From: an uncultured Muribaculaceae bacterium | GTDB lineage: Bacteria > Bacteroidota > Bacteroidia > Bacteroidales > Muribaculaceae | Length of the DNA: 55,076 nt | Direction: 5' to 3' | NCBI GenBank assembly: GCA_945931475.1 | Contig: CAMEPD010000005.1 | Coordinates: 1-55,076, forward strand | In this document: one piece after another, positions 1-55,076 of the stretch | Numbering within the stretch: position 1 is the stretch's first letter | How the letters are laid out: each line of letters begins with the position of its first letter | The notes under the pieces: generated by a model | Seen by the model: the letters and a program-made list of their open reading frames with translations, nothing else | Told to the model about the DNA's origin: nothing | Databases searched by the model: none | Made by a program: the position numbers and the translations under genes

Positions 1-23
1 GGAGAAACATCCAAATAATCGAA

Positions 24-60
24 TTGGTTACTATTAAGAGGCTGTTTAAAAATAATTTTG
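24..60 (+). promoter_or_regulatory. Candidate promoter of greA
   Basis: A TAATTTTG box at 53-60 matches the Bacteroidetes -7 consensus TAnnTTTG. The nearest TTG (24-26) is about 26 bases upstream, longer than the usual 19-21, so the -33 element is doubtful. A transcript starting near 67 would leave a leader of about 35 bases before the ATG at 102. Confidence 0.4.
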
Positions 61-101
61 AACCGTTACTTACTACGAATAAATTAATAAAATCGAATAT
101 C

Positions 102-572
102 ATGGCATTAACTTACATGACAAAAGAGGGCTACGACAAGAAAATGAAAGAAATAGCCTTCCTCGAATCGGTGGAACGTCCCCGCGTTTCGGCAGCCATT
201 GCCGAAGCCCGCGACAAGGGCGACCTCTCGGAAAACTCGGAATACGATGCTGCCAAGGAGGCTCAGGGTCTCCTGGAGATGAAGATAGCCAAACTCAAGG
301 ACTTGGTTGCCAACGCCCGTATCATCGATGAGTCGAAACTTTCGAAGGACGAAGTGGCTATCCTGTCGAAGGTGAAAATCAAGAATATGGCCAACGGCAT
401 GACCATCGAATACACCATCGTGGCCGACTCCGAGGCCAACCTCCGCGAGAAGAAAATCGGCGCTTCGACCCCCATCGCCAAAGGGCTGCTCGGCCACAAG
501 CTCGGCGACGTGGTGGAAATCCGTGTCCCTGCCGGGCTGATGAAGTTCGAGATTATGGAGATTTCATTCTAA
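102..572 (+). CDS. greA: Transcription elongation factor GreA
   Basis: GreA (156 aa) binds the RNA polymerase secondary channel and stimulates cleavage of backtracked transcripts. An N-terminal coiled coil (about residues 1-75) carries the acidic tip GDLSENSEY with D41 and E44, the residues that act in cleavage. The C-terminal FKBP-like domain follows (about 80-156). The length is normal for the family. An in-frame GTG at 24 would add 26 residues with no GreA homology and would start upstream of the -7 box, so ATG 102 was chosen. A HIT-family gene follows 35 bases later on the same strand. Confidence 0.95.
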   Translation: MALTYMTKEGYDKKMKEIAFLESVERPRVSAAIAEARDKGDLSENSEYDAAKEAQGLLEMKIAKLKDLVANARIIDESKLSKDEVAILSKVKIKNMANGMTIEYTIVADSEANLREKKIGASTPIAKGLLGHKLGDVVEIRVPAGLMKFEIMEISF

Positions 573-607
573 TCCGCACCGCCACCCCCCCTGAATCCGT
601 CACAATT

Positions 608-1000
608 ATGGCTACACTGTTTTCACGTATCGCTGCCGGCGAAATCCCTTCGTACAAGGTGGCCGAGGACGACAAGCACTTCGCTTTCCTCGATATCAAC
701 CCGGTTCACCCGGGCCATGTTCTGGTAATCCCCAAGAAGGAGGTCGACTATCTCTTCGACCTGCCCGACGACGAATATGCCGCCCTGCTGCTCTTCGCCA
801 AGAAGGTCGCAAAAGCACTCAAAAAGGCAATTCCCTGCACCAAAGTGGGTGTAACGGTAATCGGCCTGGACGTGCCGCACGCCCATATCCATCTTGTACC
901 CATGGACAAGGGGAACGATATGGATTTCTGCGGCAAGAAGCTCACCCTTCCCGACGAGGAGATGAAGCGCATCGCCGCCGCCATCGCCGCCGAATTCTGA
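608..1000 (+). CDS. HIT family nucleotide-binding hydrolase (HINT-like)
   Basis: Protein of 130 aa with the histidine triad HAHIHLVP at residues 91-98 (H91, H93, H95). It also has the family N-terminal features: FSRIAAGEIPSYKV and the helix-preceding HPGHVLVIPKK. HIT proteins hydrolyse phosphoramidates or AMP-linked substrates; the physiological substrate of bacterial HINT-like members is usually unknown. It is cytoplasmic, with no signal peptide. It lies 35 bases after greA and 34 bases before a lipoprotein gene, so co-transcription is likely. Confidence 0.9.
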   Translation: MATLFSRIAAGEIPSYKVAEDDKHFAFLDINPVHPGHVLVIPKKEVDYLFDLPDDEYAALLLFAKKVAKALKKAIPCTKVGVTVIGLDVPHAHIHLVPMDKGNDMDFCGKKLTLPDEEMKRIAAAIAAEF

Positions 1001-1034
1001 CACCTAACAACCACCACCTTATCCTGAATCCTCA

Positions 1035-2120
1035 ATGAAGAAGCTGATATATACCGCCGCCGGACTTACAGCCCTGACGCTGGCATCGTGCGGCAGCAGC
1101 GAGTGGAAAGTCGAGGGTAAAATCGACGGAGCCGCCGGAAAAGACATCATACTCGAGGCCGCCAACGAAGCCGGCGCCTGGTATGGTGTCGACACCATGA
1201 CGGTAGCCGACGACGGCACATTCGCCTTCAACGGTGCCCCGGCCGGCCATCCCGAAATATACCGTGTACGCATCGGCTCGGAAGCTGCATACTTCCCCAT
1301 CGACTCGCTCGAGACCATCACCTTGACCGGCAAAATCGGCAACCTGGCCAACGGCTACACCATAGCCGGCTCCCCAGAAGCAGACAATATGCAGCGGGTC
1401 AACCAGTTGCTCGACTCGACAACCAAAGCCGGCGGTGAGCAGGCCATCGTCGGCAACGAACAGCTGAAGCGACGCCTGTCGGACGTGGTGCTCCGCAATC
1501 CCGCCGGCATGACGGCCTACTACACCATCTTCCGCCGTGTGGGCAACACGCAGGTGTTCGACCCGGCGGTATCGTTCGACAACCGCATCATCGGCGCCGT
1601 GGCCAATGCCTTCAACGAGAAGCGTCCCTCCGACCCGCGCACCAAGATGCTCACCGAGCTGTTCATCAGGAACCGTCGCAACACACAGGCTACCGACACC
1701 ATAGTCGCCACTGAAATCAAGCACCCCGACATCGCCCTGGCCGACATCAACGGCAAAGTACACCGCCTCTCCGACGAGACCGGCCGCGGAAATGTGGTAA
1801 TCCTGAACTTCACCGCGTACTCAGCGCAGGAGGGTCCGGCCCTCAACGTGCGTCTCAACGAGATTTACAACGCCCATAAGAATCAGGGCTTACAGATTTT
1901 TCAGGTAGGCTTCGACCCCGACGAATACCTCTGGCGCCAGTCGGCCAAAAATATACCCTGGATAGCCGTCTACAACCCCACCAGTAACGGCGACGCCGTG
2001 CTGATGACCTACAACGTAGGCGCCCTTCCGGCCCTGTTCATTTTCAACCGCAACGGCGACCTGGTTGAGCGCGTCACCGACCTGTCGAAACTCGACGCCA
2101 CCGTCGCCAAATACCTCTGA
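1035..2120 (+). CDS. DUF4369/thioredoxin-fold lipoprotein lacking the CxxC motif
   Basis: Protein of 361 aa. The signal peptide ends in the lipobox LASC (residues 16-19), so C19 should be lipidated. Residues about 22-120 resemble the DUF4369 beta domain common in Bacteroidetes TlpA-like proteins. From about residue 230 a thioredoxin/AhpC-like fold follows (GNVVILNFTAY, then VGALPALFIFNRNG). Where TlpA proteins have WCxPC, this one has YSAQEG, so no catalytic cysteine is present. The cis-proline context (ALPALF) remains. A redox role is therefore unlikely and a binding or structural role in the periplasm is possible. Downstream glycosyltransferase genes start 5 bases after the stop. Confidence 0.8.
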   Translation: MKKLIYTAAGLTALTLASCGSSEWKVEGKIDGAAGKDIILEAANEAGAWYGVDTMTVADDGTFAFNGAPAGHPEIYRVRIGSEAAYFPIDSLETITLTGKIGNLANGYTIAGSPEADNMQRVNQLLDSTTKAGGEQAIVGNEQLKRRLSDVVLRNPAGMTAYYTIFRRVGNTQVFDPAVSFDNRIIGAVANAFNEKRPSDPRTKMLTELFIRNRRNTQATDTIVATEIKHPDIALADINGKVHRLSDETGRGNVVILNFTAYSAQEGPALNVRLNEIYNAHKNQGLQIFQVGFDPDEYLWRQSAKNIPWIAVYNPTSNGDAVLMTYNVGALPALFIFNRNGDLVERVTDLSKLDATVAKYL

Positions 2121-2125
2121 TAAAT

Positions 2126-2965
2126 ATGCCGGCGCCAGGACACATACAACTGCAGGTGCTCATCGTCACCCATCAGCCCGCAGGGGCCGCGAGGGTTGCC
2201 GCGATGAATCTGCCGTGTGTCGCGGGCGTCGAATACCTTGTATCGTGGCAGAATCACGGCGACGCGCCTCTGCCCCCGGAACTGAACCGCGATGACGTGA
2301 CCGTACACCGCTTCGACCGCCCCGGGGTGAGTGCCAACCGCAACAACCTGCTTCGCTTGGCCTCAGCCCCCTTCGTGCTTGTGGGCGACGACGACCTGCA
2401 ATACTCCGCCGAGGGGCTCGCGGCCGTGCTCCGGTGCATGGAATCACACCCCGAGACTGACTACTTCTCGTTCCGCTACACGGGCGCCGACCGCAAAGGC
2501 TACCCCGACGCCGAGTGCAATCTCGCCCGATTGCCCCGAAATTTCTACCAGACGGCCTTCGAAGTGGGGCTCAACCGCCGTGGCCGCGCCGCCGCGCTGC
2601 AGTTCAGCGACTATTTCGGCCCTGGAGCGCCGCGTTTTGCGGCCTCGGAAGACGAGATGCTGCTGGCCTGCGCGCGCCATCAGGGGTTGAGCTGCCGGTT
2701 CTTCCCCCTGACAGTGGCGGAGCATCCGGGGCTCACCACCGGCAGCCGGCCCACCGCCACCCGGGGCATCCTGGCATCGAAAGGGGCCATGATAGGGCTT
2801 TGTTACCCCTGGAGCAGCCCCGCGCGGGTTGTTCTGGCATCGTGGCGCGAATCGCGCCGTGGCCGCATGGCGTTCCTACCGGCCCTCCGGGCCATTGCTT
2901 CGGGCGCAAGATACGCCCTTTTTCATCGTAACAAACTATTCAACAGCGGCAAAAATGAAAGCTGA
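2126..2965 (+). CDS. Glycosyltransferase family 2-like protein
   Basis: Protein of 279 aa with a GT-A-like start (LQVLIVTHQPAGAA), the family pattern GVSANRNNLLRLA and the acidic metal/nucleotide-binding motif VGDDDLQYS at about residues 89-97. A second acidic motif, ASEDEMLLACA, lies near residue 175. No membrane segments are evident. It starts 5 bases after the lipoprotein stop and overlaps the next glycosyltransferase by 11 bases, which suggests translational coupling. The donor and acceptor sugars cannot be read from the sequence. Confidence 0.75.
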   Translation: MPAPGHIQLQVLIVTHQPAGAARVAAMNLPCVAGVEYLVSWQNHGDAPLPPELNRDDVTVHRFDRPGVSANRNNLLRLASAPFVLVGDDDLQYSAEGLAAVLRCMESHPETDYFSFRYTGADRKGYPDAECNLARLPRNFYQTAFEVGLNRRGRAAALQFSDYFGPGAPRFAASEDEMLLACARHQGLSCRFFPLTVAEHPGLTTGSRPTATRGILASKGAMIGLCYPWSSPARVVLASWRESRRGRMAFLPALRAIASGARYALFHRNKLFNSGKNES

Positions 2966-3884
2966 ACTCTCGATAGTGATACCGGTCTACAACCGTGCCG
3001 GCATCGTGCAGCGGACTCTCGACAGTGTCCGTCACCAGACACTGCGGCCGCTCGATGTGATTTTGGTCGACAACAACTCCACCGACAACACCGCCGAGAT
3101 GCTCGCTGCATGGAAGGAGCACGTCGAAGGCCCGGGATTCTGCGTGAAAGTAGTAGCCGAAACGCAACCGGGAGCGGCCGCCGCGCGCAACCGCGGCCTC
3201 CGGGAGGTCGACACGCCGTACATGATGTTCTTCGACTCCGACGACCTGATGATGCCGCAGCACGCCGAAAGGGCGCTTCGTGCACTCAAAGCCCCGGATG
3301 CTCCCGACATCGTCGGCTGGGACGTCAAATACCTGATGCTCAATAATAAATGGCGCCGATGCCGCTTCTTCGAAAAGGATTACCTCTGGAATAATCTCAC
3401 ACACGGCATGATGTCGACGCTACGTTACGCCGCCCGCACATCGATTTTCCACAAAGCCGGGGGCTGGAACCCGGAGATTCGGGGTTGGGACGACATTGAG
3501 TTAGGCACCCGAATACTGCTTGCCGACCCGAAAATTGTCAAGCTGAAAGGCACACCCACCGTTACGGTATGCTCGCAGGCCGATTCCATCACCGGCGAAG
3601 CATACACACCGTCGTCGACCCTGTGGGAGCGTGCCCTCGACGAGATTGAAAACTCTCTGGCGCGCGCCGGCCATCCCACCGAAGCCGTTGAGCTGAAGCG
3701 CTGCGTGCTGGCCGGTCTCTACGTAGCCGAGGGCTCGCCCGAGGAGGGGATTCGCCTGTATGAGACCACCATACCGAAAACACCGTCGCGGTTCAAGCGC
3801 TCGATGTTGCGCTTCGCCTTCCGCTACACGGCTTTAGGCGGCCGTGGAGTCGCACGCCTGCTGCGGCCGTTCTTCAAAATCTGA
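2955..3884 (+). CDS. Glycosyltransferase family 2
   Basis: Protein of 309 aa starting MKAELSIVIPVYNRAG, the classic GT2 N-terminus. A nucleotide-binding loop (VDNNSTDNT), the DxD-type motif FFDSDDLMMP and the catalytic-base region GWDDIELGTR follow in order. The ATG at 2955 was chosen because it begins the GT2 fold; an in-frame upstream start would add 42 unrelated residues. The start lies inside the end of the preceding gene. The protein probably transfers a sugar from a nucleotide donor to a surface glycan at the inner face of the membrane. Confidence 0.85.
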   Translation: MKAELSIVIPVYNRAGIVQRTLDSVRHQTLRPLDVILVDNNSTDNTAEMLAAWKEHVEGPGFCVKVVAETQPGAAAARNRGLREVDTPYMMFFDSDDLMMPQHAERALRALKAPDAPDIVGWDVKYLMLNNKWRRCRFFEKDYLWNNLTHGMMSTLRYAARTSIFHKAGGWNPEIRGWDDIELGTRILLADPKIVKLKGTPTVTVCSQADSITGEAYTPSSTLWERALDEIENSLARAGHPTEAVELKRCVLAGLYVAEGSPEEGIRLYETTIPKTPSRFKRSMLRFAFRYTALGGRGVARLLRPFFKI

Positions 3885-3888
3885 CGTG

Positions 3889-4899
3889 ATGGGAAACGAC
3901 GAACGCCTGCCGAAAGTTTCGGTGATAATGACAGTCTATAATCAGGAGGGCACGCTTGCAGCAAGCCTCGATTCGGCGTTGGCCCAAATGACGAACTTCC
4001 CCTTTGAAATCGAGCTGGCCGACGACTGTTCCACCGACTCCACCCCCGAAATATGCCGTCGTTACGCCGAGCGCTATCCCGGCCGCATACGTTTGACACT
4101 CAATGCTAAAAATCTCGGCATTCCGCGCAACTACTTCGAGACGCTGCGCCGCTGCCGTGCACCCTATATAGCCGACCTCGCCGGCGATGACCTCTGGACC
4201 GACCCTCACAAACTGGCCCGTCAGGCGGCGATTCTCGACGCCGAGCCCGATGTGACGTTGGTGCACACAGCCTGGAAGTATCTTCACGGTGATACGGGCC
4301 TCACCTCCCCTACCCCGTTCACCGGCAATGAGCCGTGGCTGGCCCCGCGCATCGACGGCCGCACGCTCATCGCGCCGATGCTGTCGGTACACAATGCCAT
4401 GGCCGTGCACTCATGCACCGCCATGTTCCGCAAAGACACATTTCTTAAGGCATACGCCGAAGATTCCGAACTGTTTGACACCGACGAATACCGCTGTGAG
4501 GACCTACAGTTGCTCAGTTCCCTGGCATACGCCGGAACGGTGGCATACATACCGGATGTGACTCTCAGCTACCGCGTCGGTTCGGCGGGGCAGATTACCT
4601 CGACATCAGATTTCCGGCGCGCTTACCGCTTCAATTTCGGAACACTGCGGCTGCGGTTACGGCTTCAGTTGAAATACGGCATTGTTTCGGAGGCCATTAC
4701 CTCCAAAATCCGCACGCTCTGCGACTACACGGTGGGCCTGGCGTTTTTAGGCACCGACCGGGAGGCGCTTGCAGAAATGAGGGATTTTATCCGCGAAAAC
4801 CGGCTGAAAGTTTCCACACCCACCCGCTTCAAGCTGTTCCTGGGCTCTCATCCTACAATGCTTCGCGCCGTGCGACGCCTTGTCGGCAGCAAAGCGTAA
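3889..4899 (+). CDS. Glycosyltransferase family 2
   Basis: Protein of 336 aa beginning MGNDERLPKVSVIMTVYNQEG. GT2 hallmarks are VSVIMTVYNQ, the loop ADDCSTDSTPEI and the acidic motif DLAGDDLWTD near residue 105. ATG 3889 is 4 bases after the previous stop; an in-frame upstream ATG at 3844 would overlap the previous gene by 41 bases and adds no homology. It is the last of three consecutive GT2 genes. It ends 13 bases from the convergent thioesterase gene, with no visible terminator between them. Confidence 0.85.
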   Translation: MGNDERLPKVSVIMTVYNQEGTLAASLDSALAQMTNFPFEIELADDCSTDSTPEICRRYAERYPGRIRLTLNAKNLGIPRNYFETLRRCRAPYIADLAGDDLWTDPHKLARQAAILDAEPDVTLVHTAWKYLHGDTGLTSPTPFTGNEPWLAPRIDGRTLIAPMLSVHNAMAVHSCTAMFRKDTFLKAYAEDSELFDTDEYRCEDLQLLSSLAYAGTVAYIPDVTLSYRVGSAGQITSTSDFRRAYRFNFGTLRLRLRLQLKYGIVSEAITSKIRTLCDYTVGLAFLGTDREALAEMRDFIRENRLKVSTPTRFKLFLGSHPTMLRAVRRLVGSKA

Positions 4900-4912
4900 T
4901 CCCAATAAGAAT

Positions 4913-5686
4913 TTAGCGGGGCGAAAAACGCAACAGCGAGCGGCAAAGCACCTGACCATCATGGGCAAGTTCGGCACGGGTTACCGACTCGTCGCTCCCG
5001 GCAGCTTCATCGCCCTGCTCGCGCTGCAGGCGCACCTCCACCTCTTCGTCGAAGTAAGCTTCGCGCAGGTAGGCAATCTCGAAACGGGTCAGGCGGTATT
5101 TGTCGTGAAATCCGAGACTCCACTGATTCAACAGAAGCTCGATATAGCGCGACGAATTCACGTGGCGGTTGAAATCGAGGTCGCAGTAAGTGAAACGGTA
5201 ACGCTCGGCGGTGTAATCGCTGAGCGCCCGGGGCCGCTCCGATTTGGCTACGGGGCAGCGGTCGGGCTGTGCTACCTGCGAAATCCACTCCATACGCGAA
5301 ATGTCGGCGCCGCGGCGCGTCTCGGTGTCAAGCACGGCCCAAACGGTGCGTGCCCAACCGATTACCTTGCCATCGCCGTCGAAGATGCAGAAATCTCGCT
5401 CGGAAAAGAGCCGGTTTATCGAGCACACCCAGGTCTCAATCTCATAGAAATCGTTGACTCCGGGATAGACAGCCATCTCCACGGCAACGCGCGACAGCAC
5501 CCAGGTCTGGTGAAAGTCCTTGAGGTATGCCCAGCCGATGCCAAGTTCGTTGGCATGAAGCGTGGCTACTTCAATCAGCCTGTTAATCAGCAGCGTAATA
5601 GGCATACGCCCTTGTGGATTGCACTCGGCCGGAGTCAGGAAATACCGTTTTCTGAGCGTGGGTGATAATGTCTTATTGTCGGTCAT
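4913..5686 (-). CDS. Acyl-ACP thioesterase
   Basis: Protein of 257 aa resembling bacterial FatA/FatB-type thioesterases, which release fatty acids from acyl carrier protein. Two hotdog folds are suggested: residues about 10-130 (KRYFLTPAECNPQG at the start) and about 160-257. The second holds DLDFNRHVNSSRYIE, with the Asp, Asn and His expected in the active site. The ATG at 5686 was preferred because it forms an ATGA overlap with the preceding membrane-protein stop, like two other junctions in this run; the alternative at 5695 is TTG. Its position as last gene of the GT-C-like array is unexplained and might link fatty acid supply to a surface lipid. Confidence 0.85.
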   Translation of the reverse strand: MTDNKTLSPTLRKRYFLTPAECNPQGRMPITLLINRLIEVATLHANELGIGWAYLKDFHQTWVLSRVAVEMAVYPGVNDFYEIETWVCSINRLFSERDFCIFDGDGKVIGWARTVWAVLDTETRRGADISRMEWISQVAQPDRCPVAKSERPRALSDYTAERYRFTYCDLDFNRHVNSSRYIELLLNQWSLGFHDKYRLTRFEIAYLREAYFDEEVEVRLQREQGDEAAGSDESVTRAELAHDGQVLCRSLLRFSPR

Positions 5687-7377
5687 GGTTCGCAAATTTG
5701 TTCAAATTTAGCAATTTCGGCAGAATCTACCATGGATTTCGGCTCATATAGTGTATTTTCGCGAAGCACCTTCACCGGCACGAAGCCGTTGGCACGGAAC
5801 AGCGAATCAGTGCTCTCGAACGACAAAAACTGCAAATCTTCATTGCGCAGGAATACTGCATCGAGCTCCGATGTATATGCTTTCACCCAGCAGGCAATTT
5901 CCTCCGGGTCATAATAATGGAACCACTGCAGATGGGCCGGATTCTCTGAATTGTAGATATATTCGTAGACGTAGTGTGCGTTGCCGAAAAAGGCATACCG
6001 TATGCCATCGCGTCGGAGCTGAACGACTACCGGTGCCTCGCCGGAGAGCGACTGCCATTCCTCCGGACTATCGTAAAGCAGTTTATGATGAGGCAGTTCC
6101 TCATGTATCATCTGCCCGTCGCGATAACCGGCGACAAAATTATAACACTCATAAACACCTCTCGGGAATATCGTAAACAACATTATAAGAGCCACCACTC
6201 GACTGAATATCGGCTGCCGGTAACGGTAAACAATGGACATCAACAACGGGATACAATAGAAGAAACCAAAACGCTGCAGAATGCGGTCGCTACCCACCAC
6301 CGCTATTAATGAAAATGCAATCACCAACAACACACGCAAGGCATCTCTTTTTCCCAACCCGTGCGCGTAATGGCTAATGACCCATATCATTGCGAACAAT
6401 ACCAATGGCAGCAGATATAAACCAATGGCAACGGCGCCATGCCATTGAAAAATCATAACTATAAGGAATGAAACGGAAAGGCCAATGGCAAACCACCATC
6501 CTGTTCGGCCCCACATACGTCGATATACCAATGCCAATGCCGTGATACTCAAAATTGTAAAGTAAAAGAATGGAACACGCTTGAACTGCTCCAAATCATC
6601 GCAGGTCCATCTCATCAGGCGTCGGAGGTTATCGATGCCGGTATCATGCCCGGTGATGATATTTTCGGGCTTCCACGAATCGATATAGGCGCTGATGCTA
6701 CCCTTCATCAACAGGATCAGTGCCACAGATGCGACCGCAAACGCCGCGACGGCCCAAAGGATGTCGGGCAACGACCGGCGTCGCTCACCCCGGGGCCAAG
6801 CCAGACATATTGTCAGCAGCATCACCGGGAAGGCCACTATCGCCGGTATACGAGCCAATGTCAACGCCGCGCACAATGCACCGGCAATCAGCGCCTTAAC
6901 CCGCGTCGGGTGGTCGATGTAAGTCATCAGGCATACTAATAAGGCACTCATGAATGGGTATGCCCCCACATCCCATCCATAAAATTTAAAATAAAAGCTA
7001 TACGAGAGATAGACCACCAGGAATGCGGCGGTGCCGAGCGTCATGAACGCATTGCCGGTGCGCCGGTAATAATAAATCAGGGGTAACCCTATAGCCACAA
7101 TATAACACAATCGGGTCAGCAACCGCAATACTATCAGTTCGTTACCGAAGAGACTCACTGCCAGGTGACCCATATAGAACGACAGCATGGCTATGGGCGA
7201 ATCGCTGTAATACAAGCAGTTAAGCGCCTGATACCCTTCATCCTGAAGAAAAATAGTGCCGCGGAAACTCCCGGCTATAAAAAGCAGTAAGCTTGCTGCC
7301 ACGGCTATCCACATCACAATGAGCAGCCACCGGTGCTTCATGTCGATATATTTATGATGTCGTGAGGTCATTATCAT
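5683..7377 (-). CDS. Polytopic GT-C-like membrane protein, paralog 4 of the array
   Basis: Protein of 564 aa with a cytoplasmic start, about ten to twelve hydrophobic segments in residues 17-410 and a soluble C-terminal domain of about 150 residues. The loop after the first segment carries LQDEGYQALNC (D46, E47), in the place where GT-C glycosyltransferases (ArnT/PMT/GT39 type) have their acidic catalytic residue. Motifs shared with its three neighbours are KPENIITGHD, VGSDRILQRFGF, AHLQWFHYYD and SLFRANGFVPVK. It overlaps the upstream paralog by ATGA. I infer transfer of a sugar or similar group from a lipid carrier on the periplasmic side; the substrate is unknown and no precise family can be assigned. 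Confidence 0.7.
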   Translation of the reverse strand: MIMTSRHHKYIDMKHRWLLIVMWIAVAASLLLFIAGSFRGTIFLQDEGYQALNCLYYSDSPIAMLSFYMGHLAVSLFGNELIVLRLLTRLCYIVAIGLPLIYYYRRTGNAFMTLGTAAFLVVYLSYSFYFKFYGWDVGAYPFMSALLVCLMTYIDHPTRVKALIAGALCAALTLARIPAIVAFPVMLLTICLAWPRGERRRSLPDILWAVAAFAVASVALILLMKGSISAYIDSWKPENIITGHDTGIDNLRRLMRWTCDDLEQFKRVPFFYFTILSITALALVYRRMWGRTGWWFAIGLSVSFLIVMIFQWHGAVAIGLYLLPLVLFAMIWVISHYAHGLGKRDALRVLLVIAFSLIAVVGSDRILQRFGFFYCIPLLMSIVYRYRQPIFSRVVALIMLFTIFPRGVYECYNFVAGYRDGQMIHEELPHHKLLYDSPEEWQSLSGEAPVVVQLRRDGIRYAFFGNAHYVYEYIYNSENPAHLQWFHYYDPEEIACWVKAYTSELDAVFLRNEDLQFLSFESTDSLFRANGFVPVKVLRENTLYEPKSMVDSAEIAKFEQICEP

Positions 7378-9038
7378 TGCAAATTTTTAAACGTGGCAGA
7401 GTCGTTTTCACTGATATAAAGCGTAAAGTTTTTCAACCGTTTCACCGGCACAAAGCCGTTGGCGCGGAACAGGCTGTCGGCCTTCTCGACCTTCCGGAAC
7501 TCGCTTTCGGGATTCTCCACAAACACAGCATCCATCTCGCGGGTGTATGCCCTCACCCATTGGGCCACCTGCTCGTCGTCGTAATAGTGGAACCACTGCA
7601 GATGCGCCACCCTGTCAGCGTTGAATGTATATTCGTAAAGATAGCGCTGGTCACCGAAAAAAGCATATTTAAGGCCCCTACGACGCAACTCAGCTGCCGC
7701 ATCTCCTTCCTGCTGCACTTCTGCCCAGTTTTCGGGTTTGTCGTATAGATACTGATGATGAGGCACATCGGCATGAACCCAATTCGGATTGACGAGCTTC
7801 TTCACAGAGTTGAAGGTGTCGTAGCAGATTACCGGCGCTATGGTGAAAAGCATCGACAGTGCGATAGCCACATTCAGCATGGCCGATTTATAGCGGTAAA
7901 CCATAAAGACCATCGCAGGGATTGTATATATAAAGCCGAAGCGCACTAACAGCTGGTCGCTTCCCACAACCGGCACAAGCATAAACGCGGTGATTAACAG
8001 CACCTTCAAGGTATCACCCCGCGCCAGCCCCCCGGCTGAGATGCTGATTACGAGCAGCATCACATAGGTCAGCTCAGTCAGGAAGAGGTCGCCCACTGTC
8101 ACCTGACCGTGCCAGTCGAAACGTATGGCGATATAAAACACCGTGGTCAGCACTACGGCAAACCGCCAGCCTCCGGTACCCCATACTTTCCTGTAGATCA
8201 ATGCCAGAATCACCAATACCACAATCTGTGCATAGAACACCGTCTCGTTGATCCATCGCGTCAGGTTGAGCCGGGCGCTTTTTATCGAGTGCCATAGATT
8301 ATCCCAACCGGTGTGCCCTGTGATAATGTTTTCGGGCTTCCACACGTCGATGTAGGCGCTCACACTCCCCTTCATTATCAGGATGAGCGTCAGGGCTGTA
8401 GCGACGAACGCCACTAAGGAGATGCCCACATCCCTGAACGAGCCGCGGCGGCTGCCACGCGGCCACGACAGATATATTGTCAGCACCATCACCGGCAGGG
8501 TCACCCCCGCCGGAATGCGTGCCAGGGTCAGCGAGGCACACAGCACACCCGACAACAACGCTTTCACCCGCGCAGGGCGGTCGGTATATGTCAGAAGGCA
8601 CACCATCAACGCGCTCTCAAACGGGTAAGCCGCTGAGTCCCAAGTATAAAAACTCAGCAGGAAGCTTGGTTCTATATAATTAATCAGGTAGACAGCCATC
8701 CCGATGGCCCACCACCTGTTGCCCGTACGCCGGTAAAAGTATATCAACGGAAAGGCGATAGTCAGCAGATACATCAGATGGCTGAGCAGACGTAGCACAT
8801 AAATGCCGTCGCCGAACAGGCGTATGGCAATATTCCCGATGTAAAATGAAAGCATTGCAATGGGCGATTGACCGTAATCCATACAGTTCAGTGCCTGATA
8901 ACCTTCGTCCTGGTCGCTGATCGTTTTCTGGAATGCCCCGACGAAAAACACCACAACCGACACAACGAGCGCCGCCCACATCATCGCTATCATCCATGTG
9001 CGCTTCCTTTCTCCGGTTTGTACCGTTATCTTGTTCAT
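7374..9038 (-). CDS. Polytopic GT-C-like membrane protein, paralog 3 of the array
   Basis: Protein of 554 aa with the same architecture as its neighbours. The first segment is at about residues 17-36, then SDQDEGYQALNC with D44 and E45, further hydrophobic segments to about residue 400, and a soluble tail. Shared motifs are KPENIITGH, VVGSDQLLVRFGF, YEYTFNADRVAHLQWFHYYD and SLFRANGFVPVKRL. Start and stop form ATGA overlaps with both flanking paralogs (9035-9038 and 7374-7377), so translation is probably coupled. It is recognisable as a GT-C-fold candidate only by topology and the loop acidic pair; substrate unknown. Confidence 0.7.
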   Translation of the reverse strand: MNKITVQTGERKRTWMIAMMWAALVVSVVVFFVGAFQKTISDQDEGYQALNCMDYGQSPIAMLSFYIGNIAIRLFGDGIYVLRLLSHLMYLLTIAFPLIYFYRRTGNRWWAIGMAVYLINYIEPSFLLSFYTWDSAAYPFESALMVCLLTYTDRPARVKALLSGVLCASLTLARIPAGVTLPVMVLTIYLSWPRGSRRGSFRDVGISLVAFVATALTLILIMKGSVSAYIDVWKPENIITGHTGWDNLWHSIKSARLNLTRWINETVFYAQIVVLVILALIYRKVWGTGGWRFAVVLTTVFYIAIRFDWHGQVTVGDLFLTELTYVMLLVISISAGGLARGDTLKVLLITAFMLVPVVGSDQLLVRFGFIYTIPAMVFMVYRYKSAMLNVAIALSMLFTIAPVICYDTFNSVKKLVNPNWVHADVPHHQYLYDKPENWAEVQQEGDAAAELRRRGLKYAFFGDQRYLYEYTFNADRVAHLQWFHYYDDEQVAQWVRAYTREMDAVFVENPESEFRKVEKADSLFRANGFVPVKRLKNFTLYISENDSATFKNLQ

Positions 9039-10714
9039 CGTTTGTCGGTCTTTAGCTTTTGGACGCTATATGTGTCATTCTCAGCCATATAGAGGGTATA
9101 GTCGTTCATGCGTTTTACGGGCACAAAGCCGTTGGCGCGGAACAACGAGTCAACCTCGCTGAGCGTCAGGGAATGACTATCAATGTTGTGAACGAAAACA
9201 GCGTCCTGCTCGCGAGTATAGGCCGCCACCCACTGTGCTACCTGCTCGTAGACAAAGTAGTGAAACCACTGTATATGTGCCGGTGTCTGCGAATTATAGG
9301 TATATTCCATCACGTAACGACCGTCGCCGAAGAATACAAATTTCACGCCTTCGCGCCTTAGTTTTTGTGCCACATCACCCGCATCTCGCAATTCGGCCCA
9401 TTTGTGCGGATAATCGTAAATCAGCTTATGATGAGGAATATCTTGATGTACAAGTTTTCCTTCATCGAGTTTCTCAATCCGGTCATAGATGTCGTAAACG
9501 AATACCGACACCATCAAATACGCCATCACCAGCATCAGAAACCGATTGAATATCTGCGACTTGTAACGATATATCATGTACATAAGGAGCGGCAGGCAGT
9601 AGAAGAACCCGAACCGATGGAATACGTGGTCGGAACCGACTACAGGCACGAGCACAAAACCGATAATCAGCAGCAGCCGGATGCCGTCACATTTGGCCAA
9701 ACCTTTGCAACAATAGCTTATCACACAAAGTATTGCGAGCATCGTCAGCGGTACGATATAGACGCCGGGCGTAACATTGCCTCGCCACAGGAATTGCATC
9801 ACAATGAAGAAAAGAAGTGTAAGGCCGACTATCAGCCCGCTCCGGCGCGGCCATAATTTGCAGCATAGCATGGTTAACGCCGCCACCAAAAGTACCTGGC
9901 AGCTGTAGGAGGCGATTATCGACCACTCTGTTAAGTCATGCCTGAATGAAGCCATAAAAACTTTCATGCTCTCGCGCCTAATATCATGCCCTGTGATGAT
10001 ATTGTCGGGACTCCATGACGCGATGTATGCGGCGATACTCCCTTTCATAATGAATATCAGAACGATAGCCGTCAGCATGAAACTCAGTAGCGCTATTCCG
10101 CTGTCGCGAAGCCAACGGCGCGTACTCCGCGGATACGCAAATATGACGGCGAGAATCATCACCGGCAACGACGCTACGGCAGTTATGCGAGCAAGGATGA
10201 GAGCCGCACAGAGCGCTCCGGCCGTAGCAGCTTTTACACCCGAAGGCCGGTCGAGGTAGGTCATCAGACACACCACTAAGGCACTTAAGAATGGATAAGC
10301 ACATGTATCCCAACTGAATATAAGGTGGGTCATCCAGTTGTGACAGAAAAAATTCACGAGGAAAAATGCCATCCACAACGTCCAGAGGGCGTTGCCGGTG
10401 CGCCGGTAGAAGTAAATCAACGGAATAGCTATGGACAGGAGCAGACAGCTGCAGCCGAGGCTCCGCAGCACTATTAACTCGTTGCCGAAAATCCGCATTG
10501 CCAAATTTCCGATATAAAACGTGAGCATCCCAAGGGGCGAATCGCCGTAGTACAAGCAGTTAAGTGCCTGATATCCTTCATCCTGCGTTTCGGTCACACC
10601 GAAGAAGCACTTGCTGAAAAGAAGGGCCACCGACACAATGAGCGCCGCCCACATCGCTACTATCAGCAGTGTGTGCGTCCGATTTTCGGGTTTTCGTGTC
10701 AGCGTAAGTGTCAT
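9035..10714 (-). CDS. Polytopic GT-C-like membrane protein, paralog 2 of the array
   Basis: Protein of 559 aa. The first segment (about residues 16-36) is followed by TQDEGYQALNCLYYGDS with D45 and E46. Then come multiple hydrophobic segments, the shared SPDNIITGHD and VGSDHVFHRFGFFYCLP motifs, and a soluble tail with FFGDGRYVMEYTYNSQTP and SLFRANGFVPVKRM. It starts 24 bases after the stop of the first paralog and overlaps the next one by ATGA. By eye, paralogs 2, 3 and 4 are closer to each other than to paralog 1. Confidence 0.7.
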   Translation of the reverse strand: MTLTLTRKPENRTHTLLIVAMWAALIVSVALLFSKCFFGVTETQDEGYQALNCLYYGDSPLGMLTFYIGNLAMRIFGNELIVLRSLGCSCLLLSIAIPLIYFYRRTGNALWTLWMAFFLVNFFCHNWMTHLIFSWDTCAYPFLSALVVCLMTYLDRPSGVKAATAGALCAALILARITAVASLPVMILAVIFAYPRSTRRWLRDSGIALLSFMLTAIVLIFIMKGSIAAYIASWSPDNIITGHDIRRESMKVFMASFRHDLTEWSIIASYSCQVLLVAALTMLCCKLWPRRSGLIVGLTLLFFIVMQFLWRGNVTPGVYIVPLTMLAILCVISYCCKGLAKCDGIRLLLIIGFVLVPVVGSDHVFHRFGFFYCLPLLMYMIYRYKSQIFNRFLMLVMAYLMVSVFVYDIYDRIEKLDEGKLVHQDIPHHKLIYDYPHKWAELRDAGDVAQKLRREGVKFVFFGDGRYVMEYTYNSQTPAHIQWFHYFVYEQVAQWVAAYTREQDAVFVHNIDSHSLTLSEVDSLFRANGFVPVKRMNDYTLYMAENDTYSVQKLKTDKR

Positions 10715-10738
10715 TGTCAGTGAATACCGTATGCAAAT

Positions 10739-12379
10739 TTAAGGTTTTTTCAGCGACCAGGCGTCGTAATCACTGTTGATTCTTTCGCAGGTAGCGCCTA
10801 ATGAGGTGGCATAGTCGCGCACATCATCGTACTGCACGTAATCCATATAGTGACTGTAGACTATCACCACGTCATACCGGCGCAGATATTCGGCAAAGTT
10901 TGCGAGTGTCTCATCGCGGTCGTAATAATGGTACATCTGGAATGCGTAAGGTTTCTCATCCATATACTGATATGTATACGGATAGCGGTGGTCGCCGTAA
11001 AAAGCGAAGTGAACACCACGGTCTTTCAGCCGTTCCACATAGCCGGATAATTCTAATCCCGGTGGCATATATTCCACCTTTGAAAACCGTATGCCGACAT
11101 AGCGAGGATTATAATCCTCGCCGCGCACCTCGTTTTTGCAGAACCGGCTGAAAATCATACAGTCGTAGCATAGACTCGGTATCAGCGTGAAAATCAGCAG
11201 CCACTTCAGCACACCGTTGCGATATGGATACAGAAGCACCATCAGCACCGGTATGCCGTAAATAAGATAGATATGCCAGAGGATATAATCAGAACCTATT
11301 GCGGGCACGAATGCCATCAGCACCACAGTGAGCACCGTCAGTGAGCCTTTCAGACTGATGTTCCTTCGGAACAGCTTGAGAACCGGAAGATAGAGCAACA
11401 AAAACACCGGCACGTAATAAAGGCTGAGCGTATCATCCTTAATCACGGTGAGTCGGCGCCATACGAGGTAGAGCAGTATCACCGGTACAACCAGCAAACC
11501 TTTCCGCCCGAAAACCTTGATATAGCTTACGGTCAGGAGGGCTAAAGCCAAAATTGCGAAATAATATTTGGCTCCCAAAACTTCCTGATGCCCTACCTCC
11601 TTAAACCGGCGCATGAATTCGCCGAAATCATTCAGGTTATGACCGTTGATTATGTTGTCGGGGGTCCATGCGGCAATATAGGCACCCACACTCCCTTTCA
11701 TCAGCAGTATCAGAAGGAGCAGAGTCGCCGTGAAGCATATTGCGCTGATGCCTAACGCTTTCCATCTGAATGGCTGCGGGCTGCGTTTCACGAGTATTAT
11801 CAGAGCAGTTATCGGCACGGCAAGTATCACCGACGGGATGCGGGCCAGCGCAATGAGCGCGCAGAGAATTCCGGCCCCTGCAGCCTTGCGCATCGAGGGG
11901 CTGTCGATATATGCCGCCAGGGCCACGAGCAGGCCGCTTTCATACGGGAGTGCGCCGGTGTCCCAGCTCCAGTACATTTTCGATGACCCCCGGAAAAAGG
12001 TAATCAGCAGAGACATCAGGAAGAGCGCCCATGGTGCATTTCGGGTGCGCCGGTAGAAATACACCACCGGAATCGCAAGACCCACTACAATATAGATATA
12101 GCTCAGCACTCTCAGAGAAAGCAGTGTATCCCCGAAAATTCGTTGTGCCAGATTCCCGGTGTAGAATGTAAGCATTCCTAATGGTCCATCGCCGTAATAC
12201 CGGCAGTTCAGGGCCATATACATTTCATCGGTATAGTGCATCACACCGTTGAACACCTCGCTGAAGAACATCATCAAGGTCACACCCAGAACGACACTCC
12301 ACAGTATCACGGCCCCGCGGCGTGGCAGCAGCGAGGTACTTCCCGTTTTTATCTGAGATTGAATCGTGACTAAAGGCAT
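10739..12379 (-). CDS. Polytopic GT-C-like membrane protein, paralog 1 of the array (most divergent)
   Basis: Protein of 546 aa from ATG 12379. A longer frame begins at 12439, but that codon sits inside the intrinsic terminator hairpin of the ribosomal operon, so the internal ATG is preferred. It keeps the loop acidic pair (HYTDEMYMALNC, D51 and E52), TPDNIINGHN, IGSDYILWHIYLIYGIP and a soluble tail with FYGDHRYPYTYQYMDEKP. It lacks the RANGFVPVK ending of the other three. No consensus promoter was found between it and rplQ, so it may depend on read-through past the terminator or on an atypical promoter. Confidence 0.7.
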   Translation of the reverse strand: MPLVTIQSQIKTGSTSLLPRRGAVILWSVVLGVTLMMFFSEVFNGVMHYTDEMYMALNCRYYGDGPLGMLTFYTGNLAQRIFGDTLLSLRVLSYIYIVVGLAIPVVYFYRRTRNAPWALFLMSLLITFFRGSSKMYWSWDTGALPYESGLLVALAAYIDSPSMRKAAGAGILCALIALARIPSVILAVPITALIILVKRSPQPFRWKALGISAICFTATLLLLILLMKGSVGAYIAAWTPDNIINGHNLNDFGEFMRRFKEVGHQEVLGAKYYFAILALALLTVSYIKVFGRKGLLVVPVILLYLVWRRLTVIKDDTLSLYYVPVFLLLYLPVLKLFRRNISLKGSLTVLTVVLMAFVPAIGSDYILWHIYLIYGIPVLMVLLYPYRNGVLKWLLIFTLIPSLCYDCMIFSRFCKNEVRGEDYNPRYVGIRFSKVEYMPPGLELSGYVERLKDRGVHFAFYGDHRYPYTYQYMDEKPYAFQMYHYYDRDETLANFAEYLRRYDVVIVYSHYMDYVQYDDVRDYATSLGATCERINSDYDAWSLKKP

Positions 12380-12397
12380 AGTGCGATGCTTTTCGGT

Positions 12398-12444
12398 AAA
12401 AAAAGCAGAGCGGGGAACACCGACAGGCGGTGTCTCCACTCTGC
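12398..12444 (-). terminator. Intrinsic terminator of the ribosomal protein operon
   Basis: On the minus strand GCAGAG...CTCTGC and ACACCG...CGGTGT pair into one long stem (12405-12444) with a short loop, followed by seven T residues (12404-12398). It lies about 50 bases after the rplQ stop. Confidence 0.9.
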
Positions 12445-12493
12445 ATTTTGCTTTATGCTGTACGGCCGGTGGCCGGCCGGTGCATTGGCGGAA

Positions 12494-12997
12494 TTACTCA
12501 GCCTTGGCTTCCTCAGCTGCGGGTGCAGCTGCTTCGGGAGCGGCAGCTTCGGCTTTGGGAGCCTCGGCGGCTGCGGCTTTCGAACCGCGGCGGGTGCGGC
12601 GGGTCTTCTTGCCTTCCTTCTTGTCCTTGAGCATGTTTTCGTTGTAGTCAACTAGCTCGATGAAGCAGGTCTTGGCGTTGTCGCCCAGACGGTTGCCGGT
12701 CTTGAGGATGCGGGTGTAGCCGCCGGGACGGTCGGCGATCTTCTGCGAGATTTCGCGGAAGAGTTCGGTGACGGCTTCCTTGTTCTGAAGGTAAGAGAAG
12801 ACCAGGCGGCGGTTGGCCATCGAGTCGTTCTTTGCGCGGTTAATCAGGGGCTCGGCGTAAACGCGGAGGGCTTTGGCTTTTGCCAGGGTGGTGAAGATAC
12901 GCTTGTGCTTGATAAGCGAAATCGTCATGTTGGCAAGTAAAGCGTCGCGGTGAGCAGCCTTGCGCGAGAGGTGGTTGAAGCTTTTATTGTGTCTCAT
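12494..12997 (-). CDS. rplQ: 50S ribosomal protein L17 (bL17) with long C-terminal tail
   Basis: bL17, 167 aa. The core (about residues 1-115, starting [20 protein letters not shown]) is standard and lines the exit-tunnel side of the large subunit. The tail is unusual: a basic stretch ([15 protein letters not shown]) followed by about 28 residues of almost only Ala, Glu, Pro and Lys. E. coli L17 is 127 aa, so about 40 residues are extra. It is the last gene of the ribosomal cluster, 8 bases after rpoA. Confidence 0.97.
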
Positions 12998-13005
12998 CGT
13001 TGTGG

Positions 13006-13998
13006 TCAGTCTTTGTCAAGTTTGTATTTTGAGATATCCATTCCGAACGACAGGCCCAGGTTAGCGAGCAGGTCGTCGAGTTCCGTAAGCGACTTCTTAC
13101 CGAAGTTACGGAATTTGAGGAGGTCGGTCTTATTGAACACTACCAGTTCGCCGAGGGTTTCGACTTCGGCGCTCTTAAGGCAGTTGAGGGCACGGACCGA
13201 GAGGTCCATGTCGACCAGCTTGGTCTTAAGGAGCTGGCGCATGTGGAGCACTTCTTCGTCGAATTCCTCGGTGCCGTCGGTTTCTGTGGTCTCGATGGTG
13301 ATCTTCTCGTCGGAGAAGAGCATCAGGTGATAAATCAGAATCTTGGCGGCCTCCTTGAGGGCTTCCTGGGGAAGTATTGAGCCGTTGGTGGTGATTTCAA
13401 TAATCAGCTTCTCGTAGTCGGTCTTCTGGTCTACGCGGAAATTCTCGACGGAGTATTTCACGTTTTTGATGGGGGTGTAGATTGAGTCGATTGCCAGGGT
13501 GTGGATATCGGCGATATCGAGCTGGTTCTCGTCGGCCGGAACCCATCCGCGACCTTTGTTGATGTTGACCTCGATGTTGAAGCTTGCCTCGGGATCCAAA
13601 TGACAAATGACCTCTTCGGGGTTGAGCACCTCGAAGCCCGAAAGGGCTGCGCCAATGTCACCGGCCTTGAACACCTCCTTGCCTGAGACGTTGATGCTGG
13701 CTTTTTCGGTATCGGTGTCCTCGGTAATTTGCTTGAGGTTTACCTTTTTGAGGTTAAGGATGATGTTGGTGACATCCTCCTTCACACCGGGAATGGTATC
13801 AAACTCATGTTTAACGCCGTCGATTTTAATCGAGCAGATGGCGTAGCCTTCGAGCGACGAAAGCAACACGCGGCGCAGGGCATTGCCCACAGTGATACCA
13901 TAGCCGGGCTCCAAGGGCTTGAACTCGAACTTGCCGTAGAAGCTGTTTGCTTCCAACATTACAACTTTGTCAGGTTTCTGGAATGCTAAAATAGCCAT
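13006..13998 (-). CDS. rpoA: DNA-directed RNA polymerase subunit alpha
   Basis: RpoA, 330 aa. The N-terminal dimerisation domain (about 1-230) contains [19 protein letters not shown], the conserved alpha-NTD signature. A linker rich in Glu and Thr (about 235-250) leads to the C-terminal domain (about 255-325) with the helix-hairpin-helix region [17 protein letters not shown] used for activator and DNA contact. The alpha dimer nucleates assembly of RNA polymerase. The order rpsD-rpoA-rplQ is the classical alpha-operon order. Confidence 0.98.
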
Positions 13999-14019
13999 GG
14001 ATCTTCAGGTTTAAAATTT

Positions 14020-14625
14020 TTACTTAGAATAGAGCTCGACAATGAGTTGCTCCTTGATATTCTCGGGAATGTCCTCGCGGGTGGGGACGTGGAGCAGCTT
14101 GCCGGCCTTGGCTGACTCATCCCATTCGATCCAGGGATACTTGGCGTGGTTGAAACCGGCCAGGTTGTCGGCGATGACCTCGAGCGACTTCGACTTTTCG
14201 CGAACACCGACAACGTCGCCGGGTTCTACGGCATACGAGGGGATGTTCACTACTTTGCCATTGACTACTACATGCTTGTGGAGCACGAGCTGACGGGCGG
14301 CTGCGCGGGTGGGAGCGATGCCCAGACGATATACTACGTTGTCGAGACGGCCTTCGAGAAGCTGCAGCAGGATTTCACCGGTAATACCTTTCATCGAGGA
14401 TGCTTTCTCGAAGAGGTTGCGGAACTGGCGCTCAAGTACACCGTAGGTGTATTTGGCTTTCTGCTTCTCGCGGAGCTGTGTGCCGTACTCTGATGTTTTG
14501 CGGCGGCGGTTCTGACCGTGCTGGCCGGGGGGGAAGTTGCGGCGGCTCAGAATCTTGTCTTCGCCAAAGATGGGTTCCCCGAATTTGCGTGCGATTTTGG
14601 TCTTGGGACCTGTGTATCTAGCCAT
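14020..14625 (-). CDS. rpsD: 30S ribosomal protein S4 (uS4)
   Basis: uS4, 201 aa, a primary 16S rRNA binder; in other bacteria it represses the alpha operon. The S4 RNA-binding domain covers about residues 92-160 ([20 protein letters not shown]). The N-terminus ([20 protein letters not shown]) has no zinc-binding cysteines, so it is the zinc-free form. It is preceded by a 257-base spacer (14626-14882) rich in GC that holds no plausible gene; overlapping short frames there are not conserved-looking. Confidence 0.97.
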
Positions 14626-14882
14626 TGTAGGTATAAACTCATTTTGCTATCCGGCCGGGGGTGGATGTCAGGGCGACGGGGCGCCGATTCATCTTTTCAA
14701 GTGGATGCAGCCGCGGCCACAGAGAGGTGAAAAAGAATATGGCCTTTTCCGATGCCCTGTGCCTGGCGGTCACCCCGGTGTGCGCGCTGCGGCCTGTGGG
14801 CCCCGGCTGCGCTGCCGGATAAAGTTGTTATATTTTTTGAAGTGAAGGTTAGGTTGACGTTACTCGCTATGCGACTGACGTA

Positions 14883-15272
14883 TTATACGCGACGGCGTTT
14901 GGGAGGACGGCAGCCGTTGTGGGGCAGCGGTGTAACGTCGATGATTTCGGTAACTTCGATGCCCATGCCGTGTACGGTGCGGATGGCCGATTCGCGGCCG
15001 TTGCCCGGACCTTTGACATAAGCTTTCACTTTGCGGAGGCCAAGGTCGTAAGCGACCTTGCCACAATCCTGAGCTGCCATCTGGGCGGCGTAGGGGGTGT
15101 TCTTCTTCGAACCACGGAAGCCCATCTTGCCTGCCGATGACCATGAAATCACCTGGCCTTCGCTGTTGGCTAAGCACACGATGATGTTGTTGAACGATGA
15201 GTGAACGTGAAGCTGGCCGGCGGCATCAACTTTAACGTTTCTCTTTTTAGCTGCGACTGTCTTTTTTGCCAT
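14883..15272 (-). CDS. rpsK: 30S ribosomal protein S11 (uS11)
   Basis: uS11, 129 aa, located on the 30S platform near the mRNA exit. It is recognised by [40 protein letters not shown] and the C-terminal [16 protein letters not shown]. Length is normal. It lies 30 bases after rpsM, and is followed by a 257-base spacer before rpsD, which is long for an alpha operon. Confidence 0.97.
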
Positions 15273-15302
15273 ATTGCTTTTTCTATGGTGCTGTTAGCTA
15301 TT

Positions 15303-15683
15303 TTACTTTGTGGCTTTCTTCTTGTTAGCGACGGTTTTCTTGCGTCCCTTACGGGTACGTGCGTTGTTCTTGGTCGACTGGCCGCGAACGGGCAGGCCGT
15401 TACGGTGACGGATGCCACGGTAGCAACCGATGTCCATGAGTCGCTTGATGTGGAGCTGGATTTCCGAACGGAGGTCACCTTCCACTTTGTAATTCGCCTG
15501 AATCACTTCGCGGACTTTGGCGGCCTGGGCGTCTGACCAGTCCTTTACTTTGATGTTTACATCTACGCCGGCTTTCTCCAGGATGGTTTTGGCGGCTGAA
15601 CGGCCAATGCCGAAGATGTAGGTCAAGGCTATTTCGCCTCGTTTGTTCTGGGGGAGGTCAACTCCCACGATACGTACTGCCAT
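15303..15683 (-). CDS. rpsM: 30S ribosomal protein S13 (uS13)
   Basis: uS13, 126 aa, at the 30S head where it contacts L5 and the P-site t[23 protein letters not shown] begins the helix-two-turn-helix domain; the basic tail ([20 protein letters not shown] onwards) binds rRNA and tRNA. It is the first gene after a 320-base spacer with a promoter-like sequence about 40 bases upstream, so it probably heads a separate alpha operon. Confidence 0.97.
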
Positions 15684-16003
15684 AAATATTTTCTGGTGTT
15701 GCTTTTTCTTGTTTGAGTCGCAAAAATAATAAATTTTTCGCTTCTGTGAAAATCGCTGCCCTGCGCTCCATTAGTTCCGCCGCTGCGATATGCAAGTATT
15801 TGGCGCCGGTTCACTTACGTTTTATCCGCAAGAACCGGCCGGCAGCTCCATTTGGCAATCGTTGTAGGATTTTTGATAAAATAACAAAAATCGTACCAAT
15901 TTTCACCCGATGGCTCTGTTCCGGGGCTGCGGCGCCGTTACCCACATTATTTGACAGCGAGGCTTAATATCCTGTTAAGCCGGGGCGCTTCACTGAAGTA
16001 TAA
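15684..16003 (-). other. Spacer between rpmJ and rpsM, no gene
   Basis: 320 bases with no supported gene. Reading in the operon direction it contains a small hairpin just after rpmJ (15961-15981, GGCTTAA pairing with TTAAGCC), an AT-rich inverted repeat GATTTTTG...CAAAAATC (15868-15892), a GC-rich stretch, and a promoter candidate near rpsM (15721-15752). Confidence 0.7.
15721..15752 (-). promoter_or_regulatory. Candidate alpha-operon promoter
   Basis: On the minus strand TATTTTTG (15728-15721) fits TAnnTTTG. An ATTTT sequence 19 bases further upstream is an imperfect -33 element. It would drive rpsM-rpsK-rpsD-rpoA-rplQ with a leader of about 30 bases. Confidence 0.55.
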
Positions 16004-16120
16004 TTATCCTTGGCGCTGCTTGTTTTTGGGGTTTTTCTTATTGATCACGTAAAGGCGTCCTTTGCGGCGCACGATTTTGTCGTCGGCCGAACGCTTCTTG
16101 ATCGATGCACGTACTTTCAT
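16004..16120 (-). CDS. rpmJ: 50S ribosomal protein L36 (bL36), zinc-free form
   Basis: bL36, 38 aa, encoded [15 protein letters not shown] then [16 protein letters not shown] and ending KNKQRQG. The usual zinc ligands (CxxC, a third Cys, His) are replaced, leaving no cysteine at all. It sits between infA and rpsM, the canonical place. The gene is short and easily missed by length filters. Confidence 0.93.
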
Positions 16121-16159
16121 CTCTTTGGTTGAAGTTTTGAAGGTGTGAATAGTGTAGGC

Positions 16160-16378
16160 TTACTTGTAGCGGAACGAGATTCGACCCTTCGACAGGTCGT
16201 AAGGCGACATCTCCACACGTACTTTATCGCCGGGAAGGATTTTGATGTAGTGCATGCGCATCTTCCCGGAGATGTGCGCTGTGATTTCGTGACCGTTCTC
16301 CAGCTCCACTCGGAACATGGCGTTGGAGAGGGCCTCGAGGATGGTGCCGTCTTGTTCGATTGCTGCCTGTTTTGCCAT
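16160..16378 (-). CDS. infA: Translation initiation factor IF-1
   Basis: IF-1, 72 aa, a single OB fold that binds the 30S A site during initiation. It is recognised by [40 protein letters not shown] and [20 protein letters not shown]. Normal length. Located between map and rpmJ as in many bacteria. Confidence 0.97.
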
Positions 16379-16455
16379 AAATTGCTTTTAAGTTTTTGTA
16401 ATACCTTGATGTAGGATTGCCTCGCCGGCGGGGGTTTGCTGCCGGTGATGCCGGC

Positions 16456-17238
16456 TCACACTTTCCGGTCGCCCAGGGCTTCTTCGATGTAACGGAAGGT
16501 TGTCAACACTTCGGTGGAGTCCTGATGGATGGCGATCGTATGCTCGAAGTGAGCTGATGGCTTGCGGTCGCGTGTGCGGCAGGTCCAGCCGTCGCTTTCG
16601 ATTACGATGTTGCGGCTTCCGAGGTTTATCATCGGCTCGATGCAGATGCACATTCCTGGTTTGAGCACGGGGCCGGTGCCGCGGTGTCCGTAGTTGGGCA
16701 CGTCGGGGGCTTCGTGCATCTTGCGTCCGATGCCGTGACCGCACATCTCTCGCACTACGGAGTATCCGCGGTGCTCGCAGAAGGTCTGCACGGCGTTGGC
16801 GATGTCGCCGATGCGCTTGCCTGTCCTGGCGGCCTCGATGCCGCGGTTGAGCGACTCTTTGGTGTCGCGCAGCAACTGCATCACGCGGGGGTCGACTTCA
16901 CCCACGGGGAAGGTGTAACACATATCGCCGTTGTAGCCGTTGAGCTCGGCCACGATGTCGGTGCCTACTATATCGCCTTCGCGGAGGGTGTAGTTCGAGG
17001 GGAATCCGTGAACTACGGTCTCGTTGACTTCGATACAGACGGTGCCGGGGAATCCGCCGTAGCCAAGGCAGGCCGGCCGACCGCCATTGTCAAGGATATA
17101 CTCCCTGGCAATGGTGTCGAGGCGGTGGGTTGGCACACCGGGACGTACCTCCTTGGCAACTTCTCCAAGTGCGCGGCTTGCCAGGTCGCAGGCGGCGCGC
17201 ATGAGTTCGATTTCTTCCGGTGTCTTGAGATAAATCAT
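16456..17238 (-). CDS. map: Type I methionine aminopeptidase
   Basis: Cytosolic metalloenzyme of 260 aa that removes the initiator methionine. Metal ligands are visible: two Asp in TDIVAELNGYNGDM, His in CGHGIGRKMHEAP, Glu in CICIEPMIN and Glu in SAHFEHTIA. ATG 17238 (MIYLKTPEEIELMR) was chosen; a TTG five codons upstream overlaps the secY stop and adds nothing conserved. It starts 11 bases after secY. Confidence 0.96.
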   Translation of the reverse strand: MIYLKTPEEIELMRAACDLASRALGEVAKEVRPGVPTHRLDTIAREYILDNGGRPACLGYGGFPGTVCIEVNETVVHGFPSNYTLREGDIVGTDIVAELNGYNGDMCYTFPVGEVDPRVMQLLRDTKESLNRGIEAARTGKRIGDIANAVQTFCEHRGYSVVREMCGHGIGRKMHEAPDVPNYGHRGTGPVLKPGMCICIEPMINLGSRNIVIESDGWTCRTRDRKPSAHFEHTIAIHQDSTEVLTTFRYIEEALGDRKV

Positions 17239-17249
17239 AGCTTGTGTTA

Positions 17250-18599
17250 TCAATAGGCCGAGCCGGTGGTGCGGCCCTTGATCTTGCCATCCTTCATCAG
17301 GCCGTCATAGTGGTGCATCATCAGGTGCGACTCGATCTGGGTAAGGGTATCGAGCACTACGCCCACCATAATCAGCAGCGATGTGCCGCCGAAGAACTGA
17401 GCGAAGTTCTGGCTTACGCCGCAAAGGCGTGCGAAGGCCGGAAGGATGGCTACGATGCCGAGGAAGATTGAGCCGGGCAGGGTGATGCGCGACATGATGG
17501 AATCGAGGTATTCGGCTGTCTTCTTGCCGGGTTTGACGCCGGGGATGAAGCCGTTGTTGCGCTTCATGTCTTCGGCCATCTGTGTGGGACGCACGGTGAT
17601 GGCGGTGTAGAAGTAGGTGAAGGCGACAATGAGGATGAAGTATACGAAGTTATACCAGAACCCGTTGATGTCGGCAAAGGTGCTGAAGAATCCGGTGGAG
17701 TTCTCTGAAGCGCCGAATCCCGAGAGGGTCAGGGGGATGAACATGATGGCCTGTGCGAAGATGATGGGCATCACACCGGCGGCATTCACTTTCAGGGGGA
17801 TGTACTGGCGTGCGCCGCCGTACTGTTTGTTACCGACGATACGCTTGGCGTACTGTACGGGCACCTTGCGGGTACCCTGCACGAGCAGCACGGCGCAGAC
17901 TGTAACGGCAAAGAGGAGAATCACCTCGACGATGAACATGATCAGACCGCCCTGGTTGCCTGTATTGCCCGGCATGCGTGAAGTGAATTCATAGCCGAGT
18001 GCCATCGGCAGGCGGGCGATGATACCCACGAGGATGATGAACGAGATACCGTTGCCGATACCGCGGTCGGTGATTCGCTCGCCCAGCCACATGATGAACA
18101 TTGAGCCTGCCGCGAGGATCACTGTCAGGAATATTACCATCCAGAGGCCCATCTCTACCTGACCGCCGGCGTTGACGACCTGTGCGCGCAGGTTATAGAG
18201 GTAAGCTGGACCTTGCACGAGCAGGATCAGCACTGTGAGGTAACGTGTGTACTGGTTGAGTTTCTGGCGTCCGCTCTCGCCTTCGCGCTGCATCTTCTGG
18301 AAGGAAGGTAGCACCATGCCGGCAAGCTGTATCACGATTGATGCCGTGATGTAGGGCATGATACCCAGCGCGAAGATCGATGCCTGCGAGAAGGCACCGC
18401 CCGAGAACATATCGAGAAGCTGCATGAGGCCCGACTTGTTGGTGAAGGCGGTCAGGGCGTCGAGGTCGTTGGGGTTGATGCCCGGCAGCACGACGTAGCA
18501 GCCCAGGCGGTATACCAGCACCAGAAGGATGGTGATGGTAAGACGCTGACGCAGCTCCTGGATAGTCCAGATATTCTTTAAGGTCTGAATGAATTTCAT
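17250..18599 (-). CDS. secY: Protein translocase subunit SecY
   Basis: SecY, 449 aa, forms the protein-conducting channel of the inner membrane with SecE and SecG. Ten hydrophobic segments are apparent. Recognised by IWTIQELRQRLTITILLVLV at the start, the plug-region motif MLDMFSGGAFSQASIFALGI and the cytoplasmic loop GVKPGKKTAEYLDSIMSRIT. It follows rplO by 4 bases and precedes map, which is the usual spc-operon order. Confidence 0.98.
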   Translation of the reverse strand: MKFIQTLKNIWTIQELRQRLTITILLVLVYRLGCYVVLPGINPNDLDALTAFTNKSGLMQLLDMFSGGAFSQASIFALGIMPYITASIVIQLAGMVLPSFQKMQREGESGRQKLNQYTRYLTVLILLVQGPAYLYNLRAQVVNAGGQVEMGLWMVIFLTVILAAGSMFIMWLGERITDRGIGNGISFIILVGIIARLPMALGYEFTSRMPGNTGNQGGLIMFIVEVILLFAVTVCAVLLVQGTRKVPVQYAKRIVGNKQYGGARQYIPLKVNAAGVMPIIFAQAIMFIPLTLSGFGASENSTGFFSTFADINGFWYNFVYFILIVAFTYFYTAITVRPTQMAEDMKRNNGFIPGVKPGKKTAEYLDSIMSRITLPGSIFLGIVAILPAFARLCGVSQNFAQFFGGTSLLIMVGVVLDTLTQIESHLMMHHYDGLMKDGKIKGRTTGSAY

Positions 18600-18603
18600 C
18601 GAA

Positions 18604-19053
18604 TTACTTTACTTTGGAGATGGAGCCGCCAGCTTCGGTGATGGCTTTTTCGGCGGTGGCTGAGAAAGCGTTGGCTTCTACTGCGAGCTTGTGAGAAAGT
18701 GAACCGTTGCCGAGGATCTTCACCAGCTGATGGCGCGAGATGAATCCGGCGTTGCGGAGCTCTTCCAGACCGATTTTCTCGAGGTTCTTGGCAGCGGCGA
18801 GGGCTTCGAGCACATCGAGGTTGATAGCTTTATATTCCACGCGATTGAGCGACTTGAAGCCCCATTTGGGGAGACGGCGCTGCATAGGCATCTGACCGCC
18901 CTCGAAACCGATCTTACGCTTGTAGCCTGAGCGCGACTTTGCGCCCTTGTGACCGCGTGTGGATGTGCCGCCCTTGCCTGAGCCGGGACCACGGCCAATG
19001 CGGGTCTCGCGGTGTGTCGAGCCTACGGCGGGTTTTAAATTACTTAAGTCCAT
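18604..19053 (-). CDS. rplO: 50S ribosomal protein L15 (uL15)
   Basis: uL15, 149 aa. The Gly/Arg-rich N-terminal extension (GSTHRETRIGRGPGSGKGGT) penetrates 23S rRNA. FEGGQMPMQRRLPKWGFKS and the C-terminal globular domain follow. Normal length and canonical position before secY. Confidence 0.97.
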   Translation of the reverse strand: MDLSNLKPAVGSTHRETRIGRGPGSGKGGTSTRGHKGAKSRSGYKRKIGFEGGQMPMQRRLPKWGFKSLNRVEYKAINLDVLEALAAAKNLEKIGLEELRNAGFISRHQLVKILGNGSLSHKLAVEANAFSATAEKAITEAGGSISKVK

Positions 19054-19093
19054 AGTGGGTTGTGAATTAGCTGTATTGTGAATGTTTTATCGG

Positions 19094-19113
19094 GAGGCCT
19101 TGTGTAAGGCCTC
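19094..19113 (-). other. Perfect hairpin in the rpmD-rplO spacer
   Basis: GAGGCCTT pairs with AAGGCCTC around a 4-base loop. No T run follows on the operon strand, so it is not a typical terminator. It may be an RNA-processing or regulatory structure. Confidence 0.6.
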
Positions 19114-19131
19114 GACGTTGGCGGAAGGTGC

Positions 19132-19311
19132 TCAGGCGTTGGTTACCTCTACGAGGTGACGTACGCGGTTTACCATTCCCATCACAGAGGGTGTGTCTTC
19201 CTTGACTACCGTGTGATTCATTTTCTTGAGGCCCAGGGCGTCGAGAGTGCGTTTCTGCACTGCGGGGGCGCCGATGCGGCTCTTTATCTGTTTGATTTTT
19301 ATCTGTGCCAT
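19132..19311 (-). CDS. rpmD: 50S ribosomal protein L30 (uL30)
   Basis: uL30, 59 aa, beginning MAQIKIKQIKSRIGAPAVQK and containing LDALGLKKMNHTVVKED, the family core. It lies 33 bases after rpsE, in the canonical position between rpsE and rplO. It was read directly from the sequence because it is short. Confidence 0.95.
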   Translation of the reverse strand: MAQIKIKQIKSRIGAPAVQKRTLDALGLKKMNHTVVKEDTPSVMGMVNRVRHLVEVTNA

Positions 19312-19344
19312 TTAGATTTTCAATTCTTGAGGTTGATTGAATGG

Positions 19345-19863
19345 TTAGCCGTTGAAAACCTGGCTTACAGAGATGCCGCGGTTCTGGGCAACCTGTGCGG
19401 GCGAACGCATTTCGCTGAGGGCCTCGATGGTTGCCTTAACGAGGTTGTGGGGGTTCGACGAACCTTTCGACTTGCAGAGCACGTCGGTTACGCCCACGCT
19501 CTCGAGGACGGCACGCATGGCGCCGCCGGCCTTGACACCGGTACCGTGGCTGGCGGGCTTGAGAAGCACACGCGAGCCGCCGAACTTGGCGTACTGTTCG
19601 TGGGGGATGGTGCCTTTGTGTACGGGCACACGGATAAGGTTCTTCTTAGCGGCTTCTACGCCTTTGGCGATGGCGGCCTGCACTTCGTTGGCTTTGCCAA
19701 GGCCCCAGCCGATTACACCGTCTTCATTGCCTACAACTACGATTGCGGCGAATGTGAAGGTGCGGCCACCCTTGGTTACCTTGGTAACACGGTTGATGGC
19801 CACCAGGCGGTCCTTAAGCTCGATATCTGAGGTGGATTTTACTCGGTTATTCTTATTTGCCAT
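19345..19863 (-). CDS. rpsE: 30S ribosomal protein S5 (uS5)
   Basis: uS5, 172 aa, at the mRNA entry site. The double-stranded-RNA-binding-like N-domain contains [20 protein letters not shown] and the C-domain contains [20 protein letters not shown]. Length normal. It lies 8 bases after rplR. Confidence 0.97.
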
Positions 19864-19871
19864 GATTTGTG

Positions 19872-20213
19872 TTAGAATTTAAGACCGCCTTCGCGAGCTG
19901 CGTCAGCCAGTGATTTTACTCTGCCATGGAAAAGGTAGCCGTTGCGGTCGAACACTACGGTTTCGATGCCTTTGGCTTTGGCCTTCTCGGCGATGTCTTT
20001 GCCTACTTTGGCGGCGATTTCGGTTTTGTTGCCCTCCTCGATGCCCTTGGACGATGCGCAGGCCAGGGTTGCGCCCTGAGCGTCATCGACTAACTGTACA
20101 TAGATTTGCTTGTTCGAGCGGAAGACGGTCATGCGCGGACGGGCGGCGGTGCCGGAAACCTTGCCGCGGATGCGGGCCTTGATCTTGTTTCTTCTGTCTG
20201 CTTTTGAGATCAT
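19872..20213 (-). CDS. rplR: 50S ribosomal protein L18 (uL18)
   Basis: uL18, 113 aa, binds 5S rRNA with L5. The core contains [20 protein letters not shown] and [20 protein letters not shown]; it ends [15 protein letters not shown]. Typical length and gene position between rplF and rpsE. Confidence 0.97.
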
Positions 20214-20229
20214 AGTTTTCTTTCAGTTT

Positions 20230-20787
20230 TTATTTGGCACCAGCCGTTTTACCAGACTTGCGGCGGATAATTTCGCCAACAAACTTAATACCTTTGCCCT
20301 TGTAGGGTTCGGGCTTGCGGAGCGAGCGGATCTTGGCGCATACCTGGCCGAGAAGCTGCTTGTCGTCGCTTTCGAGAATGATGAGCGGGTTTTTGTTACG
20401 CTCCGACTTGGCTTCTACCTTTACTTCGGCAGGAAGCTTGATATAGATAGCGTGAGAGTAACCGAGCGCCAGTTCCAGCACCTGGCCGGTGGCGGTTGCG
20501 CGGTAACCTACGCCTACGAGTTCCATTTCTTTACGGTAGCCGGTCGACACGCCTACGACCATGTTGTGTACCAGTGCGCGGTACAGGCCGTGCTGAGCGC
20601 GGTGCTCGCGGTCGTCGGTCGGACGCAGGATGTGGATGTGTCCGTCTTCTACCTTTACTTCAAATTCGGGATTGACAGCCTGCTTGAGCTCGCCCTTGGG
20701 GCCCTTTACGGCTACCAGGTTGTCTTTACCCACGGTTACAGTTACGCCTGCGGGGATTTCGATGGGGGCTTTACCTATACGTGACAT
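20230..20787 (-). CDS. rplF: 50S ribosomal protein L6 (uL6)
   Basis: uL6, 185 aa, near the sarcin-ricin loop. The first repeat domain begins MSRIGKAPIEIPAGVTVTVG; the C-terminal signature RKPEPYKGKGIKFVGEIIRR is intact. ATG 20787 was chosen over an in-frame ATG 11 codons upstream, which would overlap rpsH. The start is supported by a full AGGAGG sequence 6 bases upstream, which is uncommon in this phylum. Confidence 0.97.
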   Translation of the reverse strand: MSRIGKAPIEIPAGVTVTVGKDNLVAVKGPKGELKQAVNPEFEVKVEDGHIHILRPTDDREHRAQHGLYRALVHNMVVGVSTGYRKEMELVGVGYRATATGQVLELALGYSHAIYIKLPAEVKVEAKSERNKNPLIILESDDKQLLGQVCAKIRSLRKPEPYKGKGIKFVGEIIRRKSGKTAGAK

Positions 20788-20804
20788 GCTTTTCCTCCTT
20801 TCGA

Positions 20805-21203
20805 TTAATATACGTAACACAGCACTTCGCCGCCAACTTTAAGCTCTGCAGCTTTCTTGTTGGTCATCACACCTTTGGAGGTGGAGAGGATGGCGATGCC
20901 TAAACCATTTAACACACGGGGCATTGACTTGTAGCCGCAATACTGACGCAGGCCCGGACGCGATGCGCGCTGGAGGCCTTTGATGGCGTTAACACGGTCT
21001 ACAGGATCATATTTGAGGGCTACCTTGATGGTGCCTGCGGGGTTTTCTCCCTCGATGAACTTGTAGTTCAGGATGTAACCCTGCTCGAAAAGGATCTTGG
21101 TGATCTCTTTCTTCAAGTTTGAGGCGGGGATTTCCACCACACGGTGGCCGGCCTTGATGGCGTTCCTCAATCTTGTCAGATAATCTGCTATTGGATCGGT
21201 CAT
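20805..21203 (-). CDS. rpsH: 30S ribosomal protein S8 (uS8)
   Basis: uS8, 132 aa, binds the central domain of 16S rRNA. Recognised by MTDPIADYLTRLRNAIKAGH and the C-terminal ILSTSKGVMTNKKAAELKVG. A 207-base GC-rich spacer (21204-21410) separates it from rpsN; the spacer holds a small perfect hairpin (21360-21374) next to a run of nine G on the plus strand. Confidence 0.97.
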   Translation of the reverse strand: MTDPIADYLTRLRNAIKAGHRVVEIPASNLKKEITKILFEQGYILNYKFIEGENPAGTIKVALKYDPVDRVNAIKGLQRASRPGLRQYCGYKSMPRVLNGLGIAILSTSKGVMTNKKAAELKVGGEVLCYVY

Positions 21204-21410
21204 TGGGATTGGTTGTTGAAAATGAAATAATTTAAGATTTCGCTTGCCGTAGCCGCTTGGGTTGGTTTCCGGCCGGGGGGTCCCGCAGAATTGGGCTTAC
21301 CCGATGGACCAATCAGCGTTTGTCGCCGCGGCAAATCGTCGTAGTCAGGCGCCGGGCTTGGCCTCGCTGAGGCCGGGGGGGGGCGCCGGGGTGCCGATTG
21401 CTTGTGCGAA

Positions 21411-21680
21411 TTACCAGCTTGCTTTCTTTACGCCGGGGATGAGGCCTGCCGATGCCATTTCACGGAACTGGATACGTGAGATTCCGAACTGGCGCAGGTA
21501 GCCTTTGGGACGGCCTGTGATCGAGCAGCGGTTGTGAAGACGAACGCGTGATGCGTTCTTGGGCAGGAGCTGAAGGGCTTCCCATTCGCCGGCCTTCTTG
21601 AGTGCCTCTTTCTTGGCGGCGAACTTAGCCACGAGCTTCTGACGCTTCACTTCGCGGGCTTTCATTGATTCTTTTGCCAT
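21411..21680 (-). CDS. rpsN: 30S ribosomal protein S14 (uS14), zinc-free form
   Basis: uS14, 89 aa, beginning [20 protein letters not shown] and ending [13 protein letters not shown]. Only one Cys ([11 protein letters not shown]) is present, so this is the longer zinc-independent type. Normally it follows rplE within a few dozen bases; here it is 1283 bases away and probably starts its own transcription unit. Confidence 0.97.
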
Positions 21681-22174
21681 GTCTGAAGTTAATGGTTAAT
21701 ATTACGTGGTTGATTTTAAAGAATAATCTATTTTAAGTAGCTGCAAGCCACTGATTTGCGTCATATTCAAGCAAAAAACTTCCGATTCCGCACTGCTTGC
21801 CTCCATAACGGGTAGAATGTGGCAAGTACCTTGGAACCGCAAGTATGCAACTGCCGGACTATCAGATAAATGAGCACTAACTGAGAGGGTCATCAGCCGC
21901 GCCCGGCTATGCCTGACCGACCTCTGTCGGCCTGCAAATCGGGTACAAAGGTCGCAATTTTCATCGAAATAACCAAAGATTCTCTGCTCCGCATAGGCAG
22001 AAATCTTCTTTCGCAGAGTTAAATATTGTTAAATCTTCGTTTTTCAACCGCCAGCCGGACAAATTTTCGTCATTTCATGCAAATTTCGAATTTTTATATT
22101 AATTTCGTGAATTCTCCTTTGCGACATCACGCTCTGCGCATTGAAGTCAACCTATAATCCCCAAAAATCTATAT
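21681..22174. other. Non-coding region between rpsN and the Sel1 pseudogene
   Basis: About 490 bases, AT-richer than the flanking ribosomal genes. It contains a promoter candidate for rpsN on the minus strand (21946-21978). No supported gene is visible; a 63-codon minus-strand frame at 21702-21893 resembles nothing known to me. Confidence 0.7.
21946..21978 (-). promoter_or_regulatory. Candidate promoter for rpsN and the downstream spc genes
   Basis: On the minus strand TTTGG (from 21977) is followed after 19 bases by GACCTTTG (21953-21946), close to the consensus TTTG-N20-TAnnTTTG but with G in place of T at the first position. It would give a leader of about 260 bases. Confidence 0.5.
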
Positions 22175-22906
22175 ATTAAGAAATTAATTATCCTCTTAGT
22201 CGGTCTGAGCATAGCATGGACAGCCTTCGGCCGCACACGTGCTGAAATCATAAACTCCAGCACCTATTCCGCCGATCTGCTTGAGCTTGCCAACCAGAAC
22301 GATGCGGAGGCCCAAAATCTTCTCGGCGTGGTGTTACAACAGGGCATCGGCATCAACAAAGACGCAGGTAAAGCCGCATACTGGTTCAGCAGAGCAATAG
22401 CCGGCGGCAATTCCTCGGCAATGACAAATCTCGGCACTATGTATATTAAGGGTACCGACATTGAAGCTGACACAATCAAGGGTCTGGAACTGCTTGAACG
22501 GGGTGCCGGGCTGGGAAATATCGCAGCGCTATACAACCTCGCTTATATGAATCTGATGGGAACCGCCGTTGAAAAGAATTTGAAAAAAGGTTTCGACTAC
22601 GCGGTCAGAACGGTGAATGCCGTCCCGAAAGAAGCTATCGAGAAAGATGATGAACGAACTCTGCGTAACAAAAACTCAATTCTCGCTGATTCGGAATTTC
22701 TGGTAGCAGCCTGCTACGACGATGGAGTCGGCACACAGCCCGATTAAGCCCTTGCGCTCAAATATCTGAACCTTTCTGCCTCACACGGTAACACCAAAGC
22801 CTGCATGATTCTGGCTGATATGTACGACAATGGCATAGGTGTGGAGAAAAACAGCGAAAAGGCCCGCTAACTTCGCGAGCGCGCCGCCGCAGATGGGCTG
22901 AAATAA
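22175..22906 (+). pseudogene. Decayed Sel1-repeat secreted protein gene
   Basis: A 243-codon frame with recognisable Sel1 repeats (for example ALYNLAYMNLMG, LVAACYDDGVGTQPD and MILADMYDNGIGVEKNSEKA). It begins with a signal peptide (KKLIILLVGLSIAWTAFG) whose expected ATG is ATT at 22175. Two in-frame TAA codons interrupt it at 22745 and 22868, after which Sel1 sequence continues in the same frame to the last TAA. Three point lesions and no frameshift suggest recent inactivation or sequence error. An internal GTG at 22328 could still give a signal-less fragment of 139 aa. It lies antisense inside the ribosomal operon. Confidence 0.8.
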
Positions 22907-22938
22907 AAAAGAGAAGGCGTCGCTGAGGGCGCCTTCCC
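22905..22938 (-). terminator. Intrinsic terminator after rplE
   Basis: On the minus strand GAAGGCG pairs with CGCCTTC (arms at 22930-22938 and 22911-22919), followed by TCTTTTTTATTT. It begins about 26 bases after the rplE stop. In the plus direction no T run follows directly, so it serves the ribosomal operon rather than the pseudogene. Confidence 0.8.
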
Positions 22939-22963
22939 TGAAAATATTTTACCGGTATGCCTT

Positions 22964-23506
22964 TTATTTCTTGAAAGGCAGGCCGAAGCCTTTGAGCAGT
23001 GCAAAGCCTTCTTCGTCGGTGTTGGCCGAGGTTACGAAGGTGATGTTCATGCCCATGAGCTTGGTGATTGTATCAATGTTGATCTCCGGGAAGATGATCT
23101 GCTCGGTAATACCGAGGGTGTAGTTGCCGCGGCCATCCATCTTGGAGTTGATACCCTTGAAGTCGCGGATACGGGGCAGAGCCACGCGTACCAGGCGCTC
23201 GAGGAATTCATACATTTTCTCGCGACGCAGTGTGACGCGCACGCCGATGGGCATCTTTTTGCGGACCTTGAAGTTGGAGATATCCTTCTTCGAAAGGGTC
23301 TGCACGGCTTTCTGGCCGGTGATGGCGGTGAGCTCGTTGATTGCGGTCTCGATGATTTTCTTATCCTGGGTGGCTTCACCCAGGCCCTGGTTGATTACGA
23401 TTTTCTCCAGGCGGGGCACCTGCATGGGAGTGGTGTAGCTGAACTCCTTAGTCAGGGCGGGGACGATAGTCTCCTCGTATTTTTTCTTAAGGGTTGTCTG
23501 GCTCAT
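22964..23506 (-). CDS. rplE: 50S ribosomal protein L5 (uL5)
   Basis: uL5, 180 aa, part of the 5S RNP and contacting P-site tRNA. Recognised by [40 protein letters not shown] and the C-terminal [20 protein letters not shown]. Its start overlaps the rplX stop by one base (TAATG), with a GAGGAG sequence just upstream. A terminator follows instead of the usual rpsN. Confidence 0.97.
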
Positions 23507-23823
23507 TATTTGATCTCCTCTCCTGATTTTTTAGCGTAACGCACTTTCTCGCCCTTGTCGTTGACGCGGATACCTACGCGTGTAGGTTTGCCGCTCTTGG
23601 GGTCAACAAGGTTGAGGTTCGACAGGTTGATGGGGGCTTCCATATCGATGATGCCTCCCTGGGGGTGCTTGGCGGTAGGTTTGGTGCTTTTCTTTACCAT
23701 GTTGCAGCCTTCCACGATGGCGCGGTTTTTTGCAACGTCGATAGAAAGCACTCGTCCCTGCTTGCCGCGGTCCTCGCCGGCGATAACGGCAACGGTGTCA
23801 CCCTTTTTGATATGAAGTTTCAT
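23506..23823 (-). CDS. rplX: 50S ribosomal protein L24 (uL24)
   Basis: uL24, 105 aa, an assembly initiator near the exit tunnel. The KOW motif is visible ([20 protein letters not shown]), followed by [20 protein letters not shown]. Normal length, canonical position between rplN and rplE. Confidence 0.97.
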
Positions 23824-23890
23824 AATTTAGGGGAATCTATTGTGGTTGATTGTTAATGCCTCGGTTGGTGAATGATTCGGTGTTGGGGAA

Positions 23891-24256
23891 TCAGAGCACT
23901 TCCGGTGCAAGTGAGACGATTTTCATGTTGGTTTGGCGGAGTTCGCGGGCAACGGGGCCGAAGATACGGGTTCCGCGGAGCTCACCGGCGTTGTTAAGGA
24001 GTACGCAGGCGTTGTCGTCGAAGCGGATATAGGAGCCGTCGGGGCGACGGATTTCCTTTTTTGTGCGGACTACAACGGCCTTTGACACAGTACCTTTCTT
24101 AACGTCGGACGAGGGGATGACGCTCTTTACAGAAACGACGATGATGTCGCCCACCGATGCATAACGGCGACCTGTACCACCGAGAACGTGGATGCAGAGA
24201 GCCTCTTTCGCGCCGGAATTGTCGGCTACGGTTAAACGTGATTCGGTCTGTATCAT
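23891..24256 (-). CDS. rplN: 50S ribosomal protein L14 (uL14)
   Basis: uL14, 121 aa, a beta-barrel protein at the subunit interface. [20 protein letters not shown] and [20 protein letters not shown] are typical, and it ends [11 protein letters not shown]. It starts 2 bases after the rpsQ stop. Confidence 0.97.
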
Positions 24257-24258
24257 GA

Positions 24259-24519
24259 TTACTTAACTTTTTCGATGATTTCTACTAATCTCCAGCGCTT
24301 GGTTGCTGAAAGGGGGCGGGTTTCCATCAGGCGCACCTTGTCGCCGACGGAGCACTCGTTGTTTTCGTCGTGAGCGTGGTACTTCTTTGTCTTGTTGACG
24401 AACTTGCCGTAGATGGGGTGTTTCTCCTTCCATTTCACCATTACGGTGATGGTCTTGTCGCCTTTGTTGCTCGAGACAATGCCGATGCGCTCTTTACGTA
24501 AGTTTCTCTTTTCTTCCAT
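24259..24519 (-). CDS. rpsQ: 30S ribosomal protein S17 (uS17)
   Basis: uS17, 86 aa, OB fold. [40 protein letters not shown] and [20 protein letters not shown] are the conserved blocks. It lies 26 bases after rpmC. Confidence 0.97.
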
Positions 24520-24545
24520 TTTGGGTTAAAGTGTTACGTGGCGGG

Positions 24546-24743
24546 TTACTTGTTGTTAAGTTCGCGAGCGCGGAGCTCGGTTTTCACGCGGGCGATCATT
24601 TTGCGGTCGGCAGTGATCTTGGCGGGGTTGTCGATGGGCGACACGGCGTGGTTGACTTTCTGCTGGAGGTACTCCTTTTCCATCTGGGAGAGGCGCTCCT
24701 TCAAATCGGCCGTGGAGAGTTCTTTGATTTCTTCTTTCTTCAT
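24546..24743 (-). CDS. rpmC: 50S ribosomal protein L29 (uL29)
   Basis: uL29, 65 aa, two-helix protein at the tunnel exit. It begins MKKEEIKELSTADLKERLSQ and includes PAKITADRKMIARVKTEL. Canonical position between rplP and rpsQ. Confidence 0.97.
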   Translation of the reverse strand: MKKEEIKELSTADLKERLSQMEKEYLQQKVNHAVSPIDNPAKITADRKMIARVKTELRARELNNK

Positions 24744-24770
24744 GACGTTTATGATTTTATGGAGGCGTTA

Positions 24771-25202
24771 TCAGATGTTGAGCGAGGGGTCATAGTCGCG
24801 CGATACGACGAACTTGGTAGTTACGGGGAGCTTCTGGGCGCCCAGGCGGAGTGCTTCCTTGGCTACGTCGAAGGGTACGCCGTCGATTTCGATGAGCATA
24901 CGTCCGGGAGTTACGGAGGCTACGAAGCCTTCGGGGTTACCTTTACCTTTACCCATACGTACATCAAGAGGTTTCTTGGTGATGGGTTTGTCGGGGAAGA
25001 TGCGAATCCAGAGCTGACCCTGACGCTGCATGTAACGTGTCACGGCTACACGGGCGGCTTCTATCTGGCGACCGGTGATCCACTTGGTCTCAAGGGTCTT
25101 GATGCCGAAGGAACCGAAGGCGAGCTGGTTGCCGCGCTGGGCGTTGCCTTTGGCGCGGCCCTTCTGCATTCTGCGGAATTTGGTTTTTTTCGGTTGTAAC
25201 AT
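24771..25202 (-). CDS. rplP: 50S ribosomal protein L16 (uL16)
   Basis: uL16, 143 aa, contacts A-site t[23 protein letters not shown] at the start, then [20 protein letters not shown] and [19 protein letters not shown]. Normal length. It is preceded by an unusually long 327-base spacer after rpsC. Confidence 0.97.
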
Positions 25203-25529
25203 TGTTTTGGGATGTTAACTTTGGTTGTTGTTAAACCTTTACAGCCGGTGTTGGTCCGCCCGGGGGCGGGGGCTGCATTGCCGCCGTTTGCGCCAATCCG
25301 TGAAGGCGCAGCTTTGCGGCTTGATATTAAGGGGTGGCAGCCGGTTGGGCTTGCGGGGTGCTCCGAGGAAGGGTTGGTGGGGCGCCTTTGGGCCTGCCGT
25401 TGGGCCGGTGGTCTCCCTGAAGGGGGCTTTCCGGGCCGTCAGCTTCCCGCGGCGGCGAAAGGTTAACGACTCTTTTCGCTGCCGCGGGGGCTGCTGCCGT
25501 TCGGATTTCTGACGGTGTCAGCGGGGGGC
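25203..25529 (-). other. Structured GC-rich spacer between rpsC and rplP
   Basis: 327 bases without a convincing gene in a place where most bacteria have almost no gap. It contains a strong inverted repeat at 25446-25488 (CCCGCGGC-GCGAAA pairing with TTTCGC-GCCGCGGG, about 15 pairs with one mismatch) and several G or C runs. No promoter-like TAnnTTTG was seen on the operon strand. Confidence 0.7.
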
Positions 25530-26279
25530 TCAGTTGCGGGGAGCCTGCTGGTTGCGGGGCTTACGGAAGCCGTCGCGGCCTTCGCGGCGACGACCGCCGC
25601 GTTCGCTGCGTGCGCCCTTGTCTTGCTGTGTGAAGTTGGGGGCAAGGTCGCGCTTGCCGTAAACTTCACCGCGGCAGATCCATACTTTTACGCCGATGAC
25701 GCCTACTTTGGTGTGGGCTTCAACCAGGGCGTAGTCGATGTCGGCACGCAGTGTGTGCAGGGGTGTACGGCCCTCCTTGAACATCTCTGAGCGGGCCATT
25801 TCAGCGCCGTTGAGTCGGCCTGAAACCTGCACTTTGATGCCTTCGGCGCCTGAGCGCATGGTGGCTGCTACGGCCATCTTTACGGCGCGGCGGTATGCGG
25901 TCTTGCCTTCGATCTGGTGGGCGATGGTCGATGCTACGATCTGTGCGTCGAGCTCGGGGCGCTTTACTTCGAAGATGTTGATCTGCACGTCCTTGTCGGT
26001 GATTTTCTTGAGCTCTTCCTTGAGCTTGTCGACTTCGGAGCCGCCCTTGCCGATGATCAGGCCGGGGCGCGATGTGCACACGGTGATGGTGATGAGTTTG
26101 AGTGTGCGCTCGATGACGATGCGCGAAACGCTCGACTTGGCCAGGCGGACGTTGAGGTATTTGCGAAGCTTGGAGTCTTCCAGAAGTGTTTCGCCGTATT
26201 TTTTGCCGCCGAACCAGTTGGAATCCCAGCCGCGGATTACGCCGAGGCGGTTGCTAATCGGATTTACTTTCTGTCCCAT
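25530..26279 (-). CDS. rpsC: 30S ribosomal protein S3 (uS3)
   Basis: uS3, 249 aa, at the mRNA entry channel. The KH domain contains [20 protein letters not shown] (about residues 70-90); the C-domain has [13 protein letters not shown]-like sequence ([20 protein letters not shown]). The tail is basic and Arg/Gly-rich ([20 protein letters not shown]), longer than in E. coli (233 aa). It starts 2 bases after rplV. Confidence 0.96.
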
Positions 26280-26281
26280 GG

Positions 26282-26701
26282 TCAGTCTTTGTCCTTGATT
26301 GTTGTGTCTTTGTCAATGGTGTCAACTACGAGGGTTACGTGGTTGGCACGTTTGCGGATACGGTAACCGCGGCCCTGGGGAGCTGTGCGCAGGCGCTTGA
26401 GCATGGGGGCGGGGTTAACGAAGATGGTTGAGATATAAAGCTCGCCCGATTCGGCTTTGCGGTCGTTTTTGGCTTCCCAGTTGGCGATAGCCGAGCGGAG
26501 CAGTTTCTCGAGGCGGGCAGCAGCCTCCTTATTGGAGAATTTCAGGATACCCAGAGCACGGAATACTTCCTTGCCGCGAACCAGGTCGGCCACCAGGCGC
26601 ATCTTGCGGGGCGACGAGGGGACGTTGGTCAGTTTGGCGAAGGAAACTTCCTTGAGCGCGTCTTTGCGGGCCTGAGCTGAGTTTCTTTTTCTTACACCCA
26701 T
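26282..26701 (-). CDS. rplV: 50S ribosomal protein L22 (uL22)
   Basis: uL22, 139 aa; its beta hairpin lines the exit tunnel. [20 protein letters not shown] and the loop [20 protein letters not shown] are characteristic. The C-terminus ([13 protein letters not shown]) is slightly extended and acidic. Located between rpsS and rpsC. Confidence 0.97.
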
Positions 26702-26751
26702 TTTATTTGTGTTCGTTTTTTATTCGTTGTTTGGAATTTGCTGTGCAACAA

Positions 26752-27021
26752 TTATTTTTTCTTGTTGCCGGCATGGCCGCGGAAGGTACGTGTGGGGGCG
26801 AACTCGCCAAGTTTGTGACCTACCATGTTCTCGGTTACGTAAACGGGGATGAATTTGTTGCCGTTGTGAACTGCGAAGGTGTGACCTACGAATTCGGGGG
26901 CAATCATCGAGGCGCGGCTCCATGTCTTGATCACGGCTTTCTTGCCTGATTCTTCCATGGCGTTGACCTTCTTCTCGAGTTTCACCGAGATGTACGGACC
27001 TTTTTTAAGTGAACGACTCAT
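26752..27021 (-). CDS. rpsS: 30S ribosomal protein S19 (uS19)
   Basis: uS19, 89 aa, at the 30S head. It begins [20 protein letters not shown] and contains [20 protein letters not shown] and [20 protein letters not shown], the family signature. Normal length. Confidence 0.97.
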
Positions 27022-27053
27022 GTTTTATAGCTTGAGTTACTTGAAGTTAGCGA

Positions 27054-27881
27054 TTACTTTTTACGACGCTCGATGATATACTTCGAGGAGGTCTTCTTCG
27101 GTGAGCGTGTCTTGAGGCCCTTCGAGTAGAGGCCCTTGCGCGAACGGGGGTGACCACCGGAAGCGCGGCCTTCGCCACCACCCATGGGGTGGTCGACAGG
27201 GTTCATGACAACACCGCGGTTGTGGGGGCGACGTCCCAGCCAGCGTGAGCGGCCGGCTTTACCGGAGGACTCCAGCGAGTGTTCCGAATTGCCGACTACA
27301 CCGACGGTAGCTTTGCAGGCTGCAAGAATCTTGCGTGTTTCGCCTGAGGGGAGCTTTACGATTGCGTAGTCGCCTTCGCGCGATACGAGCTGGGCGAATG
27401 TGCCGGCCGAACGTGCCATGAAGGCGCCCTGGCCGGGGCGGAGCTCGATGTTGTGGATTACGGTACCTACGGGGATTTTGCCCAGAGGAAGAGCGTTGCC
27501 AACTTCAGGAGCGGCGTCAGGACCGCTTACTACGGTCTGGCCGACTTCCAAGCCATTGGGTGCGATGATGTAGGCTTTTGCGCCATCTGCGTAGTAGAGG
27601 AGGGCGATGCGGGCCGAACGGTTGGGATCGTACTCGATCGACTTCACTACTGCGGGCACACCGTCTTTATTTCTCTTGAAATCGATGATACGGTACTTGC
27701 GCTTGTGACCGCCGCCGATGTAGCGGGTGGTCAGATGGCCTTCTGAGTTACGGCCACCGCTGCTTTTGCCACCGTATGTAAGAGATTTTTCTGGCGTGGT
27801 AGCAGTGATCACTCCTTTGAACACGCCAATAACTTTGTGTCTTTGCCCCGGTGTGGTGGGCTTGAATTTACGTACTGCCAT
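27054..27881 (-). CDS. rplB: 50S ribosomal protein L2 (uL2)
   Basis: uL2, 275 aa, required for subunit association and peptidyl transferase activity. N-terminal [14 protein letters not shown], the SH3-like core, and the C-terminal signature [20 protein letters not shown] with the conserved His. Normal length. A 193-base structured spacer precedes it. Confidence 0.98.
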
Positions 27882-28027
27882 TTTACTGTTAATGGATATC
27901 CGCCGGTGCTTTTTTACGGCGGAGAGCCCGGGGAAGTATGCGCCCGGCCGACGCAGTCGCGTCCGTGTGCCGGTTTTTCAGCGGCTTTAGCCGCCGGGAG
28001 CACTTGTCTCCGGCTCTCTCCGCAGCT

Positions 28028-28054
28028 GCGGCTGCCCCGCGGGGGGGCTGCCGC
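28028..28054 (-). other. GC hairpin in the rplW-rplB spacer
   Basis: GCGGC...GCCGC with internal CCCC/GGGG pairing around a run of seven G. A second short inverted repeat (GCGGCT/AGCCGC) lies at 27981-27994. The spacer (27882-28074) holds no gene. Confidence 0.55.
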
Positions 28055-28074
28055 TGGCTCCGGGGTGGAGTTGT

Positions 28075-28365
28075 TTAGATGTTGCTGTAGTAATCGATGG
28101 TCTGGCCTTCGCCGATGGTGACGTAGGCTTTCTTCCACACGTTGGTCTTGCCGCGGAGCAGGCCGCTCTTGGTGTAGCGGCTCTTGTTCTTGCCACGGAC
28201 AACCTGTGTGTTGACGTCGACAACCTTCACGCCGTAGAGTTTCTCCACAAGGTCCTTGATCTGGAACTTGTTGGCTTCGGGAGAAACGCGGAAGGTATAG
28301 CGATTGAGCTTGTCGGTAAGCCGTGTTGCGGCTTCGGTTACGATTGGTTCAATTGTGAATTCCAT
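28075..28365 (-). CDS. rplW: 50S ribosomal protein L23 (uL23)
   Basis: uL23, 96 aa, the docking site for trigger factor and SRP at the tunnel exit. EFTIEPIVTEAATRLTDKLN, RVSPEANKFQIKDLVEKLYG and VVRGKNKSRYTKSGLLRGKT are the recognisable blocks. It lies 12 bases after rplD. Confidence 0.96.
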   Translation of the reverse strand: MEFTIEPIVTEAATRLTDKLNRYTFRVSPEANKFQIKDLVEKLYGVKVVDVNTQVVRGKNKSRYTKSGLLRGKTNVWKKAYVTIGEGQTIDYYSNI

Positions 28366-28377
28366 TTTCTCCTGTTT

Positions 28378-28998
28378 TTAAAGGTTGTTGATAACGCTGA
28401 GTGAGCCTTCGGTGAGCACCAGGGCCTTGTTGTCAAGCACCGAGTAGGTGTTGAGGTCGGCGGCGGTCATCACGCGTGCCTGGGGGATGTTGCGGGCCGA
28501 CAGGATTACGTTTTCATCCTGGTCTTTCATCACCAGCAGGCTCTTTGTGCCGTCGAACTTGAGGTTCTTGGCCAGGGCTACATAGTCCTTGGTTTTGGGA
28601 GCTTCGAAGGTGAAGTCTTCCACGATGGTGATCTGACCGTCGAGGGCTTTCTGCGACAGGGCCGAACGGCGTGCCAGAGCTTTGAGTTTCTTGTTGAGTT
28701 TGAAGCGATAGTCGCGGGGACGCGGACCGAATACACGGCCACCACCGACGAGCACGGGCGAGTTGATGTCGCCGATACGTGAACCGCCGCCGCCCTTCTG
28801 CTTGTGGAGCTTGCGGGTGGAGCCGGACACTTCCGAACGCTCTTTCGACTTGTGGGTACCCTGACGCTGGTTAGCCAGGTACTGCTTCACATCGAGGTAG
28901 ATGGCATGCTCGTTGGGAGCGATTGCGAAGACCTCGTCGTTGAGGACGGCTTTGCGGCCGGTATCCTCACCTTTTATGTTGTAGATTGCGAGTTCCAT
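28378..28998 (-). CDS. rplD: 50S ribosomal protein L4 (uL4)
   Basis: uL4, 206 aa; represses the S10 operon in E. coli (not shown here). [20 protein letters not shown] and [20 protein letters not shown] form the tunnel loop; [20 protein letters not shown] follows. It starts 15 bases after rplC. Confidence 0.97.
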
Positions 28999-29013
28999 TT
29001 CGTCGTGTCTTTT

Positions 29014-29631
29014 TTACTTCTCGATTTTAACAATGGAGCCTTTTGAGCCGGGGATTGAACCCTTGATCATCATCACGTTGTATTCGGGGATGATCTTTAC
29101 GACTTTGAGGTTCTGAACGGTGACACGCTCGTTGCCGGTCTGGCCGGCCATGCGCATGCCTTTGAACACTTTTGCGGGATATGAGCAGGCGCCGACCGAA
29201 CCGGGAGCACGCAGACGGTCGTCCTGACCGTGGGTTGCCTGGCCTACGCCGCCGAATCCGTGGCGCTTTACTACGCCCTGGAAGCCTTTACCCTTGGAAG
29301 TACCGACGATATCAACGAAATCGTTCTCTGTGAAGAGGTCGACTGTGATTTTGTCGCCCATCTTATACTCGCCGTCAAATCCTTTGAACTCGGCCAAGTG
29401 GCGCTGCGGGGTTACGCCGGCTTTCTTGAAGTGACCGATCTCGGGCTGGGTGCAGTGTTTCTCTTTCTGCTCCTCGAAGCCGAGCTGAAGGGCGTTGTAG
29501 CCGTCGGTCTCGACAGTCTTAACCTGGCAAACCACACAAGGACCTACTTCGATAACAGTGCACGGCACGTTCTTGCCGTCGGCACTGAAAACGGATGTCA
29601 TTCCGATTTTCTTTCCTAATAATCCTGGCAT
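29014..29631 (-). CDS. rplC: 50S ribosomal protein L3 (uL3)
   Basis: uL3, 205 aa, one of the first assembly proteins. It begins [19 protein letters not shown]; the conserved loop [20 protein letters not shown] reaches toward the peptidyl transferase centre. ATG 29631 was chosen; the frame continues upstream for 32 codons but overlaps the rpsJ region and has no homology. Confidence 0.97.
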
Positions 29632-29645
29632 TTCAGTTTGTTTTA

Positions 29646-29676
29646 GAGGCCATACCCCGGCGGGGCATAGGGCCTC
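29646..29676 (-). other. GC hairpin in the rpsJ-rplC spacer
   Basis: GAGGCC pairs with GGCCTC and an inner CCCC with GGGG. It ends about 15 bases before the rplC start. No T run follows on the operon strand. It could affect rplC translation or be an RNA-processing site. Confidence 0.55.
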
Positions 29677-29723
29677 GGGATTGATTTGTGGTTGGTTAAA
29701 TTGATTTTTTTCGTTATGCGAAA

Positions 29724-30029
29724 TCACACTTTGATCTCTACTTCCACGCCTGAGGGGAGCTCGAGCTTCATCAGGGCGTCAACGGTCTTGGCTGTGGAGT
29801 TGTAGATGTCGATAAGGCGTTTGTAGCTTGAAAGCTGGAACTGCTCGCGGGCCTTCTTGTTTACGAAGGTCGAGCGGTTCACGGTGAAGATACGCTTGTG
29901 GGTGGGCAGGGGGATGGGGCCTGAGATTACGGCGCCGGTTGCCTTCACTGTCTTTACGATCTTCTCGGCCGACTTGTCGACGAGATTGTGGTCGTACGAT
30001 TTCAGTTTGATTCTGATTTTCTGGCTCAT
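29724..30029 (-). CDS. rpsJ: 30S ribosomal protein S10 (uS10)
   Basis: uS10 (NusE), 101 aa, also a transcription antitermination partner of NusB. It begins [20 protein letters not shown] and contains [23 protein letters not shown] 30029 was chosen over an upstream in-frame ATG that adds 15 non-conserved residues. It directly follows fusA with no tuf gene between them. Confidence 0.97.
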
Positions 30030-30116
30030 TTTGAGTTTGAAAGTGTTTGTTGGTTTAATATGTCCCGGGGTCAAGAATCATTTGCTGCTCCCGGGGGGGG
30101 GGAAACCGCGATGGCC

Positions 30117-30134
30117 GCCCGGCGCGAGCCGGGC
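30117..30134 (-). other. GC stem with 4-base loop in the fusA-rpsJ spacer
   Basis: GCCCGGC and GCCGGGC form a perfect 7-pair stem about 20 bases after the fusA stop. A run of ten G on the plus strand lies nearby (about 30093-30102). No T run follows, so it is not a canonical terminator. Confidence 0.55.
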
Positions 30135-30154
30135 AGCCTGTAGCGGTGTGATTT

Positions 30155-32281
30155 TTACTTGACGAGGTCGACGCGGCCCTGGCATTCGGTCAGCACATTG
30201 CGGGCAATCGACGACGACACCTCGGAATAGTGGCTGAACGTCATGGTGGAGGTTGCGCGGCCCGAAGTGATGGTACGCAGGGCTGTCACGTAACCGAACA
30301 TCTCGGCCAGCGGGGCTTCGGCCTTGACGATGCGTGCGCCTGAGCGGGCTGTCTCCATACCCTCTACCTGGCCACGACGCTTGTTGAGGTCGGAGATTAC
30401 GTCGCCCATCGATTCCTCGGGGGTAACGACCTCTACCTTCATGATAGGCTCCATCAGTACGGGACCTGCCTTCTCCGAACCCTTCTTGAAGGCCGAAATG
30501 GCGCAAAGCTCGAACGACAGCTGGTCGGAGTCGACCGGGTGGAACGAACCGTCGATTACCGTTACTTTCAGGCGCTCTACCGGGAAGCCGGCGAGCACGC
30601 CGTTCTTCATAGCGGTGGTGAAACCTTTCTGGATGGAGGGGATGAACTCCTTGGGGATGTTACCGCCCTTCACCTCGTCGACGAACTGCAGGTTGCCCTC
30701 GAAATCGTCGTCGGCCGGTTCGATGCGCACGATGATGTCGGCGAATTTACCGCGGCCACCGGTCTGCTTCTTGAATACTTCGCGGAGCTCTACGGGCTTG
30801 GTGATGGCTTCCTTGTAGGTTACCTGCGGACGGCCCTGGTTGCACTCTACCTTGAATTCGCGTTTGAGACGGTCGATGATGATATCGAGGTGAAGCTCGC
30901 CCATACCCGAGATAACGGTCTGGCCGGTCTCTTCGTTGGTCTCGACGCGGAAGGTAGGATCCTCCTCGGCGAGTTTCTGCAGACCGACGCCGAGCTTGTC
31001 GAGGTCTTTCTGGGTCTTGGGCTCTACGGCGATACCGATTACGGGATCGGGGAATTCCATTGCTTCGAGCACGATGGGGTGATTCTCGTCGCAGAGGGTA
31101 TCACCGGTGCGGATATCCTTGAAGCCGACGCCTGCGCCGATATCGCCGCAGCCGATCTTCTCCATGGGGTTCTGCTTGTTGGAGTGCATCTGGAACAGAC
31201 GCGAAACGCGCTCCTTCTTGTCGGAACGTGCGTTCAGCACATACGAACCGGCAACTACGTCGCCCGAGTAAACACGGAAGAATGTCAGACGGCCTACATA
31301 GGGGTCAGTGGCAATCTTGAACGCAAGGGCACACATCGGAGCTTCCGACGAGGGCTCGCGGGTCTCGATGCGGTCGGGATCATCGATGGCGTGGCCTTCG
31401 ATTGCGCCTGCATCGAGCGGGCTGGGCAGGTAAGCGCAGATGTTGTCGAGCAGGCACTGCACGCCTTTGTTCTTGAATGAAGAGCCGCAGGTCATCGGCA
31501 CGATCTCCATCTTGAGGGTTGCAGCGCGCAGCGCACGCTTGATCTCCTCCTCGGTGATGGTCGAGGGGTCGTCGAAGTATTTTTCCATGAGGGCATCGTC
31601 GAACTCAACGATTTTCTCAAGCATTTTGTCGCGGTATTCCTCGGCCTCGGCGCGGAGGTTTTCGGGGATTTCATCAACTTCGTATTGGGCGCCCATGGTC
31701 TCGTCATGCCAGAAGATAGCCTTCATGGTGATGAGGTCGATAATGCCCTTGAAGGTCTCCTCGGCACCGATAGGGAGCTGGATGGGGCACGGGTTGGCAC
31801 CAAGCACATCCTTTACCTGGCGGCATACTTCAAGGAAGTTGGCGCCCGAGCGGTCCATCTTGTTGACGTAACCGATACGGGGCACGTTGTATTTGTCGGC
31901 CTGACGCCAGACGGTTTCCGACTGGGGTTCAACACCGCCTACGGCGCAGAAGGTGGCGACCGCACCGTCGAGCACTCGGAGCGAGCGCTCTACCTCTACG
32001 GTAAAGTCGACGTGCCCCGGGGTGTCGATAAGGTTGATCTTGTACTTCTCGTTGTTGTATTTCCAGAAGGTGGTGGTGGCGGCGGAGGTGATTGTGATAC
32101 CACGTTCCTGCTCCTGCTCCATCCAGTCCATGGTGGCGGCGCCATCGTGAACCTCACCGATTTTGTGGGTAAGGCCGGTGTAGAAGAGGATACGCTCAGA
32201 TGTGGTAGTCTTACCGGCATCGATGTGAGCCATGATGCCGATGTTGCGCGTATATTTTAAGTGTTCGTCAATCTTAGCCAT
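30155..32281 (-). CDS. fusA: Elongation factor G
   Basis: EF-G, 708 aa, the GTPase that drives ribosomal translocation. G motifs are complete: [12 protein letters not shown] (residues 18-29), DTPGHVDF and NKMDRSG. Domain II, the [12 protein letters not shown] region of domain III, domain IV ([15 protein letters not shown]) and domain V follow. Length is normal for EF-G. Position after rpsG matches the str operon; tuf is absent here, as is usual for Bacteroidetes. Confidence 0.98.
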
Positions 32282-32411
32282 TATGGTTTTGGTTTGAAAT
32301 CAATGAAAATTGAATGCTATGTCGACCGGAGTCTCACCCGAGGGTTGCGGGGTGGTGTCTCACGCGCGCGTTATTATATATAGGTGTACCTGGGCCGGCG
32401 TAAGGCGAGGA

Positions 32412-32888
32412 TCAGAAGCGGAAGTGAGCGAAGGCGCGGTTGGCTTCGGCCATCTTGTGCATATCCTCTTTGCGCTTGAAGGCGCCGCCCTGTTCGTTGA
32501 AGGCATCCATGATTTCGGAAGCGAGCTTGTCGGCCATGGTTTTGCCGCCACGTTTACGGGCGTATCCGATAAGGTTTTTCATTGATATTGACTCCTTGCG
32601 GTCGGGGCGGATTTCGGTAGGAACCTGGAAAGTGGCGCCACCTACACGGCGCGACTTAACCTCCACCTGGGGAGTAACGTTCTCAAGGGCTTTCTTCCAG
32701 ATTTCGAGAGCGGATTTCTCTTCGTTCTGCATCTTCGATTTCACGGTTTCGAGAGCAGTGTAGAAAATTTCGAAAGAGGTGTTCTTTTTGCCATCATACA
32801 TCAGATGGTTCACGAACTTGGTCACTTTCACGTCATGAAACACGGGATCCGGCAGGATTTGGCGTTTCTTTGGCTTAGCTTTTCTCAT
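32412..32888 (-). CDS. rpsG: 30S ribosomal protein S7 (uS7)
   Basis: uS7, 158 aa, the primary binder of the 16S 3-prime major domain. It begins [20 protein letters not shown] and contains [23 protein letters not shown] 32888 was chosen; the open frame extends 30 codons upstream into the spacer without family similarity. The 211-base spacer between rpsL and rpsG has no other gene. Confidence 0.97.
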
Positions 32889-33099
32889 TTTAAGTTTAAG
32901 CAGTTGATGTTTTTGCTTTTCGTGGCTGGTGTCTTCTTCAGCGGCTTTGGCTTCACGGCCATCGCTTGGCTTACTCAACCGTTGTCAGCTTCGAGGAATC
33001 AAAAACGGAAATTGTGAATTGAATGCCGCGACAATGGGCGGCTGATTTCTCGTTGGAGCGTTTAGTAACTTCACCCGGCAGCTCTGAGGCTGCGTCGGA

Positions 33100-33489
33100 T
33101 TACTTCTTGGCTGCTCCGGCCTTGGGACGCTTGGCTCCGTACTTCGAGCGACGCTGGGTGCGGTCTTTTACACCGCCGGTATCCAGGGTGCCGCGTACGA
33201 TGTGGTAACGCACACCGGGAAGATCCTTTACACGACCGCCGCGAACGAGCACAATCGAGTGCTCCTGCAGGTTGTGACCCTCGCCGGGGATGTAGGAGTT
33301 AACCTCCTTACCGTTAGTGAGGCGCACACGTGCTACCTTACGCATTGCCGAGTTAGGTTTCTTAGGGGTGGTGGTGTAGACACGAACACACACGCCGCGA
33401 CGCTGCGGGCAGCTGTCGAGGGCGGGCGATTTGCTCTTGTCCACAAGAGTCTTGCGTCCCTTACGTACTAATTGCTGAATAGTAGGCAT
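33100..33489 (-). CDS. rpsL: 30S ribosomal protein S12 (uS12)
   Basis: uS12, 129 aa, at the decoding centre. [20 protein letters not shown] holds the lysines altered in streptomycin resistance; [20 protein letters not shown] holds the second such region. Wild-type lysines are seen at both. It is the first gene of the cluster, about 135 bases downstream of a near-perfect promoter. Confidence 0.98.
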
Positions 33490-33625
33490 CTTAGTTTTTT
33501 AATGGTTTTACTTCTTGTTTATCGTCTTGTGATATAAATTCATCAGATGCTTATAAGGCACACTATCGGTTTAGCTCACAACGAGTTAACGCGCGCGAGC
33601 GTGCGTTCGGCCCTTAAAAGCGATG

Positions 33626-33657
33626 CAAAATTACGAACTTTTCCGCTGATTTCCAAA
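33626..33657 (-). promoter_or_regulatory. Promoter of the str-S10 operon
   Basis: On the minus strand TTTGG (33657-33653) is followed after 19 bases by TAATTTTG (33633-33626), a full match to the Bacteroidetes housekeeping consensus. The inferred leader to rpsL is about 130 bases. Confidence 0.85.
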
Positions 33658-33688
33658 TATTTCCACTTTAAAACTATAAAAAATTTCC

Positions 33689-33756
33689 GCCATTAGCCTT
33701 CATGAGCTTCATGAGCCGCCTTTAGCCGCCATTAGCCGTCATGAGCCTTCGGGAGC
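33689..33756. repeat. Seven tandem 9-10 base degenerate repeats
   Basis: Consecutive units GCCATTAGCC, TTCATGAGC, TTCATGAGCC, GCCTTTAGCC, GCCATTAGCC, GTCATGAGCC and TTCGGGAGC (68 bases). The unit size is close to one DNA helical turn. The array lies about 30 bases upstream of the str promoter. Confidence 0.85.
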
Positions 33757-33987
33757 TTCACATCTCGGACTTCCACGAGGGATGACCTGAAACAGGAATC
33801 AGAGGTGAAGACAATAAAATATATGTTATACAGCATAAAAACAGCCAGAAAGGGCCTTGAAAATTGGTTAAAAGGGAGAAAAATACAAAATATGCATTTT
33901 TTTTTGATTTGTCGATTAAACCTTTGACTTAACCGATTGTCATAAGGATGTAGATTAATTTAAAAGCAATAGATATATCGCTTGCAA
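33757..33987. other. AT-rich non-coding region
   Basis: No gene is supported. It includes a run of ten T (about 33898-33907) and AAACCTTTG at about 33916, which only weakly resembles a -7 box. Confidence 0.6.
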
Positions 33988-34084
33988 ATGAGGGCCAGCT
34001 TCAAAAACAAGCCCGCAAGCGCCGACATTTATCACTAACCGGACGGCACACTCTGTGGCAGAGCGTACCGTCCGGATTCTTTTT
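33988..34084 (+). ncRNA. Candidate small RNA or very short ORF ending in its own terminator
   Basis: A strong intrinsic terminator (34039-34084) sits on the plus strand with no plus-strand gene upstream for several hundred bases, so some transcript should end here. A 16-codon frame, 33988-34038 (MRASFKNKPASADIYH), ends exactly at the foot of the terminator hairpin. The transcription start is not identified. It could be a small RNA, a small protein or the remnant of a lost gene. Confidence 0.4.
34039..34084 (+). terminator. Strong intrinsic terminator
   Basis: CCGGACGG pairs with CCGTCCGG and an inner CTCTG with CAGAG around TGG, followed by ATTCTTTTT. Confidence 0.85.
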
Positions 34085-34141
34085 GCTGCGATGGCCCTCC
34101 CGAGGATGCCCGATGACCCGGGATTAACAAATCATGTTTAA

Positions 34142-34179
34142 TAATCCCCTACGAAATAACTAATCCCCTACGAAATAAC
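34142..34179. repeat. Exact 19-base tandem duplication across the ATPase stop codon
   Basis: TAATCCCCTACGAAATAAC occurs twice back to back (34142-34160 and 34161-34179). The second copy encodes the last residues of the ATPase gene on the minus strand and its TAG stop falls at the junction. Confidence 0.95.
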
Positions 34180-35308
34180 AATTGGCGAGCCACCAACGGT
34201 ATAGCGGGTCGAGGAATGCGTATTTTCCACCCCACTGATCGAGAATATCAGCGCGCACCAGGGCCTCCTTGCTGCGGAGCACCGCCGTACCCGACGATAG
34301 TCCATAGCGTCGCATCACGTTTTTGGCACCGAATTCGGTTTCACCGTCGGCGGCGGCATGAAGCAGGCGCACCTGCTGGGTAGTGAGCCGGGCGGTCATT
34401 CCCGTAAACAGCATACTCATCTGCCCTACCAAAGAGGCGTGCGCTTCGCTTACTACCTCGGGCATACATACATTTGTGGTGCGCAGCCACGCCTGCTGGC
34501 CGAGCTGCTGAACATAGTACGGGTGGCAGTCGACCAGCGCGACTATCAGTTCGGCCGCCTCGACGGTGATATAGCGGCCGGTTTCGGTAAAACGCTCTTG
34601 CAGGAAGTTGACCAGGTCGGCGGCGTCTGGCTTACTCAGGAACATTAGGGTACCAAAACGATAGAGGGGTCGTTTCGGGTTATTGAACATATCAATGATT
34701 ACCGGGCGGCGTACACTCGACAGACAGTATCCGACATGCTGATGTGTCTGCCATGCTCGCTGAAGGTCGTGAAGAAACGCCTCACAATTCTCGAATTCGC
34801 ATACATTCTGAAATTCGTCAATGCATAGCGCAACCCTGGCGTCTATAGCCTCGGCGATATGTTCGCAAAGGTCGAGCAGACCCGAGGGGGCCTGTTCGAC
34901 CGCATCCCAGTCGAGTTCGACATAAGCGCCTCCGTGCGCCATATCGCCGGGGTTTGTTCCTACCGACACCCGTGGATTGTATGGAGCGAGAAAACGACGC
35001 GCCGCCACAGCCACATCCTCCCATTTGTCGACCGTAGCGGCGAAAACCTTTCGGCAGAGGAGCTGCAGGAATTCGCGGCGTGTGCGCACAGCTCCCAAAT
35101 CCATTCGGCAGATAATCAGTTCCGGGTCGGCGGCGTGCACCGTTTCGACAGCTCGGGCGATGAGCGATGATTTGCCCCATCGGCGAGGCGCAATGACCGC
35201 CGTATTGCTGAGCGAACGTAGTTGCTGCACAAGAAGAGCGAGCTCATTGGAACGCCCCGTAAAATTCTTGCCGACCGCAATCTTTCCGAAAACAAAAGGT
35301 ATCTCCAT
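34160..35308 (-). CDS. AAA/STAND-type ATPase with C-terminal winged helix
   Basis: Protein of 382 aa. The P-loop is VIAPRRWGKSSLI (about residues 38-50) and Walker B is ALCIDEFQNV (D164, E165). The layout fits the archaeal-type ATPase family (PF01637-like), with a helical lid (about 250-300) and a probable winged helix at the C-terminus (about 310-382). No membrane segment. Such proteins are frequent in Bacteroidales and their roles are mostly unknown; some act with transposons or in defence. It stands alone between the small RNA candidate and prfB and has its own promoter. Confidence 0.75.
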   Translation of the reverse strand: MEIPFVFGKIAVGKNFTGRSNELALLVQQLRSLSNTAVIAPRRWGKSSLIARAVETVHAADPELIICRMDLGAVRTRREFLQLLCRKVFAATVDKWEDVAVAARRFLAPYNPRVSVGTNPGDMAHGGAYVELDWDAVEQAPSGLLDLCEHIAEAIDARVALCIDEFQNVCEFENCEAFLHDLQRAWQTHQHVGYCLSSVRRPVIIDMFNNPKRPLYRFGTLMFLSKPDAADLVNFLQERFTETGRYITVEAAELIVALVDCHPYYVQQLGQQAWLRTTNVCMPEVVSEAHASLVGQMSMLFTGMTARLTTQQVRLLHAAADGETEFGAKNVMRRYGLSSGTAVLRSKEALVRADILDQWGGKYAFLDPLYRWWLANCYFVGD

Positions 35309-35330
35309 ATCAGCGAATTAGATAGTTTGC

Positions 35331-35402
35331 GCAAATATATTACAATTTTAGGAATTACGCAAATACATATTACACATTAAGTAATTACATATTTTGTAAT
35401 TC
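35331..35402 (-). promoter_or_regulatory. Promoter of the ATPase gene with duplicated element and operator-like repeat
   Basis: On the minus strand TTTG (35364-35361), 20 bases, then TATATTTG (35340-35333) fits the consensus. The -7 and -33 boxes each sit in a copy of the same element: CGCAAATATATTACA (35331-35345) and CGCAAATACATATTACA (35359-35375) on the plus strand. Upstream an inverted repeat AATTAC-N7-GTAATT (35384-35402) could be an operator. Confidence 0.65.
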
Positions 35403-35443
35403 AATAATAGCACAGAAAGTTACGTCATTGCAGTTTTTTAGCT

Positions 35444-35478
35444 CAAAAAAAACGCCCCGACCGGCCGGTCGGGGCGTT
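35444..35478 (-). terminator. Intrinsic terminator after prfB
   Basis: A perfect palindrome, AACGCCCCGACCGG and its complement (35451-35478), followed on the minus strand by eight T. It begins about 55 bases after the prfB stop. Confidence 0.93.
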
Positions 35479-35533
35479 GTATGCAGCAATTATATGGGTT
35501 GAAAGAACGGAATCTGCGGCAGACTCAGAGAGA

Positions 35534-36656
35534 TTATTTCTGGGCGTCGGTAGCGGCGAACTCCATAAGGTAGGCCTTGATGAAAGGGTCAAGGTCACCA
35601 TCCATCACTCCGTTGACGTCGGAAGTCTGATAGTTGGTGCGGTGATCCTTCACGCGACGGTCGTCGAAGACATACGAACGAATCTGCGAACCCCATTCAA
35701 TCTTCATCTTGCCGGCTTCTACCTTGGCCTGCTCCTCAAGACGATGATTCATCTCCTTCTCGTAGAGGATGGATCGGAGGTGACGCAGAGCGTTCTCGCG
35801 GTTTTTCGGCTGGTCGCGTGTTTCGGTATTTTCGATGAGAATCTCCTCTTTTTCACCGGTATAGGGATCGGTGTACTGATAGCGAAGACGTACGCCAGAT
35901 TCAACCTTGTTGACATTCTGACCGCCGGCGCCTCCCGAACGGAAGGTATCCCACGACATCAGAGCCGGTTCGATTTTCACCTCGATTGAGTCGTCGACAA
36001 GTGGTGTGACGAACACCGAAGCGAACGAAGTCATGCGCTTACCCTGTGCGTTATAGGGACTTACGCGCACCAGGCGGTGCACACCGTTCTCGCTCTTTAG
36101 GTAACCGTAGGCAAAGTCGCCCTCAACGTTGATGGTACACGACTTTATACCGGCCTCATCGCCCTCGAGCAGATTTGCTATCGAGGTCTTGTAGCCATGT
36201 TTCTCGCAGTAACGCAGATACATACGCATCAGCATCGATGCCCAGTCCTGACTCTCCGTACCTCCGGCGCCTGAGTTGATTTTGAGCACTACGCCCATGT
36301 GGTCTTCCTCGCGGCGCAACATATTGCGGAGCTCGAGAGCCTCGATTTTCTCCATGGCTTCGGCGTAGAGTTTGTCGACCTCCTCCTCCGTGACGAGTTC
36401 CTCCTTCACGAATTCAAAAGCCGTAGCAAGCTCATCGACAGCCTGTTCCACCTCATGATAGCCGTTGACCCACGCCTGTAGGTCCTTGATTTTCTTCATT
36501 TGCGCCTGCGCCTCCTTGGGGTGCTCCCAGAAGTCGGGCACATGGGTGCGGAGTTCCTCCTCCTCTATCTGGATTTTCTTATTGTCGACGTCAAAGGTAC
36601 CTCCTCAGCGCCAACTTGCGCTCCAACGTCTCTTTCAACTGTTCCTGAGTAATCAT
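35534..36656 (-). CDS. prfB: Peptide chain release factor 2, +1 programmed frameshift
   Basis: RF2, 373 aa, terminates at UAA and UGA. A first frame starts at ATG 36656 (MITQEQLKETLERKLALRRY) and meets TGA at 36593-36591 after codon 21. The site AGGAGG-TAC-CTT-TGA-C is the classical RF2 recoding signal: an internal Shine-Dalgarno, the CTT slip codon and a UGAC stop. After a +1 shift, GAC GTC GAC continues into the main frame to 35534. The GGQ loop is GGAGGQNVNKVESGVRL; the codon-recognition SPF-type motif region contains RLVRVSPYNAQGKR. Annotating only the 35534-36541 frame would lose about 38 residues. Confidence 0.95.
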
Positions 36657-36981
36657 TGGTCTATATTAGTTAAACGTTATTGATTTCGAGTGCAAAGTTA
36701 CGGCTTTTCAGCCAATCGCGCAAACCGATTGAACGTGCCGGGCACAACGCCACCTGAAGACCGCCAGAAGTAGCAGAGTTGCAATAATGGACGTCGTCTA
36801 TGAAGATGGCGCCGGGAACCACGGAAACGGTAAATGTTAGAAAAAAGTTAAAACTCATATAAACAGGTTGATTTGTCGCATTCTGTGGTAATTTTTTCGT
36901 AATTTTGCACGTTATCTTTCAAAGCACCGAAGATGCGGGATGCGTCGCCCGGTCGCGCTCCCCGGCGCCGATTTTCAGTCC
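36657..36981. other. Divergent intergenic region between prfB and the sulfatase-fold gene
   Basis: 325 bases. It holds the prfB promoter (36693-36724, minus) and a -7 like TAATTTTG on the plus strand at 36900-36907 without a clear -33 element, which may start the downstream gene with a leader of about 70 bases. No gene is supported. Confidence 0.7.
36693..36724 (-). promoter_or_regulatory. Promoter of prfB
   Basis: On the minus strand TTTG (36724-36721), a 20-base spacer, then TAACTTTG (36700-36693). The leader to ATG 36656 would be about 30 bases. Confidence 0.8.
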
Positions 36982-38817
36982 ATGAGAAAAGCAGTAGTAA
37001 AATTCATACTCGTTTTCGCCATCTACGCCACTCTGTTTGTAGTGCAAAAGCCTCTGTTTATGGAGGTTTACGCTACGGAACTGGGGCTGGAGACGTTTGG
37101 CGACCGCCTGGCGGTGCTGTGGCACGGCCTGAGCATGGACTTTGCCGTAGCCGGATACCTAACCGTCATACCTGCGATACTGATAATCTGTATGTTATGG
37201 ACGCGGAAACGCTGGCCACAGGTTGTCATGGAGGTCTATATAGCCCTGTCGGTCGCCGTCATCTCGGCCGTAATGTGCCTTGACCTGATACTTTACAGCT
37301 TCTGGGGATTCCGCATCGACATGACCCCCTTCTTCTACTTCGCCACGTCGCCGTCGGCCGCCCTGGCCTCGGCTACCTGGTGGGAGTGCCTGGCCGGAGC
37401 CACCGGATTCCTGCTGGCCTGCGCCCTGATGTGGTGGGTAACACGTCGCGTCATCAATGCCGTGAAGATAGCGCCCGACCGTTCGTGGAAGAGCACGGCG
37501 GTGATGGTGCTCCTGACAGCGGCACTGTTCATCCCCATCCGCGGCAGCGTGACGGTGTCGACCATGAACCCGAGCCGCGCCTATTTCAGCGCGCGCCGCG
37601 GACTGAATCATGCCGCCACCAATCCGGTGTTCAACCTGCTCTATTCGGCAACGCACCAGAACGATTTCGCCTCACAATACCGCTTCATGGACGACGCCGA
37701 AGCCGCCCGCGAATTCCGCGCCATGGGTGAAATCGACGGCCGGAAAGAGAGCGACAGCACCTTCACAGCCACCGAGCGCCCCGATGTGGTGTTCGTTATC
37801 CTCGAAAGCTTCTCGAGTCACCTTATGCCGTCGCTCGGCGGCGAAGCCATCGCCACGGGACTCGACTCGATAGCCGGCAACGGCCTGCTTTTCACACAGT
37901 TCTACGCCAACTCGTTCCGCACCGACCGCGCCCTGCCGTCGATACTCAGCGCCCTGCCCGGGCAACCCTCGACCTCAATTCTGAAATACGTCGACAAAAT
38001 CGAACGGTTGCCGTCGTGGCCCGGCGAACTCGCCAAAGCCGGTTACGCCCTGAATTACTACTACGGAGGCGACACAAATTTCACCAACATGCAGGCCTAT
38101 CTGATGAGCATGGGCTTCTCCAATGTGGTGAGCGACAGCGATTTCTCCATCAGCCAGAAAGCATCGAAATGGGGAGCGCCCGACCATCTGGTGTTCGAAC
38201 GCGCCCTGCGCGACATCACCGGACGCCGCGCCACAACGCCGCAGCTCGACGTCATTCAGACCTCGTCGAGCCACGAACCGTTCGAGGTGCCCTACTCCAA
38301 CCCCCGCTTCGCCGACAACGAACGCGCCAACGCCTTCGCATACACCGACTCGTGTCTGACAGCCTTCGTCAACGCCCTCAGCCGCTCCCCGCGGTGGCAA
38401 CAGACCCTCGTGGTAATAGTACCCGACCATTACGGCTGCTATCCCAAAGACCTGAAAACAATGCCCGAGCGGCACGCCATCCCATTGGTAATCACCGGTG
38501 GAGCGCTCACCCGAAAGGGGCGCGTCGACGCCCTCGGCTCGCAGGCCGACATCGCCGCCACCCTGCTCGGCGCTCTGAAGCTCGACTATAGTGCATTCCC
38601 TTTCAGCCGAAACCTGCTGGCCGGAAACGCCGTGCCCGTAGCCGTGATGACCGAACCGGGCTCCATAACCATCGTCACCCCCGACGGGTACCTCACCTGG
38701 AGCTGCGACGGCCGCGCCAGGGAAGACACCAACCTTCCGCCAGAAAGCGCCGGGCGGCTCGAACGGAGCGCCCAAGCCTATCTACAAACCCTGTATACAT
38801 ATATAGCAAATCTGTAA
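36982..38817 (+). CDS. LTA synthase-like sulfatase-fold membrane transferase
   Basis: Protein of 611 aa with about five N-terminal membrane segments (residues 5-190) and a periplasmic alkaline phosphatase/sulfatase-type domain (about 255-560). The domain has DVVFVILESFSSHLMPSLGG and the nucleophile region SFRTDRALPSILSALPG with its Thr; metal-binding VIVPDHYG lies near residue 490. In Gram-positives such enzymes transfer phosphoglycerol; in Bacteroidetes related proteins probably transfer phosphoglycerol or phosphoethanolamine to surface glycans or lipids. ATG 36982 (MRKAVVKF) was chosen as the start of the first membrane helix. A PAP2 gene follows after 10 bases. Confidence 0.8.
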   Translation: MRKAVVKFILVFAIYATLFVVQKPLFMEVYATELGLETFGDRLAVLWHGLSMDFAVAGYLTVIPAILIICMLWTRKRWPQVVMEVYIALSVAVISAVMCLDLILYSFWGFRIDMTPFFYFATSPSAALASATWWECLAGATGFLLACALMWWVTRRVINAVKIAPDRSWKSTAVMVLLTAALFIPIRGSVTVSTMNPSRAYFSARRGLNHAATNPVFNLLYSATHQNDFASQYRFMDDAEAAREFRAMGEIDGRKESDSTFTATERPDVVFVILESFSSHLMPSLGGEAIATGLDSIAGNGLLFTQFYANSFRTDRALPSILSALPGQPSTSILKYVDKIERLPSWPGELAKAGYALNYYYGGDTNFTNMQAYLMSMGFSNVVSDSDFSISQKASKWGAPDHLVFERALRDITGRRATTPQLDVIQTSSSHEPFEVPYSNPRFADNERANAFAYTDSCLTAFVNALSRSPRWQQTLVVIVPDHYGCYPKDLKTMPERHAIPLVITGGALTRKGRVDALGSQADIAATLLGALKLDYSAFPFSRNLLAGNAVPVAVMTEPGSITIVTPDGYLTWSCDGRAREDTNLPPESAGRLERSAQAYLQTLYTYIANL

Positions 38818-38827
38818 CCTCTCCACC

Positions 38828-39568
38828 ATGTTAGAATTTCTCAACGATATAGACACACAGATATTCCTCTTCTTCAACGGGGCGCATTCCCCGTTTTTCG
38901 ACGTGTTTATGAAACTCTTCACCGGCAAGTACATCTGGATACCTATGTACCTGGCAATCATGCTGATGATATGGCGCACCGCCGGCAAACACAAATTCAT
39001 CTTCTACCTGATGGGGGTAATCCTCGCCGTCGCAATCACCGACCAGGTGTGCGCCACGCTGATTCGCCCGGCGGTCGAGCGTCTGCGTCCATCGAACCTT
39101 CAGAACGAACTTTCGCAGCTGACGTACATTGTGGGAGAATACCGCGGAGGGCGCTACGGTTTCCCGTCGTGCCACGCCGCCAACTCCTTCGCCATGGCCA
39201 CGTTCATGGCCATGCTCGTACGCAAACGCTCATTCGTGGCATTTATTATCTGCTGGGCCGTACTCAACTCATATTCACGTCTTTACTTAGGCGTTCACTA
39301 CCCCGGCGACCTCTTCGTGGGTTCACTCATCGGAATCGTCACCGGAATCGGATGTTTCGCAATCGTGCACCATCTGGCCGACCGCGCCACCTCGCCTAAA
39401 CTGCTTACCGAACGGGCCGATCGTCCGCTGATTTCCTATCAGATACCCGAATATCAAGGCTTTGCGGTGATACTGCGCCGCGGGGCACTGGTCACAGCCC
39501 AGGGATTAGTGAAATTCGTCGGCGCCTCCACGGTAGTCTACATCATAGTGCGTTCGATAATCGGATAG
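38828..39568 (+). CDS. PAP2 family membrane phosphatase
   Basis: Protein of 246 aa with about six hydrophobic segments. The three PAP2 motifs are present: RPAVERLRP (C1, with Arg in place of Lys), PSCH (C2) and SRLYLGVHYPGD (C3). Such enzymes dephosphorylate phosphatidic acid, phosphatidylglycerophosphate or undecaprenyl pyrophosphate. A C-terminal extension of about 60 residues ends in another hydrophobic segment. Tight linkage to the LTA-synthase-like gene suggests recycling of a lipid by-product, which is inference. Confidence 0.85.
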   Translation: MLEFLNDIDTQIFLFFNGAHSPFFDVFMKLFTGKYIWIPMYLAIMLMIWRTAGKHKFIFYLMGVILAVAITDQVCATLIRPAVERLRPSNLQNELSQLTYIVGEYRGGRYGFPSCHAANSFAMATFMAMLVRKRSFVAFIICWAVLNSYSRLYLGVHYPGDLFVGSLIGIVTGIGCFAIVHHLADRATSPKLLTERADRPLISYQIPEYQGFAVILRRGALVTAQGLVKFVGASTVVYIIVRSIIG

Positions 39569-39681
39569 TACCGCGTGCCGGAACGGCGCAATAATAGTGC
39601 GTAAGCTCCGGCATAATATCCAAAAGCCACAAAACCGCCATTATCGGCAACAAAACGGCCGCAAAATCGCAATATTTTTCG

Positions 39682-39689
39682 TAACTTTG
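39682..39689 (+). promoter_or_regulatory. Candidate -7 box of asd
   Basis: TAACTTTG fits TAnnTTTG, but no TTTG was found about 20 bases upstream. The leader to asd would be about 85 bases. Confidence 0.45.
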
Positions 39690-39780
39690 CCCCACTGAAA
39701 GAGGGCCGGTAACGGGCCCGGGACGGACGGCGCAAGCCCGTGAATCCCATCCAATTGTATCACAAATAATATCCTCATAG

Positions 39781-40794
39781 ATGAATATTGCTATCGTAGG
39801 CGCCAGCGGCGCCGTGGGGCAGGAACTGCTCCGTACTCTCGAACAACGCAATTTCCCGGTCGACTCCCTGGCCCTGTTCGGCTCAAGCCGCAGCGCCGGA
39901 CGGAAATATCAGTTCCGCGGCCGCGACAACACCGTTAAAGAGCTCAAAGACAACGACGACTTCAAGGGCATCGACATAGCCTTCACCTCGGCAGGTGCCG
40001 GAACCTCGCGCCGGTTCGCCGACACCATCACCCGCCACGGAACCATAATGATTGACAACTCGAGCGCCTTCCGCATGGACTCCGACGTGCCCCTGGTAGT
40101 GCCCGAAGTCAACGGTGACGACGCCCTCGACGCCCCCCGCAACATCATCGGCAACCCCAACTGCACCACCATACAGATGGTAGTGGCCCTCAAGCCTATC
40201 AACGACATCTCGCCGATACGGCGCGTACACGTAGCCACCTACCAGGCAGCCAGCGGCGCCGGAGCATCGGCAATGGAGGAGCTCCGCCAGCAGTACACCG
40301 ACATCGTAAACGGACGCGAGCCCGTGGTAAAAAAATTCGTGACCCAGCTCGCCGGCAATGTCATACCCCACATCGACGTCTTCACCGACAACGACTACAC
40401 CAAGGAGGAGATGAAGATGTACAACGAGACCCGCAAGATAATGCACTCCGACACCATCCGCGTGTCGGCCACGTGTGTGCGTGTGCCGGTGATGCGCGCC
40501 CACTCCGAGGCCATCTGGGTTGAAACCGAAGGGCCTGTGAGCGTCGAACAGGCCCGTGAGGCATTCAGCCGCGCAGAGGGGGTCGTACTGATGGACGACC
40601 CGGCCAACGCCGTCTACCCGATGCCGCTGCAGCTTGCCCACCACGACCCCGTATACGTAGGGCGTCTGCGCCGCGACATCTCCGGCGACAACGCCCTGAC
40701 CTTCTGGACCGTATCAGACCAGATACGCAAAGGAGCCGCCCTCAACGCCGTGCAGATTGCCGAATACATCATCCGCAAGAAAGGGCAGGCCTGA
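39781..40794 (+). CDS. asd: Aspartate-semialdehyde dehydrogenase
   Basis: Enzyme of 337 aa that reduces aspartyl phosphate to aspartate semialdehyde for lysine, diaminopimelate, threonine and methionine synthesis. The NADP-binding start [20 protein letters not shown] and the active-site GNPNCTT with C128 are visible. The catalytic-site AYQAASGAG-type sequence is [20 protein letters not shown]. Normal length. An antiporter gene follows 69 bases later. Confidence 0.96.
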
Positions 40795-40863
40795 CCCCGG
40801 CCCGCTCTCTCCCCTCCCCTTCTACCTTTAACCTCTCCACTTTTACCTTTAACGCGATAGAAT

Positions 40864-42984
40864 TTGTTTCCAGTCACTAACCCGGTCGCCATTTTTCTGA
40901 TAGTATTGGTAATAATACTGTTGGCGCCTGTGCTGCTCAACCGCCTGAAAATCCCGCACATAGTCGGGATGATAGCGGCCGGCATCGCAGTGGGGCCTTA
41001 CGGACTGCACATCCTCGACCGCGACAGCTCGTTCGACCTTTTCGGTCAGGTGGGACTGCTCTACCTGATGTTCCTGGCCGGTCTGGAAATTGATATGTAT
41101 CACCTGAAACTCAACCTGCGCAAAGGTATGAGTTTCGGTCTGCTCACCTTCTTCATACCGATGGTGATGGGCGTGGCAGCCAGCATCTGGGTACTCGACA
41201 CCGGATGGATCACCGCCTTCCTGCTGGCGTCGATGTACGCATCGCACACCCTGATCGCCTATCCGGTAGCGGCCCGTTTCGGCGTCACCAAGAGTCCGGC
41301 CGTGCTGATTTCAGTGGTAGGCACCATCATCGCCGTGATCGGCGCCCTGATTGTTCTTGCCGCCTGCGTCAACATCTTCGACACCGGGCAGTTCCAGGTA
41401 CCGGCCATGCTGTTGCTCGTAGGGAAGATGATTGTCTACGGCGTAGCCGTACTGTTCGCCTACCCGCGGCTGACCCGCTGGTTCTTCAAACACTGGGGCG
41501 AGAAGGTCACTCAGTACGTCTTCGTGATGGCCATGGTGCTCCTGTCGGCGTGGGTGTCGGGCCTGATCGGGCTAGAACCGGTGCTCGGAGCCTTCTTCGC
41601 CGGGCTGGTCATCAACCGCTACATCCCGGCCAACTCCCCGCTGATGAACTCCATAGAGTTCGTCGGCAACGCACTGTTCATCCCCTTCTTCCTCATCGGG
41701 GTAGGCATGATGATCAACGTCGCCGTGATATTCTCGGGCAACACACTGCTGATAGCCCTGGTGATGCTCGCCGTGGCCCTGCTCAGCAAATGGCTCGCGG
41801 CCTGGATAGCACAACGGCTCTACGGAATGCAGGGGTGCGACCGCCGCATGATGTTCGGACTTACCACCGCCCACACGGCTGTGGCCCTGGCAGTCGTGAC
41901 TATCGGATACAACATGGTGCTCCCCGACGGCACACGCCTGATGGACGAGACCATCCTCAACGGCACCGTATTGGTAATTCTGGTCACCTGCGCCATTGCC
42001 CCGATAATCACCTCGAACGCAGCCTCACGCATACGCGTGCGCCAGCTCTCCGACGGCTCGGAAGAGGACACCAACCCCAACCGCTGCTCTGAAAACATCC
42101 TCGTACCGGTGTCGAACCCCATCACCGCCTCCGCTTTGGCCGAACTGGCCCTGATGATGCGCCGGCGCCGCAGCGGCACCGACGCCGACCGTCTGTTCGC
42201 CCTGCACGTGCGCAACTCCAACTCAGCCTCGGCCAAGTCGATAGGGCGTAACTCCATCCGTCTGGCCCGTGACGCCGGCGCCGGCGCCGACGCAAACTTC
42301 GAGGAGATCGAGCGCTACGACCTCAACACCGCCACCGGTATCACCAACACCATCGAAGAGCGCGACATTACACAAGTGGTGATGGGCATGCACCGCAAGG
42401 CTGCCGTCATCGACTCGATTCTCGGACAGAAAACCGAGGCGCTGCTCCGTTCGACCAACCGCATGATTACCGTGGCACGCACATACATCCCCGTCAACAC
42501 GGTCACCCGCATTCTGGTAGTCATACCGGCCAAAGCCCAGTACGAGACCGGTTTCAGGCAGTGGGTACTCGCCATGGGGGCCCTAGCCCAGGAGGTCGGA
42601 TGCCGCATAATCTTCTACTGCAACGAAAAGCAGAAACCGCTGGTACGCAGCGTCATTCACACCGAAGGCCTCGGCATACGCCACGAATATGTCGTCGGCG
42701 ACACCACCGACACACTGGCCCACATCTCGCGCGACGTACTCGACGACGACCTGCTCGTCGCCGTGACCGCACGCGCCAATTCGGTGAGCTTCACCCCCGA
42801 CCTCGAGGAGCTTCCCGGACTGTTGCAACGCTACTTCGGGCGAAACAACCTGCTGGTAATCTACCCCTCCCAGTTCGGCGAATCCACACCGTTGCCCACA
42901 ATGGCCGACCCGCTCGTTGCCGATGTCGCCACTGCTCCGCCGTCGTGGCTCGCCCGCATCCACCGCCGGTTCAAACGCCGATGA
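40864..42984 (+). CDS. CPA2-type cation:proton antiporter with C-terminal UspA-like domains
   Basis: Protein of 706 aa. Residues about 5-390 are a 12-segment Kef/NapA-type exchanger (IPHIVGMIAAGIAVGPYGLH near residue 31; LMFLAGLEIDM with the acidic core). Residues about 410-690 look like two universal-stress-protein domains (ENILVPVSNPITASALAELA). The only start that keeps the first helix is TTG 40864, because an in-frame TAG lies at 40858. It probably exchanges Na+ or K+ for H+ across the inner membrane, with the Usp part as a nucleotide sensor (inference). Confidence 0.85.
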   Translation: MFPVTNPVAIFLIVLVIILLAPVLLNRLKIPHIVGMIAAGIAVGPYGLHILDRDSSFDLFGQVGLLYLMFLAGLEIDMYHLKLNLRKGMSFGLLTFFIPMVMGVAASIWVLDTGWITAFLLASMYASHTLIAYPVAARFGVTKSPAVLISVVGTIIAVIGALIVLAACVNIFDTGQFQVPAMLLLVGKMIVYGVAVLFAYPRLTRWFFKHWGEKVTQYVFVMAMVLLSAWVSGLIGLEPVLGAFFAGLVINRYIPANSPLMNSIEFVGNALFIPFFLIGVGMMINVAVIFSGNTLLIALVMLAVALLSKWLAAWIAQRLYGMQGCDRRMMFGLTTAHTAVALAVVTIGYNMVLPDGTRLMDETILNGTVLVILVTCAIAPIITSNAASRIRVRQLSDGSEEDTNPNRCSENILVPVSNPITASALAELALMMRRRRSGTDADRLFALHVRNSNSASAKSIGRNSIRLARDAGAGADANFEEIERYDLNTATGITNTIEERDITQVVMGMHRKAAVIDSILGQKTEALLRSTNRMITVARTYIPVNTVTRILVVIPAKAQYETGFRQWVLAMGALAQEVGCRIIFYCNEKQKPLVRSVIHTEGLGIRHEYVVGDTTDTLAHISRDVLDDDLLVAVTARANSVSFTPDLEELPGLLQRYFGRNNLLVIYPSQFGESTPLPTMADPLVADVATAPPSWLARIHRRFKRR

Positions 42985-43080
42985 CTTCCGGCGGTACACC
43001 TTATTTATATACATAGTTCCTGATACCGTATATATCGTGCCAAAATAGGTTATCCCTTATCAATTACATTTCATTATTTT

Positions 43081-46000
43081 ATGATAAGACATCTGATTTC
43101 ATCCGCAGCCGCTCTGGTGCTGACTGTCTCGCCCGTCTGGGCACAGCTCACGCGCACCGACCGAAGCACGCCGCAAAACTTCCAGCCCGCCGCGGCAGAA
43201 GGTGTACCCCTGCCGAAGGGTTTCGACAAATTCGTACGTCCGGCCGTAAGCCACGAGCCGGCTGCCATCGGCCACACACTCCCCGTGTTGTCGACCAAGT
43301 CAAAAACCCCGTCGAAAGCTTCGGGCCGCACTGTCCTGAGAGCACCGATGGCCAAGGCCACAGTCAAGGCTACCTCGCTTTCAGGTTATCTCTCCTACTC
43401 CGAGAGTACCTACCAGTCTCAGGGCTGGTACAACGTAACCTGGCCCACCCCCACCTTAGTATGGGCGAACCCCTCCTCGTCGAACCGCAGCTACACCTGC
43501 GGCTTCATGCGCGGCGGTGAACTCTACGCATTCTACACCCACCGCACCACCACAGCTCTGCTCGCTGCCGGTATCTGCCGCCTCGACCCAGCCAACGGCA
43601 CAGTGCTCGAGAACACCCCGTTCGACATCTTCGAGGGGTATTCGTGCATAGTGACCGACGCCGCCTACGACCCCGTGAACGATATAGCTTACGTGGTCAC
43701 CAGCAATGACGCCGGCACTCAGTACATCCTGCAGACCTACAACCCCACCACCGGTGTATTCACCCCGGCAGGCATCAACTTCGGTGACGAAAACAGCTCC
43801 GACCTTCCCATGACCATGGCCTGGTCGCCCGCCGACAACGCAGTCTACATCCTTACCTTCGGCAAGGAGATGAAGCGCTACGACGCCACCGGCAAGAAAT
43901 TCGTCAAAACCGGCACCAGCACCTACGACTTCGGCGATTACTCCGGAATCATGACCTATTCGCCCAAGGACAACGCATTCGTGGGCCTATTGCCCGGCTA
44001 CGACAACAGCGATGACGACTGGGACTACGGCTACGAAGCCCCGGCCAAAAGCGCCAAGTCGAGTGCCACGGGCGAATGCTGCGACGTGCTGCTCATCACC
44101 CCAACGGGCACGACATCATACGTCGGCACATTCACCTACGACTCACAATGGTCGATTCTCCACGCATCCGACCCCTACGTGGTCCCCGGCGCCCCCGGAA
44201 CCGTGACGCTCACGTCGAACTTCGTTGACGACGCCACCTCAGGCACCATCACGGTAAACCTCCCCGCAAAGACTGCCGACGGCTCGGCCATCAACGGCCG
44301 CGTATACCTGCAGGTGAAGGTCGACGGCGAAGCCCTCGGAGGCACCACACCCTCGGGCACACCCGGAAGCACCGCCACCATCAGCCTAAACCTCTCCGAA
44401 GGCGAGCACACCATCGCCGTAACCCCATATCTGCTTGGCGATGACGGATATATCTACGGCACACCGGCATTACTGCACGATTACTTCGGCTACGACACCC
44501 CCGCAGCCCCGGCCAACGTAACCCTAACCAACAACAAGGTGACATGGAACGCCGTGACCGCCGGCGTACACAACGGTTACATCAAGGCTGCCGACGTGCG
44601 CTACAACGTCTTCGTTGACGGCGTAGCCATGAACAGCGCTCCCGTGAGCGGCACATCGCTCGACATCACCCTCCCCTCGGCCGGCGGAATCTCACACAAG
44701 GCCGAAGTGGTCGCTACTGTCAACGGCAAGAGCTCCGAACCCGGTTCATCGGCACCGCTCTACGTCACCGGGCCGCTCAACCTTCCCGTCTACATCGCCC
44801 CTGAAGAGGGTGAGACCGAACTCGCGCAGACCGTCATCGATATGTTCACCATCGTGAAGAATCCCGCCGTTACAAGCACCGCGCAGCACTGGCAGTACGA
44901 CCTTCAGGACCCGCATACCGGCGGATTCTACTGCCTCAACCCCACCACTCCCGAGGGTAGCGGCAACTGCAACGAGTGGCTCTTCCTTCCGGCCATCAAC
45001 TTCAACGACGCCAACTCCTTCTACCGCCTTCAGATGGAGGTCTGGGCAGCCAACCACTACTTCTCTGAGGATGAGACCTACGAAGTAGCCCTCTGCGCCG
45101 CTCCCGACGGCAAGAATCCCGTTGTAATCAAAGAGGCCGAAACCATCCACAAAGCCGTCGATTTCCAGACCGCCGAAACAATGTTCAAAGTCCCCTCGGC
45201 CGGCGTATGGTACATCGGTATACATTACATTACCCCGGTTGACGCCGGATTCCGCCTGTATGCACGCCGCTTCCGTGTCGAGAAGGAACAGAGCACCGGC
45301 GAAGCCCCCGGAAAGGTCACCGACCTCACCGCAGAAGCCTGTCCGCAGGGCGAACTCGCCGCAAATGTCAGCTTCCGAATGCCTCTGGTAAGCATCACCG
45401 GCGCTGACCTCGGCGCCGCCACCGACATCACGGCCACCGTTGCCACCGAATCCGGCAGCGTCACCGTCAGCGGCAAACCCGGTACTCAGCTCACCGCCAA
45501 AGTACCCGCCAACCAGGGCAACAACACCGTGAAGGTCACCACATCGACAGCTGCCGGCACAGGCCTGATTGCCGAGACCACGGTATACTGCGGCGTTTAC
45601 GCTCCCGGCGACGTGACCCTCACCTCCTCCGTCTCCGACGACAACCGCACCGTTACCCTCAACTGGACTCTCGACGACTATAACGCCGACGGACAGTATG
45701 CCGGTGCCGACAAGTGCACATTCACCATCTACCGCCGCACAGCCGAGGGAGAATGGGGTATAGCTGCAGCCGGTGTCCAGGGCAACACTTGGTCATTCAC
45801 CACCACACGCACCGACCAGGACATTTATCAGTTCGGAGTCGCAGCCGTCAATGCCGCCGGCTCATCGGAGACACTGAGCGCCACCGGCGTTATCCTCGGC
45901 ACTCCCTACAATATCCCCTTCCGCGAAACATTCCCCCTCAACGGCGAAAACATTGAGATGAAGGAACCCATCATGCTCGAAAGTCTTTCGTACCTCGGCG

Positions 46001-47769
46001 GTCTCTGGGGCTTCTCCAATCCTACCGATATCGACGACAACGCCTCCAACGAATCAGGTATAGCACTTGTATGCCAGGGCGTTACCCTCTCGCAGATGAC
46101 CCTGCCGAAATTCTCCACCACCGGCTCCCATAACGTAAAATTCGAGCTGAGTATGTACTTCAGTTCGCGCACTCCGTCGTTTGTCGAAGTCTACGCCTCG
46201 TCGGCCGCCACCCCCATGCAGCTTGTGGCTACCTTCACCGCCGACAACGGCGACGGCTGGGAGAACAAGATAATCGACCTGCCTGCCGAGTTCCAGGACA
46301 AGCCATGGATCTCCATCACCATCCGTCTGAACATAGAGAACTACTCGCAGTGCTTCATGATGGACGGCTACAAACTCTCCGACTACCCCGCCGAAATGAT
46401 GTCGATTGACTCGTTCGACACCCTGGCGCGCTTCACCGTGGGACGCCAGGCCGACATCAAAGGCATTGTTCGCAACCACGGTACTTCGCAGGCTGCCGCA
46501 CCAGCCTCGACCCTCGAAATAACAACCCCGGCCGGCACCGAAACCTTCAACAGCCAGCCGGACGCCACCCTCGCTCCCGGAGCCACCGCTGCTTACGACT
46601 TCAAATACACCCCGAAGAACGCAGCCATCGGCGACGGCACAGTGAAATTCAGCATTGCCGGTCAGCCCGCGTCGGCTGTAAGCACCGTGTCGAAGAGCAT
46701 CAAGGTGCTCAATGCACCGCTGCCCGAAGTCAGCGACCTTGGCGCCTCGGTCAACAAGCTCTCGGAGACCAATGGCGACGTAACCCTCACGTGGAGCGAG
46801 GCACAGTATGTTCAGGGCTTCGAACACGTACAGCCCTGGAGCATCAGCGAAGACCTTGACGGTTTCATGAACATCGACCGCGACGGCAATAACACCTATG
46901 CCATCACCGAACTGAACTACCCCGACAAATACCAGCCCAAGGCATTCCAGGTATTCAACGCCACAGTTTCCGACTCACCCGTCTTCGCAGCCCACGGCGG
47001 CGAACAGTACATCGTCGGCATCGCATCGGCGAAAAACAGCGTCACCGACGACTGGCTCATCTCGCCCGAGGTGAAAGCCGGTTCCAAGGTATCGCTCTGT
47101 TACAACCTGCTGAGCACACAGTATCCCGCCGTGCTGAAGGTAATGTGGAGCGACGGTTCCACCAACCCGCTTGACTTCCAGGAGGTTGAGAACGGCGTCA
47201 TCGAGATGACCGAAACCGGATGGCAGAAAGTCACAGTCACCCTTCCCGCAGCAGCCAAGCGCTTCGCCCTGTGGCACGACGGTCACGCCGGCGACGAACT
47301 CTTCGGCTTCATGATTGATGACATCGTATGGGAGCCCCTTGTCCCCGAGGTGCCCTTCACCGGCTATAACCTCTACCGCGACGGTCAGCTCATCGCCCAA
47401 GGCCTCACCACCCCCGGCTATCTCGACAGCAACGTCGACCTGTCGGCGCCCGTGCAGTACGTAGTCCGCACAGTCGGCACCGTAGCCGGTGAGCAGGCCG
47501 AATCGCCCCGTTCGAACATCGTATGGGTTGATCTCAACACCGGCGCTATCGACGGCGTTGACGGCGACGCCCTCCGCAGCATCTCCGCCGGACGCAGCAT
47601 CATCACCCTCGACGGCTTCGACGCCGGCCTGACAGTACGCGTACTCAATGCTGCCGGCCAGACTGTAATCGTTACCGGTACGGCCGGCAGCCATACCACC
47701 ATCGCCTGCGCTCCCGGCCTCTACATCGTAGAGTGCGCCGGCCTCCGCGCCAAGGTTGCCGTCCGTTAA
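43081..47769 (+). CDS. Large secreted Fn3/choice-of-anchor-J protein with T9SS-like tail
   Basis: Protein of 1562 aa with a signal peptide (MIRHLISSAAALVLTVSPVW, cleavage after AQ near residue 22). After a Ser/Thr-rich start and a beta-propeller-like region (about 120-370), several Fn3-like modules follow (for example PAAPANVTLTNNKVTWNAVT). Two choice-of-anchor-J-like domains are suggested, around residues 940-1110 and 1240-1420. The last 75 residues end in APGLYIVECAGLRAKVAVR, the pattern of a type A T9SS sorting domain. It is probably surface-anchored or released and may bind host or dietary glycans; no catalytic motif was recognised. Confidence 0.75.
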   Translation: MIRHLISSAAALVLTVSPVWAQLTRTDRSTPQNFQPAAAEGVPLPKGFDKFVRPAVSHEPAAIGHTLPVLSTKSKTPSKASGRTVLRAPMAKATVKATSLSGYLSYSESTYQSQGWYNVTWPTPTLVWANPSSSNRSYTCGFMRGGELYAFYTHRTTTALLAAGICRLDPANGTVLENTPFDIFEGYSCIVTDAAYDPVNDIAYVVTSNDAGTQYILQTYNPTTGVFTPAGINFGDENSSDLPMTMAWSPADNAVYILTFGKEMKRYDATGKKFVKTGTSTYDFGDYSGIMTYSPKDNAFVGLLPGYDNSDDDWDYGYEAPAKSAKSSATGECCDVLLITPTGTTSYVGTFTYDSQWSILHASDPYVVPGAPGTVTLTSNFVDDATSGTITVNLPAKTADGSAINGRVYLQVKVDGEALGGTTPSGTPGSTATISLNLSEGEHTIAVTPYLLGDDGYIYGTPALLHDYFGYDTPAAPANVTLTNNKVTWNAVTAGVHNGYIKAADVRYNVFVDGVAMNSAPVSGTSLDITLPSAGGISHKAEVVATVNGKSSEPGSSAPLYVTGPLNLPVYIAPEEGETELAQTVIDMFTIVKNPAVTSTAQHWQYDLQDPHTGGFYCLNPTTPEGSGNCNEWLFLPAINFNDANSFYRLQMEVWAANHYFSEDETYEVALCAAPDGKNPVVIKEAETIHKAVDFQTAETMFKVPSAGVWYIGIHYITPVDAGFRLYARRFRVEKEQSTGEAPGKVTDLTAEACPQGELAANVSFRMPLVSITGADLGAATDITATVATESGSVTVSGKPGTQLTAKVPANQGNNTVKVTTSTAAGTGLIAETTVYCGVYAPGDVTLTSSVSDDNRTVTLNWTLDDYNADGQYAGADKCTFTIYRRTAEGEWGIAAAGVQGNTWSFTTTRTDQDIYQFGVAAVNAAGSSETLSATGVILGTPYNIPFRETFPLNGENIEMKEPIMLESLSYLGGLWGFSNPTDIDDNASNESGIALVCQGVTLSQMTLPKFSTTGSHNVKFELSMYFSSRTPSFVEVYASSAATPMQLVATFTADNGDGWENKIIDLPAEFQDKPWISITIRLNIENYSQCFMMDGYKLSDYPAEMMSIDSFDTLARFTVGRQADIKGIVRNHGTSQAAAPASTLEITTPAGTETFNSQPDATLAPGATAAYDFKYTPKNAAIGDGTVKFSIAGQPASAVSTVSKSIKVLNAPLPEVSDLGASVNKLSETNGDVTLTWSEAQYVQGFEHVQPWSISEDLDGFMNIDRDGNNTYAITELNYPDKYQPKAFQVFNATVSDSPVFAAHGGEQYIVGIASAKNSVTDDWLISPEVKAGSKVSLCYNLLSTQYPAVLKVMWSDGSTNPLDFQEVENGVIEMTETGWQKVTVTLPAAAKRFALWHDGHAGDELFGFMIDDIVWEPLVPEVPFTGYNLYRDGQLIAQGLTTPGYLDSNVDLSAPVQYVVRTVGTVAGEQAESPRSNIVWVDLNTGAIDGVDGDALRSISAGRSIITLDGFDAGLTVRVLNAAGQTVIVTGTAGSHTTIACAPGLYIVECAGLRAKVAVR

Positions 47770-47788
47770 CCCCCACCATCCCGCATAT

Positions 47789-47832
47789 ACCGGCGGTTGC
47801 ACCCCACCAAACGGGTGCAGCCGCCGGTTTTC
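47789..47832 (+). terminator. Intrinsic terminator after the large secreted protein
   Basis: ACCGGCGGTTGCACCC pairs with GGGTGCAGCCGCCGGT (16 pairs, one G-U) around an 8-base loop, then TTTTCG. The T run is short. Confidence 0.75.
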
Positions 47833-48095
47833 GTATTCCGGTTGTCCTACCGCCAGCGTCGCCGCTCCTGCATGCCATAAACCCAGTCAACGACTGTCGG
47901 TTGAGAGAACAGTTGAAAACAGGGTAGAACCTGCGGTTGAAAACAGGCCCCGCGATTACGGAATTTTTTCTTGAATAAATTGCCGCTGTTTTGAAAAATT
48001 TGGCTAATTTTGTAGCGTAATGCATCCTGACGCAATACCATACCGGAAAACAACAATATTTCATAAATTTCACATCACTATTAAATCAAAACTTT
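47833..48095 (+). other. Leader region of the sdh operon
   Basis: No gene. It holds two exact GTTGAAAACAGG copies (47912-47923 and 47936-47947), a related degenerate copy just upstream (about 47899-47911), and the sdh promoter. The inferred 5-prime leader of sdhC is about 75 bases. Confidence 0.65.
47981..48012 (+). promoter_or_regulatory. Promoter of sdhCAB
   Basis: TTG (47981-47983), 21 bases, then TAATTTTG (48005-48012). The -7 box is a perfect match and the spacing is slightly long. Confidence 0.7.
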
Positions 48096-49088
48096 ATGTG
48101 GTTAACATCCTCATCCATAGGTAGGAAATTCGTCATGGCCCTGTCCGGCGCTTTCCTTGTCCTATTCGTGACGTTTCACGCGTTGATGAATGGCGTAGCC
48201 ATCTTCTGGCCCACCGGCTACAATATGGTCTGCGAGTTCCTCGGCGCCAACTGGTATGCGCTCGTTGGCTCCTTAGTGCTCGGTGCTGTTGTCATTCTCC
48301 ACATCGTTTACGCCATCTGGCTGACCCTGCAGAACCGCGCCGCCCGCGGTCACGAACGTTACAACGTAACCTCGCGTCCGCCTCAGGTTGAATGGGCTTC
48401 GAAGAACATGCTCATTCTCGGCTTCGTGATCCTCGCCTTCCTTGGTCTTCACCTGGTGAACTTCTGGGCCAAGATGCAGCTCGCCGAAATCTGCGGTACT
48501 CCTGCCGCCGAGCCCATGGAAATCAACGGTCAGTCCGTAGCCGTTTCGCCTGCCGCCGGTACCTACTTCCTGCAGCAGACTTTCTCCAACGGTATCTTCC
48601 TGGCATGCTACATCGTGGCCTTCATCGCACTGTGGTTCCACATGACTCACGGTTTCTGGTCGATGTTCCAGAGCGCCGGCTGGGATAACCGCACTTGGCT
48701 CCCCCGCCTCAAGACTATCGCCAACTGGTACACCACCATCATCATCGCTCTGTTCGTTGCCGAGGCTATCGTGTTCGCCGTTCAGGCCAAGAGCGACTAC
48801 TACACCACCAACGACAAGCTTCAGGAGCAGTACATCGAGATGGCCGAGGGTCACAGCGGCGCTGAAAGCACCGTAGCTATCACCGACAAAGCCACTCCCT
48901 GCGGTATGCCCGAATGCGACAACCCTGCCTGCACTCCCGACTGCACATCAGCCGTTTGCGGCAACCCCAACTGCGAGAAGATGAAAGCCGCAGCATGCCC
49001 CGACAAGGGCAAGGATTGCCCTAATGCCGCCGCCGGCAACTGTCCCAACGCAGGCAAATGCCCCAACGCTAACGATACTATTAACTAA
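48096..49088 (+). CDS. sdhC: Succinate dehydrogenase/fumarate reductase cytochrome b558 subunit with Cys-rich tail
   Basis: Protein of 330 aa; usual family length is about 220-240. Five hydrophobic helices (about 12-38, 53-78, 103-125, 163-190, 206-230) carry candidate haem-ligand histidines H28, H69, H119 and H182/H185, as in di-haem b558 subunits. The core anchors the flavoprotein and iron-sulfur subunits and moves electrons to or from quinone. From about residue 250 an extra tail follows with ten cysteines (269, 274, 279, 283, 288, 293, 301, 308, 316, 322) and several CPN words. The tail resembles a metal-binding segment; its function is unknown. sdhA starts 16 bases downstream. Confidence 0.88.
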   Translation: MWLTSSSIGRKFVMALSGAFLVLFVTFHALMNGVAIFWPTGYNMVCEFLGANWYALVGSLVLGAVVILHIVYAIWLTLQNRAARGHERYNVTSRPPQVEWASKNMLILGFVILAFLGLHLVNFWAKMQLAEICGTPAAEPMEINGQSVAVSPAAGTYFLQQTFSNGIFLACYIVAFIALWFHMTHGFWSMFQSAGWDNRTWLPRLKTIANWYTTIIIALFVAEAIVFAVQAKSDYYTTNDKLQEQYIEMAEGHSGAESTVAITDKATPCGMPECDNPACTPDCTSAVCGNPNCEKMKAAACPDKGKDCPNAAAGNCPNAGKCPNANDTIN

Positions 49089-49104
49089 TAACCGCTGATC
49101 AGAA

Positions 49105-51132
49105 ATGGCAGATCTCAAGAAATTAGAGGGTATGATCGACTCTACCCCCATCATGAAGGATTACGCGGACATCGAATCTTCGAAACTCCCCGAATACCAG
49201 ATTGACTCCAAAATCCCCGAAGGTCCCGTAGCTGAGAAGTGGACCAACTACAAAGCTCACCAGAAACTCGTTAACCCCGCCAACAAACGCCACCTCGACA
49301 TCATCGTGGTCGGCACAGGTCTGGCCGGCGCATCAGCCGCCTCGACCCTGGGCGAAATGGGCTTCAACGTTTACAACTTCTGCATCCAGGATTCACCCCG
49401 CCGCGCTCACTCCATCGCCGCCCAGGGTGGTATCAACGCCGCCAAGAACTACCAGAACGACGGCGACTCGGTGTACCGTCTCTTCTACGATACCGTAAAG
49501 GGCGGCGACTTCCGCTCACGCGAAGCCAATGTATACCGCCTGGCCGAAGTTTCGAACAACATCATCGACCAATGCGTGCAGCAGGGTGTTCCCTTCGCAC
49601 GTGAATACGGCGGCCTGCTGGCCAACCGCTCGTTTGGTGGCGCTCAGGTATCGCGTACATTCTACGCCAAGGGGCAGACCGGCCAGCAGCTGCTGCTCGG
49701 CGCCTACGCCTCGCTCAACCGTCAGATCGAGAAAGGCACCGTCAAGAGCTTCGTCCGCCGCGAAATGCTCGACATCGTCATCATCGACGGCCGTGCACGC
49801 GGTGTAATCATGCGCAACCTCATCACCGGCGAAATCGAACGCTACGCCGCTCATGCCGTGGTACTTGCCACCGGCGGTTACGGCCGTGCTTTCTTCCTGT
49901 CGACCAACGCTATGGGCTGCAACGGTTCGGCCGCCATCCAGGCTTTCCGCAAAGGCGCTTACCTGGCCAACCTCGCATTCACCCAGATTCACCCCACATG
50001 TATCCCAGTTCACGGCGAAGACCAGTCGAAGCTCACCCTGATGTCGGAGTCGCTGCGTAACGACGGCCGCATCTGGGTTCCCAAGAAGAAAGAGGACGCC
50101 GAAGCCATCCGCGCCGGCAAGAAGAAACCTACCGACATTCCCGACGAAGACCGCGACTTCTACCTGGAGCGCCGTTACCCCGCTTTCGGTAACCTCTGCC
50201 CCCGCGACATCGCTTCGCGTGCCGCCAAGGAACGCTGCGACGCCGGTTTCGGCGTAGGTACCGGCAACGCTGTTTACCTCGACTTCAAGTATGCCATCGA
50301 CCGTCTGGGCAAGCAGGTGGTAGCCGACCGCTACGGCAACCTCTTCGACATGTACCAGATGATCTCCGATGACAACCCCTACGAGACCCCGATGATGATC
50401 TTCCCGGCATCGCACTACACCATGGGCGGTATCTGGGTTGACTACGAGCTGCAGACCTCCATCAAGGGCCTCTTCGCCATCGGCGAATGCAACTTCTCCG
50501 ACCACGGCGCAAACCGCCTCGGCGCATCCGCTCTGATGCAGGGCCTCGCCGACGGTTACTTCGTGCTCCCCTACACCATGCAGAATTACCTCAGCGACCA
50601 GATCAAGGTGCCTCGCTTCAGCACATCGGCTCCCGAATTCGACAAGGCTGAGAAGGGTGTGCGCGACCGTATCGCACGTCTGATGGCCATCAAGGGCACC
50701 AAGTCACCCGACCAGATCCACAAGAAACTCGGTCATGTGATGTGGAACCTCGTAGGTATGGGCCGTACCCTCCAGAGCCTCGTCAAAGCCATCGACGAAA
50801 TCGCCGCCATCAAGAAAGAATTCTACAGCGACCTCCGCATCGTAGGTAAGGCCGACGACCTCAACACCGAGCTCGAGAAGGCTCTCCGCCTCGAAGACTT
50901 CCTCGAAATCGCTCGCATGATGGCCATCGACGCCCTCCACCGCAACGAATCGTGCGGCGCACACTTCCGCGAAGAGTACCAGACCGCCGACGGCGAAGCC
51001 GCTCGTAACGACCAGGACTACATGTATGTAGGCTGCTGGAAGTTCACCGGCGAAGATGAGAAGCCCGTGCTGCTCAAAGAGCCCCTCAAATACGAGGCCA
51101 TCAAGGTTCAGACTCGTAACTACAAATCGTAA
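49105..51132 (+). CDS. sdhA: Succinate dehydrogenase/fumarate reductase flavoprotein subunit
   Basis: Protein of 675 aa. The FAD dinucleotide fold is [20 protein letters not shown] (about 65-84). The covalent FAD histidine is H102 in [18 protein letters not shown]. Substrate-site residues are in [14 protein letters not shown] and [13 protein letters not shown]. In Bacteroidales this complex mostly works as fumarate reductase at the end of the succinate fermentation pathway, so the reverse direction is likely. It is the middle gene of sdhC-sdhA-sdhB. Confidence 0.96.
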
Positions 51133-51155
51133 AACCACCCACTCTGATAATAAAA

Positions 51156-51911
51156 ATGGAAAATACTATTAGCGTAAACCTCAAGATTTGGCGTCAGCGT
51201 GGGCCCAAAGAACCCGGTCAGTTCGTCAAATATCACCTTGACAACGTTTCCACCGGCTCATCGTTCCTCGAAATGCTCGATATGCTCAATCAGCAGCTCA
51301 TCGACCGTAACGAAGAACCCGTGGTATTCGACAACGACTGCCGCGAAGGCATCTGCGGTATGTGCTCCCTGTACATCAACGGCCACCCCCACGGCCCCGT
51401 CCAGGGCATCACTACCTGCCAGCTGCACATGCGCAAATTCAACGACGGCGACGAAATCACCATCGAGCCGTGGCGTTCGGCTGCTTTCCCCGTTATCCGC
51501 GACCTTATGGTCGACCGTCACGCATTCGATAAGATTCAGCAGGCCGGCGGTTACGTATCGTTCAACTGCGGCGGTGCCCAGGATGCCAACTCGCTCCCCA
51601 TCTCGAAAGCCGTTGCCGACGAAGCAATGGACTCGGCTACCTGCATCGGTTGCGGCGCCTGCGTGGCAGCCTGCAAGAACGGTTCGGCCATGCTCTTCGT
51701 TTCGGCCAAAGTCAGCCAGTTCGCCCTCCTGCCCCAGGGTCAGGTTGAGCGCAAACGCCGCGCCAAAGCAATGGTGGCCAAGATGGACGAACTCGGTTTC
51801 GGCAACTGCACCAACACCGGTGCCTGCGCCGCCGAGTGCCCCAAGAACATCTCGTTGAGCAACATCGCTCGCCTCAACCGCGAATTCATCAAGGCCAAAG
51901 TCAAAGACTGA
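51156..51911 (+). CDS. sdhB: Succinate dehydrogenase/fumarate reductase iron-sulfur subunit
   Basis: Protein of 251 aa. The N-terminal ferredoxin domain has the 2Fe-2S ligands in [16 protein letters not shown] and, further on, TTCQL. The C-terminal domain has [15 protein letters not shown] and [17 protein letters not shown] for the 4Fe-4S and 3Fe-4S clusters. It links the flavin site to the cytochrome b subunit. A terminator follows about 30 bases after the stop. Confidence 0.96.
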
Positions 51912-51941
51912 TTCCCTGAATCCCCACGCCCCACATTATAT

Positions 51942-51978
51942 AAAGGCGATGTGTCTCCCGGCACACCGCCTTTATTAT
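51942..51978 (+). terminator. Intrinsic terminator of sdhCAB
   Basis: AAAGGCGATGTGT pairs with CACACCGCCTTT (one bulge) around a short loop, followed by ATTATTT. Confidence 0.75.
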
Positions 51979-52125
51979 TTGTCCGGTAAAAATCTTTGTT
52001 CCGGCGGTAACCTTTAGGGAACCATTTCATCAAGATCTCCCCGGGATGCGGCTCCAAGGGTACACGGGTTACGAAATATGGCAAAATGACACAAAAATTC
52101 ACACATTAACATCTTTTAACAGCTG

Positions 52126-52160
52126 TTTGACGCATCCCTCGTAGATTTTAAATACTTTTG
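52126..52160 (+). promoter_or_regulatory. Candidate promoter of the small secreted protein gene
   Basis: TTTG (52126-52129), 23 bases, then TACTTTTG (52153-52160). The spacing is longer than usual. Confidence 0.5.
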
Positions 52161-52226
52161 CATCTATATAACCGCCAAACAGCCAATTCATACATTTCTA
52201 TAAAAACACCTTAAAATATTAATCGG

Positions 52227-52691
52227 ATGAGAAAATTATTACTCTCACTCTCACTGCTGGTCATAGCGCTCGTGGCGTCGGCTGCCACCGAAACCGCCCT
52301 GAGAGTCAATCTCCTGTCAGGCGAACCGGTGACATTCCTCCTCTCAGGGAAGCCCGAGGTTTCGTTTTCCGGCGACAAGTTGCAGATTACCGACAACGCA
52401 CATCCGGCAGGGATTTTCCTGGAATTCAACAACATAGCTCACCTTGATTTCGCCGAGGTGTCGGCTATCAACAAGAGCACCTTCGATGCCGGTATCATAG
52501 TGACTTACGACCGTGGACGCGTTGACTTCGCCAACATTCCCTCAGGCACGGAGGCCTCGGTATTCACCCTCGATGGCCGTTGCGTAAACCGCACAAGCGC
52601 CGATGGAAGCTACTCGGTGTCGCTAAGCGACTTTGCCCCGGGCATCTACATCGTGCGCGTCGGCAACATCGTCACCAAAATCCGTCTCTAA
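52227..52691 (+). CDS. Small secreted protein with T9SS-like C-terminal tail
   Basis: Protein of 154 aa with a signal peptide (MRKLLLSLSLLVIALVASAA). An N-terminal module of about 65 residues (LRVNLLSGEPVTFLLSGKPE, VSFSGDKLQI) resembles the start of the following gene product (MRIHLADGTSITQP). The last 70 residues end in FAPGIYIVRVGNIVTKIRL, a type A T9SS sorting-like ending. There is almost no passenger domain between the two parts. The function is not known. The next gene starts 26 bases downstream on the same strand. Confidence 0.7.
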   Translation: MRKLLLSLSLLVIALVASAATETALRVNLLSGEPVTFLLSGKPEVSFSGDKLQITDNAHPAGIFLEFNNIAHLDFAEVSAINKSTFDAGIIVTYDRGRVDFANIPSGTEASVFTLDGRCVNRTSADGSYSVSLSDFAPGIYIVRVGNIVTKIRL

Positions 52692-52717
52692 CCGCTTAAA
52701 CCACTAAACAATTCATC

Positions 52718-54082
52718 ATGAAGAAGATATATATCCTGGCGCTTGCCGCAGCAGCAGCCATCATCCCCGCGCAGGCTCAGCAGAAAGTAATGCGCATCCA
52801 TCTCGCCGACGGCACCTCAATAACCCAGCCGGTCAGCAATGTCACAAAAATTACATTCGAAGGTTCCGAGGAGCCGGGGCCAGACGAACCCACCGAAAAG
52901 TTGGTTGACCTCGGTCTCTCCGTGAAGTGGGCGACTTACAATATGGGCGCCACACGTCCTTCCGAAGGGGGTAACTTCTACGCTTACGGCGAAATCGAAC
53001 CCAAGGACGACTACACTATCGACAACTACAAATGGGCGTACTGGGATTACAACGACTGGGACTGCGACCCCTGGGAACAGTACCTCAAGCTCGGCGCCAC
53101 TATCACCGGCTCGTATTACGATGTGGCCCACATGAAGTGGGGCGACCAGTGGCGTATGCCCACCAAGGCCGAATGCGAGGAGATGCTCAACAACTGCACA
53201 TGGGAACTCGCCACCGTCGACGGCGTCAAGGGTATCCTCGGCACCTCGACCATCAATGGCAATACAATTTTCTTCCCCTACGCCGGTAACAAGTTCGACG
53301 GACAGGCTACCCACCAGGGCACCAACGCATTCCTTTGGACGGCAACGGAATACGAGCAAGACGACATCACCGCAGAAGTCCGCAACTACCGAATGTGCAT
53401 CGACTCCAACTACCAGCTCGCATCGGGCTACGACTACCCCGAAGTAGGCTTCAACGTCCGCGCCGTCTACGGTCCGGCTCCTGAACCCGCAGCCCCCGAA
53501 ATCACCGCCCCCACCGCCGAAACCATGGTCGACCTCGGCCTGTCAGTCAAGTGGGCAGCCATGAACCTGGGCGCATCGAGTCCCACCGGCAAAGGTGCAT
53601 TCTTCTGCTGGGGCGAAACCTGGGAGAAACAGTACTCCCATTCATATAACTACAAGTACTTCAACCCCTACGACGAAACATACGAGGACATCGGCGAAAA
53701 CATCTGCGGCAACGCGACCTATGACCCCGCCGCAAAATACTGGGGCGACGGATGGCGCATGCCCACAAAGGCCGAACTCGAGGAACTCATCAACAACTGC
53801 ACCTGGACCTACACCTCGTCGGGCGCTACCGTCACCGGCCCCAACGGCAACTCCATCTTCCTACCGGCCCTGGGCATGATGTCATACAAGGGCCAGCAGG
53901 CTCTCGGACGCGGTAGCGAAGAAATCAACTACCTGTCGGGCGAAACAGCCGACGCCACATCTGCAAACTGCTATTCGCTGGTATCCACCCGCAGCGGATA
54001 CGGTTCAAACTTCGCGACACCGTCGATCAGGACCTGGAGTGCCCGTGCCGGCGGCGTACAGGTTCGTCCAGTTCACGAATAA
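52718..54082 (+). CDS. Secreted protein with two FISUMP-type domains
   Basis: Protein of 454 aa with a signal peptide (MKKIYILALAAAAAIIPAQA). A short N-terminal module (KVMRIHLADGTSITQPVSNV) is followed by two paralogous domains of about 180 residues: LVDLGLSVKWATYNMGATRP (about 62 on) and MVDLGLSVKWAAMNLGASSP (about 269 on). Each repeats WGDQWRMPTKAECEEMLNNC-like sequence, the hallmark of Fibrobacter-succinogenes-major-paralogous (DUF1566-like) domains. They are abundant in gut Bacteroidales and of unknown function, probably surface adhesion or display. Confidence 0.8.
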   Translation: MKKIYILALAAAAAIIPAQAQQKVMRIHLADGTSITQPVSNVTKITFEGSEEPGPDEPTEKLVDLGLSVKWATYNMGATRPSEGGNFYAYGEIEPKDDYTIDNYKWAYWDYNDWDCDPWEQYLKLGATITGSYYDVAHMKWGDQWRMPTKAECEEMLNNCTWELATVDGVKGILGTSTINGNTIFFPYAGNKFDGQATHQGTNAFLWTATEYEQDDITAEVRNYRMCIDSNYQLASGYDYPEVGFNVRAVYGPAPEPAAPEITAPTAETMVDLGLSVKWAAMNLGASSPTGKGAFFCWGETWEKQYSHSYNYKYFNPYDETYEDIGENICGNATYDPAAKYWGDGWRMPTKAELEELINNCTWTYTSSGATVTGPNGNSIFLPALGMMSYKGQQALGRGSEEINYLSGETADATSANCYSLVSTRSGYGSNFATPSIRTWSARAGGVQVRPVHE

Positions 54083-54125
54083 TCCCTCACGGATGCGAGA
54101 CGCCTGTCGCGCACCTATAAAATAG

Positions 54126-54177
54126 TTAAGGACGATGTACAGCCACCGACAACCCGGCAACATCGTCCTTAATTTTT
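54126..54177 (+). terminator. Intrinsic terminator
   Basis: TTAAGGACGATGT pairs with ACATCGTCCTTAA (13 pairs, long loop), followed by TTTTTC. It ends the transcript of the two secreted-protein genes. Confidence 0.85.
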
Positions 54178-54220
54178 CACACGACTTCACTCACCGATAA
54201 TAATCAATAAAAGAACGAGT

Positions 54221-54718
54221 ATGAAAAGACTCAGTGTTATATGACTGCTTATAAGCCTTGTGGTATTCTCAGGCTATGCCAAGACTTCATCAGACGCCGG
54301 CAACAAGGCGCAGGCGACAGCCGCCGACACCCCCTCGACCGACATCAAAGGCGATTGGTTCGCGCAGATTGATATCCCCCAAAACGACCTGACAATCCTT
54401 TTGGAATTCAACATCACCGACGGACGAAACTGCGTGGTCACCGGCAAATGGTCAGATACAGTCAATCCGGCCCACACCGAGGAGGAATCGGGCCGCGCCA
54501 CCTACACATTGGACGGCAACCGACTGACAATCACCTTCCTGAACGCCGACGAAGTCATCGAGACCGACAATGTGTTCGACCTGGTTAACGTCTATGACAT
54601 CCGGCTTGAGAACGGCAGACTGACCATTGTCGACAACCCGCAGTTCCGCAACGTCGACGTAAATTTCGGCCGCGGATACGACAACCGCGGGTTCGCCAAA
54701 ATCATTTTCGACGACTGA
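54221..54718 (+). pseudogene. Secreted protein gene with in-frame TGA in its signal peptide
   Basis: ATG 54221 opens a signal-peptide-like frame (MKRLSVI, TGA at 54242, then LLISLVVFSGYA). The frame continues intact to 54718, for 165 codons. Either a Trp/Leu codon mutated to TGA, or the base is a sequence error, or translation starts later at GTG 54260 without a working signal peptide. The mature part is a small acidic beta-rich protein (TDIKGDWFAQIDIPQNDLTI, FLNADEVIETDNVFDLVNVY) of no family known to me. It resembles lipocalin-like META/DUF domains only loosely. Confidence 0.6.
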
Positions 54719-55027
54719 CGCACCGCCCCGTACCCCTTCCGCCGAATCCTCCGGAAACAATCCCCGAACCCTTCGTGAACCACAGCCTGATACCCTTTCC
54801 CGGAGGCTCTTGAAAAATGGAATAAAAATGGAATAACCGATTAAAAGGGCGAAAGTTGGGAAAATTGTTTGTGAATGCCACGGATTCTTTGTATATTTGC
54901 AGGCTGAAAATTAGGCGTTTGCGTCCCCACGGGTGCGGATGCCCTGTTTCGGCATTTATCAATTCGTTGATAACCAATCATTTACATGAAAAATTAATTA
55001 AACAATTCAAATATTTTTATCCAACAC
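54719..55027 (+). other. Intergenic region with a promoter
   Basis: 309 bases without a gene. CCTCCGG and CCGGAGG (about 54748-54808) form a distant inverted repeat of doubtful meaning. A consensus promoter lies at 54868-54899. Confidence 0.7.
54868..54899 (+). promoter_or_regulatory. Promoter of the gene at the right edge
   Basis: TTTG (54868-54871), 20 bases, then TATATTTG (54892-54899), a full consensus match. The leader to ATG 55028 would be about 120 bases. Confidence 0.8.
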
Positions 55028-55076
55028 ATGCAAAGCAAAGGAACCCTCGGAAGCATCATCGCCGGTGTTATCGCGA
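55028..55076 (+). CDS. 5-prime end of a gene, possibly secDF (cut by the window edge)
   Basis: Sixteen codons are visible: MQSKGTLGSIIAGVIA. Bacteroidetes SecDF proteins start with a similar M-Q-(N/S)-K/R-G sequence followed by a hydrophobic helix, and the strong promoter fits an essential gene. Too little is visible to be certain. Confidence 0.4.
   Translation, partial: MQSKGTLGSIIAGVIA

Follow-up and report, generated by a model that had tools for sequence, protein, structure and literature searches.

Four tandem paralogues from an uncultured Muribaculaceae bacterium are probable GT-C glycosyltransferases related to ArnT and PMT_2 proteins

Gene array and flanking genes

The DNA analyzed here (the window) is a stretch of 55,076 nucleotides from contig CAMEPD010000005.1 of an uncultured Muribaculaceae bacterium (assembly GCA_945931475.1). 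It carries an array of four co-directional paralogous genes on the minus strand, all of which have a reading frame open over the full length. The features of the locus are as follows.

2126..4899, plus strand: three GT2 genes (Pfam Glycos_transf_2), convergent with the array; GT2a at 2126-2965, GT2b at about 2955-3884, GT2c at 3889-4899
4913..5695, minus strand: acyl-ACP thioesterase gene bordering the array on its 3' side, with a 13-bp overlap with P0001 (Pfam Acyl-ACP_TE 7.3e-23, C-terminal domain 2.2e-12)
5683..7377, minus strand: P0001, GT-C-like paralogue, 564 amino acids (aa), from ORF and translation; 48% identity to P0003 (E 3.6e-169 in a whole-genome search with P0003)
7374..9038, minus strand: P0002, GT-C-like paralogue, 554 aa, from ORF and translation; 49% identity to P0003 (E 2.6e-172)
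9035..10714, minus strand: P0003, GT-C-like paralogue, 559 aa, from ORF, translation, and genome search
10739..12379, minus strand: P0004, GT-C-like paralogue, 546 aa, transcribed first and most diverged; 37% identity to P0003 (E 1e-86)
12398..12444, minus strand: terminator-like hairpin with a U run, after rplQ and 18 bases ahead of the start codon of the first GT-C gene

The initial annotation had described a tandem set of four co-directional paralogues of 546 to 564 aa, and the ORFs, translations, and genome search confirm it. P0001, P0002, and P0003 share 47 to 50% identity with one another and 30 to 37% with P0004 (relative to P0001, 50% for P0002, 47% for P0003, and 30% for P0004), so the three adjacent members are indeed closer to each other than to the first. 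The ATGA overlaps reported earlier were found as 4-bp overlaps at P0001/P0002 and P0002/P0003 but not at P0003/P0004, which are separated by 24 bp. The length of P0004 assumes the ATG at 12379 as its start; starting instead at a GTG 60 bases further upstream would lengthen it to 566 aa. The search with P0003 also returned two more family copies on another contig of the same genome. No clear sign of gene conversion among the copies was seen, since the longest exact match is 25 nt and third positions are 18 to 66% identical per 50-codon block.

The hairpin ahead of P0004 has a predicted RNA folding energy of -26.6 kcal/mol (z of -5.06 against shuffles) and was not listed by a simple consensus scan. 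Matches to simple sigma-70 promoter and terminator patterns hardly exceeded background (11 versus 9.0 and 10 versus 8.0, respectively). Phase variation by an invertible promoter was considered and dropped, as no inverted repeats were found at 11900-12800.

We examined whether the flanking genes are tied to the array. The thioesterase gene belongs to the core of the genus (14/14 genomes), and neither family members nor GT2b or GT2c homologues were found near it in 12 loci from genomes lacking the array, several on contigs that end soon after; a functional tie was therefore set aside. In the relative G081, the order greA-HIT-thioredoxin-GT2a-GT2b-GT2c is conserved close to its array. GT2c was matched at E ≤ 1e-20 in 5 of the 14 genus genomes, and the three matches below 1e-80 come from the three genomes with the family (the window's own, G000, and G081 and G137); matches in G111 and G097 are weak and cover about 130 to 140 residues. 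We did not rely on this co-occurrence because the G137 copy is 43% identical and lies on a different contig from its GT-C genes.

Remote relationship to ArnT-like and PMT_2 proteins

A profile of 42 family members (A5) was compared by hhalign with a profile of 12 ArnT-like proteins (11 from the genus and ArnT of Escherichia coli K-12). The two aligned collinearly through TM1 to TM8 (252 columns) at 94.1% (E 1.2e-7), with 13% identity over the aligned columns, while the negative controls gave 0.14% (E 0.42) for a transporter profile and 0.17% (E 0.35) for SecY; the greater depth of the ArnT-like profile relative to the controls somewhat favors it in this comparison. E. coli ArnT alone matched the family profile weakly (22%, E 1e-3). 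The distant relative L083, which is not a row of A5, matched A5 at 98.3% (E 2.3e-14) and exceeds the curated cutoff of the Pfam model PMT_2 (PF13231, 26.1 bits) with 31.7 bits.

HMM searches of the individual proteins, one of the checks proposed with the initial annotation, gave PMT_2 matches under the cutoff for P0001 (25.1 bits) and P0002 (23.9 bits) in the genome search and for P0003 (18.5 bits, E 0.0024) in hmmscan, which at E ≤ 1 returned nothing for P0001 and P0002 and no PMT_2 for P0004. The cutoff is passed by a paralogue from the same genome (G000:C1, 30.1 bits) and by two G081 members (35.3 and 26.8 bits). At E ≤ 1, PMT_2 was matched by 11 of 25 members (best 2.1e-7); among ten further members and relatives, it was matched only by L082, below the cutoff, and L083. 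For neither the four proteins nor the 25 members did NCBIfam give a family beyond chance matches or an ArnT model at E ≤ 1, and the four contain no additional Pfam or NCBIfam domain.

The array was not filed as ArnT (GT83) proper because it has no ArnT equivalog match and is flanked by rplQ, the thioesterase gene, and the three GT2 genes, not by arn genes. The family also differs from ArnT in a shorter first loop with Asp-Glu-x-Tyr, in motifs of its own (WD, NIITGH, GSD/GSN), and in its tandem arrays.

That no window protein passes a curated family would also fit another class of polytopic membrane protein, such as a transporter, polymerase, or ligase, and sequence searches brought no significant match among solved structures: the A1 and A2 profiles had no matches, and the 21 matches of A5 were all at E 0.77 or worse and included no glycosyltransferase, many being ribosomal protein S2 against the tail. 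We regard such a class as very improbable in view of the ArnT-like profile match with its negative controls and the PMT_2 cutoff passed in the paralogue and relatives. These results, together with hydropathy and the conserved residues described below, support the four proteins as remote GT-C relatives near ArnT and PMT_2. The earlier interpretation is thus partly supported: the GT-C assignment has support at the family level, with the window's own four below the PMT_2 cutoff, and where no precise family had been named, we can now point to a branch, itself without a name, next to ArnT/PMT_2.

Topology and conserved residues

Hydropathy and the positive-inside rule predict 13 helices for P0003, with the N terminus inside and the tail outside, instead of the roughly eleven proposed at first; the automatic pick gave 10 to 12 segments per protein, and TM5/TM6 and TM11/TM12 were split manually. 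ArnT likewise has 13 helices, and the family resembles ArnT-like proteins in this predicted layout and in the outer tail. The number falls within the 7 to 13 TM helices described for GT-C_A enzymes, in which a small extracytoplasmic domain usually follows TM1 (PMC11127046).

The motifs noticed at first are present in part. The Asp-Glu pair in the first loop occurs in all four proteins (D45-E46, P0003 numbering). PxNIITGH is exact in three and reads PDNIINGH in P0004, which also has IGSD without RFGF in place of the VGSD...RFGF of the other three, and QMYHY in place of their QWFHY. The exact FFGDxRYxxEY occurs in P0002 and P0003, with FFGNAHYVYEY in P0001 and FYGDHRYPYTY in P0004.

Across the 42 rows of A5, conserved positions include D45 (42), E46 (38), Y48 (39), W135 (40), R176 (41), H243 (42), and G360 (41), while D136 is replaced by N in 7 rows and by another residue in 3. 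Twelve of the 24 columns conserved at 75% or more lie in outer loops, and most others are at outer helix ends; the enrichment (12/108 outer-loop positions versus 12/451 elsewhere, Fisher p 5e-4) depends on helix limits partly set by hand. GT-C_A enzymes are described as sharing a core fold of TM1-7 with two juxtamembrane helices, the first of which follows TM1 and carries an essential Asp at its tip (PMC12041299); D45, invariant in A5 and located in the predicted first outer loop, would correspond to this Asp. In the alignment with ArnT-like proteins, E46, D136, R176, and N238 face Glu, Asp, Lys, and Asn, all of them invariant or nearly so and the Glu and Asp invariant. D45 and H243, the family's two invariant residues, have no ArnT-like counterpart because they face Gly and Leu.

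Donor machinery and acceptor

Periplasmic glycosylation by GtrA/GtrB/Gtr(type) systems of Shigella and Salmonella and by GT136 systems is described as combining a polyprenyl-phosphate-sugar synthase, a flippase, and a GT-C transferase (PMC11127046). The logic proposed here is alike, and a GtrB/ArnC/PgfS-like gene adjoins the GT-C gene or lies one gene off in 6 of the 34 fetched loci (L081, L082, L085, L087, L091, and L092), beside some single-copy relatives. The four of these GtrB-like proteins that were scanned against NCBIfam matched its models for PgfS (1e-63 to 1e-71) and ArnC (1e-32 to 1e-47), below the equivalog cutoffs. The window's genome differs in that its synthase and flippase matches (two GtrB-like, on C80 and C3, and two GtrA) lie elsewhere, with neither a GtrB nor a GtrA gene within the array itself, and in that four GT-C copies are grouped between ribosomal genes, a thioesterase gene, and GT2 genes, with no phage. 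GtrB and the GT-C family are not tied, since GtrB occurs in 14/14 genus genomes and the family in 3/14. In L085 and L087, the GT-C gene lies between gtrB and a gene that we read as proS; the adjacency may reflect insertion, because gtrB and the putative proS adjoin without a GT-C gene in L103 to L107 (five of the eight loci looked at).

Alternatively, the enzymes could be of the protein mannosyltransferase kind, with exported proteins such as type IX or lipoprotein cargo, and not a glycan or lipid, as their acceptors. PMT_2 is the best Pfam match, and the polyprenyl-phosphate glycosyltransferases adjoining the genes of relatives resemble PgfS, which is described as part of an operon modifying Streptococcus mutans surface proteins (PMC5856776). 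In addition, porU, the type IX sortase gene (PorU model E 1.3e-267), precedes both unlinked copies of the window's genome (L037) and one G081 array. However, PMT_2 also covers ArnT-like enzymes and gives higher scores (up to 56.7 bits) to those in the core of the genus; the four proteins have no extra domain; and a tie to PorU was set aside because porU is present in 14/14 genus genomes. We consider protein glycosylation unlikely. The neighboring genes do not point to an acceptor.

Distribution and divergence of the arrays

A survey of Muribaculaceae showed that the family is patchy, occurring in 48 of 397 genomes, and it was unmatched in 394 other genomes sampled from the phylum. Eight of the 34 fetched loci are arrays. 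A tree indicates that arrays have mostly grown locally; in it, P0004 groups with P0001 to P0003 and the G081 array with 100% support. The G081 array is 27 to 33% identical to P0003, compared with 70% identity between the thioesterases of the two genomes. Local arrays have thus formed in this family repeatedly, and their divergence is much faster than that of adjoining core genes.

Rapid divergence would also fit if the copies had lost catalysis and served as regulators, chaperones, or decoys or were decaying after duplication. Such cases are suggested by L040, disrupted by a frameshift, and by the fourth copy of the L039 array (left out of A5), which has Thr in place of Asp45 and lacks the WD motif. 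For the window this seems improbable: its four open genes all retain D45, E46, Y48, W135, D136, R176, and H243, and conservation in the family is concentrated at the predicted active side.

Proposed function

We think it likely that the four genes of the array arose by local duplication and encode diverged GT-C glycosyltransferases of the ArnT/PMT_2 kind that move a sugar from undecaprenyl phosphate to an envelope acceptor. Each enzyme would reside in the inner membrane with 13 helices. The donor, an undecaprenyl-phosphate-sugar, would be synthesized on the cytoplasmic face of the membrane by a GtrB/ArnC-like enzyme encoded elsewhere in the genome, and a GtrA-like protein or a different flippase would move it across. 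Catalysis would be the task of the first outer loop, with Asp45-Glu46-x-Tyr48, and outer Trp135-Asp136, Arg176, and Asn238/His243 would bind the donor phosphate or sugar. In the periplasm, one sugar would then be passed to a glycan or glycolipid of the envelope.

It is plausible that the copies act on related substrates, as suggested initially. SccM and SccQ of S. mutans are described as two GT-C transferases that place glucose at different positions of one polymer (PMC11754754); the likeness is one of description, and each of these has a donor synthase to itself within one cluster, but the window's four copies have no adjoining GtrB-like gene. Among the papers listed on Muribaculaceae tandem glycosyltransferases or Bacteroides protein O-glycosylation, none seemed from its title and the opening part of its abstract to deal with this family, and we found no paper joining GT-C glycosyltransferases, polyprenyl phosphate, and Bacteroidetes.

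The analysis identifies the members of an unnamed Muribaculaceae membrane protein family as probable GT-C glycosyltransferases and offers a prediction of the machinery that supplies their donor. More tentatively, the arrays might be loci of surface glycan diversification, in which a shared core supply of undecaprenyl-phosphate-sugar feeds a fast-changing, locally multiplied GT-C set and each copy decorates a different position. If so, the envelope glycan would differ among strains or species without phase-variable promoters or whole-locus swaps. Should the copies decorate lipopolysaccharide or capsule, this family of gut bacteria would have in them a simple genetic means of varying its surface.

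Results

The window's four family members lie between rplQ and an acyl-ACP thioesterase gene, which overlaps P0001 by 13 bp. A hairpin following rplQ stands 18 bases ahead of the first array start codon.

5683-12379, minus strand: four ORFs of 564, 554, 559, and 546 amino acids, head to tail (P0001 to P0004)
12398-12444, minus strand: strong terminator-like hairpin directly after rplQ (z -5.06)

The ORFs and their mutual identities (P0002, P0003, and P0004 are 50%, 47%, and 30% identical to P0001, respectively) bear out the four co-directional tandem paralogs described in the initial annotation, while part of the motifs it ascribed to all four proteins is present in only three or only two of them. 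A six-frame search with P0003 located six family places in the same genome, these four and two more at C1:55343-58601.

The initial annotation read the proteins as GT-C-like and proposed an HMM search of each. Searched singly, the four gave sub-threshold Pfam matches or none (P0003 matched PMT_2, PF13231, with an E value of 0.0024), and an NCBIfam scan of P0001 to P0004 gave nothing useful. Remote profile matches of the family support the GT-C reading. Relatives were drawn from genomes at genus, family, and order level and aligned in sets of 25 (A2) and 42 (A5). PMT_2 was matched at E ≤ 1 by 11 of the 25 members of A2 (best E value, 2.1e-7) and, in ten further scans, by two proteins, from loci L082 (below the cutoff) and L083 (above it). 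In a genome search of the 14 genus genomes, the curated cutoff of 26.1 bits was exceeded by the paralog at C1:55514 (30.1 bits) and by two members from the congeneric genome G081 (35.3 and 26.8 bits); P0001 and P0002 reached 25.1 and 23.9 bits there, and hmmscan listed neither at E ≤ 1. Compared by hhalign with a profile of 12 ArnT-like proteins (11 from the genus plus E. coli K-12 ArnT), A5 scored 94.1% (E value, 1.2e-7; 252 columns). Controls with SecY and with a three-row profile that we labeled sodium symporter-like scored 0.17% (E value, 0.35) and 0.14% (E value, 0.42). The L083 protein, outside the A5 rows, matched A5 at 98.3% (E value, 2.3e-14), and E. coli ArnT by itself matched weakly (22%; E value, 1e-3).

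Hydropathy and the positive-inside rule predict 13 helices for P0003, with the N terminus inside and a tail of about 150 residues outside; the automatic pick gave 10 to 12 segments per protein, and TM5/6 and TM11/12 were divided by hand. Residue counts in A5 (P0003 numbering; rows of 42) are D45 (42), E46 (38), Y48 (39), W135 (40), D136 (32, plus 7 with Asn), R176 (41), N238 (32), H243 (42), and G360 (41), with D or N at position 362 in all 42. Positions with conservation of 75% or more across the rows are enriched in outer loops (12/108 versus 12/451 elsewhere), and the other 12 lie, by reading, mostly at outer helix ends, with P157, G166, and P375 as clear exceptions. In the ArnT-like profile, E46, Y48, D136, and R176 correspond to invariant E39, R41, D143, and K185, and N238 corresponds to near-invariant N249, whereas D45 faces Gly and H243 faces Leu. 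In all GT-C_A enzymes, as described in PMC12041299, the tip of juxtamembrane helix 1 carries an Asp that is essential. One strongly diverged copy was excluded from A5:

L039:11360-13006: fourth copy of a G081 array, 127 bits to the family profile

It has Thr at the D45 position and lacks the WD motif; it is perhaps inactive, and the family thus includes probable nonfunctional copies.

Our tree (51 rows, quick method) has 18 weak branches among 48 inner ones. The three window copies said to be more alike than the remaining one do form a clade with 100% support, as do the four window copies together with the three that form an array at the syntenic thioesterase locus of G081, and the five copies of L093; the three G081 copies group at only 89%. 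The arrays linked to the type IX sortase gene porU in the window's genome and G081 are intermixed, one pair spanning the genomes at 100%, so part of that duplication predates the split. These clades indicate that local duplication was repeated, though not separately in every array. Between the two genomes, flanking proteins are 91% (GreA), 81% (HIT), 70% (thioesterase), 68% (PorU), 66% (thioredoxin-like), 63% (GT2b), 57% (GT2c), and 53% (GT2a) identical. P0003 is 27 to 33% identical to the G081 thioesterase-locus copies, pairs not proven to be one-to-one orthologs, and on these comparisons the GT-C family changes far faster than its neighbors.

The family was found in 3 of the 14 genus genomes and, at E ≤ 1e-3, in 48 of 397 Muribaculaceae genomes, 26 of them with matches at E ≤ 1e-30. 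The order sample gave matches in 20 of 295 genomes at E ≤ 1e-3, counting the window's own, with three others below 1e-15; in the phylum sample, none of 394 other genomes matched at E ≤ 1e-10. Because at most three or four candidates were scored per genome, copy numbers in the larger surveys are lower bounds. We fetched 34 family loci (the window, L037 to L051, and L081 to L098; L052 to L054 are duplicates). Bearing on the copy number survey of other Muribaculaceae that was also suggested initially, arrays of two to five long members occur at 8 of the 34 loci: the window (4), L037 (2), L038 (3), L039 (4), L040 (5, one broken), L041 (2), L049 (3, with a further partial member close to the contig end), and L093 (5). 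A frameshift near 8790-8850 divides the broken member (L040:8430-10060) into two overlapping ORFs, through either an assembly error or pseudogene formation.

At 6 of the 34 loci, a GtrB/ArnC/PgfS-type GT2 gene adjoins the GT-C gene or is separated from it by one gene; at a seventh it lies slightly farther away:

L085, L087: beside, 4-bp overlap
L092: beside, ORFs overlapping as called
L091: beside, convergent
L081, L082: one gene between, methyltransferase-like by reading
L083 (seventh locus): two genes between

A single event probably accounts for L085 and L087, and a second one for L081 and L082. Four of the seven GT2 proteins (L081, L085, L087, and L092) were scanned with NCBIfam, and all match PgfS and ArnC well under the equivalog cutoffs; three (L087, L091, and L092) match Pfam Glycos_transf_2. 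The window's genome has a close GtrB-like homolog on contig C80, adjoining a gene read as proS and 67% identical to the L087 protein, and a weaker one on C3. All 14 genus genomes have GtrB-like matches at E ≤ 1e-15 and likewise GtrA matches, making the donor machinery core and the GT-C family accessory. At L108:446-4103 and L109:6061-13001, a GtrB-like gene lies near an ArnT-like GT-C gene over the PMT_2 cutoff and a gene resembling, by reading, a polysaccharide deacetylase; an Ara4N-like pathway is possible in these two genus members.

Three GT2 genes (GT2a to GT2c) converge on the window array and are syntenic in G081, where an LptD-like gene (L052:8686-11562; Pfam LptD_2 E value, 1.2e-165), absent from the window locus, separates the GT2 genes from the GT-C/thioesterase array. 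The other two copies in the window's genome directly follow porU (L037:5780-12620; PorU model E value, 1.3e-267), as does the G081 array L039. G137, another congeneric genome, has a GT2c-like gene (43% identical) and, convergent with it, a gene for a 558-amino-acid hydrophobic protein with an Asp-Asp pair after the first helix (L120:2318-5023); by sequence reading, this protein possibly represents another GT-C-like family. Elsewhere in the window are the following:

36940-38817, plus strand: sulfatase-domain protein of 625 amino acids (Pfam Sulfatase, 3.3e-31), which could be a phosphotransferase on envelope lipids
43081-47769, plus strand: 1,562-amino-acid ORF, no Pfam match at E ≤ 1e-5
48096-49088: next ORF, 330 amino acids, no Pfam match at E ≤ 1e-5

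Discussion

The array is no new kind of system; the family fits best as an unnamed GT-C branch of the ArnT/PMT_2-like type whose local expansion is unusual. In the most economical reading, the proteins would be periplasm-facing GT-C transferases, each copy taking a sugar from undecaprenyl phosphate and acting on the periplasmic side. Such a donor is proposed by likeness to the Gtr three-component systems, described as using undecaprenyl-phosphate sugar through a GT-C transferase (PMC11127046). As a set of several GT-C enzymes, the array resembles SccM/SccQ of S. mutans, separate GT-C enzymes reported to modify separate positions of one polymer (PMC11754754). The three convergent, syntenic GT2 genes and the LptD-like gene of G081 point to envelope glycans, proving nothing; a protein acceptor is possible. 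The array is of moderate interest for gut-commensal surface biology.
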